Origin: Terfezia claveryi
Lineage: Eukaryota > Ascomycota > Pezizomycetes > Pezizales > Pezizaceae
Length of the DNA: 64,000 bases
Assembly: GCA_015179025.1 (NCBI GenBank)
Contig: WHUX01000039.1
Location: 329,671-393,670, forward strand
Direction: 5' to 3'
Position 1 is the stretch's first letter. Each line of letters starts with the position of its first letter. Below, piece after piece: positions 1-64,000 of the stretch. The notes beneath the pieces were generated by a model. That model saw nothing but the letters and a program-made list of their open reading frames with translations, had not been told where the DNA came from and did not search any database. The position numbers and the translations under genes are program-made.

Positions 1-300
1 TCAAGTGGGCCGTGGGCGCTTCCATGTTTTGCAACCAGGGAACAGCCCCAGTGCCGTTGCCAGCAGCCATAGGCTCAATCGTGAGTACAAAGCTGCGGGC
101 TGACTGCATGGAATGGACGCGCGCTGAGAGTCTTATTTGACAAGACACACTGGGTGGCATGGGACATTCGTCTCGGGGATTTCTGTATTAGGATCCCCAT
201 TTCGCAAGTCTCATACAATCTCTCTCTTCACCGCCTACCTTTGCCGTGAACTACGTTATTCACCTTAGCTTTCTTCATAGTAGCGCTCCTTGGAACAGCC
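1..300 (+). repeat. Duplicated upstream module, copy 1
   Basis: This stretch matches 2176-2475 almost base for base with small indels (for example GTGAACTACGTTATTCACCT in both). It lies upstream of the first of two tandem F-box-like genes, so the duplication carried the promoter as well as the gene. It probably contains the promoter and 5' leader of the 401-1138 gene. The spot where copy 2 has TATTTAA is TGTATTA here, so the TATA-like element is degenerate in this copy. Confidence 0.75.
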
Positions 301-400
301 CATTACCCCTTGACGCACAGCCCCGCAAAGTTATCAGCATCCCACAACCTACTACGCACGTCAGTTCTGTTTTCACATTACCAACGAACCCCAAGTCAGG

Positions 401-1138
401 ATGCCGACATCAAATCGTTTCATTGCCAGTCCCACACCTCGCAGTGTGGAGCTCTTGATCCGGGTATTGTCAGCATTCCCGACACTCCAACTGATCCTCT
501 CTTTCAACCACCGCTCGGATATTATCCACCTCGCCCGAACCTGCCGAACCCTGGCTTCCATGCTTACGGAGTCAATTTCCCCACTACGCAGACCGTTCCC
601 CCGGTGTACGGTGGACCTCGCATCCTGCCAGGATTGTCAAGCAATTGTGTGCACCGACTGCCAGAAGGTGGTCCAGGAGCTCGAGCAACCATCTTCCATG
701 TTCCATGGCTTTCAGATGCCTCAGGCTCTAGTTATAACGCCAGAAACAAACGAAGTCAGATTGGAGGTACTAAGCAGCCTAAGAACAGCGATGAGACATC
801 GGGGATGGCCAATGGCCTTTGTACCAGTGATGCAGTGTGTGGAACGCAAATTTTTGTGTGCATCGTGTTTCAAACAACAACATAGGGCCCCCAACAGGCT
901 GCCGCAGATATTTCATTCGGCGATACTAGAGTGGAGCGACCTTCCAAATACCCACACGACATGTGCCTGTACGGACGGCAATCGGGCGCAGTGTGAAGGA
1001 GATAAACACTTGGTGGCAATTGAAGATGTCCTCGTGGAGAGTCAATTCATGGCTTTGGTGACTTTACCACCACAATTAAGGTCAAGGATAGGATCGGATG
1101 TCGTGATAGCCTGCCCACTGTACATCCTAGGTCCTTGA
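401..1138 (+). CDS. F-box-like, cysteine-rich protein (paralog 1)
   Basis: This 245-residue reading frame has two paralogs in the window, at 2707-3462 (+) and 8258-8986 (-). All three start with a T/S-P-T-P-R-S stretch followed by an F-box-like helix segment (residues about 17-55) containing DIIHLARTCRTLASML. A conserved Cys array follows: C-x6-C-x2-C-x5-C-x2-C around residues 68-87, then CASCF near 152, then H-x2-C-x-C-x8-C near 185-198. That spacing suggests zinc binding. F-box proteins usually tether substrates to SCF ubiquitin ligases; that role is an inference from a weak N-terminal match. The start is chosen because the same Met position begins paralog 2. No signal peptide or membrane segment is visible, and no intron is needed to keep the frame open. 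Confidence 0.72.
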   Translation: MPTSNRFIASPTPRSVELLIRVLSAFPTLQLILSFNHRSDIIHLARTCRTLASMLTESISPLRRPFPRCTVDLASCQDCQAIVCTDCQKVVQELEQPSSMFHGFQMPQALVITPETNEVRLEVLSSLRTAMRHRGWPMAFVPVMQCVERKFLCASCFKQQHRAPNRLPQIFHSAILEWSDLPNTHTTCACTDGNRAQCEGDKHLVAIEDVLVESQFMALVTLPPQLRSRIGSDVVIACPLYILGP

Positions 1139-2175
1139 TCCCCAATTGACTATATCCCCAGGTAGCAGGTCATCTGAGAATTCATTGCCAGCCATGGGTC
1201 TTCCCTTGCCAGCATCAGTACGGACTCCTTTGCTAGTTCGTTTACTCTTCCTTCCCACCAGGTCCTAGGTCCTCCCTTTATTACCTCTTGGGTTACTCTG
1301 GTTTTTGCTTTTTCACGAGTTTCTTTACTACTTTGTTATCATACGTTCCTTTCACCAGTTCCTTCATGAGTTCTTGGGTTCTTCGAGTTATGTTTTCCCA
1401 CAAGTTCCTTTGCTTTTCACGAATTCATTTACGAGCACTTGGGATTTTTTCGGGCTTTCCATTTCTTCGGGCCCGAGGCTCAGTCAGGCAGGCCCACCAC
1501 TGGGGTAATCGGACACAGTCCGTTGATGATAGCATGGGGCCTCGACCCCACTTTATGTTATTAGCGCCGGACCTGGCAGATTACCCTGCCTTGACCTTAG
1601 AGCTAACGAACATGAATTTCACTCATAATAGAATATTACCATTCTCATCAATTGCTGCTACAATATAAATCAAATTTAATACAACTGCATTGTCAAGTTC
1701 GGCATTTCCAGTTGCATCACCTTGCAGAGATTCAATGCGAGTCTAGGTGAACAATTAAATAGAGAATGCGGAAGACATACTTGAGGATATTATTCACAGC
1801 AGTACCTACGTCCCGCAGATTTATGAAAATGTGATATATTATCGCGCAAATGTCAGGCTATACACACATCGAAGTAAAAAAGTTAATTTTGTTTAATGTT
1901 CGAATTGTTTGGGTTGCATCTAATGAGTCTGGAATGCGTAGTATCTCACGAGTAGGAAGGATATTGCTGATTTAACCAGCCATACTCAATAAACCCTGTC
2001 GATCTGGATTGGGTTTTTTCGAACGACGACAAGACAATATAGGCGTCGAGTCATCAGTACGAGTACGATATTTGGCCACTCACGAATGGGGCGCGGGCAG
2101 ACAAGGAACAAGCCTGTTTGGTTATAAGTTTCCTATAAGGCAAGAGTTGGTAGGCGTTCTAGATCAACTTCTCAT
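1139..2175. other. Intergenic spacer between tandem paralogs
   Basis: No supportable gene. It contains T-rich sequence with imperfect TTC-ACGAG-TTC repeats around 1280-1440, then ordinary AT-biased DNA. The 3' end of gene 1 and the start of the duplicated module at 2176 bound it. The short frames at 1288-1668 have low-complexity translations and no paralog. Confidence 0.6.
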
Positions 2176-2475
2176 TTAAGTGGGCCTTGGTCCCTTCCAT
2201 GTTTTGCAAACCGGAGAACAGCACCAGTGTCATTGCCAGCAGTTATAGGCTCGATCGTGAGTAGTAAAGCTATAGGCTGACTGTATGGAATGGACGCGCG
2301 CTTAGGGTAATGTTGGATAAGGCACACGGGGTGGCATGGGAACATTCGTCTCGGAGATTCCTATTTAAGGATCCCCATTTCCACCAGTTTCATACTCTCT
2401 CTCTTCACAGTGTACCTTTCTCGTGAACTACGTTATTCACCTTTGCTTTGTTCATAGTAACGCTCCCTGTAGCCC
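2176..2475 (+). repeat. Duplicated upstream module, copy 2
   Basis: Second copy of the module at 1-300, ending at the same point (the TTCATAGTAACGCTCC region). Together with the gene bodies it defines a tandem duplication unit of about 2.2 kb. Confidence 0.75.
2362..2368 (+). promoter_or_regulatory. TATA-like box of paralog 2
   Basis: TATTTAA inside the conserved upstream module, about 340 bp before the ATG at 2707. It would imply a long 5' leader or a leader intron. The matching site in copy 1 is degenerate. Confidence 0.3.
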
Positions 2476-2650
2476 CTTGACCCTATCTGCGAAGGGTAGT
2501 GCACTGTGCAACTAGACTACCTTGACTCACAGCCCCCCTACAACTACAGCCCTAGTCTGATTGGCACAACACCCTCCACAGCTACAGCCCAGGCGGATAA
2601 ATTTGCAATAACGTCGATCCAGCTATAAATATAAACTTATCATTATATCA
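2470..2650. other. Insertion in the 5' leader of paralog 2
   Basis: After the shared module ends, copy 2 carries roughly 175 bp absent from copy 1, before homology resumes at the ACAACCTACTAC stretch (2650 versus about 345). It contains loose CTACAACTACAGCCC / CCACAGCTACAGCCC direct repeats and no open frame. It may be a small insertion or an internal expansion. Confidence 0.55.
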
Positions 2651-2706
2651 CAACCTACTACCCACGTCACTCCTTTTCTTCACCTACCAACGCACCTCAA
2701 GTCAGG

Positions 2707-3462
2707 ATGCCACCATCAGATAATTCCATTGCCAGTCCCACCCCTCGCAGTTTGGAACTCGTGACCCGGGTATTGTCAGCATTCCCCGCACTCCAACTGA
2801 TCCTCGCCTACAGCCACCGCGCGGATATCATCCACCTCGCCCGAACCTGCCGTACCCTAGCTTCCATGCTTGCGGAGTCTGTGTCCCCACTACGCAGACC
2901 GTTCCCCCGGTGTACGGTGGACCTCGCATCCTGCCAGGATTGTCAAGCGATTGTATGCGCTGTCTGCCAGAGGGAGGTCCGGGAGTTGGAGAGTCCATCT
3001 GCCATGTTGTCTCGCCTTCAGATTTATCATGCTCTAGTTATAGCGCCAGACACAGAGGAAGTCAGATCCGAGGTACTAGGCAGCATCAACACAGCGATGA
3101 GAATTCGAGGATGGCCAATGGGCGGTGTACCAGTACTGCAGGATGTGGAATGCAACATATTTTGTGCATCATGTTTCAGAATCCATAGGGCCCCCAACAG
3201 AGAAATGCAGATATTTAATGTGCCGGTACTACAGTGGAGCGACGTTCCAAATACCCACACATTGTGTACCTGTACGGACATCCACCAGGCGCAGTGTGAC
3301 GGGGATAAGCGGTTGGTGGCAATTGATGATGTCCCGGTGGGGAGTCATCTCGTTGCTATGGTGATGTTACCACCTCAACTATGGTCAACGATGGGAACGG
3401 AGACTGTGGTGACCTGCGCACTGTATGTCCAAGATGCCTTACTCCCAGTTATCAGTTGGTAG
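2707..3462 (+). CDS. F-box-like, cysteine-rich protein (paralog 2)
   Basis: This 251-residue frame is clearly homologous to 401-1138 along its whole length. It has the SPTPRSLEL start, DIIHLARTCRTLASML in the F-box-like segment, the RRPFPRCTVDLASCQDCQAI block, a second CxxC pair (CAVC), a CASCF motif, and NTHTLCTCTD with a following Cys. It has about six extra C-terminal residues compared with paralog 1. Both copies keep open frames and conserved Cys spacing despite many synonymous-looking changes, which argues that both are real genes rather than decay products. The product is presumably intracellular and possibly an SCF substrate adaptor; that is inference only. Confidence 0.72.
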   Translation: MPPSDNSIASPTPRSLELVTRVLSAFPALQLILAYSHRADIIHLARTCRTLASMLAESVSPLRRPFPRCTVDLASCQDCQAIVCAVCQREVRELESPSAMLSRLQIYHALVIAPDTEEVRSEVLGSINTAMRIRGWPMGGVPVLQDVECNIFCASCFRIHRAPNREMQIFNVPVLQWSDVPNTHTLCTCTDIHQAQCDGDKRLVAIDDVPVGSHLVAMVMLPPQLWSTMGTETVVTCALYVQDALLPVISW

Positions 3463-3871
3463 CTGGTGCCTTCGGGAGAGCCAGCCTTCTGGGGCTGGGT
3501 AGAGCTGGACAAGCCGGAGTGGAGGAGCTTTGAGGCCACGGGGGCCTTCTTTGTTTGGTTTAATTAGCTTTCTGCTTAGTTTCTGTAGAGACCGCATAGG
3601 AGTAATGAGAGTATTTATAAAAACCAAAAAAAAAGTTAGAGGTCCAGACAGAGTTCCAAGTGTTGCCTGGATATTTTCAAATGCTCATTATGTAGTACGT
3701 CTCCTGGCTGCACCGACAACATGCCAGCCAAGAGAAAGAGAAAGGAAGTCTTGACGCGGGCATTTAATCAAATATTCCAAATATTCCAGACTGAGAGCGC
3801 AAAGGAAATTTCAGCGATTTGTACCGGGATGACGCCGCAAAAACGAACGACTCACAAAAGAGTGGGACACA
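3463..3871. other. 3' flank of paralog 2, no gene seen
   Basis: GC-rich sequence just after the stop, then an A-run near 3630. Short frames here share no similarity with anything I recognise. Confidence 0.5.
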
Positions 3872-4110
3872 ATGAGCAGTGTCTCTACGAGCGCCGCGGA
3901 GCCGCAGACCATTACCCCAAAACAAGCCGAGTACGACAGCCTGAGGCGGCAAGGTGAAGAGGCGGATAAAGAATGAAGGAGGCGGAGAAAGAGCGGAAGG
4001 AGGCGGAGAAAGAGCGGAAGCAGGCGGAGAAAGAATGGAAGAAAGCGCAAAAAGCATGGAAGGAGCGGAGAAAGAATAGAAGGAGGCGGAGAAAGAATTG
4101 CACGATATTA
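3872..4110 (+). pseudogene. Broken coiled-coil (heptad repeat) coding relic
   Basis: An ATG at 3872 opens 34 codons and then hits TGA at 3974. The following 21-bp units (about six, 3955-4095) encode a heptad close to E-A-E-K-E-R-K. The first unit is one base short (GAATGAAG where later units have GAATGGAAG), so a 1-bp deletion explains the stop. Another TAG interrupts the end of the array. The highly charged heptad would form a coiled coil. Together with the block at 4202-4732 this may be the N-terminal part of a transposon ORF1; that link is uncertain. Confidence 0.45.
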
Positions 4111-4201
4111 TCTGGTACACAGTGCACGCAAGACCAACATCGCTAGTACCAGAACACTGACACATACCGCCCACCGCCGCCGACATCGCCGCACCCCTCC
4201 A

Positions 4202-4732
4202 ATGACACAAGCACCCAGGCTATACCCCCGACCGCCCATCCGATTAAGACCGCACCCCCTAAGCCCTAAGACGACGAACAGTGTCTCCACCAATACCGAC
4301 CCCCCTCCAAGACGCACATATAAGGTGGCAGCGACCTCAACCACAGCGGCGGCACCACCCCTGAACCCTCCAAACACTCCGGGAAAGGAAAAAGGTAAGG
4401 GCAGAGCGCCGGCGAAGGGGGAAAAACCGCAACCATGGGCGCTTTAAAGCGCCGGCGAAGGGGACCGCCCTCAACCACCCCCTCCCAAACCGACCAACCG
4501 CCACCAAGGCGAGCACGAGCCGGGGCGCTCCACGCGGCCGCAATGAAATTCAAACCCGGCCTAATGCGCCGATGGATTGGGGAAGGCAACAAGGGGAATC
4601 GAATCCTGGGCATCCGCTGGCAAGAAGGAAGAAGAGTCGTCGTCACTGGTGATTTACATTGCGCGGGGGGACCGATACTGCACCGCCAGAGGATCTTCGG
4701 CACCATAGATTACAACTGGGGTCGTTAAGCGC
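4202..4732 (+). pseudogene. Degenerate ORF1-like relic (possibly Tad-type LINE)
   Basis: Two overlapping frames (4202-4447 and 4435-4728) give a Pro/Thr/Lys-rich linker followed by MKFKPGLMRRWIGEGNKGNR and ILGIRW. A neighbouring frame gives SSSLVIYIA, and after another shift IFGTIDYNWGR and a stop. The order (linker, KFKPG...RRWI, SSLVIYI, IFGT.DYNWGR) resembles the ORF1 product of fungal Tad-like LINEs as I remember them. At least one frameshift separates the pieces. No reverse transcriptase follows, so this would be a truncated relic. A host gene fragment is the alternative. Confidence 0.35.
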
Positions 4733-4849
4733 GCCAGACGTTTCGACTGGAAGAAGATTGCGGAAGGATTGGCTCGTATGCCACCGCCACGCCGCCCACC
4801 CATAATTCTTGCCTTCCTTGCGCGACCAGGAGAGTATTCGTACACCCTT

Positions 4850-6150
4850 CCCTACTCGAGCTGCTCAACCATGTTAACTTGTGGTACCCACAAAATTACA
4901 CAGTAATCCGGTCTTGTGATATCGATTTCGGAAGCCTGATTTCACTAACTTGGTTTTGAGTGTAAGATGCCCTTGTCCGTTCTGTTGTCGTATATATTTC
5001 GATGTAACCGCTCAGTCTGTGGAATTTGCTGATCCTCGAAAGATGTACCGGTAGTGCTCCCTCGCTGTCGGTCGTTATGGCAGGTTTCGTTAGAATTCCT
5101 AATTCCTAAAACACTGCCTGACCCATGCTGTATCATTCACTCCTTCCAAGCCACTATATACTCTGCCTCGTTAGCTATCACGTATTACTCGCGAGACAAC
5201 CGTCCTATCGGCTTTGTCCCAACCATACATCACCGGATAGTGCATCATCGCCGGGAAATGCATCAATTCACGGTGCCAACCAGACTACAACTCACGCAGT
5301 GCTGGCATAGCCGAGAAAGGGATAGCGTGGGGGTGATGCACATGCCTGCGGCGATGCACTACCCAGTGATGGATGGTGCTCAGCACTCCCGTCTGCGGCT
5401 TGCATTCCTCCCCTCCGTACGAGGGGTCCGCATATATCTCGGGGCTGAGGTTTTCTGTTTTGAGATTCTCAAGCCTTGCAGGCATACCGAGTGCAATACC
5501 CCAATATCCACTTGGCTGCTTCAAAGCTCGTCTCCCTAGCGATCGAGGATTTTTCATTTTCTTTTTTAATTCTCCGAGATATCCGGCCGTAAAGCTCAGA
5601 TAAAGTAGCCCTCGTATAATTGATTGGAGTGCCTTCGGGTCGCATTTTTCACTGTCTCTGCAGCATAATAATCTTCGTCTATCGGTATTGAGGTTTTTCG
5701 ACCATTCTTCCCATTTCCCGAGTCGAACCCCCATTGTTTATTAACACTGTTTGTAACCCTATTATACCATTCAATCTTCACTAGATTTCGATCCTAAAAA
5801 TTTTCTGGGGTTTCCCACTTGTATCCAGCTCAACGAGTTCCTCTCTTGCTTGCTCTGCATCGTAGGGGTCTGTTTCTGTGGATGCAATCTCAATCAAGTA
5901 GTCAACATGTGTTCCAACAATAGTTTGTGAACCCCGTTCTGGTGTTTCAGACTTTTACTTAGTGCTAATGTAAACTTCTTCGTCACCAGTACACTGATCC
6001 ATTTAGAGCATATTCAGGATTTGGGATGTGGTGTATTGTTTCGAACTACGGTATTCATGCTCAGCTTGCTTCAGGCCTGGATAGAGTACTTCATCGAGCG
6101 CCCTACACCGTACTTCTCCGTCTTCATTAATATTAGTAATATTACGTCAT
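4850..6150 (-). pseudogene. Ty1/copia pol fragment (RT C-terminus and RNase H)
   Basis: Reading the minus strand from about 6110 downwards gives DGEVRC followed by YPGLKQAEHEY (the copia YGLKQ region). Next come THVDYLIEIASTETDPYDAE and GKPQKIF, then KALQSIIRGLLYLSF (the copia pre-RNase H segment), IYADPSYGGEECKPQTG (RNase H first Asp region), NEAEYIV (the EAEY motif) and EGVNDTAWVRQ. The pieces lie in at least three frames with stops between them, so the copy is dead. No LTR was found on either side. The order and motifs distinguish it from the Ty3/gypsy elements elsewhere. Confidence 0.68.
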
Positions 6151-6414
6151 GTTTCAGGAGTGCTTGCAGGGAAACAGCCACTTTACCTTCGCTTGTCCAA
6201 ACTTTAGCGACCAAAGGGCCGCCCTAGGCCGCATCAAGGACTGGGAGAATCTCGACCTGTCCCGTATAGCTTCAGGGGGCTTCTCGCTGGGCATGTATTT
6301 CGTTGAGGCCCCGTGTAAGATAACAGCTCGTGTTGTTGTTAATTGGGGAGAGGGTTCGGGGGGTGGGGGTTGTGACACCGCTTTGCCTTTGCACTTATCC
6401 ATTGAAGATGTCTA

Positions 6415-6725
6415 GGAATTCTCGGAAGGTATCATTCATGAACCTTTGGGCAGTAGCGGGGGCAATTGTTATCCCAAAAGGCATAACAAGGAATTCGAAG
6501 AGTCCATAGCGGGTCTGGAAGGGGTTTTTCCATTTCTCACCTTCCTTGATACGAATTTGGTTGAAGCAGCCACGGAGGTCAAGGTGAGTAAAGTACTTGC
6601 ATCTACGGATCTGGTTGAGAGTTTCTTCAATCCAGGGTGTCGTCATTGAGGGTAGGTCGACACAAAGGCGGAGGGACCCATCTTCCTTTTTGACAAAGAG
6701 GATTGAGGAGGCTGGTGAGTTTGCC
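6415..6725 (-). pseudogene. Ty3/gypsy reverse transcriptase fragment
   Basis: The minus strand encodes [17 protein letters not shown], then IEETLNQIRRCKYFTHLDLR, QTRYGLFEFLVMPFG and RFMNDTFREFLDIF, the N-terminal half of a gypsy RT. The YxDD box is missing because the fragment stops before it. The wording (RRCKYFTHLDLRG) differs from the nested elements further right ([15 protein letters not shown]), so it is a different gypsy family. A short internal deletion removes the Y-R-G-L-N segment. Confidence 0.7.
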
Positions 6726-8257
6726 CCGGCCCTTTCCTGTTTGTTTCAGTTGCTTTGCCTCCGCGTAGGTATGTATGTGCTGGGAAGGGATTGGTGTGGG
6801 TAGAGAAACTGTTCTACGTCGTCGTCTTCTGTGCCGGCATCTGTGCCTCCGCTGTTTTCATTTGTCCTGAGGTGTGTAGTCTGGGTAACTCTCGGGCTTC
6901 CCTCACCTGGCATTCATTGCAATATCATCTCCTTGACCCTCGGATGGAGAGAGGTGAATGCCGTGAACGTAGCTGTTTTGCTGGTGCAGAGTGACCAGTG
7001 TTGTAGTAGTTTGGTAACTATTACAGATGGAATCCTCTAAGCCTCTTCGCCAAATCCTCGCTCACTTCAGGGTGGACTACCTTACTTATACCCCTTCTTC
7101 TGGCAAGTCGCTGTGTCTGCCCTTGCTCATCCCAGTTGTATTTCGAGGCGAGTACAGCCTTTGTAATGTCTGGGGCCCCCAACTGCAATAGAAATGTTTG
7201 TCTAAGAGGACTCATTGAGGACGTTTGGTAACGGAAGTAAAAATCCTTAATATGCATGGAATCCCACTGACTAACGATATAACTTACACGCTCGAGAGCG
7301 AGGTTCGGGCTAGTCTAGTTGGCACGGCTCGGGCAATACAGTTACGAGCACAAACAGGCCAGAACTAGGAGTGAACGATATCTATAGTGATCCTGAGTAT
7401 TGGTGTACAATGAGTGACCTTATGATGTGAATGAACAGGTTGTATAGAGGTCAACGAAGAGCTGGGATCAATATCTCAAGAAAGGAAGATCAGCTCAAGA
7501 CGGTAATCTGTTCTCATGATGAAATATTTTTTGTTTCCAGGCACACCGGGCACAGTGAAAAGAGGATTATATGGTGGTGATTAGACTATATTCCAAGCAG
7601 AACATATTTTCCCACTGGAAGAAGAAGGTTTAGGCTCAAAGGGATTTTGGTTTGTTATTTATAGCAGGAGAAACAACAAAAAAGTTAAAATACCGAAAGA
7701 TAAAAATATGAACTGAATCCTTTGACCACAAATTGTGACACGACTCCTCTCACTATCGCTCGGGTTATTGGTGATGGTAGACCTTTGGTTTTCCTTTTAT
7801 GAGAAGTGGGAGTAGATCATTGAAACAATCAACCTCGAAAGGCAAAGTGGAAAAAAAGGAGAGAAAAAGGAAAAGAAACCAGGATAACAAGGTCCGTTCA
7901 TCCACCCAAACCAGAGAAATCACCACGAGAAAAAAAGCAAAAAAAAAAGAAACCCAGGTCAATCACAGATAAATGTATCTAGTTGGCCACAATACCACTC
8001 GCTTTGGTAAAAGGATCGTTGGTGCTACCATTCAGGAATTTTCATGCCTTCCAGCCAAATATAAGCAGGGAATTCAGCTTTGCGTTAGTCAGAGCCTGAG
8101 AAGAACTCCAGCGTCTGGCTGATGTGGCAAGTACTGCGGTCAGCGGGAACATCTTTATCAAAACAAAACTTAGAAGCAGGAGTTTGCAAAGTGGCAAAAC
8201 TGGATGAAAAGGGCACCAACGTCGTAAAATGAGCAAATCCCGAGAAGCCCAAACCCA
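6726..8257. other. No recognisable gene
   Basis: Mixed-composition DNA. The minus frame 7021-7257 gives 78 residues (ITKAVLASKYNWDEQGQTQR and so on) that I do not recognise and that has no second copy here. An A-rich run on the plus strand around 7850-7945 makes the minus frame read as Phe/Leu-rich. Nothing else is supportable. Confidence 0.45.
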
Positions 8258-8986
8258 TCAATCAATATACAGGGCAACGAATTCCGAACTATGCGTTTGC
8301 CTCAGCTCTTGTGGCAACTTCAACACTGCCCACAATACACTCGAGAGAGAAATATCTTTGAACTCAATGAAACGCTTATCCCCTTCACACTCTGCCTTGG
8401 TTTGGTCTGTACAGTTACACATGCTGTGAGTGTTTGGGAGCTCATCCCAATGCAGTTCCTCAACAACAGTTGACCGAGTACCTGCTGCCTTCAATTGGGT
8501 GGGCATGGGAGCCTTGTAAGCGCTAAAGCATGATGCACATACAGTCGTGGTTTGAATGATCTGTTTTGCATAATAGGACCTCTGATATAGCCAATCCCTG
8601 AAAAACACATCGAAAACGGGTTTCGTTGAGGCCTCGGTTCTGATCACCATAGCATAATTTGCGTGGAGTTCACCACCGGTAACATCCTTAAGATATGGTT
8701 TCTGTTGCCATTGGACCTCAGCTTTGCACGAGGTGCAGATAATAGCTCGACACCAGTGACAGGACTCGAGGGCCGATGTACACCTGGGGAATGGTGTACA
8801 TAGCGGAGAAACAGAATCCCTGAGTATAGAACTCAAGGTGCGACAGGTGCGAGCGAGGTGGATTATGTCGGCCCTGTGACTGTATGACAAGATGGGACGT
8901 AGAGTTGGGTATATAGACAAAACCCGGGCCAGCAGTCCTACACTGCGAGGAGTGGGAGTGGGGATGAAATTTCCTGTGCTTAGCAT
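8258..8986 (-). CDS. F-box-like, cysteine-rich protein (paralog 3, inverted)
   Basis: The frame is open further upstream (to 9151). I place the start at 8986 because there the product begins MLSTGNFIPTPTPRSVGLL, matching the starts of the other two paralogs. This gives 242 residues, close to 245 and 251. Conserved features are the F-box-like DIIHLARTCRTLSSIL, the Cys block CTSALESCHWCRAIICTSC, CASCF, NTHSMCNCTD with a later Cys, and the C-terminal LKLPQELR. It is more diverged from paralogs 1 and 2 than they are from each other, so it split earlier and now lies in the opposite orientation about 5 kb away. No RIP-type stops are present, so it is probably functional. Confidence 0.72.
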   Translation of the reverse strand: MLSTGNFIPTPTPRSVGLLARVLSIYPTLRPILSYSHRADIIHLARTCRTLSSILRDSVSPLCTPFPRCTSALESCHWCRAIICTSCKAEVQWQQKPYLKDVTGGELHANYAMVIRTEASTKPVFDVFFRDWLYQRSYYAKQIIQTTTVCASCFSAYKAPMPTQLKAAGTRSTVVEELHWDELPNTHSMCNCTDQTKAECEGDKRFIEFKDISLSSVLWAVLKLPQELRQTHSSEFVALYID

Positions 8987-10300
8987 TGTTATGAGTTGAT
9001 TGTTGTGTGTTGGTGTGATGTGTTGGTTGAGAAAAATGAATGATATGAGAGTTTGTAGTTGGTTGGAGAGTTGATTGATGAAGAAAGCCTTCGGGTAGAT
9101 GACCACTCTAGAGGATATTGAGGTGCGGCGGCCAAGTCTACTCCTGGTCATGTGCCATTCTTACATGATACAACAACTCCGATCACCACGCCTGTAAATT
9201 TCAACTGTTACATCCGGTTTAAGTTTCCATTCTCATACCTATCAACCTGCCCACCCACCAGCATAAACCAGATCCACCAACCAGTAATAGAAACCACACT
9301 ACGCCCGAGAACAAGGGAAAGCCCGACAAACATTCGGAGGGGTTGCTCATTCGTTGTGACATTCCCACCCTGTACGGCGAAGCACAAGGGCAAGCGTGGG
9401 ATTGATACAGGAGCTAGTAGACTCATGGGCGGTATATGTTTATCTTGCTTAGTACAGAGGACTCTCGATACAAGCATATCGTTCGGACCGGGAGAAGTAT
9501 GCTTGTAACCAATATATTCTGATAGCGAGAGAAAATAGGTAACTATGGAATGAAGCTAGCTAGCGGAAGGAAATGTTGCGGAATACATCTTACGAATACA
9601 AGAGCCAACCTAGTCTGGTTGGGGTAGCAGACTACGAATACAAGTAGAGCATACAAACTAACAATAGCTAGTCTCATGCCAAGACAATACTGCTAGGTTG
9701 TTCGTGGAGACTGGAATATCAAGGAGAGGAAGCCCAGCCGGGCTCATAACCTGTTGGAGAGTGTAACCGCTAGGACAAAACGTGATCACTGGGTGCTAGG
9801 TTTGCCCAAACACCGATAGTATATTGTCCTCTTAACAGAGGGTCTGGGCACGAGACTATATATTGTACGCTCACACTTCCCCGCAAACGGCACACAGGGA
9901 TCAAATCAACAATTACTGCTCCTGGTAAACACCTCAGGGCCAATAAACTTTCACAACAAACTGCAGCTGGGGTTCATATTACTGTAAATATCCATAATAC
10001 CCTTCCTTTTGTCCCAGCGCTCTCTCAGGGAATCGAACTTGTGCTCCATGCGCACCGGGCTCATAACCTATGAGTGGATAAAGTTCTTTATTCCGTTTTT
10101 CTCACCCGTTTAACCTTCACCCCTCTAAAGTCTCCTCCCTAGGAGCGGGTTCGAGACTAATCTCCCCTCAATCCACTCTAGTGCCAAGCCCGTTATGCAC
10201 ACTAACGCTAGCTCCTTCCATTCTTACTTCCCCCTGCTCTAGAGGACATATTGATCCCACCGAGCACCATTTTCTAGTGCTAAAGAGAGTCAACAGGGTA
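8987..10300. other. Upstream region of paralog 3 and spacer
   Basis: Contains the likely promoter and leader of the 8258-8986 gene (reading leftwards). No coding region is supported from 9152 to 10300. The 15-mer CCGGGCTCATAACCT occurs twice (9738-9752 and 10055-10069) and resembles a tRNA-Met anticodon arm, but no complete tRNA can be folded around it. Confidence 0.45.
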
Positions 10301-10790
10301 ATATGATAAGAAAATTATACAGCAACAATGAATCAAGTCAAAAAATCAAAGTTATAAGCAAAAAAATCATATCTAAAAAAGGTTAAATAAAACAAAACTT
10401 TATTCTAGACTCTTACTAGCTATTCTACTCTTTTTTGTCTTTTGTCCAGACCTTTATATCAAGAAGGAATAGGTTGCCTTTTGATAGTGCTTAAGGGTAT
10501 CTAGTAGTATCTAGTAGTGTCAGGATACCAACTTTAGGATTATTTCTTGAGTCAATAGCATTGACTGATATACAAATCTTTATTGCCTTCTTTCTTTATA
10601 TTTTATTTATCTTATATGCTTGTATAGCTTGTTTTTTGAGTTTATGTTAATCCTATACTTTCTGTACTTGTATTTTTTAATAGTTATTACTACTAAAGTT
10701 TCTTCTTTTAGATTCTCTAAGCTTATTATTTTTATAAATCTTAAATATTATTCTTTTAGAAGAGCTTTTATTAATATATCTACTACTAGT

Positions 10791-10855
10791 GGTAGTTACT
10801 TCTTAATTACAATAATATTTATTATAATAACAAAGTGCCTTGGCAGCTTGGCAGC
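10791..10855 (-). repeat. Partial copy of the 11525-11625 MITE
   Basis: GGTAGTTACTTCTTAATTAC and the following bases up to GTGCCTTGGCAGCT match the reverse complement of the MITE at 11525-11625 over about 60 bp, with mostly C/T and G/A differences. The other end is not recognisable. Confidence 0.55.
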
Positions 10856-11060
10856 CATTCTGATTAGCTAGGCTCATTATAACAATTATTATTATAACTT
10901 AAACTCGTAAATACACTCTTAACTGTATTAACGAGAAATATTTGAATTGCAATAACCATAATGAGCTTTAGTTATCAGGCAAACCAACTACATTATACTG
11001 TACAATCTATCTAACACCTCAAATCCCCAATATCTTAGAAAGTGACAAATTTTCCTAAAG

Positions 11061-11400
11061 CAAACCAATGATATCCACAACCCCTCAAAGTCAACTAGCT
11101 ATATCCTTATCCCCGCAAAGCCAAACAGTGATATCCTCAACCGCGTGAAATCAAACAGCAATATTCTTAACTACTATAGAGAGCCAGGATATGAAGGGGC
11201 GCTAGTAGATTAAAGAGGATATTGAGAAACTGGTTGTATAGATAGAAGATTATCAAGAGAAGCTATGTAGTAAACAGGCTGCCTAGCATCATGAGATATC
11301 TCCTGATATAGCTCAAGAAGGTTATAGGTCTCTAATACTATAGAATCTATGAAGATTTTATCCTTAGTACTAAGAAAAAGGAGTTTAATAATATATATAA
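11061..11400 (+). pseudogene. RIP-mutated coding relic, unknown
   Basis: One frame reads PQSQLAISLSPQSQTVISS, then IKEDIEKLVV, IEDYQEKLCSKQAA and HHEISPDIAQEGYRSLIL, with TAG/TGA stops scattered where Trp, Gln or Arg codons fit. The first part is an approximately 31-bp direct repeat (about four copies, 11061-11165). I do not recognise the protein. Consistent amino-acid sense across the stops suggests a real ancestral gene or transposon ORF. Confidence 0.35.
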
Positions 11401-11524
11401 TCTTTCTTAATAAAAGACCATATTACATTGTTTGAGGCATTGGGGTTGGCTATAGAGTTATGGTAGTCTAGCTAGCATAGGTTATGATTGTAATTAGAAT
11501 CATAATAATTAGAATATATATAAA

Positions 11525-11625
11525 GGTGGTCACTTCTTAATTCCAATTTTTTATAGGCTTAGTTTAGAGCTACCAAGGCGCTTCATTATTGCAATAATCA
11601 TTATTGCAATTAAGAAGTAACCACC
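11525..11625. mobile_element. 101-bp MITE with 22-bp terminal inverted repeats
   Basis: The left end reads GGTGGTCACTTCTTAATTCC. The right end, read on the other strand, is GGTGGTTACTTCTTAATTGC. The two 22-bp ends differ at two positions. The interior is non-coding. No clear target-site duplication is visible, so the transposase family is unassigned. Confidence 0.65.
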
Positions 11626-11839
11626 ACTACTATTTTTCTTACAAGTATATATATTACTTTTATAGTTACTTGTTCTACTATTTTTATCATAAATCTTTAT
11701 TTTCGATAAATATATTTTGTGTTGATATAATATTTAGTATTATAGACAAGTGTATTTACATCTTGATTTTTTTTGAAATAAATTTATAGAGTATAGTAGT
11801 TCTTTAGTTTTACCTATTAATATTAGGAATTGTTATAGC

Positions 11840-12370
11840 TGTTATGACGGCTCTGGGGATAAAGTGACCAAGGGATACACCGAGGTAAGAGCAAGGCTAG
11901 GATAATATATACGTAGGAATACTATGTATGTAACTAGGGAAAAAGGCTTAGGATAAGGGTAAAGGCGAGAGTGAGAAAGGCACACAAGAGTAGTAGTAGG
12001 TAGTAGGGCTGCAGAGCTGTTTAATGGATCATGGCAAAATAAGGGGGTGTATAAGGGAGGTACACCTTCGCAGAGAGAAGCTAGGTCCTATATTAGGTAT
12101 ACAAGACGTTGGATAGGGATCCAACGAGAGAGTGGAGAAATGAAGATATATATACATTATTCCAGGCCAAGGCTATAGAAGGAATAAGCTTCCCAAGATT
12201 CCTATCTCGGAAGCTAAGATAACAATTACCCATCAACGACACCCAAACAAGCCTGTTTGAGTGTCAGAACAGCACGATACCCAAACAAGCCTATTTGAGT
12301 ATCAGAACAGCATGATACCTGAACAAGCCTGTTCGAGTATCAAATCAAGACGAAGAACACGGTTGTGACA
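11840..12370 (-). repeat. Element D 3' LTR
   Basis: Starts TGTTATGACGG and ends GGTTGTGACA on the plus strand. Length 531 bp, equal to its partner at 30772. Followed inwards by the pyrimidine tract CTATCCCCTCTTTAGG, the complement of the polypurine tract. Confidence 0.85.
12238..12341. repeat. Triple 28-bp palindrome array in U3 (D type)
   Basis: Three palindromes at 12238-12265, 12276-12303 and 12314-12341, period 38 bp. The arms are close to GA(C/T)ACCCAAACAAG with the complementary arm following. The same array is in the partner LTR (about 31168-31275). Confidence 0.75.
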
Positions 12371-12720
12371 CTATCCCCTCTTTAGGCTGGAGCTCCAGTG
12401 ATTAGGAGGCCTGGACACGACAACCTACAAAATCAATACAGAAAATAATAACAAGGGTAAAAACAAGAACCTCAACTCCAAACAACAATAAGGATGCAAA
12501 AAGTCTGACATCATTCAACTGGGCAAGGCTTCCTCGAGTATTATTGGTAGAACAGAGTAACCAAGTCTTATGCATTTTCCAAGTCTTCCATAGGTTGCCA
12601 GATAGTCTTCTTGTCCTCTAACCATTTGACCTTATACTGAACTCGCCTGTAGCACTTCTTGTAGTAGTCCTGTACCTCCTCAACCTCCCACTCCTCTTCA
12701 CCTGCGATCACCACGGAAGG

Positions 12721-13303
12721 TGTAATGTGGGCTCTAGGAATAAGGCGACCAAGGGGTATGCCAGGGAGAAGGCCGAGGCTAGGGTAAGACATACGTAGGA
12801 ACACTACGTGTATGACTAGGGGAAGGCTGGGATGGGGGGCAAGGGCAAGAGGCAAGAGGGGCAGAGGGCAAGGGGCACGAAATATATAGAGGCAGTTGCC
12901 ATGTGTGTCGGAGGGGGGGCAGCTGTGCTGCAGAGTTATTCATGGAATGAGGCAAGACGAGGGGGTGTACAAGGGAAGTACACCTTCGCGAAGAGACAAG
13001 GTCCTGTATTAGGTATACAAGACATTGGATGGGGATCTAATAACAGTACGAGGGAGAGGCTCTATATATACATAACTCAGTCAGAGCAATGGGAGAAATA
13101 AGCTTCCCAAGATCCCTATCTCAGAAGCCAAGCAAGGTAATGATAACAATAACCCATCACCTGCGATCGTAGGTGATGACAAAGACAACAATGCTAATAA
13201 CCCATCACTTGCGATCGCAGGTGATGACAAAGACAATAATGGCAATATCCCATCACCTGCGTCGCAGGTGATGGCGAAGACAACTGAGCACATGGTTGTG
13301 ACA
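12721..13303 (-). mobile_element. Solo LTR (B type) inside element D
   Basis: A 583-bp LTR (TGTAATGTGGG...GGTTGTGACA on the plus strand) with no internal region. It is flanked by a perfect 5-bp duplication, GAAGG, at 12716-12720 and 13304-13308. It splits the chromodomain/integrase C-terminus of D. It arose by insertion of a complete element followed by LTR-LTR recombination. Confidence 0.9.
13155..13273. repeat. Triple 24-bp palindrome array in U3 (B type)
   Basis: Palindromes at 13155-13178, 13203-13226 and 13251-13273, period 48 bp, with arm CATCACCTGCGA and its complement. The third copy lacks one base pair of the centre. Related arrays lie in the E LTRs, in the LTR fragment at 31303-31465 and in the F LTR. 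Confidence 0.8.
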
Positions 13304-15960
13304 GAAGGGGGTAGGGGGCGCTTTCGCCTATGGAGGTAATCATCTACAGCTAGCTCAATCTCCGAGGGGTGAACAACAGAATGATACTTAATATCCTTAG
13401 GAAACCTCAGTCAGTAAGTGTGAGTACCTATGGCTGCTAACACTTCATAGGAACCTCGGAACTTGTAGGCTAGCTTACAGGATGGCCGTTCTGTCTAGAA
13501 GTGTCTGCTGGATAGCCACACTTTGTCTACAGGCTCGTACCTCGGTACAGGCAGTCTTGACCTATTGGCATACTCGGATTGTCTAGTTTGGGTATATCCT
13601 AACTCAGTTTTTAGGGTGGAGTCCAACTCAACAATCTCCGTGGTGAACTCCTTAGCTGGGGTGTTCTCCTTAGCCTTGTGTAGAGGTGCCAGCAAGTTAA
13701 CAAAATGAGGGTGCAATCCATAATTAGCCAGGAATAAGGAGGTCTTCAGAGTCTCAGAGAATTAGTTATTAGTAGAGAATTTCCAGGTGGCCAATAATAA
13801 TACTTAGTTGTTCTGTTGGTAACTGGTGTAAGCCTACAAGTATTGTTCTATGATAGCATTTATGCGTACTAATTGGCCATTGGTCTGGAGGTAATATTCT
13901 ATAGACAAATGCACCTTGATTCTTAGAAGTTCACAGAAGGCCTTCCAGAAGTCAGAAATAAATTGGGGGCTATGGTCAGAGACAATTAATTCGGAGAGGC
14001 CATGGTAATGGAACACTTAGTTGAGATAGAGATTGGCTAGGTCTGGGGTAGAACAGGTGTCTTGACAGGGTATCACGTGCCTCATCTTGGTTAATCGGTC
14101 TACTACCATTAGAATAGTATTGAATTCCGAGTGCTCCAGCAACCCAGTTACAAAGTTCATAGTCAGGTATTGCTAGGGCCGATCCAGGATCTCGAGGGAC
14201 TACAGGGTACTATAAGGAGCATGGCGGATGGGTTTGGCATGCTTGTAGATGTGGCAATTCCATATATACCGTTCTACCTCCTTCCATTGGTCAATCTACA
14301 TATATTGTCTAGACAGCAACTCCAATGTCTTAGCTACTCTAAGGTGACCTGTTGCCAAGGTGTCGTGGTGCTCCTTAATCAACCTCAAGTGCAGTTTATT
14401 GTCCGTGGGTATGTAGAGGTGGTCAAGGTGGTAGAGAAAACTGTCCTAGGTGCTGTACTCGGCCAGGGAGATCTTGGTGTACCTACGTTGGCTGGAATCC
14501 ACTGCTGCAATGATGTCTTTAGCTAGGGGGTCATCCTGATATGTCTTTTTTACCTGTCGTTGGAGGTCGACTTCCATGGCAGCCTCAATATCAGCTTCTG
14601 CCTTAGCCTCAGCATCTACTCTATTCAGGATGTTGGCTGCCAGATCCAAGTTTTCGGGCTTCAATACCACCTGATTTTAGTATTTTAGCCTTTCATCCCT
14701 CCCTTTAAGGAGGTCTCCTGACCTCCTGGTCAGTGCATCTAGCTTGCCCCCAGCCTTTCTAGGCCGATACTTGATCTTGTAGTTAAAATGGGACAGGAAT
14801 TCTGACCACCTAGCCTGCTGGCAATTCAGCAATTTGGTGGTTATGAAGTATTCCAGGATCTTGTGGTCAGAAAGGACCTCAATAACCCCCTTTACCAATT
14901 CCAGGTGAGGTCTCCATTCCTCGAATGCTCATACAATAGTCATTAAATCTTTATCATAGATCTCATAATTATATTCCACTGGGGAATGCTTTTTGGAGAA
15001 ATACACTATTAGGTGGAGAATACCATTGATATAGTGAGACAGGATTCCGGCAGAGATATAGTCAGAAGCAACTATTTCTACGATACATTCATTATCGGGA
15101 TTGAAGTAGGCTAGGATCGGGGCTAAGCAAAAGGCTTCCTTGAGCTTTTCGAAGGCAGACTAGGCTTCTAGACTACACTGGAAGTACTGGCCTCTTTCTA
15201 TGCTCTTGGTCTTGGTTAATGCTATCAGTGGTACTACGATCTTTAAATATTCTAGAATGAATTGGCAATAGAAGTTGGCAAATCCCAGGAAAGCCTGTAT
15301 ATCCTTGAGGTTTGCTGGAGTTTCCCACTCCTGGATTGTAGCAACCTCTGCAGGGTTCATCTGGATGCTCTCCATGGTGATAATCAGCCCCAGATACTTG
15401 ACCTTCTATATATGGAACTCGCACTTTTCTAGCTTCAAATATAGCCTTACTCCATCTAATTTCTCTAGCACTTGTCGGACGTAGATCTTGTGTTCTGCCA
15501 GGGAATCTGAGTAAATGAGGATATTGTCAAGGTAAGCTGTATAGACTATATCCAAAAAGTCCTACAGGGTGTCATTAATAAAGTGCTGGAAAGAGGCCAG
15601 TGTGTTGGTCAGGCCAAAAGGTATCACATTATACACAAAATGGCCATATTATATCTGGAAGGCTATTTTCCATTCCTCTTCCTCAACAATCCATACCAGG
15701 TTGTACGCCCCTCTCAAATCTAATTTAGTGAACAATTTTGCCTTGGAAAGCCTGGCTAATGTCTTTTGGATTAGTGGTAGGGGTTATCTATCTTTTACTG
15801 TTATCTCATTTAGGCTATAATAATCAACACACAACCGAAGGGAGCCATCTGATTTCTTCACGAACAGTACCAGAGCATCTACTAGTGAGGAGCTATAGCG
15901 AATGAAGCTCTTGTTGAGGTTTTCTTCCAAGTACTTCGTCTAGGCTTCCAGCTCCACATG

Positions 15961-16506
15961 TATAACATAGGCTTTGGAGAACAAGATGACCAAGGGGTAT
16001 ACCGAGGCAAGAGCAGGGCTAGGGTAACACACACATGTAGGAATGCTACATGTGTGACTAGGGGAAGGCTGGAATAGGGGACAAGGGCAAGAGGCTGAGA
16101 TACGCAGATGTAGTTACCTCATATGTCAGAAAGAGGCAGCTATGCAACAAAGTTGATTATGAGGCCAGGAGGGTGTACAGAGAAAGTATACCAGTGCAGG
16201 GGAAGCAAGGTCTTGTATTGGGTATACAAGACATTGGATAGAGATCTAATGACAGTGTGAGGGCAAAGGACTTTATATATATGAGTTGCTAGAGCAATGG
16301 GAGAAATAAGCTGCCCAAGATCCCTATCTTGGAAGCCTAGCAGGATAACAATAACTCATTACCTGCGATCGCAGGTGATAATAAAGACAGCAATGACAAT
16401 AACCTATCACCTGCGATTACAGGTGATACCAAAGGTAACAATGACTATAACTTATTACCTGTAATTACAAGTGATGACAAAGACAACTAAATACACAGTT
16501 GTGACA
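15961..16506 (-). repeat. Element E 3' LTR
   Basis: 546 bp, starting TATAACATAGG and ending AGTTGTGACA. It carries RIP-eroded B-type palindromes between about 16358 and 16478. Confidence 0.85.
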
Positions 16507-16969
16507 CTATCCCCCCTGTAGGGTAGAGCTCCAGTAACAAGGAGACTTTAGGCATGACAACTGGCAAAATTAACAAAGAAAACAACAACAACAACAAGAA
16601 TAAGGACAAGAACCCCAACTCCAAACAACAACAAAGACGCAAAGTCATGACATCAGTCAATTGGGTGAGGCTTTCTCGGGTATTATTTGTGGTACAGGCT
16701 AACGAGGTCCCATGGGTTTTCCAAGTCCTTTGCAGGTTGCCAGGTAGCCTCCTCATCCCCTAACTACTTGACCTTATACTGAACTCATCCATAGTGTTTC
16801 TTTGAGTCCAGTACCTCCTCAACTTCCCACTCCTCTTCACCTGCAATCACCACTGGAGGAGGTGGGGAGTGCTTTTGCTTGGGAAGGGGATCATCGGCGG
16901 CTGGCGCAATCTTTGAGACATGAACGACTGGATGGCGCTTGATATCCTTAAGAAACCTCATCCGGTAAG
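16507..16969 (-). pseudogene. Element E polypurine tract and chromodomain end
   Basis: CTATCCCCCCTGTAGG at 16507 is the complement of the polypurine tract. The minus strand then encodes the C-terminal chromodomain and the end of integrase (sequence aligned with 50248-50500 of A1), cut by A2 at 16970. Stops are present. Confidence 0.7.
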
Positions 16970-17588
16970 TGTCATAACCATCCTTTCCTAGCCGGGTTTA
17001 AGAGTCAGATGGGATTTCATCCAACTGTCATTATTGTTGATTGATATTATTGTTATCTCTGTTCCCGAGATAAGGGGTCTCGGGTCACAACCATCCTTTC
17101 CTAGCTGGGTTTGAGAGTCAGACGGGATTCCGTCTGACTCTCGTTATTGTTGATTGATATCATTGTTATCTCTGTTCCCGAGATAAAGGGTCTCAGGAAC
17201 CGTATTCCTTCCGGTGGCCTTGGCTAGGAAGGAAGCCTATATATATAGCTTGCTCTCTCCGCCCTCTTGTTGGATCCCCATCCAACATCTTGTATACCAA
17301 ATACAGGACCTTGTCTCTCTGCGAAGGTGTACCTCCCTTGTACACCCTCTCGTCTTGCCTTGTCCCATGAATAGCTCTGCAGCACAGCTGCCCCCCTCCG
17401 ACACACGTGGCAACTGTCTCCACGTATTTCGTGCCCCTTGCGCTCTGCCCCTCTTGCCTCTTGCCCTTGCCCCACGTCCCAGCCTTCCTCTAGTCACACA
17501 TGTAGTGTTCCTATGTATGTCTTGCCCTAGCCTCTGCCTTCTCTCTGGCGTACCCCTTGGTCGCTTTGTCCCCAGAGCCCACGTTATA
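16970..17588 (+). repeat. Element A2 5' LTR
   Basis: Begins TGTCATAACC and ends CACGTTATA. The first 113 bp (from 16971) are repeated from 17084. Each repeat carries the 26-bp palindrome with arm GAGTCAGACGG and the palindrome around the ATAAGGGGTCTCGGG end. Confidence 0.88.
17238..17288 (+). promoter_or_regulatory. A2 promoter: TATA box and predicted transcription start
   Basis: TATATATATA at 17238-17247 is followed 32 nt later by ATCCAACAT (17280-17288), which I take as the mRNA 5' end. The start lies in a GTTGGAT/ATCCAAC hairpin. The placement is supported by complementarity to the site just inside the LTR and by the same arrangement in three other elements. Confidence 0.6.
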
Positions 17589-17590
17589 CT

Positions 17591-17599
17591 ACGTTGGAT
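17591..17599 (+). other. A2 primer-binding site, self-priming type (predicted)
   Basis: ACGTTGGAT, two bases inside the 5' LTR. It is complementary to ATCCAACGT, the ancestral form of the predicted mRNA 5' end (one transition away in this copy). No TGG abuts the LTR as expected for a tRNA primer. Confidence 0.55.
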
Positions 17600-17660
17600 C
17601 ACTCTGACCAACCGGTACAATGTCTGAACCAACCCTGTTACCTACCAACAGGTTCCAAAC

Positions 17661-18778
17661 ATGGCGGAAACCCCAATACCCTCAAACCCAGCCCAGCTGT
17701 TGGAATACTGCCAAATGGCCATCGCTATCTTCACCACCACCTATAAGATTGGTGAAAAATAAGGAGCGGAGCTTCAGGACAACCAACGAAGGCTGAAAGA
17801 AGCCGAAGATGAAATCCTCCTTCTCCGAGAGGACCTCGCAGACGACCAAGTAAACATGCGTAATCTCAACCGTGCCCTTACCGCTGTAACCGCACTGGCA
17901 CCTGCAACCGCTGCGCCTACTAAAACCCAAGACCTTCCCACCCCACCCAAATTTAATGGCGAACGGGCCTGACTCAAAGCCTGGAAAAACTCCATCAATA
18001 TTAAGCTCAACGGAGACACTGCTAAGTTTCCAACCACCCAGCACAAACTCGCTTACGTTTACGGCCTGCTAGAGAGGAAGGCTCTAGACCAAGTCCAGCC
18101 CTATGTTTTGGAAACAGGTATCAAACTAGTAGATATCCCTGCCCTATTTGTGATCCTTGACCGAGTGTTTGGAGTCTTGGACCCAAAGGGAACGGCTACT
18201 CTAGCCCTTCAGGCCCTCTGACAAAAAACACCGACCTGGCCACCTATGTGGCCGAATTCTCTAGGCTAGCTGTGGAGGTCGAATGAAGCGACAAGATCAA
18301 ACTGGATCAATTCCAGGAAGGCTTAAGTGTGGAACTGAGACAGGTACTTATCAACTTCCCAGACATCCATACTCTTGAAGAATTCATTGATCAGGCCAGC
18401 CGATTGGAGCAAAAGATGGCCAGGTTTAGAAACAGCCTTAAGGCCTCCCTACAATAGCACCCCCATGATCGACCTTTTCAGTACCTCGCCCCCAGCCACA
18501 GCCCCCATAACCCCCTCGAACAATCCAGCCTACCCTTCTCTTATGGCGGGTAGACCGGCCCCAATGGACTTATCTGCAGGCAGACCCCACCTGACCCAAG
18601 AAGAGAGGGAATGCCACCGGAATAATGTGCTATGCATAGCCTGTAGGAAGGCTGATTACTTCATTGCGGCTTGCCCCCTTCAAAGAATCGCTCCCTCGCC
18701 ATCTATGCTATCTCGAATAACCCAGTGCTCAGGATTGAGGAGCTTGACGAGTCAGCAAAAGCCCTGTCCCTTGCCTAG
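17661..18778 (+). pseudogene. Element A2 gag
   Basis: ATG at 17661 starts MAETPIPSNPAQLLEYCQMA, a helical N-terminus, then a coiled-coil segment (RRLKEAEDEILLLREDL), then the capsid-like block PTPPKFNGERA ... LKAWKNSINIKLNGDTAKFP and GLLERKALDQVQPYVLETG. The nucleocapsid end is CIACRKADYFIAAC: the zinc-knuckle His is Tyr (CAC to TAC). In-frame stops (TAA after KIGEK, TGA for Arg in ERARLK, TGA near QAL) and at least one frameshift disable it. Ends with SLA and TAG at 18776-18778. Confidence 0.85.
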
Positions 18779-18809
18779 TTACTGACACTAGCAAGAGACC
18801 TGCCCCAGG

Positions 18810-21800
18810 CCATCTATCTTTGTCTTTATCTACATTTTCTATTTCTTCTGCTTCTTCTGTTGTTGACGAATCTCGCTTGTTCAGTGAGCATTTTGTTGTA
18901 TCTATCTCCCTCAATATCAATAATAGAACAATCACCACGTCAGCCCTTATAGATTGCAGAGCTTCAGGAATTGCATTCATTGACTAGGCATTTGTAAGTA
19001 AATTCTCCATACCCACCGCAAAGCTAAAAACCCCCTATGTTCTGGATGTCATCAACGGTCGACCCATCTCCTCCGGAGATATCACCGATATCGCGTGCAT
19101 GCCTGCCCTAGTCAGGGATCACTCCAAAGCCCTCCCGATGTTTGTGACTAAGCTCAAATACCCGATTGTGCTCGGAATCCCGTGGCTAAGAATGTATGAT
19201 GTATCGGTCAGCTTCGGCTCTTATACCATCCAGTTCAATAGCCAGTTTTGCAAAAAACACTGCGGGAATCCGAAGGCCACCGTTACTAGGCTGTGTGCCT
19301 TGCTACCCCGGTAGTCTACCCGACCCAGGTAGTGCACCTGCCTGCGCACCTCGATGCCAATTCCCCTGTTTTCCCTGTGCCCCCGGTTTCCCCTGTGCCT
19401 CTAGTTTCCCCTGTACCTCCGAGTCCCCAAAAACCTCTAAATGTTAGCTTCATCGGGGCAGGGCCTTTCGCTTACCTTACCAGGAGGCACAAGCTGAAGG
19501 CTCATGCCCTGTCCATACATAAGGTGAACCTGGAAATCAACAAGATACAGCCTAAGGAGGAGTAGAAGGCTATGATCCCGGATGAATATCATGAGTTTAT
19601 TGATCTATTCTCGGAAAAAGCCGCGGAGAAGCTGGCGCCCCACCGACCATATGACCACACAATTCCATTGGTAGAGGGTAAGTCCCCCCCCTATAGGCCC
19701 CTCTACAGAATGTCCTGGGTGGAGCTGGAGACCCTGAAGAAATACTTGGAGGAAAACCTCAACAAGAGCTTCATTCGCCATAGCTCTTCTCCAGCGGGTG
19801 CCCCTATACTATTTGTGAAAAAATTGGACGGCTCTCTTCGGTTGTGCATGAATTATTGTGGCCTAAATGAGATAACGGTCAAGAACAGGTATCTCCTACC
19901 TCTGATCCAGGAGCCATTAGCCAGGCTTTCTAAGGCCAAATGGTTCACCAAACTGGATTTGAGAGGGGCATACAATTGGTACGGATTGCTAAGGGGGAGG
20001 AGTGGAAAATGGCCTTCCAACTCATTATGGCACTTCGAGTACAATGTCATGCCCTTTGGATTAACCAAACCCCGCCTCTTTCCAGCACTTTATTAATGAT
20101 ACCCTATGAGACTTCTTGGATGTGTTCTGCATGGCTTACCTCAATGATATCTTGATCTATTCAGATACCCTAGCAGAACACAAGATTCATGTCCGGCAGG
20201 TGTTGGAAAAGCTGGAGCAAGCCAGATTGTACCTCAAGCCTGAGAAATGCGAGTTTCATATGCAGAAGGTCAAATATCTGGGGTTGATTATCACCACGGA
20301 AGGCATCCGGATGGATCCTGCCAAAGTTGCCATAATCCAGGAGTGGGAAACCCCGGCCAACTTGAAGGATGTGCAAGCCTTCCTAGGATTTGCCAACTTT
20401 TACCGCCAGTTCATTCTGGGATACTCAAGTATCGGCACCCCTGACAGCCTTGACGAAAACGAAGGTAGAAGCTGGCTCACACCTGATGAAAAGGGCCTTC
20501 CACTGGAATCCAAAAGCCCAATCTGCCTTCCAGAACCTCAAGGAAGCCTTCTGTTCAGCACCGATCCTGGCCCATTTCAACCCTGAACAGGAGTGTGTCG
20601 TCGAAACCGATGCCTCCGACTATGTCTCACGGGAATCCTGTCCCAGAACGACGATAACGGCATCCTCACCCAGTGGCATACTTCTCAAAAAAGCACTCCC
20701 CGGTGGAGTGTAATTACGAGATCTATGATAAGGAATTAATGGCCATTGTGCGGCTTTTGAGGAATGGAGGCCCCACCTGAGTCAGCGAAGGGGGTTATCA
20801 GGTTCTTTCCGACCACAAGAACCTGGAATACTTCACAACTACCAAGCTGCTGAATCGCAGCAGGCTAGGTGGTCGGAATTCCTGTCCAGTTCAACTTCAA
20901 AATCAAGTACCGGCCAGGAAAGGCTGGTGGGAAACCAGACGCACTGACTAGGAGATTAGGAGATCTCCCTAAGGGGGGGATGAAAGGCTAAAATACCAAA
21001 ATCAGGTAGTATTGAAGCCGAAAACCTTGACCTGGCGGCCAATGTCCTTACTGATGCTGAGGCTATGCAGAAGCTGAGGCTAAGGCTGATGCGGAAGCTG
21101 AAGCTAAGCTAGGCTAATGCGAAAGCTGAGGCTAGGCTGACCTCTGACAACTAGTGAGACAGGCATATAAGGATGACCCCTGGCCAAGGAAATTATCACC
21201 GCAGTGGATTCTGGCCAGCGCCGCCACCCCAAGATCTCCCTAGCCAAGTGTACCATCCAGGAAGGCCTCCTCTACCACCTCGGAAGGCTGTATGTGCCGA
21301 AGGAGAGCTGCGCCTTCGACTGATCAAGGAACACCATGACAGCCTGGTTGCAGGTCACCCTGGAGTGGCCAAAACATTAGAGCTTCTGGCTAGGGAATAC
21401 ATATGGATTGACCAATGGAAGGATGTGGAGCGTACGTACAGAACTGCACGTTTGCAAGCTACTAAGCCTGTCCGCCACGCCCCGTATGGGACCCTGAAAC
21501 CTCTGGATATCCCTGATCGGCCGTAGCTGCACCTGACTATGGACTTCATGACAGGGTTGCCAGAAGATTCGGGGTCCAATGCCATCTTGATGGTGGTAGA
21601 TCGGTTGATGAAAATGAGGCATGTTATACCTTGCCGGACACCTGCTCCACCAAGAGTTAGCCAATCTCTACCTCAATAATGTATTCCGATATCACGGCCT
21701 CCTCGAATCCATCGTATCCAACCGCGGCCCTCAGTTCACCTCAGAATTCTGGCAAGCCTTCTGCAAGCTTTTGGGGATCAAAGTGCGTTTGTCAACTACA

Positions 21801-22590
21801 TACCACCCCCAGACGGATGGCCAATTGGAGAGGATGAATGCATTATGGAGTAATATCTGCGGGCCTTTGTTGACTACAGCAGGATAACTGGGTTTCGTTG
21901 CTGGCCACCTGCGAATTCGCTACGAACAACCAGTTCTCGAATCCTCCAAAACCTCACCTTTCCTAGCTAACTACGGTTGGCACCCCCGGTTCGTAGATGC
22001 CCTGGTACCCCTTCAAAAAGTCAAAAAAGATACCCCGGCCAAGGAGTTTGCAGCTGGGATTGCTGAGCTCTACTCTACCCTGAAAGCTGAGCTAGGATAT
22101 ATACAAGCCAGACAAGCCGAGTATGCCAATGGATCACGGTTGCCAGCCCCCAAATATCAACTAGGGGACAAGGTGTGGCTCTCCAGCCAGCACTTCTAGA
22201 CAGAACAGCCATCTCGCAAGCTCGACCACAAGTTCCCGGGTCCATTCGAGGTGTTGGCTACTGTAGGCACTCACGTCTACCAATTGAGGTTCCCTAAGGA
22301 CATCAAACGACACTCCGTCGTCCATGTCTCCGAGATCGAGCCTGCCACTAGACACCCTCTGCCAGGCCAGGAACACCCCCCACCTCCTCCTGTGGTTATC
22401 TAAGGTGAGGAGGAATGGGAGGTGGAGGAAGTGCTAGACTCCTGAAGAAGATATAGGTGCCTGTAATATAAGGTCAAATGGTTGGAGGACGAGGAGATGA
22501 CCTGGCAACCAGCTGAAGATCTAGAAAACGCACAGGACTTGGTCACTCTGTTCTACCAGCATTACCCCCGGAAACCCCACCCAGCTCAAT
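18810..22590 (+). pseudogene. Element A2 pol (protease, RT, RNase H, integrase, chromodomain)
   Basis: Protease: ALIDCRASGIAFID near 18940-18985, Gly of D-x-G changed to Arg. RT: 19572-20590, with [28 protein letters not shown] and AYLNDILIYS (the YxDD box reads LND, the first Asp changed to Asn). RNase H: ETDASDY near 20608 (catalytic Asp kept). Integrase: LIKEHHDSLVAGHPGVAKTL (21326 on), NRGPQFTSEFWQAFCKLL, YHPQTDGQLERMNA (21800-21840). A chromodomain (EEEWEVEEVLDS) lies at 22405-22540. Frameshifts occur near 20000, 20440, 20640 and 20740, and in the 21020-21170 linker, where a GCTGAGGCT-type repeat has expanded or contracted. Confidence 0.85.
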
Positions 22591-22766
22591 AATGTTCTTG
22601 TCGTCCTAGAATTAGTTATTAGGGTTGTTATTGTCATTGTTGTTGTCATGGTTATTGTTGGTACGTACTTCCAGTGTTGGGGTTGTGTTATAGGTTATTG
22701 GTTATTCGCCTGTCTTGTTTGTTTGTTTTTTTTCGCCTTGCCTCGTGTCGCTGGGGCTCCGAGCCT

Positions 22767-22779
22767 AAAGGGGGGATAG
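22767..22779 (+). other. A2 polypurine tract
   Basis: AAAGGGGGGATAG directly before the 3' LTR start (TGTCACAACC at 22780). It primes plus-strand DNA synthesis in this element class. Confidence 0.75.
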
Positions 22780-23398
22780 TGTCACAACCATCCTTTCCTT
22801 GCTGGGTTTGAGAGTCAGACGGGATTCCGTCCGACTCTCATTATTGTTGATTGATATCGTTGTTATCTCTGTTCCTGAGATAAGGGGTCTCATATTACAA
22901 CCATCCTTTCCTTGCTGGGTTTGAGAGTCAGACGGGATTCCGTCTGACTCTCGTTATTGTTGATTGATATCGTTGTTATATCTGTTTCCGAGATAAGGGG
23001 TCTCGAGAACCTTATTCCTTCTGGTGGCCTTGGCCAGGAAGGAAGCCTGTATATATAGCTTGCTCTCTCTACCCTCTCGTTGGATCCCCATCCAACATCT
23101 TGTATACCAAATACAAGACCTTGTCTCTCTGCGAAGGTGTACCTCCCTTGTACACCCTCTCATCTTGCCTTGTCCCATGAATAGCTCTACAGCACAGCTG
23201 CCCCCCTCCGACACACACAGCAACTGCCTCCGCATGTCTCGTGCCCCTGGCTCTCTGCCCCTCTTGCCTCTTGCCCTTGCCCCCCGTCCCAGCCTTCCCC
23301 TAGTCATATACGTAGCATTTCTACATGTGTCTTGCCCTAGCCTCTGCCTTCTTCCTAGTGTACCCCTTAGTCACATTGTCTCCTGAGCACACGTTACA
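22780..23398 (+). repeat. Element A2 3' LTR
   Basis: 619 bp, same length as the 5' LTR and with the same 113-bp U3 duplication (second unit from 22894). Ends CACGTTACA, followed by the duplicated target GTAAG. Confidence 0.88.
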
Positions 23399-26300
23399 GT
23401 AAGCATGAGTACCTACAGCCACCAACACCTCGAATGGGCCCAAGCACTTGTGGTCAAGCTTGCAGAATAGTCGTTCCATCCAGAAGTGTCTGCTGGATAG
23501 TCATACTTTGTTTCCAGGCTCGTACCTCGGTACTGGTAGTCTTGACCCATTGGCAAACTTGGCTTGTCCAGCTTGGACGTATCCCAACTCGACCTTTAGG
23601 GTAGAGTGCAACTCAGCAATCTCCGTGGTGAACTCCTTAGCTGGGGTGTTCTTCCTAGCCTTGTGCAGAGGTGCCAACAAGTCCACAAAATGAGGGTGCC
23701 AGCTATAATTAGCCAGGAATGGGGAAGTCTTCAGAGAGAAATAGTTGTTAGTAGTGAACTTACAGGTTGCCAGTAGCAACACCCAGTTGTTTTGCTGGTA
23801 ATTGATGTATGCCTTAAGGTTCTGCTCTATGATAGCATTCATTCATTTGGACTGACCATCTGTCTGGGGGTGATATACTGTAGAAAGGTGTATGTTGATT
23901 TCCAGGAGTTTGCAGAGGACCTTCTAGAAATCTGACACGAATCGAGGACAATGGTCAGAGGCAATCAATTTGAGGAGGCCATGGTATCAGAATACATTAT
24001 TGTGATAGAGGCTGGCTAATTCCAGGGTAGAGCAGGTATCCCGACAAGGTACAATATACCTCATCTTAGTTAGTCTGTCCACTACTATAAGAATGGCATT
24101 AAACCTTGAGTCTTTTGGCATCCCAGTTACGAAGTCTATGGTCAGGTATTACCAAGGTCGGTATGGAATCTCTTAGGGTTTCAGGGTCCCATACGGGGCA
24201 TGATGGGTAGGTTTTGTATGCTTGTAGATATGGCAGTTCCATATATACCGCTCCACCTCCTTCCGTTGAGCAATCCACATATATTGTTTAGATTGCAACT
24301 CTAATGTCTTAGCCACTACAGGGTGACCCATAGCCAAGGTGTCATGGTGCTCCTTAATCAGCCTTAACCATAGTCCATTGTCCGCAGGTACGTAGAGATG
24401 GTCAAGGTGGTAAAGAAGACCATCCTGGATGCTGCATTCAGCCAGGGAGATCTTTGTGTACTAACACTGTCCAGACTCTACTGTGGCAATTATATCCTTG
24501 ACCAGGGGGTCCTCCGAATGTACCTGTCGTATCTGCTGAAAGAGGTCAGCTTTGGCACTGGCATCAGTAGGAGCATTAGCCACTAGGTTGAGATATTTAG
24601 GTTTTAGTACCACCTGATTCTGGTACTACAGCCTTTCATCCCCTCCTTTAGAGAGATCTCCAGATCTCCTGGTCATTGTATCCGGCTTACCCCCAGCCTT
24701 TCTAGGTCGATACCTGATTTTAAAGTTGAACCGAGATAGGAACTCTGACCACCTAGCCTGGCGTCGGTTCAGTAGTTTGGTGGTAGTGAAATACTCAAGG
24801 TTCTTATGATCAAACAATATTTCGATAATCCCCTTAGCTGACTCCAGATATGGCCTCCACTACTCGAATACTCACACGATGGCTATTAGCTCCTTGTCAT
24901 AGATCTCGTAATTGTACTCAGCTAGGGAGTGCTTTTTTGAGAAGTATACTACTGGGTGCAGGGTTCCATTAACATACTGGGATAGGATTCCAGTGGAAAC
25001 ATAGTCGGAGGCACCTGTTTCCATGATACACTTACTGTTGGAGTCAAAGTGGGCTAGGATGGGTGCTGAACAGAAGGCTTGCTTAAGGTTCTCGAAGGCT
25101 GATTGGGCTGTAGGATTCCAATGGAATTACTGATTCTTTTCTAGGCCCTTTATTTTTGTCAATGCTGTCAAGAGTACTATGATCTTTGAATAACCTAGGA
25201 TGAACCAGCGGTGGAAATTGGTAAAGCCTAAGAAGACTTGTATATCCTTGAGGTTAGCAGGAGTTTCCCAATCCTAGATTGCTATGACTTTGGCAGGGTC
25301 CATCCTAATACCTTCTGTAGTTATGATCAAGCCCGAGTACTTTACCTCTTGGACATAGAATTTATATTTTTCGGACTTAAGGTATAGCCCAGCCTGCTCC
25401 AGCTTCTCCAATACCTTCCTGACATGGATCCTGTATTCTGCCAGGGAATCCGAGTATATGAGGATGTCGTCCAGATAAGCTGTACAGAATACATCTAAGA
25501 AGTCTTGTAAGGTGTTATTGATGAAGTGCTAGAAAGAGGCAGGGGTATTGGTTAACCCGAAGGGTATAACATTGTACTCGAAATACCCATACTTGATCCA
25601 AAAAGCTGTCTTCCACTCTTCACCTTCTGCAATCCATACCAGGTTATAGGCCCCTCTCAGATCTAGTTTGGTAAACCATTTTGCCTTAGATAGCCTTGCC
25701 AGGGTCTCCTGAATCAAAGGCAAAGGGTACCTGTTCTTCACCATTATTTCATTTAGGCCATAATAGTCTACACACAACTGGAGAGATCCATCCAATTTCT
25801 TAACGAATAGCATGGGTGCACCAGCTGGGGAGGAGCTATAGCGAATAAAGCTCTTATTGAGATTTTCTTCTAGGTACTTCTTTAAGGCTTCTAGTTCTGC
25901 TCGAGACATTCTATACAATGGTATATAGGGGGGGGTCTTGCCTTCCAGCAAGGGGATGGTATAGTCATATGGCTGGTGAGGGGCAAGCTTTTCTATAGCT
26001 TTCTCAGAAAATAAGTCTATGAACTCATAATATTCATTTAAAACCAAAGATTTCTATTCTCCTTTGGATTGCAGCTTGTTGATTTCCAGGTTGACTTCAT
26101 AGATTGACAGGGTATGGGCCTTTAGTTTGTGCCTTTTGGTAAGTTAAGCAAAGGCCCCAGCTCCAATGAAGCTGACATTCAGGAGTTTTGGGGGTGTGAG
26201 GGGGATATAGGGAGCAGGTGAAACAGGGGAAACAGGGGAAACAGGGGGATTGGTAGCATCAATGTGTGCGGGCTGGTATACCACCTAAGTTGGATGGATT

Positions 26301-26809
26301 ATAGGGGGCAGTAATATATACAGACTAGTAATGGTGGCCTTCGGTCATCCACAGTATTTTCTGCAGTAAGGGCTATTAAAGTGCAGGGTATAGGAGCCAA
26401 AGCTGACTGATATATTATGTATCATTAGCCAAGGGATTCTGAGGATGATTGGATACTTAAGCTTGGTAATGAATATAGGGAGGTTTTCGGAGTGATCTAC
26501 GATCTGGACAGGCGTACAGGTGATGTCTGTGATAGCTCCAGAAGAGATAGGTCGGCCATCAATAACATCAAGGAGGTGTGGAGTCTTAAGCTCAGATATA
26601 GGTATGGCATGTTTACTGACGAAGGTCTGGTTAATAAAGACAATTCCTAATACTCTACAGTCTACAAGAGCTGTTGTGTCAAGTATTTTACTAGTACCAT
26701 TAAAAGATATTGTGATAGGTACAACAAGGTGCTCATTGAATAGGTGAGACTTATCAACAGATATAGACGAAGTAGAGAGTACAGGAACAGAAAATGCAGA
26801 TAATGACAA
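23399..26809 (-). pseudogene. Element E pol (protease, RT, RNase H, integrase)
   Basis: Minus strand from 26809: protease start MSLSAFSVPVLSTSS with ALVDCRVLGIVFIN (D-C-R for D-C-G), then RT at 26047-25529 ([60 protein letters not shown]). RNase H and linker follow (24817-24626, [20 protein letters not shown]), then integrase (about 24600-23850) and its C-terminus (23842-23501, NYFSLKTSPFLANYSWHPHF). A2 cuts off the last part. Multiple TAG stops. Confidence 0.8.
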
Positions 26810-26819
26810 ATAGTCTAGG

Positions 26820-28110
26820 GCAGGTCCCTTGCTAGTATCAGTGACTAGGCAAGGGACAGGGCTTTTCCCGACTCATCTACCTCTTCGATCCTAGATTTAG
26901 AGATAGTGTGGGCAGCCATTGAATGGTTTTTTTGGAGGGGAAACGCTATGATAAAATGATCCTCTTTCCCATAAGCGATAAACAGCCTATTATTGCAGCG
27001 ACGTTCCCTCTCTTCTTATATTAGGTGGGGCCTTCCTGATGATAAATCCATGGGGGTGGTGCCGCAAGCCACCAGAGATGGGTAGGCTGGCTTATTGGCT
27101 GTAGCTTGGGTCTGAAGGCTCGGACTCGGGTTCTAAGGTCAAGGTTGCTGTATTTGGCTCTGAGTATGCTGTGTTCTCATAGGTCGATAGGTACTGGAGG
27201 CACTGGTCTGGACTCTCAACCTAGCTAATTTTTGCTCCATCTTAGATGCCTGATCAATGTATTCATCGAGGGTCTTAACATCTAAAGATTGCAGGAGGGC
27301 CTTTTTGAGCTCAATATTAAGGCCTTCTTAGAATTGTTCCTACTTCACCTGATCATTCCACTCCACCTCTGCTGCCAACTTTGAGAATTCAGCAACATAT
27401 GCTGAAAGGTCATGACCTTTCTGTTTTAGTTTTCGGAGAGTACAAGTTGCTGTACCTATATGGTTTAGGTCCCCAAAAGTGCAGTTGAGGATTGTGAACA
27501 GAGCAGTGATATCAGGAAGGTTGAAGTGATTATCGAGCACATAGGGTTGGACCTGGTCCAAAGCTATGCCCTCCAGTAGGCTGTATACATATGCTAATCG
27601 GTACTGAATGGTAGGGAACTTTGCAGCATCCCTATTTAGTTTGATCTTGATGGAATTTTTCCAAGCTTTCAGGTGAGTCCTGTTGACATTAAACTTTGGT
27701 GGGGTGGGGAGATCCTGGGTCTTAGGTGCCTGAGATACTTGGGGTGCTGGAGCTGCTTGGCTTTTAATTATGTCTAGGGCTCTATTCAGAGTCTGGATAG
27801 TTCTTCTTTCATTGATTAAGTGGTTCTGGGTGGTCGCGAAGTTGCTTTGGCAGGAGGCGGGGTCAGCCTAGCATAAGAGGAGGTCTTTGGTGAGTATCGT
27901 AACCTTATCATTGGTCCTAGTCTGTTTTTGTTGGCCTTCATATATGGCTGATTCTAGTCATTGGCCTAGGGCATCTATAACAAGGTATATGTCGATAATG
28001 GTCTGGCAATAACTGCCGAAGTCAGCCTGGTTAATAGGAATAAGCAGGGCTTGCTAGGCTTGAAACCTAGTAGTAAGAGTGGAGTCTTGGGTAGCCATTG
28101 AGCATACCAG
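26820..28110 (-). pseudogene. Element E gag
   Basis: Minus strand; the best-preserved part is 27561-27340, MDQVQPYVLDNHFNLPDITA then FTILNCTFGDLNHIGTATCT and GHDLSAYVAEFSKLAAEVEW, aligning with the A1 gag. N-terminal and zinc-knuckle parts are recognisable but broken by stops. Confidence 0.7.
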
Positions 28111-28122
28111 ATGATCAAAGTG

Positions 28123-28131
28123 ATCCAACGT
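28123..28131 (-). other. Element E primer-binding site (self-priming type, predicted)
   Basis: Minus-strand ACGTTGGAT, two bases inside the 5' LTR (28134). The predicted mRNA start in the LTR is at 28412-28404, RIP-eroded to ATCTAATAT, downstream of a TATATATA run near 28446-28454. Confidence 0.5.
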
Positions 28132-28133
28132 AG

Positions 28134-28679
28134 TATAACGTGGGCTTTGGGGAATAAGACGACCAAGGGATATGCCAGGGTAAGGGCAGGGCTAGGGTAA
28201 CATACACATGTAGGAACATTACGTGTATGACTAGGGGAAGGCTGAAATGGGAGACAAGGATAAGAGGCCGAGACACGTAGAAGCGGTTGCCGTGTATGTC
28301 GAAAGGAGGCAGCTATGCTGCAAAGTTGTTTACGAAGCCAGGGTGGTATACAGAGAAAGTATACCAGTACAGGGGAAGCAAGGTCCTGTATTGGGTTTAC
28401 AAGATATTAGATAGGGATCCAATGATAGTACGAGGGCAAAGGACTTTATATATATGAGCCGCCAGGATAATGGGAGAAATAAACTTCTCGAGATCCCTAT
28501 CACGGAAGCCCAGCAGGATAATGATAATCCATCACGTATGATTATAGGTGATGACAAAGACAGCAATGACAATAACCCATTACCTGTAATTGCAGGTGAT
28601 ACCAAAGGTAATAATGACTATAACTTATCACCTACGATCGCAGGTGGTAATAAAGACAACTGAATACATGGTTGTGACA
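28134..28679 (-). repeat. Element E 5' LTR
   Basis: 546 bp, TATAACGTGGG...GGTTGTGACA on the plus strand. It contains three eroded B-type palindromes near 28529-28650. Confidence 0.85.
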
Positions 28680-29500
28680 CTATGAGACATTCTATAGAGG
28701 GGCCTATAGGGTGGGTTTTTACCTTGAATCAGGGAGATAGTGTGGTCGCATAGTCGGTGGGATGTGAGCTTCTCTGCGGCCTTTTTCGAGAACAGGTTAA
28801 TGAACTCATGGTATTTGTCTGGAACCATAGATTTCTACTCCCCCTTAAACCTTATCTTATTGATTTTCAGGTTTACGTTATGTATGGAGTAGGCATGCGC
28901 CTTCAGCTTGTGCTTCCTAGAAAGGTAGACGAAAGTCCCGGCTCCAATAAAGTTGATATTGAGGGGTTTTGGTGAGAGGGTTTTAGCGACCATCTGGCTA
29001 GAATCTTCTACCAGAGGTAGTAGAGCACACAGCCCTTTAACGGCAGTCATTGGAGCACTACAGTGCTTCTTACAATACCCACTGTTGAAATTTAAGGTAT
29101 AAGAGATAAAGTTAATAGAGACATCATACATTTGGAGCCACTAGATCCCCAAAACAATAGGGTATTTGAATTTAGTCACAAATATTGGGAGACTTTCCAA
29201 GTGGTCTCCAATGGCACTAGGCAAGTATGTGAGGTCGATGATAGCTCTGGAAGAGATAGGGCGGCCATCAATGACATCGAGAATGTGAGAGGTCTTTAAC
29301 TAGTAGGTTGCTATAGAATTTTTATTGACAAAGGCCTGATCAATAAATACAATTCCTGAAGTACCACAATCTATTAGAGCTGTTGTTACCACTCTTTTAC
29401 TATTAAATTTAACAGTTATTGGTACTACAAAATGCTCACCAAACAAGCAAGATTCATCAACAGACAAAGGTGTAGGCAAAGAAAATACAGATAAAGATAA
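28680..29500 (-). pseudogene. Element D pol, N-terminal part (protease and start of RT)
   Basis: Minus strand 29480-28690: protease region, then MYDVSINFISYTLNFNSGYC, HKLKAHAYSIHNVNLKINKI, VPDKYHEFINLFSKKAAEKL and PPYRPLYRMSHS. The frame stops at the insertion of E and continues at 15960. It lacks most of the Pro-rich linker seen in A1. Confidence 0.75.
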
Positions 29501-30715
29501 ATAGTCCTGGGCAGGTCCCTTGCTAGTATCAGTAACTAGGCAAGGGACTCCCCTTTTCTTGACTCTTCAACTTCCTCAATTTGTAACTAGGATATAGTAT
29601 GGGCACCTAGGGAGCGGTTCTTGTGGAGGGTACACACTGCAATAAAATAGTCTCCTTTGCTACAGGTGATGTCTAGCCTATTGTTGCGGCAGTGATCTCT
29701 TTCCCCCTGAGTGAGCTAGGGTCTTCCCAAAAATAGGTCCATTGGGGTGGTTTCCCCAACTACTATAGAACGGTGTGCTGCCTTAACTAGGTTGAGTTGA
29801 TTCTGGGAGCAGGGTTGCGATGGGTTCCTGTGGTACTGATTCTGGAGGTAGGGGTACAATAGGTTCTAGGAGGGATAGATCCGGGCCTGTTGCATCCTCA
29901 ACTTGGCCATTCTTTGGTCCACCTATGAGGCCAGATCAATGAGCTCCTCAAGAGTTTTGGCTGGAGACAGAATAAGGTACTTTTTGATCTTGACACTAAG
30001 GCCCTCTTCGAACTGTTCTAGTTTTACCTAGTCCTTCTATGGTACTTTTGCCACTAGCCTCGAAAATTCAGCTATATATATCAAGAGGTTATTGCATCAT
30101 TGTCTTAGGGCCCGAAGGGCTCTGGTAGCTATTCCTGCTGGGTCTAGATCTCCAAACATTCTATTGAGGATAGCGTAGAGTACAGGAATGTCTGCTAGTT
30201 TGATACTCGAGTCTTGGATGTATAGTTGGACTTGATACAAGGCTTTATTCTCCAATAGGCCATACACATAGACCAAGCAGTATTGGATGGTAGGGAACTT
30301 TGCAGCGTCCCTATTTAGCTTAATATTGATTGTGTTTTTCCATGATTAGAGGCAGGACCTTTCGCCATTAAATTTCAGTAGAGTGGGGAGGTCCTATGTT
30401 TTAGGGGCCTGAGGTGCCTGATTCCCAGGGTTTATTGTATCCAGGGCCCTGGTCAGAGTTTAGACAGTTCTCTTTTCATTGGCCAAGTCCTTCTGGTAGG
30501 ATGTAATGTCCTTTGTAAGTATTATGATTTCGTCCTCAGCTCTGGCCAGTTTCTGTTGGGCTTTACGCATGGCTGCTTCTAGTTGCAAACCCATGGTATC
30601 CGCAGTGAGGTAAATATCGATGATGGTATTATGATAGTTATTAAAGTCAGTCTAATTTTTTGGGATTGGCAGTACTTACTAGGCTTAGAATCTAGCTCCT
30701 AGAAGCATAGTAGTG
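29501..30715 (-). pseudogene. Element D gag
   Basis: Recognised by alignment with the gag of A1 and E: the zinc-knuckle region near 29640, capsid block near 30000-30300, and N-terminal helices near 30500-30700. Stops in every frame; no long open stretch remains. Confidence 0.6.
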
Positions 30716-30760
30716 GTTTCTTGAGTTGCTATAATATAGGCATACTAGTTGGTCAAGGTG

Positions 30761-30769
30761 ATCCAACAT
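30761..30769 (-). other. Element D primer-binding site (self-priming type, predicted)
   Basis: Minus-strand ATGTTGGAT, two bases inside the LTR at 30772. The predicted mRNA start is ATCCAATGT at 31046-31038, so each side is one transition from the ancestral pair. Confidence 0.5.
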
Positions 30770-30771
30770 AG

Positions 30772-31302
30772 TGTAATGACTGCTCTGGGGACAAGGTAAC
30801 TAAGGGGTATACTAGAGCAATGGCCAGGCTAGAATAATATATATGTAGGAATGCCATATGTATGGCTAGGGGAAAAGGCTTAGAATAGGGGCTAGGGTGA
30901 GGGTGAGAGAGGCACATGGGAGTAGTAGAAAGCAGCAGGGTTGCAGAGCTGTTCGATAGATTATGGCAGGATGAGGGGGTATACAAGGGAGATACAGCTT
31001 CATAGAGAGAAGCAAGGTCCTGTATTAGGTATATAAGACATTGGATGGTTATCTAATGAGAGGGTGGAGAAATAAAGATATATATATATGATTCCAAGCC
31101 AAGGCCATGGAAGGAATAAGCTTCCTGAGATTCCTATCTTGGAAGCTAAGATTACAATTACCTATCAACGACACTCAAATAAGCCTGTTCGAGTGTCAGA
31201 ACAGCATGATACCCGAACAAGCCTATTCAAGTATCAAAACAGTATGACACCCGAACCAGCCAGTTTGACCGTCAAATCAAGATGAAGAGCACAGTTATGA
31301 TA
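30772..31302 (-). repeat. Element D 5' LTR
   Basis: 531 bp, TGTAATGACTG...AGTTATGATA. It contains the triple 28-bp palindrome array near 31168-31275. It is followed directly by half of a B-type LTR. Confidence 0.85.
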
Positions 31303-31465
31303 CTAAATATGCTTCCCAAGATCTCAATCTCGGAAGCCAAGCAAGGTAATGATAACAATAACCCATCACCTGCGATCACAGGTGAAAAGAAAGACAACAA
31401 TAGCAATAACCCATCACCTACAATTGCAGGTGATGGTGAGGACAACAGAGCACATGGTTGTGACA
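31303..31465 (-). repeat. B-type LTR fragment (U3 end only)
   Basis: From ATGCTTCCCAAGATCTCAA to GGTTGTGACA it matches the last 160 bp of the solo LTR at 12721-13303, including two palindromes with arms CATCACCTGCGA / CATCACCTACAA. The rest of this LTR is missing to the left, where D begins, and does not appear left of 11840 either. Confidence 0.75.
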
Positions 31466-32078
31466 ATCTTACCTAAACTCAAACTAAGATAGCTAGGTCT
31501 ATTTCCTATTATTTCTAGTAATTTTAAATACAATAATTATAGTCTGGACCTATTTAGGGAACCTGATCTTCACTTTATATATAATACTTTTCATATTAGC
31601 AAACTCAAACCTTATTATAGAAATGATTTTACCCAGTTCTCTTATAGATAAACTTAAGAACTGGAACCAATTCAAGATAATTATTATAAAGTTAAAAAAG
31701 CATTAGAATTCAGAACAGCTTCTAGAACTAGATTAAGATAATATAAGGTTAGATAGCTAGAATACTCTCCTAAATATAATTCCTAAGTAAATACTAAGGA
31801 TATCACTACCAAAATTATTCAAGACTTCTGGATAACTAGAAGGATAGACAATATATTCACAAGATAATGAATAAGTAGAAGAAGATAAGGGCTATAAACT
31901 AGAGATAAGATCTGAGCTCTTATCTAATAGAAATAAGATAGAATTATAAGTCAAGGAAACATTAAGGATAATCATATTAATGCTAATATAATAATAATAT
32001 ATTAAATCTTAAGATGTATGGAAATTAATTTAATAGAACAAAAGAAGTAAAGATAGGAAATCCTTCTATGTAGGCAAG
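31466..32078 (+). pseudogene. Family X pol tail (copy 1): integrase C-terminus and chromodomain
   Basis: Plus strand, aligning with the minus-strand X element near 57740-57100: the stretch corresponding to SPKLKPKWLGPFPIISSN at 31475-31540, YISKLKPYY near 31590, and the chromodomain KVLEFRTA region near 31690-31760. Every line has TAG or TAA stops; the mutation load is much heavier than in the A/D/E elements. Confidence 0.65.
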
Positions 32079-32713
32079 TGTAATAGTAAATATTATTTCA
32101 TTACTTATATAATTGTTTATATAGTTTTATATTTCCTATATTACTACTATATTATATAACTAATCCTTTTGGTTGAAGGACTAGCTTTCTACTACTTTCT
32201 ACTACTTTATAAGCATCCACAGTATATGAAGTTTACTATGGGAAATTCTATAGAACTTGCTATATTAGCATATCCTTATTATGGCTGCATAACCTTTATT
32301 TTAGGCTGCATAAATATTACTATAGCTATATAACCTCTTTTATATAGTATACTACCTTTTGGTATACTATCCTTTATTGTATTTGTTTCTATAGTTATCA
32401 GATCTTAGAGAAGTATAAATAGGCTAATAGATTTCTTCTAAAATCTATAAGAAGAATTTGAGAAGTACACAAGTATCTATTAGTAAGCCTATATTAAAAT
32501 CAAATCAAGATTCTATAGCTTAAATAGTACAAATTTATATAAATTAGATTATATTAGTTAATTACTATTCTCTAATAGAATATCCTACATAATAATCTCC
32601 CTACCCTTCTAGGGTACTACCTTAGCAAAACAAAAATATACAAATATCTATGTCTATAGATATAGACTGTATAAATAATACTAAATAAATTCTGTCTGGT
32701 ATTATTTATTATA
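32079..32713 (+). repeat. Family X LTR (copy 1)
   Basis: Starts TGTAATAGTAAA and ends TTTATTATA. About 635 bp, aligning end to end with the X LTR at 56414-57093 (minus), including GAGAAGTATAAATAGGC (TATA box). It is followed at once by X integrase sequence, so copy 1 sits inside copy 2. Confidence 0.75.
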
Positions 32714-33192
32714 ATATTCCTATTAAAGAAGATTATATAGTTTGTATTTTATGACTTTAGATAATTATTGATAGATAATTAGAATTTATTATTTCTGTCT
32801 TAGATAATTTTATAGCAAAACAATATATTACTACTTTTGATACTTATATAGTCTCAACTATAGGATATCATTTTTGTATTGTTTTTAATTGAGATACTTT
32901 TTTTATATTAATACACTTTTAAAATTGGGCTAAAAATAAAGGAATTAAGTTAGAACTGTCTACTATATATTATCAATATATAGATAGACAATTGGAAATT
33001 ATGATCAAAGAAATTCTGTAAATAGTAAAAGCTTGTAAAATTAAAGAATTTAATTGGTTACAAAAACTGCCAGAGATATAGTTGAAACTTAATTATAGGT
33101 ATGATACTGCTAGCCAGAATAGCTCCTATTCTATACTATTTAGATTTAATGCATATCTTAGTGTATTAATACTTCCATATTCTATTAATATA
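32714..33192 (+). pseudogene. Family X integrase core (copy 2, left part)
   Basis: Corresponds to the X integrase stretch from NIPIEEDHVVCISGLWTIVD to LGVLILPYPIN (see 57416-61990). A short open part at 33082-33192 reads MKLNYRYDTASQNSSYSILF. Cut by the foldback element at 33193. Confidence 0.7.
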
Positions 33193-35220
33193 CCATACCA
33201 AAAAAGGGGATGTTATCATACGAGTAGTACTGTCATATTCCTATATTATTGTAGATACTTTAATATTAGTCGGTAACTCTTATTTATTTCTATATACATA
33301 ATAAAACTTTATTTTAATGGTATCAGGTAGCACATAGTATGCATTGTCTGAAATACTATATTTTGAGTAAGTATTATAAAGACTAAAATATTCGCTACTA
33401 TGTTGTCTAGAATACTATTGCTTTAGTAATTATTATAAAGACTAAAAATGGTCCCTATTATATTATCAAGAATACTATTGTAATATAGTAGTACTAACAT
33501 GCAGCTTATAACAATACTAGAACAGGCTATACACCTGCTAACAGCTCTGGAATCTTGGCACTGGAGCAAATTTCGTAGCAGATTTCGAAGTATATTTTGG
33601 AGCAGATTGTAAAGCAGATTTTGAAGTAGATTTCAAAGTAGATTCTAGAGCAGATTTCATAGTAGATTTTAGAGTAGACTTCAGATCGAGAATATATACA
33701 GCAGAAATATTCATTTTATTTACTAATTATAATAGTATACATAGCATACTAATACTTACTATAATACTCTCTCTAATACTTGCTCTAATACTTGCTATAA
33801 CACATACTCTAATACTAACTCTAATGTTCACTACAATACTCGCTCTAATACTTGCTCTGATAATCACTCTAATATTCGCTCTAATACTCACTCTAATACT
33901 TGCTCTAATATGCTTTAGAAACATACAAGATATTGGATAAAGAGTAAAAGGAAAAGGTGCGAGAGGAGAAGATATATATATAGGAAAATTATAGTTACTA
34001 AGCCCAATTGCTAAATCTGATAATATAGACTTTCTGGAAATAATGAGATAATAGATAATAAGAGAGGTAGCATGACAGTGCTCAGTCCCGCTTAGTCTAC
34101 TATCGTATATGTGTGCCATACTACTGAATGCCTAACCTAGTAATAGTCATATTAGGAAATTATAGTCGTAGTACTATAATATATATAGAGTTTATACTTT
34201 GTGATATATATTGTAGGAAGTTATACCTTCATAGCCCATTTATGAAGTATCTAAGAAACTTATACATTTGAGGGTTAAATACATAGAGGCTACAAAAGTA
34301 TAAATTCCATGTATATCTAGAGATCATGAAAGCATGAAATCTATGCATATATATATGTAAGCCTCAAATATATAAATTTTATATATATCTAGAGATTGTC
34401 AAAGTATGAATTCTATGCATATATATAAATAAGCTTCAAAAGTATAAATTCTATGCATAAGTATATATATATAAGTCTCAAATATATAAGTTTCTTATCT
34501 ATATATATATAGGCATGGAAAGCATAACTTCCTATAATATATATCATAAAGCTGAACTCCACATATATTGTAGTACTACAACTACGATTTCCCAATATAA
34601 CTATTACTAGGTTAGATATTGAGTAGTACAGTACCTATGTATGATAGTAGGCTAAGCAGGGCTAAGTACTGTCATGCCACCCCTCTTATTATCTATTATC
34701 TTATAGTCTTCAGAAAGTCTATATTGTCAGCCTTGGCAATCAAGCTTGGCTACTATTGTTTTCTAGTATCTATACTTCGCTTACTCAAGCTTTTTTTTTT
34801 AGCTCTTTATCTAATATTTTATTAAATTTCTGAGACATATTATAGTAAGTATTAGAGTAAGTATTAAAGTAAGTATTAGAGCGAGTATTAAAGTAATTAT
34901 TAGAGCAAGTATTAGAGCGAAGTGTTGTATGAGTATTAAGGTGAGTGTTGTAGTAAGTATTAGAGTAAGTATTAGAGTAATATTATATTTGACCAACTTT
35001 ATGTATTAACATTATACAACAATTTTATTTAACTAACTTCGAGTCTCACTAAACTACAGAGTTATTATGATCTAGAATTGCTATAGTATTCTCGGAAGTA
35101 TGTGGTATGACCTAACTTTATTAGTAAGGCCGATAAAGTTCAGCCACATGAACAGTACTTTTGGTATTTATAGAGATATAGAATTACCACCTGAATAATA
35201 ATATCCCCTTTTTGGTACAG
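33193..35220. mobile_element. 2.0-kb foldback element with TA target duplication
   Basis: Left end CCATACCAAAAAAGGGGATG; right end, on the other strand, CTGTACCAAAAAGGGGATAT. The X integrase reading stops at 33192 and resumes at 35223, with a duplicated TA (33191-33192, 35221-35222). The interior is a large imperfect inverted repeat: 33720-34220 pairs with 34500-34990 (12-bp CTCTAATACTCG-type array, a GGCATGACAGTG core, and a region near TCGTAGTACTATAATATATA). The centre (about 34300-34500) has ATATATA-rich 37-bp units. No transposase is encoded, so it is non-autonomous. The TA duplication points to a Tc1/mariner-type source, but the long subterminal repeats resemble Foldback elements. Confidence 0.65.
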
Positions 35221-35222
35221 TA

Positions 35223-35993
35223 TATATATCAGCAAATGAACATTATAAGGTAATATTTAAGAACCTATATGATGCTAAGAAAACTCAAGCATCTTAAGTC
35301 AATAAACAACTATCTAATACAACTAAATTTTCAGTTAGACAATAAGTCATGTTTTCTTTGAAAAATATCAATTTATTAAATATTTTATCTAAACTTAAAC
35401 TAAGATAGCTAGACCCATTTTCTATTGTTTCTAGCAATTAGAAAAACAATAATTATAGCCTAAACCTATTCAATTAACTTGACCTCCACCTCATATATAA
35501 TACTTCTCATATAAGTAAGATTAAACTCTATTATGAAAATGATCTTACCTAGTTCCCTTATGGACAAACTTAAGAACCAGGACTAATTTAAGAAGATTAT
35601 TATAAAGTCGAAAAAGTATTAAAATTTTAAACAGCTCCTCTAACTAGAAAAAAACAATATAAAGTTAGATAGCTAAAATACTTTCTTAAATATAATTTCT
35701 AGGTAAATATTAAAGATATTACTACTGAAATTTACTAAGACTTCTGGACAACCAAAAGTATAGAAAATATATTTAAGAGATTATGAATAACTAGAAAAGA
35801 TAAGAACTATAAACTAGAGATGAGACCTGAAGTTTCATTCAAGAAGAATAAAATAGAATTATGAGTTAAGGAAATACTAAAAATATTTATATTAATACTA
35901 ATATATTAATAATATATTAAGTTTAAAGATATATAAAAACAAATTTAGTAGAACAAAAAAAGTAAAGATTGAAAATTATTCTATGTAGTTAAG
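35223..35993 (+). pseudogene. Family X pol tail (copy 2, right part)
   Basis: Continues the integrase of 32714-33192 (ATATCAGCAAATGAACATTA corresponds to IPANEHH), then the SPKLKPKWLGPFP region at 35390-35440 and the chromodomain near 35610-35700. Heavily RIP-mutated. Confidence 0.68.
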
Positions 35994-36621
35994 TATAATA
36001 GAAAATATATTTCAGTACTTATATAATTACTTATATGCTTTTGTATTTTCTATATTACTACTATATTATATAACTAAGCTTTTTAATTAAAAGATTAGCT
36101 TTTTACTACTTCCTACTACTTTATAAGTATCTATAGCTTATAGAATTTCCTATAGGAAATTCCATGAAACTTGCTATATAAGCACACCCTTATTCTAGCT
36201 ACATAACCTTTATTTTAGGTAGTGTAACTATTACTATAGCCACATGACCTTTTTTGTATAATGTACTACCTTGTGATGTACTACTCTTTATTATATTTTA
36301 TTTTCTTAGTTATTAGATTTTAGAGAAGTATAAATAGGCCACTGGATTTTCTCTTGAATCTAGTGACAGAGCAGAAGTAGGTATTAACTAGCATGCCTAT
36401 ATACTAATTAGATTAAGATCGTATAGCTTAGATAGTACAAATTTATATAAGATAGATTATACTAGTTAATTACTATTCTCTAGCAGAATATCTCATATAG
36501 TAATCTCTCTACTCTTTTGAGTTCCTGCTTCCATAGAAGTGAAATACATAAATGTTCATACCTATGGATATAGATTGTATGAATAGTACTGAATAAATAC
36601 TATCTAGTACTATTCATTACA
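35994..36621 (+). repeat. Family X LTR (copy 2)
   Basis: TATAATAGAAAA...TATTCATTACA, about 628 bp, aligned with the LTR at 56414-57093. It carries GAAGTATAAATAGGCC as TATA box. Confidence 0.72.
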
Positions 36622-38798
36622 ATTAGCTTACAAACTCAACAAGTATTAGGTTACTATATTACCTATTGTAAGGAAGTGGCTTACTCATACCCTATAACTA
36701 ACCCTCTCTCTTATAAATGTATTTCTTATATATTTTCTTACTCCATAAGTATCTCAAAACATATAACATTCTGTGTACTGTCTACCTTACTAATATTTCA
36801 TATGCTTTCATATATTATCATATACTTTCATATATATAAGTCAAAGTTAAGGCTTAACCTATTTTGTACTAGATAGTATTTGGAAGTACTATCTAGAGGT
36901 TTCTATTATATTGATATTAAATTATGTAAAGGTCAGATGATAGTGCACTGCTCCAGTACTATACCAGTACTAGCCTAATAGGAATATATATAGTCTCCTG
37001 AATTTTCTTTCAGTTGGAGGGAGAGTTAGAACACAGAAGATAGTTAGAGTACAATTAATATAGAAGTTTCACTGGTTAATCTTTAAAGTGCCTTTAGCAC
37101 TCTTATACTACTTTATCTACTACAGTAATTTTATACTACTAGTAATAACTTTAATAGTAAGGCTGAACAATATACTATTAGTAATCTACTTTGTAATATA
37201 TATTACTAGCCTGAGATTATCTGATTAGATTAGATCTTTATCTAATTTAATCTAATTCTTCAGTCCCTTATAATAACACTTTACATTTTTTTAACCTAAG
37301 AAGTTAATTCTTACCTAACAGAAAAACCAGATCAACCTTACCTAATCAACAAGGTTTCTACTAGAAAGAGTTAAAACTAAAGCTAGTATAAGCCTACAAT
37401 ATAAAGCACAGTAGTACCAAAGTTTAACAGTCAGTAGTAAGACTATCCTCTAAATAGCAACAGTAAGACTATTTAACAAATAGTAACCAATAAAGCCTAC
37501 AAGTAGTAGCAAACAATAGTAAGGGTAAGAACAACTGTATTCAACTAGCAAATATAAAGAAATAGGATAAAACTACCTAAACTGGTAGCTCTGAGATCTA
37601 GAAAGTACCTCAAAAGTTCAATAAGGGTGAGGATTATAGGAACTAGTCCTATTAATATCCAAACTCCAGAGAGTGTCCTAGCCCCACTCTCTACCTAGCC
37701 TAAAGAAAAATTAGGAACTCTCCTAATAAGTAGAACAAGGAAAAATTTTGTACTTCTCCCTCTAAAAAGAATATAAATACCTAGTAGTCCAACTTCTATC
37801 CTTCTACTCAACTTTCTTCCCAGCATTAATAGGAAATTCTGCCTCCACAATAATTTTATCAATAAAAGTTACCCTTTTTCCCTTCAAAATTTTCTTACCC
37901 TTACTATAGTCAATCCTGGTATCAGAAGCTACAAAAAGAGGATAAGAAGGAAGTTGATAAGAAGTAGACTCTTCCTTATCAGGATCTACCTTAAAGAAAG
38001 TAGGAATAAAAGAAACAGAGTCTAAGGAATCAGTGGTATAATATCTGATAGACATAGAAACTCTTAAACAAAAAACAGCTAGTAGAGTTATAGAAGGAAG
38101 AGCTAGGAGAAATAGGATAAAGGCAATAACAAGTGAGGAGCTAGAAGCACTCAAGACCAAGTTAGTTAATACTCCTAAAAAAAGAGTTCCAGTAGGAAAA
38201 GATATTCTAGATAGGGATATAGAAATAAAGGAAATATCTCTTAGACCAAATGCAATCATGCTTGAAGTAAAAATCATAACACCTTCTGCAATAAAAGCCT
38301 TTTGGGACAAAAATGAATTCTCATGGTACTAAAGGTTATTACATGTATTTATATACCTAATAATAAACAATATACAATATCAGCAAGAAAAAAGTGGCAT
38401 CGGAATGCCAGGTGGTGTCTCCCAAAAACAAGGTTATCTCTAATGTCTTTTGTGTCTTTTATGTCTCCTAGGTGTCTCCTGAATGTCTCCCATGTATCTC
38501 CCAGTGTCTATCAGTATCTCTTGGAGACACTGGGAGACATTCTGCCAATCGTAGAGATACACCTTATCTCTAGTGGCAATACTATCTCTACAGATACTGG
38601 AGACAAACTATTTTCTTTCCTGATATATCAAAAAGAAAAAAGAAGTTGTTGGCTAAAGTAGTAGAGAAATTCATGATCTTCTAACAAAAATATTAATTTG
38701 ATAAGTCATACAAAATGAATCTTCAACTATCAACTACTTTAAAAGTAGTATAGTCTTACCCAATATATAACCCATACAAAAGAATTCTATGACTAATA
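36622..38798. other. AT-rich unassigned stretch
   Basis: No reliable gene. A TGTAAGGAAGTGG at 36667 could start an LTR of family Y (the gag downstream), but its partner is not in the window. The minus frame 37804-38310 (168 residues) runs through relic DNA and is hydrophobic by composition; I do not treat it as a gene. From 38441 to 38540 TGTCTCC recurs at 12-16-bp spacing and ends in a 13-bp stem hairpin (TCTCCCAGTGTCT at 38497-38509 with its complement at 38525-38537). Confidence 0.45.
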
Positions 38799-40384
38799 TT
38801 GAACTGGCCTTTCTTAATACAATACATACTTATAGGTAACCTATATAAGTTGGAGACACTAGAGATAGTGCCTCCTCTAACAGAACCTAGAGAGTCTCAT
38901 AAAGATATAAGTAGGAAACTATTTAGAGTAGTAGGAGGCAAAGGTAAGGAAAAAAGTATTCAGTTTGAAGAAGAAGATGATAGAGATTATGAAATAGATA
39001 TAGAAGAAATATTTAAAAAAGATATGCCACCACTACCTAAGAAAAGAAAAAACTAGAACATACTAAAAAGGGCAAGAGTCTAAAAAAGAGGTCTGGTAAG
39101 AAGTCCTTAGGAGGAATAGCTAGAGGTAGTGGAGATGACTCAGGATCTGGATTTGAGAGTGATCAATCAGATGATAACTCTAATAATGATAGAAAGAAAA
39201 GGTCTATTAGGGAACCTAGCTCTCACTACTTGAAATAGTCTAAAAAAACTGGTCAAGCTATACTTTTATAACAGATTAGTAAGTCTCTTATAAAAAAGGC
39301 AAACAAACTTGTAAAAATTTCTAATCCTCTATAAATTGATGGTATATCAGAAAAATGGAGAGATCAAACTATCTTTGATAACTATGTACAACAACTGCAG
39401 AAGTGGGTAGAATATCAAGATATAGATATAGCAAGTTAGGAAAGCTTAGATAGAGCAAGCTTTATATTTAAAGGAAGTGCTCAAACTTAGTATAACTAGT
39501 ATTGTACTGAGAAAACTAATGTTAAGAACAGGAATTGCTATAAATTTATATTAAAACTGAGAGGAAAACTTATCTTTACAGTTGCACCTGAAGTCATATG
39601 GAAAAAATATCTAGTACACTATCAGAGGCTAGAAGTTACTGTCATATAGTATACACAGAACCTCTAGGAATATAAAATCAAATATAAAGATCTAAATAGA
39701 CAAAATATAATAAGTGATTATATACTCAAAATGAAACTAGTGGATAGACTAGTACCCTTGCTTAGGGCTAAGATTAAAGAGCTAATTTTATATAAGTCAA
39801 TCTTTGAGGAAATACTGAACAAAATAGCTGTTCAAGAAGATGTCCTCAAACAGGAAACTAAATCCTTACAATAGTATCAGAAGAAATTTGACAAGCAATA
39901 GGGCTCTGGCAAGTCTATAGAATAGACTAAGTCTGAATTTAAATTGCCACATAAAGTAGCCAAAAGTGCAGCTAAAGTTGCAGGAAGGAAAGGATTGTCA
40001 AAAGAACTCTATAACAATTTCCCTAATGCTAGAAAAAATAAGACCAAGTATATACCTTATAGTGAATAAGAGAAGAAGAGAGAAGAAGCTGCAAGAATAG
40101 AGACTTGCTATCACTATAGCCAGAAAGAATATACTTCAAAGGACTGCCTAAATAGGGAGGTATCTTTAGCATACTAATCTATGGGGCCTAGGCCAGAGTT
40201 TAAGACATTTCTAGCTAGATAATAGTATAGGCCTAGGCCATCATGGCCTTAGAACAAAGTAAAAACTACTTACTAAGAAATTAATATTAAGTAGCAGAAG
40301 TTAGCTGTACTATAGGTTATAAGAAACTCCAATAACTCAAAGAAGTTCTTAGTGCCAGAAAGTCATAGAACTTCTAATGCAGCT
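38799..40384 (+). pseudogene. Family Y gag (RIP-mutated)
   Basis: An acidic N-terminal segment is open (SIQFEEEDDRDYEIDIEEIF, to 39056). After a frameshift, GDDSGSGFESDQSDDNSNN leads to a capsid-like block: EKWRDQTIFDNYVQQLQKWV, ESLDRASFIFKGSAQT, FTVAPEVIWKKYLVHYQRLE, ISDYILKMKLVDRLVPLLRA. A knuckle CYHYSQKEYTSKDC follows near 40110-40150, with the second Cys and the His both replaced by Tyr, the changes expected from G-to-A and C-to-T. TAG stops occupy Trp and Gln positions. It is a Ty3/gypsy-type Gag different from A/D/E and X. The sequence is broken off at about 40385 by the minisatellite block. Confidence 0.6.
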
Positions 40385-40461
40385 GCATCAGCAAAAAAAA
40401 ATGTGTGTCAGGACGTACCACCAAGCGTCCGGATGCAAGTTTGTGTTCTGTGCATCCTGTG

Positions 40462-40660
40462 CATCTGGACGCACTAGAACGTTGCCTCCTCGCCTGTAAC
40501 GCAACACTAATGCTGGGCAGTTGCTCTCGCATCTGAACAAAATGGAACGTTGCCCCCTTGCCTAGGACGCAACACCAATGCTGGGTAGTTGATCTCGCAT
40601 CTGGGACATACTGGAATGTTGCCCCCATGCCTGAGATACAAGCATACATGCAACCTTTGT
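40462..40660 (+). repeat. 68-bp tandem repeat
   Basis: Units begin CATCTGGACGCAC (40462), CATCTGAACAAAAT (40530) and CATCTGGGACATAC (40598). Each contains GGAACGTTGCC followed by CGCAACAC(C/T)AATGCTGGG; the third is truncated. A degenerate unit recurs near 45062-45105 at the other end of the block. Confidence 0.7.
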
Positions 40661-40849
40661 CCCCATGCACTTGGTGGGGAAACACAACCCGCTTACAGCT
40701 TGCATCTGCTACGTTCTTATACCAGCCAGCTATGTAGCTGGGTTTGCAACCTTTGAATATGTATGCAGCAGAAATATTCATTGTATTCGAAAATTATTAT
40801 ATACACAGAGAGGTATTTAACAATAGATATGTATACGGAACATGTGTGC

Positions 40850-41020
40850 AGTAATACTCACTCTAACCCTTGACCTAAGGTTCGCTCTAACTCTCATTGT
40901 ATCCATTGCTCTAACTCTCGCTCTACCAACCAGACTACTCTCGCTCTACCAACCAAACTACTCTCGCTCTAATACTCACTTTAATTCTTGCTGTAAGCTC
41001 TCTCTAATACTCGCTATAAT
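40850..41020 (+). repeat. 12-bp-type CTCTAATACTCG array
   Basis: Loose repeats of CTCTAACTCTCG / CTCTACCAACCA. The same array, longer and AT-shifted, is at 33760-33915 and, inverted, at 34840-34985 in the foldback element. Confidence 0.6.
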
Positions 41021-41319
41021 ATGCTAGGAATAACGAGCAAAGGGAAAAAGCACGGGGAAGAGAAGTATAAATACAGGAAAACCATAGTTGCCAAGGCCGA
41101 CTGCTAAGGCCGACAATTTAGACTTTCCGAAGACAATGAGATAGGGGATAATAAGAGAAGTGGCATGACAGTGATCAATAGCGCTCAGCCCCTCTTTCGC
41201 ACGCGGGTGCCATACTACTTAATGCCTGGCCGGGTAATAGTTATATTGGGAAATCATTGTCGTGGTACTGCGAATGAGACAAGTACTGCAATATGTGTGG
41301 AGTTCACGGTTTTTAATAT

Positions 41320-41702
41320 ATCCCGTAGGCATTCATGCATTCACAGGCATATATATATAAGTATCCGAAAGCATGAGTTTCTCGCATATATATATAAGTC
41401 TCCAAAAGTATGAGTTTCTCGCATATATATATATAAGCCCACGAATGTATAGATTTCTCATAAATATATATATATATATGTCCCAAAAGCATGAGTTTCT
41501 CGCATATATATATAAGTCTCCAAAAGTATGAGTTTCTCGCATATATATATATAAGCCCACGAATGTATAGATTTCTCATAAATATATATATATATATATC
41601 CCAAAAGCACGAGTTTCTCACATATATATATAAGCCTGCGAATGTATAGATTTCTCACATATATATATATAAGTCTCCAAAAGCACAAGTTTCTTGCATA
41701 TA
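41320..41702 (+). repeat. AT-rich 37-42-bp satellite, array 1
   Basis: About nine monomers of CATATATATATAAG + (T/C)CTCCAAAAGTATG + AGTTTCTCG type. Two monomer variants (CCAAAAGTATGAG and CACGAATGTATAG) alternate, giving a higher-order unit of about 118 bp. Frames through it are spurious. Confidence 0.75.
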
Positions 41703-41734
41703 TATGTTCTGGTCCGTTCCGGGATTCCAGGCCA

Positions 41735-41815
41735 TACCGGTATAGATCGGGCCATTCCAGGATTGCCCGGGCCATACCGGTATGGCCCCCCATACCGGTA
41801 TGGACTGGGCCGTTG
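41735..41815. repeat. CCATACCGGTATGG palindrome cluster
   Basis: The 14-bp palindrome occurs twice and a near copy (CCATACCGGTATAG) once. It recurs at about 43403-43438 once exactly and once as CCATACTGGTATGG. Confidence 0.75.
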
Positions 41816-42244
41816 CGAGATTGCGAGATTACCCAGGCCGTTCCGGGATGGTATAAATATTCATATCTTCTTATATTTCCTTACGCACACCTAACTTATT
41901 TGGCCTAACCAATGTAAATCATTTGATGCCATATTCCTAGATTCATGTCTATTTTAACCTCTACCCTCTACGCAGTAACCATCCTATTCCAAACTCTAAT
42001 GCAAATAGTCTCCCAGCATATCTACGCCCATGCTACCGTGCTTGTTCTTGTAGTTCACCTGCATTATATACATTTTGAAATAATCTATTTTATTCTCACA
42101 ATTATCTAATAAGGCTATCTAACACGCTACGCCCCAAAACCCCCATCTGTACCAGCCTTCACATCCGCGTCCCTAGAATCCTAGATTCGCCGTCCATATG
42201 AGCCTGCAATTCACTGTCCATATTAACCTGGATATCCGCTAGAA

Positions 42245-42660
42245 TTGAGCAAGCAACTCAGCCTAGAATCGAGCGAGGAAATCAGCCTAGAATTGAGCGA
42301 GGAAATCAGTAGAGAATTGAGCAAGGATATCACCAAATCGAGCGAGGAAATCAGCCTACAATCGAGCGAGCAAATCAGCATACAATCGAGCGAGCAAATC
42401 AACCTAGAATTGAGCAAGCAAATCAGTGAGAAAATGAGCGAGCAAACCAGCGTAGAATCGAGCAAGCAAATCAGCTTAGAATTGAGAAAGGAAATCAGCA
42501 GAGAATTGAGTAAGGAAATCACCACTGGCATAGAATCGAGCGAGCAAATCAGCCTAGAATCAAGCAAGCAAATCAGCATACAATCGAGCGAGCAAATCAG
42601 CCTAGAATCGAGCAAGCAAATCAGCGAGAAAATGAGCGAGAAAATGAGCGAGCAAACCAG
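42245..42660 (+). repeat. 24-bp tandem array (GAGCGAGCAAATCAGCCTAGAATC type)
   Basis: About 17 units of a 24-bp repeat. Because 24 is divisible by three, one frame stays open for 139 codons as an 8-residue repeat (SSEQISLE). No start context, conserved copy or flanking domain supports a protein. Confidence 0.7.
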
Positions 42661-42982
42661 ATAGAATTGAGTGAGCAAAATTATTTGGAAGGAATGAACA
42701 GGAGAAAAGCTCTAAGTCCCAGCTGGGCACACCTTAGAAATAGGGACTTGCCGTGTCTTGCCGCCAGCCATTGGATCGACTGGCACTGTCTTAAAACAAG
42801 ATTACATGTCTTACCTACAATCATCCCGCCGCGTCGGTTGGGTCTTCTTCTGCAATTGGCAAAACCTAGCATAAAGGAGGAAATACCTATATATGGGAAA
42901 CGAATTAGAAGACAAACATATAGAAATGATAGCTTTTCGGCCTCTATATATGCATGCAATTCATGCTTCTGCTGGCTCTAGA
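42630..42982 (+). repeat. Inverted repeat IR1, left arm
   Basis: Includes AAGCTCTAAGTCCCAGCTGG, GGGACTTGCCGTGTCTTGCC and CCTATATATGGGAAACGAAT. The reverse complement is at 44688-45037 with roughly 90% identity by eye. Confidence 0.75.
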
Positions 42983-43235
42983 TAATGGTGTTTTGCATAC
43001 TTCCGCTGGTGGTAAGAGTGTAATATTGTAGAGACCAGTAAGAGTGGAATTAAGCAAAGCAATAGTTAAAACACTTGTGTTTGTTGCAAAGAAGTTATGG
43101 TATCGTGATCTTTAAAGGCTACTATTGCGCATGCTACAACCTCTTGTTCTTTGACCTAATATTTCTCTACATAATAACCTTCATTTCGGGTATACCTCTA
43201 CTGAGTATTTTCTTTGATAGGTCACTTATGTTATC

Positions 43236-43372
43236 TCCGTTGACCAAATATTGCTACAAAATTACCTTTATATCGGATATATTCCTATTTAGTACTTTTA
43301 ATGTCGCTGTGGCTGCTGTGGTGTTGTGGTAAATCCTTATTGCTATCCGTGATATTGAACAATTTAATCCCG
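43236..43372 (+). repeat. Inverted repeat IR2, left arm
   Basis: TTGACCAAATATTGCTACAA to TATTGAACAATTTAATCC. Inverted partner at 43680-43822. Confidence 0.65.
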
Positions 43373-43454
43373 TAACGGCCTGGTCCATTGCGATATCCAG
43401 TCCATACCGGTATGGACCGGGCCATACTGGTATGGCCCGGATCCCGAAACAGAC

Positions 43455-43675
43455 CAGAACATATATATATAATCCTGCGAATGTATGGATTTCTCACATA
43501 TATATATATAAGCCTGCGAATGTATAGATTTCTCACATATATATATATATATATTCCAAAAGCACAAGTTTCTCGCATATATATATAAGCCTGCGAGTGT
43601 ATGGATTTCTCTTATACATATATATAAGTCTGCGAATGCATGGATTTCTCGCATATATATATATGTTCTGGTCTG
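43455..43675 (-). repeat. AT-rich 37-42-bp satellite, array 2
   Basis: Five or six monomers of the 41320 array form the spacer between the IR2 arms. The flanks carry GACCAGAACATATATA (43453 on) and ATATATATATGTTCTGGTC (43665 on), which are inverted copies of each other. Confidence 0.65.
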
Positions 43676-43679
43676 TTTT

Positions 43680-43822
43680 AGGATTAAATTGTTCAATGTC
43701 ATGGATAGCAACAAGGATTTACTACAATACCACAGTGGCCACAGTGACATTATAATTACAGAATAGGGACATATCCAATATGAAGGTAATTTTGTAGCAA
43801 CATTTGGTCAAAGAATATCGGA
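43680..43822 (-). repeat. Inverted repeat IR2, right arm
   Basis: Reverse complement of 43236-43372, with C/T and G/A differences. Confidence 0.65.
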
Positions 43823-43889
43823 GATGCCTATTGTCATACTAGATCAGGGCCACACCCATGTATGAATTCAATATAAGAGCTAGCAGGAT

Positions 43890-44060
43890 GTTAAGCAAGT
43901 GGAGAATTGAGCAAGTGGATATGAGGATTGAGCAAGTGGGGGATTAAGCAAGTGGGTATGGGGATAAAGCAAGCGGGGGATTGAGTAAGCGAGGGATTAG
44001 GTAAGCGGAGGATTGGGCAAGCAGGAGATTAGGCAGGTGGAGGATTGAGCAAGCAGGAAA
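43890..44060 (+). repeat. 20-bp GGATTGAGCAAGCGGG array
   Basis: Eight or nine degenerate units of a GGATTGAGCAAGTGGG-type repeat, partly related to the AATTGAGCAAG core of the 42245 array. Confidence 0.6.
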
Positions 44061-44229
44061 TGGCAGAGCTTTTCTTAAGTATATATTCTGGTCTATTAAC
44101 ACAATGTTCAGAGTAGAAGATTTCTTGTATTCCCTGAAAATACTAATTGCCTAGAATCGCTGCTTCTACAGTGTGCACTACGAAACGAGCAAGTTTTTAT
44201 ACTATTGACAACTTACCAAGCTGGCATTT

Positions 44230-44440
44230 ATGTCCTTGAGCTTGCAATCGGGGGTTCCTATTAGCCTGCGATCAGGGGTCCCTATTAGCCTGCGATCAGG
44301 AGTCCCTATTAGTCTGGATATCTACATCCATATGAGTATGCAATTGGGGTTCTTTCTTAGCCTAGATATCCATATCCATATGAGCCTGCAATTGGGGCCT
44401 GCAATCGGAGGTCCTTCTTAGCCTGTATATCCACGTCAAT
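44230..44440 (+). repeat. 24-bp CCTGCGATCAGGGGTCCC array and related units
   Basis: Three units of TAGCCTGCGATCAGGGGTCC type, then longer units containing CATATGAG(C/T)(A/C)TGCAATTGGGG. A single related unit lies at 42190-42235. Confidence 0.6.
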
Positions 44441-44499
44441 ATGAGAAATCATCTGCCTCAGTCTGCATCACGTAGCGTCCACTTCCGTCATGCTTACTA

Positions 44500-44700
44500 G
44501 CATAAAATATACCAATATTTAGAGCTGGCGAAAGCATGAAAAAACTAATATACAGAGCCAGTGGAAGCATGAAAAACACCAATATATAGCGCCAGCGGAA
44601 GCATGCAAAACACCAATATATAGCACCAGTAGAAGCATGCAAAACACCAATACTTAGAGCTAGCAAAAGCATGCAAAACACCTATATCTAGAGCCAGCGG
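44500..44700 (+). repeat. 37-bp AGCCAGCGGAAGCATG array
   Basis: Five units of GCCAGCGGAAGCATGCAAAA + CACCAATATATAG type lead directly into the right arm of IR1. Confidence 0.65.
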
Positions 44701-45037
44701 AAGTATGAATTGCATACATATATAGAGGCCGAAAAGCAATCATTTCTATATATTTGTCTTCTTATTCGTTTCCCATATATGGGTATTTCCTCCTTTATGG
44801 TAGGTTTTGCCAATTGCAGGAGGAGCCCCAACTGACGCAGTGGGATGATTGTAGGTAAGACAAGTAATCTGGTTTTAAGACAGCACCAGTCAATCCGATG
44901 GCTGGCAGCAAGACACGGCAAGTCCCTATTTCCAAGGTGTGTCCAGCTGGGACTTAGAGCTTTTCTCTTGTTCATTCCTTCCAAATAATTTTGCTCACTC
45001 AATTCTACCTAGTTTGCTCGCTCATTTTCTCGCTCAT
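44688..45037 (-). repeat. Inverted repeat IR1, right arm
   Basis: Reverse complement of 42630-42982, ending in CGCTCATTTTCTCGCTCATG, the inverted form of the 24-bp array end. Confidence 0.75.
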
Positions 45038-45324
45038 GTACATAGTTCAGCCGAATGAGACTGTTGCCTGCACAGGCATAGCGCAACATTAGCATATTGC
45101 CAGTCTAGGCTGGCATACCCGAGCCAGCTGCCAAGCGGGGTTGATCATACCCGTTGCGTCGACTAGCGCCCCCCTAAACTCCCTGCCTGCCACCCCAAAT
45201 TACAGTCTGTACAGCAGCTACCGCTGGCACACGAGGCACAACTTTCAAGTGAGCTCTCCGTCCCTAGCATCTGGAATTTTCATCAATAACACAAGTCATG
45301 AACTGCCTGCAATCTGGGTGAGAG

Positions 45325-45690
45325 CATTGCCTTCCCTCCGCCGTCCAGCTAGCCATCCCTCCGTCGTCCAGCTTGCCTTACCTCCGTCGTCCAGCTTGCC
45401 ATGCCTCCGCCGTCCAGCTTGCCATCCCTCCATCGTCCAGCTTGCCTTACCTCCGTCGTCCAGCTTGCCATGCCTCCGCCGTCCAGCTTGCCATGCCTCC
45501 GCCGTCCAGCTTGCCTCCCCTCCGCCGTCCCCTTTGCCATATCTCCGCCGTCCAGCTTGCCATCCCTCCACCGTCCAGCTTGCCATCCCTCCATCGTCCA
45601 GCTTGTCTTACCTCCGTCGTCTTGCTTGCCATGCCTCCGTCGTCCAGCTTGCCATGCCTGCCTCCGCCGTCCAGCTTGCCTTACCTCTGC
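45325..45690 (+). repeat. 23-bp minisatellite
   Basis: About 15 units of CCTCCGCCGTCCAGCTTGCC + ATG/ATC/TTA. A 23-bp unit cycles through all three frames, so long repetitive frames open on both strands (the 200- and 138-codon plus frames and the minus frames) without being genes. Confidence 0.8.
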
Positions 45691-45700
45691 ACCAGCCTAG

Positions 45701-46059
45701 TCTACGCTGTACTCCCACCACTTTCGTTCGCAGACCAACGTAGGGGCCAGGTTCTTGGCCTCGAGTTCGCTAGGCAAATGGCAAGGTAGGACAGGTCTGT
45801 TTAATTATATTTCTGTCTCTTGTGGCATTAGCTACCATGTACATAAATATTTAGAAATACTATAGACATTTATTATACTTATGCGTGCATGCGTCCTGGA
45901 TCATTGGTTCACTTCATTCCACGTAGCTGGCCTCAGTTGTAGGGAGGGTAAAGACGCTTCTCTTCGTAGAAACCCAAGGTCCCACCCGCGCGCGTGCAAC
46001 CATATACCTAAGGCGCCGTGGCGTATACCGCGCCTGGGGCAGAGGCCCCAGTATAAAGC
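45701..46059. other. No gene seen
   Basis: Ordinary-composition DNA after the minisatellite; includes a GC-rich patch (GGCGCCGTGGCG) near 46010. No assignable feature. Confidence 0.4.
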
Positions 46060-46215
46060 AGGCTAGCCTTGAATCTTGGCGAGTAATCTGTAGATCACCG
46101 ATTAATCGCGAGTCGAGTTGAGGTTGGAAAAAGCCGACTCGGCGAGTTGTGGAGGAGACGAAAACTCGCTCGCCGAGGCGAGTCTTGGCGAGCGAGGCGA
46201 GTTTTACTCACCCCG
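46060..46215 (-). mobile_element. Possible hAT-type terminal region
   Basis: Read on the minus strand it begins CACGGGGTGAGTAAAACTCG and is dense in GGCGAG / CTCGCC / GCGAGTC subrepeats, a pattern seen at hAT ends (CAGGGGTG... followed by CTCG-rich subterminal repeats). The other end and a transposase were not found, so this is a relic at best. Confidence 0.35.
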
Positions 46216-47557
46216 TGGCGCACACTATGGGAGAGACTTAGAATATAATAGATAGAAGGAGGATAAGGACATTGTATAGAGAATGAATAAATAGAAAGCA
46301 ATTTATCATTGCAATCTGGTGCTTCTGGATAGCTACTAATAGGTACAAGAGTAACTTAGGCAATTTGTAAGTTAGAGGTCACTGAGAGACCAATATCAGA
46401 CAATAGGAAAGTAGAGTCTAAGATTGTTTGGGGTCATGAATGGTATAATGTCTAGGAAGCTAGTATACTTAAAGCAATATCAAGGATAGGCCAAAGGAGA
46501 TTATGGAGCACTAAATAAAGGTAGTCAACAGGAAGTAATTGAAAGCAAATGACAAAGGGCTAGCTCTAGAAGAAAGGAGTATAGGAGGTGTCTCCTACAG
46601 GAAGTAGACAGGTATAGGTATTTCGGAAATAGATAACTAAAGGACACCTCTGGGAGAATCTATTAAAGTGGTATCTTTTGGAGATAGACTATAAAGGGCC
46701 ATCTCCAAGAGAAGAAAGTATGAGAGGTATCTTATAGAGGAAGTAAATAGCCTAGGTATCTCAGAAATAGACTACTAAAGAGCTGGCTCCAGGAGACAGA
46801 CTATTAAGGGGCTCCAAGAGTATAGAAGGTATCTTCTACAGGAATTAGATAGGTCTAAGTCTCTCAGAGATAGACAATATAAGGCCATTCTTGTAGAGGA
46901 CCATCACTGTTGGAGTAGAATCAAAAGATGCAACATCTGAAGGATGTTGTCTCTAATTGGCAGTTTGGCTTTACTAGTGTTAGTAGTGTCAGTAGCATCT
47001 GATACCTAAAAGACAAAGTACTTTCTTTTCTAATATAGTAGTACAATATAAAGTAATAATGTATTAGAGCCTTGAAGAGATTTATATTAGAAAATAAATA
47101 GATATTGGGAATTAGAAGGGTCTTGCAATATTGAATAGAAATCTGAATTTTATAATAATATATTAGTTTTCTTGATAACTAATGCTCTCAATCATAATTT
47201 CAATTATATATATAATTGCAAGCCTAGCCAATCAAAGTACATACTAAATTGTTAAAGTACTGGCAAATCTAATTAAGGTATTATTTCTGTATTCTTATAG
47301 TAAACATATCACTACAAAAGGTGTTTTATATCAAATATAAGTATATTAGTTACAGGTATACCTTGACTAGTCTCATATAGTAAATAAGTAAATTGTAGAT
47401 ACAAGAATATACTTGCTTGTGTTTTACCTTAGTCACTATATATATATTTATATCTCATAAAAACTGGCAACTATTTAAAGTTATACTCAGTACTATTCTA
47501 ATAGCAGAGTTAATATATTATAGTTCTTAGCCTAGCTATAATCTATAGTGGTACTAT
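46216..47557. other. AT-rich relic DNA with a degenerate tandem repeat
   Basis: From 46560 to 46890 there are three to four degenerate units of 85-100 bp, each with GGTGTCTCCTACAGGAAGTAG, then TCTCAGAGATAGACTA and CCATCTCCAAGAG type segments. The GTCTCC motif also recurs at 38441-38540. Nothing coding is supportable. Confidence 0.45.
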
Positions 47558-48247
47558 TGTAATGATGGCTCTGGGACAAGGCAACTAAGGGGTATGCCAG
47601 AGCAAGGACAGGAACGAGGTGAGATACACATTGGAGCACTACGTGTATGACTAGGAAAACTAGGCTTGTCACGAACATCTATCACAGATGTCATAGATGA
47701 TGTTATGGAGGGCAGGATGTTCAGAAGGCTGGGGCTAGAGCAAGACACACATAGGAATGCTATGTGTGTGATCAGACGAAGGTTGGAATAGGAGGCAAGG
47801 GCAAGAGGCAAGAAATGCAGAGGGCAAGGGGCACAAGACACGTAGAGGCAGTTGCTATGTGTGTCGGAGAGAGGCAGCTATACTGCAGAGCTATTCACGA
47901 GACAAAAGGATGCACAAGGGAGGTGCATAAGTGCTAGGAGAGGCAAGGCCCTATATTGGATATACAAGACGTTAGATAGGGATCCAACGATAGTACAAGG
48001 GACAGGAACTATAAATACATAATTCTAATCCAGAGCAATGGAAGGAATAAGCTTCCCAAGATCCCTATCTCGAAAGCCAAACAAGATAATGATAACCCAT
48101 CACCTGCAATTGCAGGTGATGACAAAGACAATAATGACAATAATCCATTACTTGTAATTGCAGGTGATGATAAAGACAACAATGGCAATAACCCATCACC
48201 TGTGATCATACGTGATGATAAAGACAACTGAGCACACAGTTGTGACA
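47558..48247 (-). repeat. Element F 3' LTR (enlarged B type)
   Basis: 690 bp, TGTAATGATGG...AGTTGTGACA. It carries three B-type palindromes (48093-48215). It is over 100 bp longer than other B LTRs because a 60-bp segment is partly duplicated around an extra piece containing AACATCTATCACAGATGT (about 47676-47735). Confidence 0.78.
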
Positions 48248-49481
48248 CTATTTACCTTTTAGGCTGGAGCTCCAGTGACTAGAAGGCCTGGACATGACAA
48301 CTGGCAAAATCAACACAGGAAACAATAACAAAGGCAATGACAAGGACTCCAACTCCAAACAACAAAAAAACAAGAAGAATGAGAAGAATGAGAGTTGGAT
48401 GGGCCCCACTGTGTGACTCTCGAAAGGCATAATATCATTCCATTGGCCGAGGCTTCCTTGTGTATTGCTAGTAGAACAGGGTGACCAAATCCTATACATT
48501 CTCCAAGTCCTCTATGGGTTGCCAAGTAGCCTCCTTGTCCCCAAACTATTTAACCTTATATTATAGATAACTGTACCTCTTCCTCGAGTCCAATACCCCT
48601 TCGACCTCCTACTCTTCCTTACTCTCGACCACCATAAGAGGAAGGGGGGGGTGCTTCTATCCTGGAAGGGGGTCATATGCCGTAGGCTCAACTTTCGATA
48701 TGTGGACAACTGGGTGGTATTTGATGCCCTTGAGGAACTTCAACCAGTAGGCATGAGTGCCCACAGTAGCCAACACCTCAAATGGACCTAGGAACTTGTG
48801 GTTGAGCTTGTGAAATAGCTGTTCTGTCTGGAAGTGCTGGCTAGAGAGCCATACCTTATCTCCTAGCTAATACTTGAGGGCTAGCAACCATAATCTATTG
48901 GCATATTTAGCTTGCCTGGCTTGCACATATCCCAGCTCGGCTTTCAGGGTAGTATGAAGTTCAGAAATCTATGTGGTAAACTCCTTAGCTGGGATATTCT
49001 CCCTGGCCTTGTGTAGAGGTGCTAGGGAGTCTGCCAACCGAGGGTGCCAGCAATAATTGGCCAGGAATGAGGAGGTTTTCAGGGTCTCAGAGAAGTGGTT
49101 GTTAGTAGAGAATTCGTAGGTGGCTAGCAATGAAACCTAGTTATTCTGCTGGTAATTAATGTACACCCTTAGATATTGCTCCATGATAGCATTCATACGT
49201 TCTGACTAGCCATTAGTTTGAGAGTGGTATGCCGTAGACAGGTATACTTCAATACCCAACAGCTAACAGAATGTTTTCCAGAAGTCGGCGATGAACTAAG
49301 GGCTACGGTCTGAAACAATCGACACAGGGAGGCCATGGTAATGGAAGACATTATCTAGGTAGAGGGATGTCAATTCGGGAGCCGAGCAGGTGTTTCAACA
49401 GACTATCATTTGCTTCATTTTTGTTAACCAATCCACTACTATCAAGATGGCATTGAATCTCGAGTCTTCCAGCAATCCAGT
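48248..49481 (-). pseudogene. Element F integrase C-terminus and chromodomain
   Basis: Aligned with 49980-51240 of A1: polypurine complement at 48248, chromodomain near 48510-48640, the WLSSQHF / HKFLGPFEV region near 48790-48870, and integrase core near 49090-49470. TAG stops in several Gln/Trp positions. Confidence 0.7.
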
Positions 49482-49979
49482 TGTAACGAGGGCTCAAGGG
49501 ACAAGGCGACCAAGGGGTACGCCGGGGCAAGGGCAAGACTAGGGTAACACACACGTAGAAACGCTACGTGAGTGACTAGAGGAGAGGCTAGGACGGGGGC
49601 AAGGGCGAGAGCGAGAGAGGCAGAGGGCAAGGGGCACGAGACATGCGGAGGCAGTTGCTGCGTGTGTCAGGGGAGGCAGATGCTGCAGAGTTATTTGTAC
49701 GAGACAAGGATGTGCACAAGGGAGGTGCACAAGCGCTGGGAGAAGCAAGGTCCTGTATTGGTATACAAGACGTTGGATAGGGATCCAACGAGAGGGCGGA
49801 GAGAGCAAGCTATATATACAGGATTCCTTCCTGGCTTGCCAAGGCCACCGGAAGGAATAAGGTTCCCGAGACCCCTTATCTCGGGAACAGAGATAACAAC
49901 GATATCAATCAACAATAACAAGAGTCGGACGGAATCCCGTCTGACTCTCAAACCCGGCTAGGAAAGGACGGTTGTGATA
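49482..49979 (-). repeat. Element A1 3' LTR
   Basis: 498 bp, TGTAACGAGGG...GTTGTGATA. It carries one 26-bp palindrome (49922-49947, arm GAGTCGGACGG) and a second one around CCGAGACCCCTTATCTCGGG. Confidence 0.92.
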
Positions 49980-49995
49980 CTATCCCCCCTTTAGG
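49980..49995 (-). other. A1 polypurine tract
   Basis: CTATCCCCCCTTTAGG on the plus strand, identical in complement to the A2 tract and adjacent to the LTR. Confidence 0.75.
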
Positions 49996-50244
49996 CTTGG
50001 AGCCCCAGCGACGAAAGACAAGGCGAAAGGCAAGACAAAAACAAACAAACAAAGCAGGTGACTAAAACCAATAACCCATAACACAACCCCAACGCCGGAA
50101 GTACGTACCAACAATAATCCCAACAACAATGACAATAACAACAGTGACAAAACAACCCTAATAACCAATTCCAGGACGACAAGAACATCATTGGGCAGGG
50201 CGAGGCTTTCGGAGGTAATGCTGGTAGAACAGAGTGACCAAGTC

Positions 50245-50787
50245 CTATGCATTTTCCAGGTCCTCCGCTAGTTGCCAAGTCGTCTCCTCATCTCCCAGCC
50301 ATTTGACCTTATATTGCAGGTGCCCATACCTTTTTCGGGAGTCCAGCACTTCCTCTACCTCCCATTCCTCCTCACCTTCGATAACCACAGGGGGAGGTGG
50401 AGGGTGTTTCTGGCCGGAGAGAGGGTCTCTAGCAGCAGGTTCGATCTCGGAGACATGGACGACTGGATGTCGTTTGATGTCTTTGGGGAACCTCAATCGA
50501 TAGGCATGAGTGCCCACAGCGGCCACCACCTCGAATGGACCCAGGAACTTATGGTCGAGCTTGCGAAATGGCCGTTCTGTCCGGAAGTGCCTGCTGGAGA
50601 GCCACACCTTATCTCCTGGCTGATACCTGGGGGCTGGCAACCGTGATCCGTTGGCATGCTCCGCTTGCCTAGCTTGAGCATATACCAGTTCGGCTCTTAG
50701 GGTGGAGTGCAACTCAGCAATCTCCGTGGCGAACTCCTTAGCTAGGGTGTTCTCCCTAGCCTTGTGCAGAGGTGCTAGAGAGTCCAC
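50245..50787 (-). pseudogene. Element A1 integrase C-terminus with chromodomain
   Basis: 180 open codons. They begin MDSLAPLHKARENTLAKEFA, pass the GPY/F-like module (GDKVWLSSRHF, LDHKFLGPFEVV, YRLRFPKD, HPVVHVSEIEPA) and end in a chromodomain at residues about 131-180 (EEEWEVEEVLDSRKRYGHLQ, YKVKWLGDEETTWQLAEDL). The aromatic residues typical of methyl-lysine cages are present as Trp in EWEVE and KVKW. Known chromoviral integrases use this domain to target heterochromatin. The frame is continuous with the integrase at 50929-51735 except for the TAG. Confidence 0.88.
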
Positions 50788-50928
50788 GAAACGAGGGTGC
50801 CAGCCATAATTGGCCAGGAACGGGGAGGTTTTTAGAGACTCCGAGAAATGGTTGTTAGCGGTGAACTCACAGGTTGCCAGCAGCGAAACCCAGTTGTTTT
50901 GCTGGTAATTGACGTATGCTCTCAGGTA

Positions 50929-51735
50929 CTACTCCATGATTGCATTCATTCTCTCGGACTGACCATCTGTTTGGGGGTGATATGCCGTGGAGAGGTGTAC
51001 GTTGATTCCCAGAAGCTTACAGAATACCTTCCAGAAGTCCGAGACAAATTGGGGGCCGCAGTCCGAGACGACAGACTTGGGGAGACCATGGTAGTGGAAT
51101 ACATGGTTGAGGTAGAGGCCGGCGAGGTCCCGGGCAGAACAGATATCATGACAAGGTATAACATGCCTCATTTTGGTCAATCGGTCTACTACCATAAGAA
51201 TAGCGTTAAACCCCGAATCCTCCAGCAACCCAGTCACAAAGTCTATAGTTAGGTGTTGCCAAGGCTGGTCTGGGATCTCTAGGGGCTTCAGGGTCCCATA
51301 AGGAGCGTGGCGGACAGGCTTAGCACGCTTGCAAACGTGGCAGTTCCATATGTACCGCTCCACGTCCTTCCGTTGGTCAATACATGTGTATTCCCTGGCC
51401 AGAAGCTCTAACGTTTTGGCCACTCCAGGGTGACCTGCAGCCAGGCTGTCATGGTGTTCCTTGATCAATCTAAGGCGCAGCTCTCCTTCCGGCACATACA
51501 GCCATTCGAGGTGGTAGAGGAGGCCTTCCTGGATGGTACACTCGGCTAGGGAGATCTTAGGGTGGCGGTGCTGGCCAGAATCCACTGCGGTGATAATTTC
51601 CTTGGCCAGGGGGTCGTCCATATATGCCTGTCTCACTAGTTGTCGGAGGTCAGCCTCAGCCTCAGCTACCGCATCAGCCTCAGCCTCAGCAAGGACATTG
51701 GCCGCCAGATCAAGGTTTTCGGGCTTCAATACCAC
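50929..51735 (-). pseudogene. Element A1 integrase core
   Basis: 268 codons. The zinc-binding N-terminus (EHHDSLAAGHPGVAKTLELL, NCHVCKRAK) is followed by the DDE core: IDFVTGLLEDSGFNAILMVV (first Asp), SDCGPQFVSDFWKVFCKLL (second Asp; Arg of SDRGPQF is Cys) and YHPQTDGQSERMNAIME (Glu). The reading stops at TAG 50929-50931 where the related copies have CAG (Gln). Upstream lies an Ala/Glu/Asp-rich linker (AEAEADAVAEAEADLRQL). Confidence 0.9.
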
Positions 51736-51749
51736 CTGATTTTGGTATT

Positions 51750-53978
<2,229 letters not shown>

Positions 53979-54013
53979 ATGGCCTAGGGCAGGTCCCTTG
54001 CTAGTGTCAGTAA

Positions 54014-55191
54014 CTAGGCAAGGGACAGGGCTTTTCCCGACTCGTCAAGCTCCTCAATCTTGGGCACTGGGGTATCGGAGATAGCGTGGATGGCGAGAGA
54101 GCGATTCTTTCGAAGGGGGCAAGCTACAATGAAGTGGTCGGCCTTCCCATAGGCTATGCATAGCCCATTATTCCGGCGGCGTTCCCTCTCTTCTTGGGTC
54201 AGGCGGGGTCTGCCTAATGATAAATCCATGGGGGTGGGCCCTCCTGCCACCAACGATGGGTGTGCTGGTTGATTGGCGGGGGCAGGGGCCTGAGCTGCTT
54301 TAGTGGCATGGTATTGCTGGGGTGGTGGGAGACGGGGTGCTGGCCTGAACGGTAGGCGGTTGTAGAGCCGGGACATCCGCTGTTCCACCCGGTAGGCCTG
54401 GTCGATCAACTCCTCGAGGGTATCAACCGTGGGGAGGGTAACCATGGCTTGTTGGAGCTCATCACTGAGCCCCTCCTGGAATTGCTCGAACTTAGCCTGG
54501 TCGTTCCACCTTACCTCTGCGGCCAGCCTCGAGAACTCTGCGATGTAAGTAGACAGCTCTGAGTTGCGCTGTCTCAGTGCCCGGAGTGCTCGACTGGCCG
54601 TCCCCACTGTATCAGGATCTCCGAACGCCTGATCCAAGATAACAAACAAGGCTGAGACGTTGTCGAGCTTGATCCCTGTCTCGAGCACATATGGCTGGAT
54701 TTGATCCATGGCCTTGCCCTCCAGCAGGGCAAACACATAGGCCAGGGGTGTTGTTCTGATGGAAACCTAGCCGAATCCCCACTCAACTTCAAGTTCACCG
54801 CATTTTTCCAGGCTTGTAGACGAGCCCTATCCCTATTGAACTTAGGGGGGGTGGGGATACTTTCCGTTTTGGCGGTGGTGGTTGGCGTAGAGATAGCCAG
54901 ATCCGCCAGGGCGCGGCCGAGGTTTTGGACCATGGTCCGTTCGGTGGCTAGGGCAAGGTTCACATGGTCGAGATCCGTCTGGAGGACCGTGATCTCTTCA
55001 TCGGCGGATCTCAGCTTTTGTTCGGCCACGGCCAGGCTGTTGCCGAGTTTGGCCCCGATGGCATCCATGGCCTCGAAGATGTCGATGATTTCTTGATGAT
55101 AGGCATTCAATTCGTTCGGGCCTGAGGGTATAGGGGAGCTTCTCCAGGTCTGGAACCTGACGGCGGGTGGTGGGAGAGCTACTCCTGACAT
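54014..55191 (-). pseudogene. Element A1 gag
   Basis: ATG at 55191 starts MSGVALPPPAVRFQTWRSSP. Next come a coiled-coil segment (EQKLRSADEEITVLQTDLDH) and the capsid block PTPPKFNRDRARLQAWKNAV. A frameshift near 54745 interrupts the frame, and the second part resumes at FALLEGKAMDQIQPYVLETG through YRVEQRMSRLYNRLPFRPAP to the nucleocapsid CIAYGKADHFIVAC, where the second Cys of the CCHC knuckle is Tyr (TGT to TAT). The stop at 54014-54016 lies after KALSLA. Pol is in the -1 frame relative to gag at this point. Confidence 0.88.
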
Positions 55192-55216
55192 GACTGCATA
55201 CCAGTTGGTCCAAAGG

Positions 55217-55225
55217 ATCCAATGT
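55217..55225 (-). other. A1 primer-binding site (self-priming type, predicted)
   Basis: Minus-strand ACATTGGAT, two bases inside the 5' LTR. It pairs with ATCCAACGT at the predicted mRNA start (55524-55516) with one mismatch caused by a G-to-A change. Confidence 0.55.
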
Positions 55226-55227
55226 AG

Positions 55228-55725
55228 TATAACGAGGGCTCAGGGGACAAGGCGACCAAGGGGTACGCCGGGGTAAGGGCAAGACTAGGGTAACACACAC
55301 ATAGGAACGCTATGTGAGTGACTAGAGGAGAGGCTAGGACGGGGGCAAGGGCGAGGGCGAGAGAGGCAGAGGGCAAGGGGCACGAGACACACAGAGGCAG
55401 TTGCCGCGTGTGTTAGAGGAGGCAGATGCTGCAGAGTTATTTGTACGAGACAAGGATGTGCACAAGGGAGGTGCACAAGCGCTGGGAGAAGCAAGGTCCT
55501 GTATTGGTATACAAGACGTTGGATGGGGATCCAACAAGAGGGCGGAGAGAGCAAGCTATATATACAGGATTCCTTCCTGGCTGGCCAAGGCCACCGGAAG
55601 GAATAAGGTTCCTGAGACCCCTTATCTCGGGAACAGAGATAACAACGATATCAATCAACAATAACGAGAGTCGGACGGAATCCCGTCTGACTCTCAAACC
55701 CGGCTAGGAAAGGATGGTTGTGACA
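55228..55725 (-). repeat. Element A1 5' LTR
   Basis: 498 bp; the palindrome is at 55668-55693. It differs from the 3' LTR by about 19 transitions and one transversion by hand alignment. Confidence 0.92.
55516..55564 (-). promoter_or_regulatory. A1 promoter: TATA box and predicted start
   Basis: TATATATA at 55557-55564 on either strand, 33 nt before the predicted start at 55524 (ATCCAACGT reading down). The start lies in the GTTGGAT/ATCCAAC hairpin at 55518-55535. Confidence 0.6.
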
Positions 55726-55730
55726 CCAGT

Positions 55731-56413
55731 AATGAAGTCTATAGTCAGGTGTTGCCAAGGTTGTTCTGGGACTTCCAGGGGCTTCAGGGTACCATAAGGA
55801 GTGTGGTGGATGGGTTTGGCATACTTGTAAACATGAAATTCCATATGTACCACTCCACTTCCTTCTGTTAGTTAATCTACATATATTGTCTGGACAGCAA
55901 CTCTAACATCTTAGCTACTCCAGAGTGACCTGCTGCTAGTGTGTCATAGTATTATTTGATCAATCGCAGGTGTAGCTCATCGTCTGCAGGTACGTAGAGG
56001 CAGTCCAGGTAGTAGAGAAGGCTGTCCTGAGTTGTACACTCGTCCAGGGAAATCTTGGTGTGGCGGTACTGGCCGGAATCTACTATGGTGATAATGTCTT
56101 TGGCCAGTGGGTCTTCTACATATGCCCTTTTTACCTGTTATTGGAGATCACTTCTAGTATCTATATTGGCCTCAACATCCACGATCTCAGCTTCAGCCTT
56201 AGCCTCAGCTACAACATTGGCGGCTAGGTCAAGATTTTCCGGCTTTTGTACCACCTGGTTCTGGTATTTTAGCCTTTTATTCCCCCCCTTAGAGAGATCT
56301 CCTAATCTCCTAGTCAATGCATCTGGTTTTCCACCAGCCTTTCCTGGCCAGTACTTAATTTTGAAGTTGAACCAAGACAGGAATTCCGACCACCTAGCCT
56401 GCCAGCGATTCAG
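55731..56413 (-). pseudogene. Element F, right part (integrase and RNase H end)
   Basis: Continues the integrase of F from 49481: linker to the zinc-binding domain (55740-56100), Ala/Glu-rich linker (56130-56240), then the end of RNase H (56290-56413). Cut by the X LTR at 56414. Confidence 0.75.
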
Positions 56414-57093
56414 TGTAATGAATGGTACTAGATAGTATTCATTTAGTACCGTTTATACAATCTATATCTGTAGGCATGGACGTTTGTGTATTTCGGTTCT
56501 GCTGAGGTAAGACCTCAAAAGGGTAGGGAGATTACTATATAGAACGTTCCCGGAGGGAACAGTAATTAACTGGTGTAATCTATCTTATATGATTTGTGCT
56601 ATCTAAGCTATATGATCTTGATCTGATCGGAATATTGGCTTGCTTGCTCTGTATGCTTGCTTGTGTGCTTCTTATCTTTCTGTGGATTCCAGAGGGAATC
56701 CAGCGGCCTATTTATACTCCTCTGAGATCTGATGACTAAGGAAATAAATACAATAAAGGGTGGTATACCAGAAGGTGGTACGCTGTACAAAAGGGGGTTA
56801 TATGGCTATAGTAATGAGTCACATACCTTAAATGATAGTCATGTGGCTATAGTAATGAGTCACATGCCTTGAACAGAGGTCACGCGGCCATAATGATGGT
56901 GTCTTCATATGGCAAGTGCTATGGAACTTCCCATGGCAAATTCCGCGTACTATGGACACTTATAAAGCAATAGGAGGTGGTTGAAGGCTAGTCCTTCAAT
57001 CGAGAGGGTTAGTTACATAACATAGTAGTAATATAGGAAATACAAAAGTATATAATCAATTATATAAGCAATGAAACAACTTTCTCCATTACA
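56414..57093 (-). repeat. Element X 3' LTR
   Basis: 680 bp. On the minus strand it starts TGTAATGGAG and ends CCATTCATTACA, so the ends are inverted (TGTAATG/CATTACA). TATAAATA box near 56709-56716. A direct repeat places TGAGTCAC at 56815-56822 and 56856-56863. TTCAG at 56409-56413 is the candidate target copy; its partner would be outside the window. Confidence 0.85.
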
Positions 57094-57415
57094 CTTCCCT
57101 ACATAGAAGGATTTCCTATCCTTACTTCTCTCGCTCTGCCATATTGGTTTCCATACGTCCTAAGATTTGATACATTGTTAATACATTAACTTTAATATGA
57201 ATATCCTTAGTGTTTCCTTAACTCATGATTATATCTCGTTCTTGTTAGATGAGAGCTCGGGTCTCATCTCTGGTTTGTGGTCCTTGTTTTCCTTTAGTTC
57301 TTTGACGTCTCTTAAATGTATCTTCCATACTTCCGGTCGTCCAGAAGTCTTGAAGAATTTTGGTAGTGATATCCTTGGCATTTATCCAGGAATCATGTTT
57401 AGGAGAGTATCCTAG
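57094..57415 (-). other. Element X 3' untranslated region and polypurine tract
   Basis: Between the chromodomain stop and the LTR. The bases next to the LTR read AGGGAAG on the minus strand, a short purine tract. Confidence 0.5.
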
Positions 57416-60400
57416 CTATCTGACCTTATATTGTCTTTCTCCAGTTCAAGGAGCTGTTCTGAATTCTAATACCTTTTCAACTTCATAATGATCATCTTGA
57501 ATTGGTCCTGGTTCCTGAGATTGTCTGTGAGGGAACTGGGTAGAATCCTTTTTATAGTAGGGTTTGAGTTTGCTGATATAAAAAGTATTATATATGAGGT
57601 GGAGGTCAGGTTGACTAGATAGGTCTAGGCTATAGTTATTACGTTTCCGATTACTAGAAATAATGGGAAATGGGCCTAGCCATTTTGGTTTGAGTTTGGG
57701 TGAGACGTTCGATAGATTGATATTTTCCGAGGAAAGCATAACTTGTTGTCCGACTGAAAATTTAGTTGTATTGGGTAGTCATTTGTTTGCTTGAGATGCC
57801 TGAGTCTTCTTGGCGTTATATAGGTTTTTAGATGTTACCTCATGATGTTCATTCGCTGGTATATATACATTAATGGGGTATGGAAGTATTAATACACCAA
57901 GATGTGCATTAAATCCAAATAGTCTGAAAAAGGGACTATTCTGTCTAGCAGCATTATACCTAGAGTTAAGTTTCAATTGTATCTCTGGTAGTTTCTGTAG
58001 CCAATCAAATCCTTCGATTTTACAGGCTCTTGCTACTTGTAGAATTTCTTTGTTCTCAATTTCCAATTGTCCATCTGCACGTGGATAATATATGGTGGAC
58101 GGTTCCAACTTGATTCCTTTATTCCTAGCCCAATCTTAAAAGTGCATTAACATGAAAAGAGTGTGATAGTCAAAAACAATACAAAAAGGGTATCCCATAG
58201 TCGGGACTATATGAGTATCAAAGGTAGCAGTACATTGTTCTGCTCTGAAATTATCTGAGACAGGAATAAGAAACTTGAATCCTGATTGTCTGTCGACAAT
58301 TGTCCAAAGTCCTGAAATACAAACTACATGATCTTCTTCAATAGGAATATTCAGGTACAAAATTGAACACTTAGTAAACACAAGTGCTACTTTAAGAAAA
58401 TCCATCGATATGTTAGTCCATAGCCTACTTAGTACATATAATGGGGTTACGAGTCCAAGTGGTACCTTGTTGGAATACTTTGTCCATTGACAAGTATCAT
58501 AACTTCTAATATAGTCCTTAGTTGGTTCTGCAAAGGACTGGCAATCATATCGGTCAGTAAGATATTTCATTGGTTTTTCAATACCACCATGAGTAGTTGC
58601 TTCATGTGTATCTTTAATAACCAATTCAAGATAGTTCTTACCTTCAATATTAAAGGTAGAGGGCAAGACTAATCTCCATTGTCCTTGTCAGTTCTTGACA
58701 TACAAAAATCCGTCTCTTCTCCTATGATCCTTATGGTTCACAAAGGTATCATAGTAGTTCTTCCAGATAGGACATACTTTCATGCATGCCTGATATGTGG
58801 CTTTCATACCTGTACCTTGGTCAAGCCACTGTGTGATGAAGTAGTCCTTATCATCTTCCTATCTGTCGCTAATATGTTTCTCTTCAATGAGCTTATTGTG
58901 TGTCAGTTCGATCCTCATATTGAAGTCATTGATGGTGGGTTTCTTTTCCTTACATGTAGAAGTATTATATTCTAAGAACTTACAGAAATCACAACACTCT
59001 CTAGAGGTCTTGGTGTCTTGAATGAAGAAGGGTGAATCTTGTCAATGCCTACTTGCTTTTTGGAATGAGTGGTGACGGCAGCAGTATTGATTGGAATCAC
59101 ATTACTGCTGCTAGCGGTTGCAGCTGGATGTTGAGGTGCATTCCATGGTTGTTGTGGGGCAACAGGAGTATTCATGATCTCCTGTTCCATTTGTCGGTTG
59201 GTCATCTGTTCGGTAGGGTTACTGAACTAAATGCTGGGTTGGAGAGTAGGTTGTGTCGGCTTGTTGGTAATCCATCTTTTGCCCATTCTCTGATTTCCTG
59301 GATAGCTTCTTCATGGCTGAGAGCTGGTGGAGGTGGATAAGCTGGCATTTGTTGTACTGGTGCTAGTTCCTTTTGAACTCATTTGTGGATACGAGATACA
59401 CAATACGAGTCGTAAGGAATTCTTCTCCTTCTTAAGAACTGAGGCTGTCAGGTCACAGTTCAAACTGCCATGTCTGGGTGTCAAATTGTACATGTTTCGA
59501 CGGTGAACATGGGTTGTTCATGGCGTGGGAGCTGCCATGACTGGACAGTAAAAATCACGGCAAAGGACCAGTGCATCCTTTTGTGTTGTTGCCAATTGCT
59601 ATGAGCTAGATCAATAGCAATTTCTTTGCATCTTCGGAGCGAGGGTATTTTGTTGTGCGTTTTCAGAAGATGAGGCCTATATCTTAGTCCAAGAACTGTT
59701 AAAGGTTTGTTCTTGTTTATATTGGGTACACAATTATACCCGCTAAAACTCTTCTGGTATAGTGGATAGAGTCTCATCGTTTGAGGACTCTTCTTCCTTC
59801 ATCATGTCATATTCGCTTTCTTCATCTGGATGCCTCGAAGTATAGACAGAAATATAGTGTCCAAGTTCTTCGGCTCTTCCATGACATTTGTTGAAGTCGC
59901 TCTCGACATGCTTGAAATTGATAGCTCCACGAGAAACTATATTGTTCTGAGTAAGGTTTCTGGTAAGGGAAAGTTCTTAAAGCATTGGTAGAGATGTTGC
60001 AGTTGTAGGTATGGTTAGGAGGATCAATGCTGTTGGAGATATAATCGTCCTTGGTGGTGGGAGTGTCCAAGTATTTATGCTTTCTTGATAGAGCGTCTGC
60101 TATCAAATTTTCCTTTCCTGCAGTATGCTGTATATCTGTATCAAATTCATTAGGTAATCTTGCCATCACCTCAATTTTGACTTGCAGGCATTTGAGTATG
60201 GAAGGTTACTAATTGTTTGTGGTCAGTAAGGATAGTGAACTTGTAACCTCTTAGTTGCCTTCAAAAAATTTTAATGAGTCAATAATCGCTAATAATTCCT
60301 TTTGAAAGGTAGGATAATTGAGTTGTGCTGGATTAAATTTTCTAGAGTGGAAGCATGATGGTCTGATGTGCGTCAACGGTCCTTGACCTATCCAAGATCC

Positions 60401-61990
60401 TAGTCCTATATCACTAGCATTACAGACTAAATATTTGGGTTCAGTAGATTCATTATTCTAGGGTTTTAAAACATGTGGGGAATTCATGAGTTCCTTAAGT
60501 TTTTCTAACGCTGCATTATGAGTATCTGTCCATTCCCATTTCTTTGTTTCTCCTTGCAGTTCTGACAGGGTGCTTGCATATGATGCCAAGTCAGGAATAA
60601 ATCTGCTGAGATAATTAACAATTCCAAGGAATCCTCTAAGATCCTTTTTTCTTGTAGGAGTTGGAAATGTTATATAGTAGTCCTCTTCTTCAGTCTACAT
60701 GTAATCCATCTGATGTCAAAATGTGTCCTAAGATTTCTAATCTTGGAGTAAAGAACTGGCATTTGCTTTCTTTGAGATAGAATTTCTCGTCCTGTAGACG
60801 TTGAAGTACTTTCTTCAATAATTCTATATGTTATTCATACGTTTTTGAGAATATAATGATATCATTAATATAGATAATTAAGTTTTTATAGACCATGTCT
60901 TTAAAAATTTCATACATAACGCAAACTATGGTAGAAGGTGTATTACGATCTCCTTGTTGTATAACTCTACTTCTGAAATATCCCATGTGACATAAAAAGA
61001 TAGAGTGTTGCTCAGATTCTTTATTATTTCTAATATTAAAAAATCCGTCGGCTAAGTTGATCTTAGTCCAAATGGGATTCTCTGCTACTAGTTCAATTGC
61101 TTCATTAATATCTGGCAATGGGGTGTGATCCGGTTCGACAGCTAAATTGTAGTCTCGACAGTCATTGACATGTCTGGCTTCTTCCAGTTTATCTCGTTTA
61201 GGAATAGTGAACATGACTATAGCATTTGTGTCATTTTCTACTCTATATATATGACCTGATGCTTCTTCTTCGACTAATTTGTCATGGATTTGTTGTCTAA
61301 ATTGATGTCCTGAAGGTCGCCATTTTGGTATCCAAGTAGCTTTGCTTTTGGTTTGATAGAGTGATTAATTTTTCTTAGTGGTGGTAATTCCCATGGAATT
61401 GTCTTGGGAAATAATAAGGGAAACTCCATTACAGGGTTGAATTGTTTCTGTACCGTAGAAACAGCTGTCATGAGTTCTCTTTCTGAATCGGTTTCTTCTA
61501 CGTCACTAATATTTTCCCAATTATCTGGTTCACTATAATCTGTGACTGATTCACAGCTGACCTATGTATACGCTGATCTTATACCATTCGCATGTTCTAG
61601 ATCCTTCCATACACTTAGCTGGAATTGAGGAATATTTTCCAGTTGGATAGTAACTGGTTCCTGATGGGCAGGAATTATTGCTCGCACTTTGCTGAGAGCA
61701 GGTTCTCCTAGTATCATATCCCATCCAGTCAAATGAGCTACATAGAATATTCGTTCTTCTACATAACCTATCCAATCAAGTTTGATAGTACAAGCTTTGT
61801 CTATCATTCCTTTTGAGCCTTTAATTGCAGTACTTAACGATTTCTTCTCGATACTTCTAGTGGTATTTTGTATAGGTGTACAAATTGAGAATTGATTAAG
61901 TCTCCTCCTTTTGTTTGGAGATCAATTAAAGCTAGTGCGGGTGTTCGTTAGCTTTAACGAATACCTTGCTAAAATCTGGTACCTGTCTTG
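57416..61990 (-). pseudogene. Element X pol (protease, RT, RNase H, integrase, chromodomain)
   Basis: In translation order: protease (61930-61562), where ALIDLQTKGGDLINSQFV occupies the active-site position; RT (61214-60831; EARHVNDCRDYNL, WTKINLADGFFNI, and INDIIIFS where YxDD has Asn for Asp); RNase H (60350-60070; FNPAQLNYPTFQKELLAIID, HTAGKENLIADALSRKH). Then integrase (58666-57779; THEATTHGGIEKPMKYLTDR, SMDFLKVALVFTKCSILYLN, YYPRADGQLEIENKEILQVA) and the C-terminal module (SPKLKPKWLGPFPIISSN, then HLIYNTFYISKLKPYY) with a chromodomain (HYEVEKVLEFRTAPRTGERQ, near 57515-57370). About ten stops, mostly at Trp/Gln codons, separate the parts. A different chromovirus lineage from A/D/E/F. Confidence 0.82.
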
Positions 61991-61996
61991 ACAAGG

Positions 61997-63809
61997 TCAT
62001 TCCTTGATTTTATCCTTGTTGTTTTTATCCTTGGTGGCTATCGGCATAGCTAAATCTTGTGCGGCTGTACGCATGGGTACCTTATTTTTTCGTTTCCTAC
62101 AGTCCTTGTAGGAGTGTCCAGGGTTCCAACACCATAGACATTTCTTGTCTCTAATTAATTGCATCTTCGTCTTCTGATCCAATTTTTTTGTGATGGTGTC
62201 CCAATCTGAGTCCTTCCATTTTCTGTATTGGGTTTGGTGTTGGGATTGCTGCTAGGATTAAATCCTGTTTTTTGTCGTTGATTCTGGTCCCTGCGTGGAC
62301 CATGACTTCGATTTTCATTCCGAGGGTATTGTCATCGGGATGTATTTGTTGAGGATGGTGGGGCAATATCCTTCTTGGAAGCTTCATATGACTCCGCTTG
62401 ATGTACGAGCTGATCATATGACCATTCTTCTTTGATTAAAGGAATTAATGTAGCTGACATATATGGCGGCAGGTGATTAAGAAACTTTCTTCTTTTTACT
62501 TCCTGCGATATTGATTGTTTGCCATCCTTGTCAATCAATTTGATTTGCATTTCAGTAAGCCAGTTGGCAAACTGTTTAATTCCCATGTGACGTCCATCCT
62601 TGTATGGTGTGGCTGTCTCCCATCATTTCCACAAAATGTCCTTACTAGTAGAGGGTATCAGAAAATCCCTTAGTGTAGTATGAAACTAAAGAATGTCGTA
62701 TTCTTTCCATTTTCTCTTAGGAATTGATTATAAGTAGTGAGCACACTTCCTTCTATTCTGAATCCAACAATTTCCAAAGCTAAAGCACCTTCCAAATCTA
62801 TTCCTTTAATAATAAACCAACGTTGCATTGCTGTGGCTCAAGAGTCAAAATATTATGAGTCTTGCCATTTTTTGTCTTCTCCTCTTATTTTTTCTGGTAG
62901 ATCAATCTTTATTCCTTTTAAAGCATTTGTTGCTTAATGGTTACCTGTTGTAACCATTCCTATTGTAGATTCCCATTGCTGGTGTTCAACTGATTTTCCT
63001 TATTTGGGTTGTCTTTTAAGAGTTTGACTTGCAACTGATGATGCCTTATCAGAGTCCGAGCTACCATCTCTGCTATCATTGAAGTCTCGTCCTGCTTCTT
63101 GTGTTTTCTGCTTCTGTTGGTCTAGTCCTGTATCTAGATCATCAACGTCTTCTGGTAATTCTATATCTTCTGGTAGTTGGTCTTTATCATCTGGTTCTTT
63201 GTCTAACCCAGTCTTCCTTTCTAGTATCTTAGGTACTCGACCTTTGCCTTTTGATTGATCTTTCAGTGTTCTCAGGAACGCTCCTAGAAGTTCTTTGCTA
63301 GGATTGAAAAAATCCTCCGTGGTATATGCTGACTCTTCTAGATGAGTGCCGCTCATTATGAATGCCATTATTTCTTCCCAGTTATTTATTACCTAATTCG
63401 GTTTCCTTAAAAGTGGAACAACAGGTTTCTTTAATTCTTTACTTAAAAATGCGTTTATTTCTAAGTCTTGTTCTTTGAATGGGTAAGGTGTTAGCCATAA
63501 ATAGTGTTTTGCTATGGCTTCTATTAAGAGTCGAGTATTATCAGGATAATACTGTTGAGCATGTCCCATTGAGCGAGTATATTTCAAAATCTCCTCAATT
63601 GTTAGAAGATGTCAGTCCCAAAATTCTTCTAGTGCGAGAAGTAAAGCCATACTAAAATATAGTTTTGTTTCTGCTCTGCTTGGTTCTCCTAATTCTATAT
63701 CCATGGGCAGATTTATTTTCCCTTCTGTGTTAGGAACTACAAATCTGGTCTTTCTGGGAGTTTCTTCTACTAATTTCTTGATATCTTTGGGTAACTGTAA
63801 GAAAGTCAC
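61997..63809 (-). pseudogene. Element X gag
   Basis: Pieces in order: MTFLQLPKDIKKLVEETPRK (63809 on), MKYTRSMGHAQQYYPDNTRL (63587), an acidic Ser/Asp-rich section (DGSSDSDKASSVASQ, 63090), the capsid-like MGIKQFANWLTEMQIKLIDK (62586) and the CCHC knuckle CLWCWNPGHSYKDC (about 62150-62100) with all four ligands intact. In-frame stops between the pieces show it is dead. Unlike the A-type gag, the knuckle is conserved. Confidence 0.78.
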
Positions 63810-64000
63810 ATTCTATTTCCCAATGAAATATAACTCCCATTACATACCAACTTTTAACCTAGTGGAATAAGATATTATCAGGCCGCTAGCGTCGGCCGGC
63901 AGATGATAATAAAGGTATAGTAACTCATGTATTTCATTATAGTAATGAGCATAACTCACTGGAAGGGTCACGCGATACTTGTAGTTCTATTTCCTAGTAG
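63810..64000 (-). other. Upstream part of element X (5' leader), window edge
   Basis: No LTR end (TGTAATG/CATTACA) is reached before the window stops, so the 5' LTR of X lies beyond 64000. A GC patch GGCCGCTAGCGTCGGCCGG is at 63881-63899. Confidence 0.5.

Follow-up and report, generated by a model that had tools for sequence, protein, structure and literature searches.

Elements in the window

We analyzed a 64,000-nucleotide stretch of Terfezia claveryi contig WHUX01000039.1 (the window), in which four genuine LTR retrotransposons, A1, A2, D, and E, are recognizable by their LTR pairs and, where these are kept, by a polypurine tract and target-site duplication (TSD). Their LTRs have the form TGTCACAAC...CGTTACA, with changes. 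The LTR ends were set by comparing 5' and 3' LTRs and, for A2 and A1, also by perfect 5-bp TSDs (GTAAG and ACTGG, respectively); no perfect TSD was found at the LTR ends of E and D. The polypurine tract AAAGGGGGGATAG precedes the 3' LTR in A1 and A2. The features used below, including the putative self-primer and the predicted primer-binding site (PBS) of each element, are as follows.

16970..17588, + strand: A2 5' LTR (TGTCATAAC...GTTATA), with the TSD GTAAG (16965-16969) directly upstream
17238..17247, + strand: A2 TATA run, whose first T precedes the LTR 9-mer by 42 nt
17269..17275, + strand: A2 palindrome, upstream arm GTTGGAT (U3), with CCCC directly after it (17276-17279)
17280..17288, + strand: A2 putative self-primer and RNA start ATCCAACAT, from the 9-mer match, with the U3/R linkage break nearby
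17291..17294, + strand: A2 TGTA, which could pair with the LTR end (TACA; TATA in A2), from RNAalifold (0.31-0.33) and duplex energy
17550..17562, + strand: A2 U5 segment GTACCCCTTGGTC, which could pair with the leader 3' of the PBS
17591..17599, + strand: A2 predicted PBS ACGTTGGAT, two bases (CT) past the LTR
17606..17618, + strand: A2 leader segment GACCAACCGGTAC, candidate partner of the U5 segment GTACCCCTTGGTC
22767..22779, + strand: A2 polypurine tract AAAGGGGGGATAG
22780..23398, + strand: A2 3' LTR, followed by the TSD GTAAG (23399-23403)
55228..55725, - strand: A1 5' LTR; the TSD ACTGG flanks the element on both sides
55516..55524, - strand: A1 putative self-primer ATCCAACGT
55217..55225, - strand: A1 predicted PBS ACATTGGAT, 1 mismatch with its own primer
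50929..55191, - strand: A1 coding region, fragmented, with gag, RT, RNase H, and integrase pieces
54014-54736, plus 54574-55191 without a Pfam match, - strand: A1 gag
51750-53978, - strand: A1 RT and RNase H
50929-51735, - strand: A1 integrase
49482..49979, - strand: A1 3' LTR
28134..28679, - strand: E 5' LTR
28404..28412, - strand: E LTR copy of the 9-mer ATCTAATAT, decayed
28123..28131, - strand: E predicted PBS ACGTTGGAT, 3 mismatches with its own LTR copy
30772..31302, - strand: D 5' LTR
31038..31046, - strand: D LTR copy of the 9-mer ATCCAATGT
30761..30769, - strand: D predicted PBS ATGTTGGAT, 2 mismatches with its own LTR copy

A sequence-only reading of the window had reported a nine-base block two bases inside the 5' LTR of each element and its complement within the LTR, starting at 17280, 55524, 28412, and 31046. 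Both observations are exact at all four places (A2 on the + strand, the others on the - strand), and the two-base spacer is CT in every case. The reading had also described the mismatches between block and complement as single C/T or G/A changes. All are indeed transitions, and single in A1 and A2 (8/9 paired in each), but D has two (7/9) and E three (6/9), so that the pattern stands while two of the four copies are poorer than claimed and none pairs at 9/9. The reported distance of 32-33 nt from a TATA box was reproduced, with ~32 nt separating the end of TATATATA from the LTR 9-mer. The A1 9-mer, ATCCAACGT, is the commonest primer form in the family to which these elements belong (family A).

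Several other features of the window were recorded. The first ~110 bases of the A2 5' LTR appear by eye to be tandemly duplicated (16970-17200). Positions 32001-40000 are AT-rich (GC 0.26-0.32 beside 0.38-0.55) and perhaps constitute a decayed repeat block. Tandem arrays occur at 45258-45717 (23-bp unit), 42213-42697 (24 bp), and within 41346-43660 (~118 bp), and 42632-43002 and 44667-45037 form an inverted pair (92%). Two ~800-bp copies (82%), at 327-1122 and 2633-3425, contain ORFs of 245 and 251 aa; the ORF in the 327-1122 copy gave a B-box match only, below the Pfam cut-off. With Rfam at gathering thresholds, no matches were obtained in the window.

Pairing of the 9-mers across family A

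To survey the family, the genome (72.6 Mb, 794 contigs) was searched with a pattern consisting of both 9-mers at fixed spacing, with two C/T-G/A positions left free. This pattern occurs at 238 places, 113 on the + strand and 125 on the - strand, and the same pattern read backwards, as a control, occurs at none genome-wide. We read 94 family A copies: 21 found by similarity (A2 included), three in the window, and 70 found by the pattern. These remained from 125 raw motif pairs once a CTT/TTT tail was required, the 31 dropped rows being explained as opposite-strand readings of the same places (tails AGTGTA and CGTGTA).

The two 9-mers pair at 9/9 in 54 of the 94 copies, a proportion biased upward because 70 of these copies came from the pattern search, in which most of both 9-mers is fixed. 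Among 30 loci similar to A2, a PBS was found in 21, of which 11 pair at 9/9, nine have one mismatch, and one has two. When 62 non-redundant copies were compared cell by cell, 97.5% of cells paired in register versus 22-34% after sliding by 1-4 columns. The PBS 9-mer is constant, and the bases that follow it vary by subfamily. As a separate observation, the post-PBS cassettes CACTCTG, CCTTTGG, CTTATCG, CTTTCAG, and CGTCTCG occur with different LTRs (examples are window 17600-17606 and loci L043, L045, L048, and L027).

The sequence-only reading had proposed that more copies be sought and the two 9-mers examined for covariation. Copies proved plentiful, at the 238 places above, but the covariation within family A is not specific. 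Primer/PBS mismatches number 47 versus 59 in shuffles (P 0.003); single positions gave P 0.16, 0.03, and 0.03, and a crossed position pair P 0.07. Correlation with the PBS is just as strong for the palindrome arm upstream of the primer (P 0.0035), and we therefore dropped covariation within family A as specific evidence, since shared age and C-to-T decay can explain it. The third primer base is altered in eight copies; the stretch fetched included a recognizable PBS in two of them (L173 and L178), and neither was compensated.

Compensated changes in a second family

A second chromovirus family in the genome, family B, was reached by fetching four places with high-scoring reverse transcriptases. 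Its pol is 49% identical to that of family A over ~800 residues. The family B LTR has the form TGTTACGAAC...CATAACA and is followed by TT and then, in most copies, by TTGTTGCGT. Within the LTR, the context CCCC-ACGCAACAA-CTTGTCTACC is the counterpart of CCCC-ATCCAACGT-CTTGTATACC in family A, and in one locus (L039) the 9-mer lies 49 nt after the start of TATAAAAG. The family B pair, ACGCAACAA/TTGTTGCGT, thus occupies the same place as the family A pair. Between the commonest pairs of the two families, four of nine positions differ, and all four differences are compensated. This compensation is the strongest evidence that the putative primer and PBS 9-mers would pair with each other, and their occurrence in two families makes a real mechanism far likelier than coincidence.

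We read 35 family B sites, 32 of them fetched and three (L039-L041) by eye. A PBS lies two bases past the LTR in 25 of the 35, pairing at 9/9 in 15 and with one mismatch in 10; the 32 fetched sites comprise 22 with a PBS, one in which it is displaced (L163), and nine without. Genome-wide, primer-site combinations of like with like dominate (A-A 238, B-B 38) over mixed ones (A-B 1, B-A 0). The sole match to an A primer with a B PBS (C223:678734-679038) may be chance or a recombinant. The upstream palindrome arm was not found in the family B sequences read. A search for a third family through the shared context CCCCA-N8-CTTGTNTACC gave 71 matches, all of which looked A-like or B-like. The window itself contains, at 6404-6628, a fragment that is 77-79% identical to the family B reverse transcriptase region.

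Linkage and the putative RNA start

We examined linkage between variable sites, numbered from the LTR 9-mer, across the family A copies. The distance from the first T of the TATA box to this 9-mer is 40 nt in 76 of the 94 copies and 38-46 nt in 17, and in one copy no TATA box was found. Sites in U3 are strongly linked to one another up to -14 (mean r2 0.31-0.43 for pairs straddling points from -150 to -30), as are R-U5 sites from +17 on, where mean r2 reaches up to 0.22; linkage within R-U5 is looser than within U3, with lows of 0.04-0.06 at +150 to +180 and +260 to +310. Between these two blocks lie 30 bases (-13 to +16) with little variation other than transitions, which are found mainly at -12, -11, -1, +6, and +7 and show linkage to neither U3 nor R-U5. 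For site pairs straddling points from -10 to +10, mean r2 is 0.011-0.015 in the 94 copies, against an unlinked expectation (1/n) of 0.011.

Linkage of U3 to the interior was assessed in 54 copies whose internal sequence extended for 850 nt or more, using permutations that treat copies as exchangeable. U3 and R (+17 to +120) gave 0.0175 versus 0.0188 in permutations (P 0.49), whereas U3 and the internal region gave 0.0585 versus 0.0187 (P 0.002). With the set thinned to 42 copies, the contrast remained, at 0.0187 (P 0.76) for U3 with R and 0.0699 (P 0.001) for U3 with the interior. By segment, linkage of U3 to the interior exceeded permutations in all five segments and that of U3 to R-U5 did not (P 0.19); for U3 and the leader, the value was 0.0345 and the maximum in 80 permutations 0.0343.

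A U3 that is unlinked from R-U5 yet linked to the interior is the mark expected of strand transfer at an R that starts at the break. R-U5 would derive from the primed RNA, and U3 together with the interior from the RNA that receives the strong-stop DNA, so that the border between them would be the RNA start. On the linkage data, the U3/R border, and with it the putative RNA start, falls within -13 to +16 relative to the LTR 9-mer. We infer the RNA 5' end from this break together with the TATA spacing.

RNA folding and the upstream palindrome

The sequence-only reading had suggested folding the first 300 nt of the RNA. The consensus fold holds the expected duplex, but folds of single sequences mostly do not. 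In an unconstrained RNAalifold prediction for 62 non-redundant leaders, the nine primer:PBS pairs close the leader with probability 0.64-0.99; past a 2x2 loop, UGUA:UACA at the LTR end reaches just 0.31-0.33. The consensus energy is -22.7 (-22.68); permuting the PBS columns 60 times gave a mean of -19.7 (sd 1.2), and at least one of these permutations folded better than the original (minimum -23.16). When sequences were folded singly, the mean probability of the primer:PBS duplex exceeded 0.5 in just six of the 94 copies. For family B, duplex prediction with typed oligos gave 9 bp, a 2x2 loop, and 3 bp, at the same places as in family A. A third candidate duplex joins U5 (GTACC..TTGGTC) to the leader (GACCAA..GGTAC), with 96% of cells paired across the 94 copies and no covariation among them.

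In family A, four bases separate the arm CGTTGGAT from the 9-mer downstream of it. The arm changes little from copy to copy, unlike the adjacent U3 bases; the genome pattern made no selection for it. A palindrome around the putative start had been noted from the window, and both of its 8-nt arms match in full in 51 of the 94 copies. If the upstream arm is included in the RNA, the predicted arm:primer hairpin beats the PBS duplex, which suggests that the arm probably lies upstream of the RNA start. Since the arm is located in U3, it would be present in the RNA only beside the 3' LTR copy. Its absence from the family B sequences read suggests that it is not essential. One speculative role, to which we give a small chance, is that of a lock: CGTTGGAT might hide the 3' copy of the primer in a hairpin, leaving only the true 5' end to pair with the PBS. 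A further suggestion, offered just as tentatively, is that the core might double as an exchange point for free swapping of U3 promoters, with family B representing the unlocked form.

Proposed mechanism and alternatives

Taken together, the data make it very probable that both families are Ty3/gypsy chromoviruses that work like Tf1 and prime themselves. Within the 5' LTR, the mRNA would start with the A of ATCCAACGT or very close to it, and its first nine nucleotides would fold back onto the PBS ACGTTGGAT, which follows the LTR after two bases. RNase H would then cut after nucleotide 9, where the duplex meets the 2x2 internal loop, and the resulting nine-nucleotide RNA would prime minus-strand DNA. 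The strong-stop DNA would transfer to the 3' R, often that of another RNA copy, and such transfer could allow U3 promoter modules to be exchanged freely against R-U5. The RNA 5' end, its cutting by RNase H, its use as a primer, and strand transfer from one RNA copy to another are all inferred; support in the sequences comes from the nine-nucleotide complementarity and its constant location, the compensated pair in family B, the lack of a match to any sampled tRNA, the linkage break, and the chromodomain. The compensation, the tRNA result, and the linkage break likewise favor the Tf1-type self-priming that the sequence-only reading had proposed.

Priming by a host tRNA is one rival explanation. 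Elements primed in this way carry a PBS starting with TGG at or near the LTR, with a match of ~8-18 nt to the tRNA 3' end. The T. claveryi genome gave 63 matches to RF00005, of which 40 were fetched; ARAGORN assigned them to 11 isotypes plus two unclear cases, and tRNA ends were taken as ARAGORN drew them. No match of the tRNA-primed kind was found among these 40 genes: 3'-anchored matches reach a maximum of 5 nt in 92 of the 94 family A copies and 2 nt in the other two, and no more than 2 nt in the single family B region compared, which has no TGG. A tRNA might instead place its CCA end on the TGG that the nine-base block contains, seven bases in from the LTR, and family A does have TGGATC at LTR+7. 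This proposal could also draw on complements located anywhere inside the 40 tRNAs, which extend to 9 nt for 12 of the 94 copies, 8 nt for 64, 7 nt for 17, and 6 nt for one, but shuffled regions perform similarly (6-9 nt, with 9 nt in eight, and once 12 nt). The bases after TGGAT vary (CACTCTG, CCTTTGG, CTTATCG, CTTTCAG, CGTCTCG), so no single tRNA could pair with all copies beyond TGGATC, and the complement within the LTR would be left unexplained. We consider tRNA priming, which the sequence-only reading had discounted because no TGG abuts the LTR, highly improbable and rejected it on the basis of 3'-end matches of at most 5 nt over 40 tRNA genes, which span 11 isotypes (those other than Asp, Cys, Glu, His, Leu, Phe, Pro, Trp, and Tyr).

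The remaining alternatives concern what the conserved tract does. One possibility is a role for the LTR palindrome as a promoter element or protein-binding site, with the block after the LTR being simply its third copy and having no part in priming; conservation of the whole of -13 to +16, including the upstream arm and CCCC, neither of which self-priming needs, fits such a role. Family B is hard to reconcile with it, as a complementary pair exists there without the arm and both members differ jointly from those of A, and in family A the PBS 9-mer stays constant between variable flanks exactly where a PBS is required. We judge this explanation to have very little chance of being correct. A less remote variant, though still an unlikely one, accepts self-priming and moves the RNA start ~12 nt farther upstream, giving a 5' hairpin, CGUUGGAUCCCCAUCCAACG, and a primer that is internal or ~21 nt long. 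A start near -12 would fall 28 nt from the first T of the TATA run, which is a commoner spacing, and linkage cannot separate this start from one at the 9-mer, the stretch from -13 to +16 being devoid of informative sites. What counts against it is that the hairpin is predicted to out-compete the PBS duplex once the arm is included, that complementarity stops exactly at the ninth base, and that family B has no arm. Slightly less probable again is that the break between U3 and R-U5 reflects DNA recombination or gene conversion within the conserved 30-bp tract, and not reverse transcription. Such a tract, flanked by diverged modules, offers a natural place for crossing over; a single DNA crossover, however, should yield linkage that declines with distance, and U3 is linked to the interior several hundred bases on and not to the intervening R-U5.

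In the literature as far as its available text extends, self-priming has been shown in Tf1 and elsewhere mostly deduced from a short complementary match; here, two families in one genome supply compensated changes that favor it. The linkage test, in which U3 is unlinked from R-U5 and linked to the interior, points to the RNA start and to transfer between copies from the genome alone, and could be applied to other multi-copy LTR families. The resulting mosaic is indicative of promoter swapping among otherwise unlike elements.

Relation to known elements

Pfam domains found in the elements include RVT_1, RNase H, H2C2, and rve, and PF00385 (Chromo) and PF24626 (Tf2-1-like SH3) were found in one copy of each family (L194 for A and L195 for B). 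The combination of reverse transcriptase, RNase H, integrase, Tf2-1-like SH3, and chromodomain assigns both families to the chromoviruses. One family A copy (L193) also contains acidic Ala-Glu repeats between RNase H and integrase, at residues ~530-576 of a 900-aa frame; the family B copy used for comparison lacks them. A search with the pol of one family A copy gave 7980 relatives; among the 120 matches listed, the best are unnamed metagenome proteins at 80% identity, and the named ones come mostly from Morchella, with others from Podosphaera and Aspergillus and one frog entry. One listed relative is named 'Tf2-9 polyprotein', which we treat as a lead only for membership in the Tf1/sushi group. 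A literature search, whose coverage left out most subscription journals, found no paper on families A and B.

The literature consulted cites Levin 1995, Lin and Levin 1997, Butler 2001, and Kelly and Levin 2005. Self-priming is described as common in the Tf1/sushi group in the available text of PMC10085805 and PMC6317226. As far as the accessible parts of PMC10085805 and PMC7175516 go, families A and B resemble Tf1 and Tf2 of Schizosaccharomyces pombe in having a chromodomain and a PBS complementary to the mRNA 5' end, putative here, and in the mosaic of U3 against the rest of the element. The predicted primer:PBS duplex and the possible duplexes between the LTR and PBS-adjacent bases also recall the three-duplex 'pretzel' in the available portion of PMC10085805. 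The differences are that nine nucleotides are complementary here and eleven there, that family A has a palindrome arm upstream of the putative primer, and that the mRNA start and RNase H cut are putative here.

Among other elements, Tj1 of Schizosaccharomyces japonicus differs from A and B in sequence and has been shown to transpose, whereas A and B are seen here as genomic sequence. In the Tcn1 clade, neither tRNA- nor self-priming was found for Selaginella SM-Tcn1, according to the part of PMC2864245 available, whereas in families A and B the complement is plain. Recombinant LTRs have been reported for Arabidopsis Onsen and Drosophila rover in the accessible text of PMC5668417 and PMC12992720. 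A close likeness is offered by Tosmo1-3 of Schizosaccharomyces osmophilus, in which, within the available text of PMC10085805, a diverged U3 segment ends 9 bp from the U3-R junction and is read as possible recombination at minus-strand transfer. That case comprises three elements examined by sliding window; the present one draws on 94 copies, 54 of them with linkage followed from U3 into the interior.
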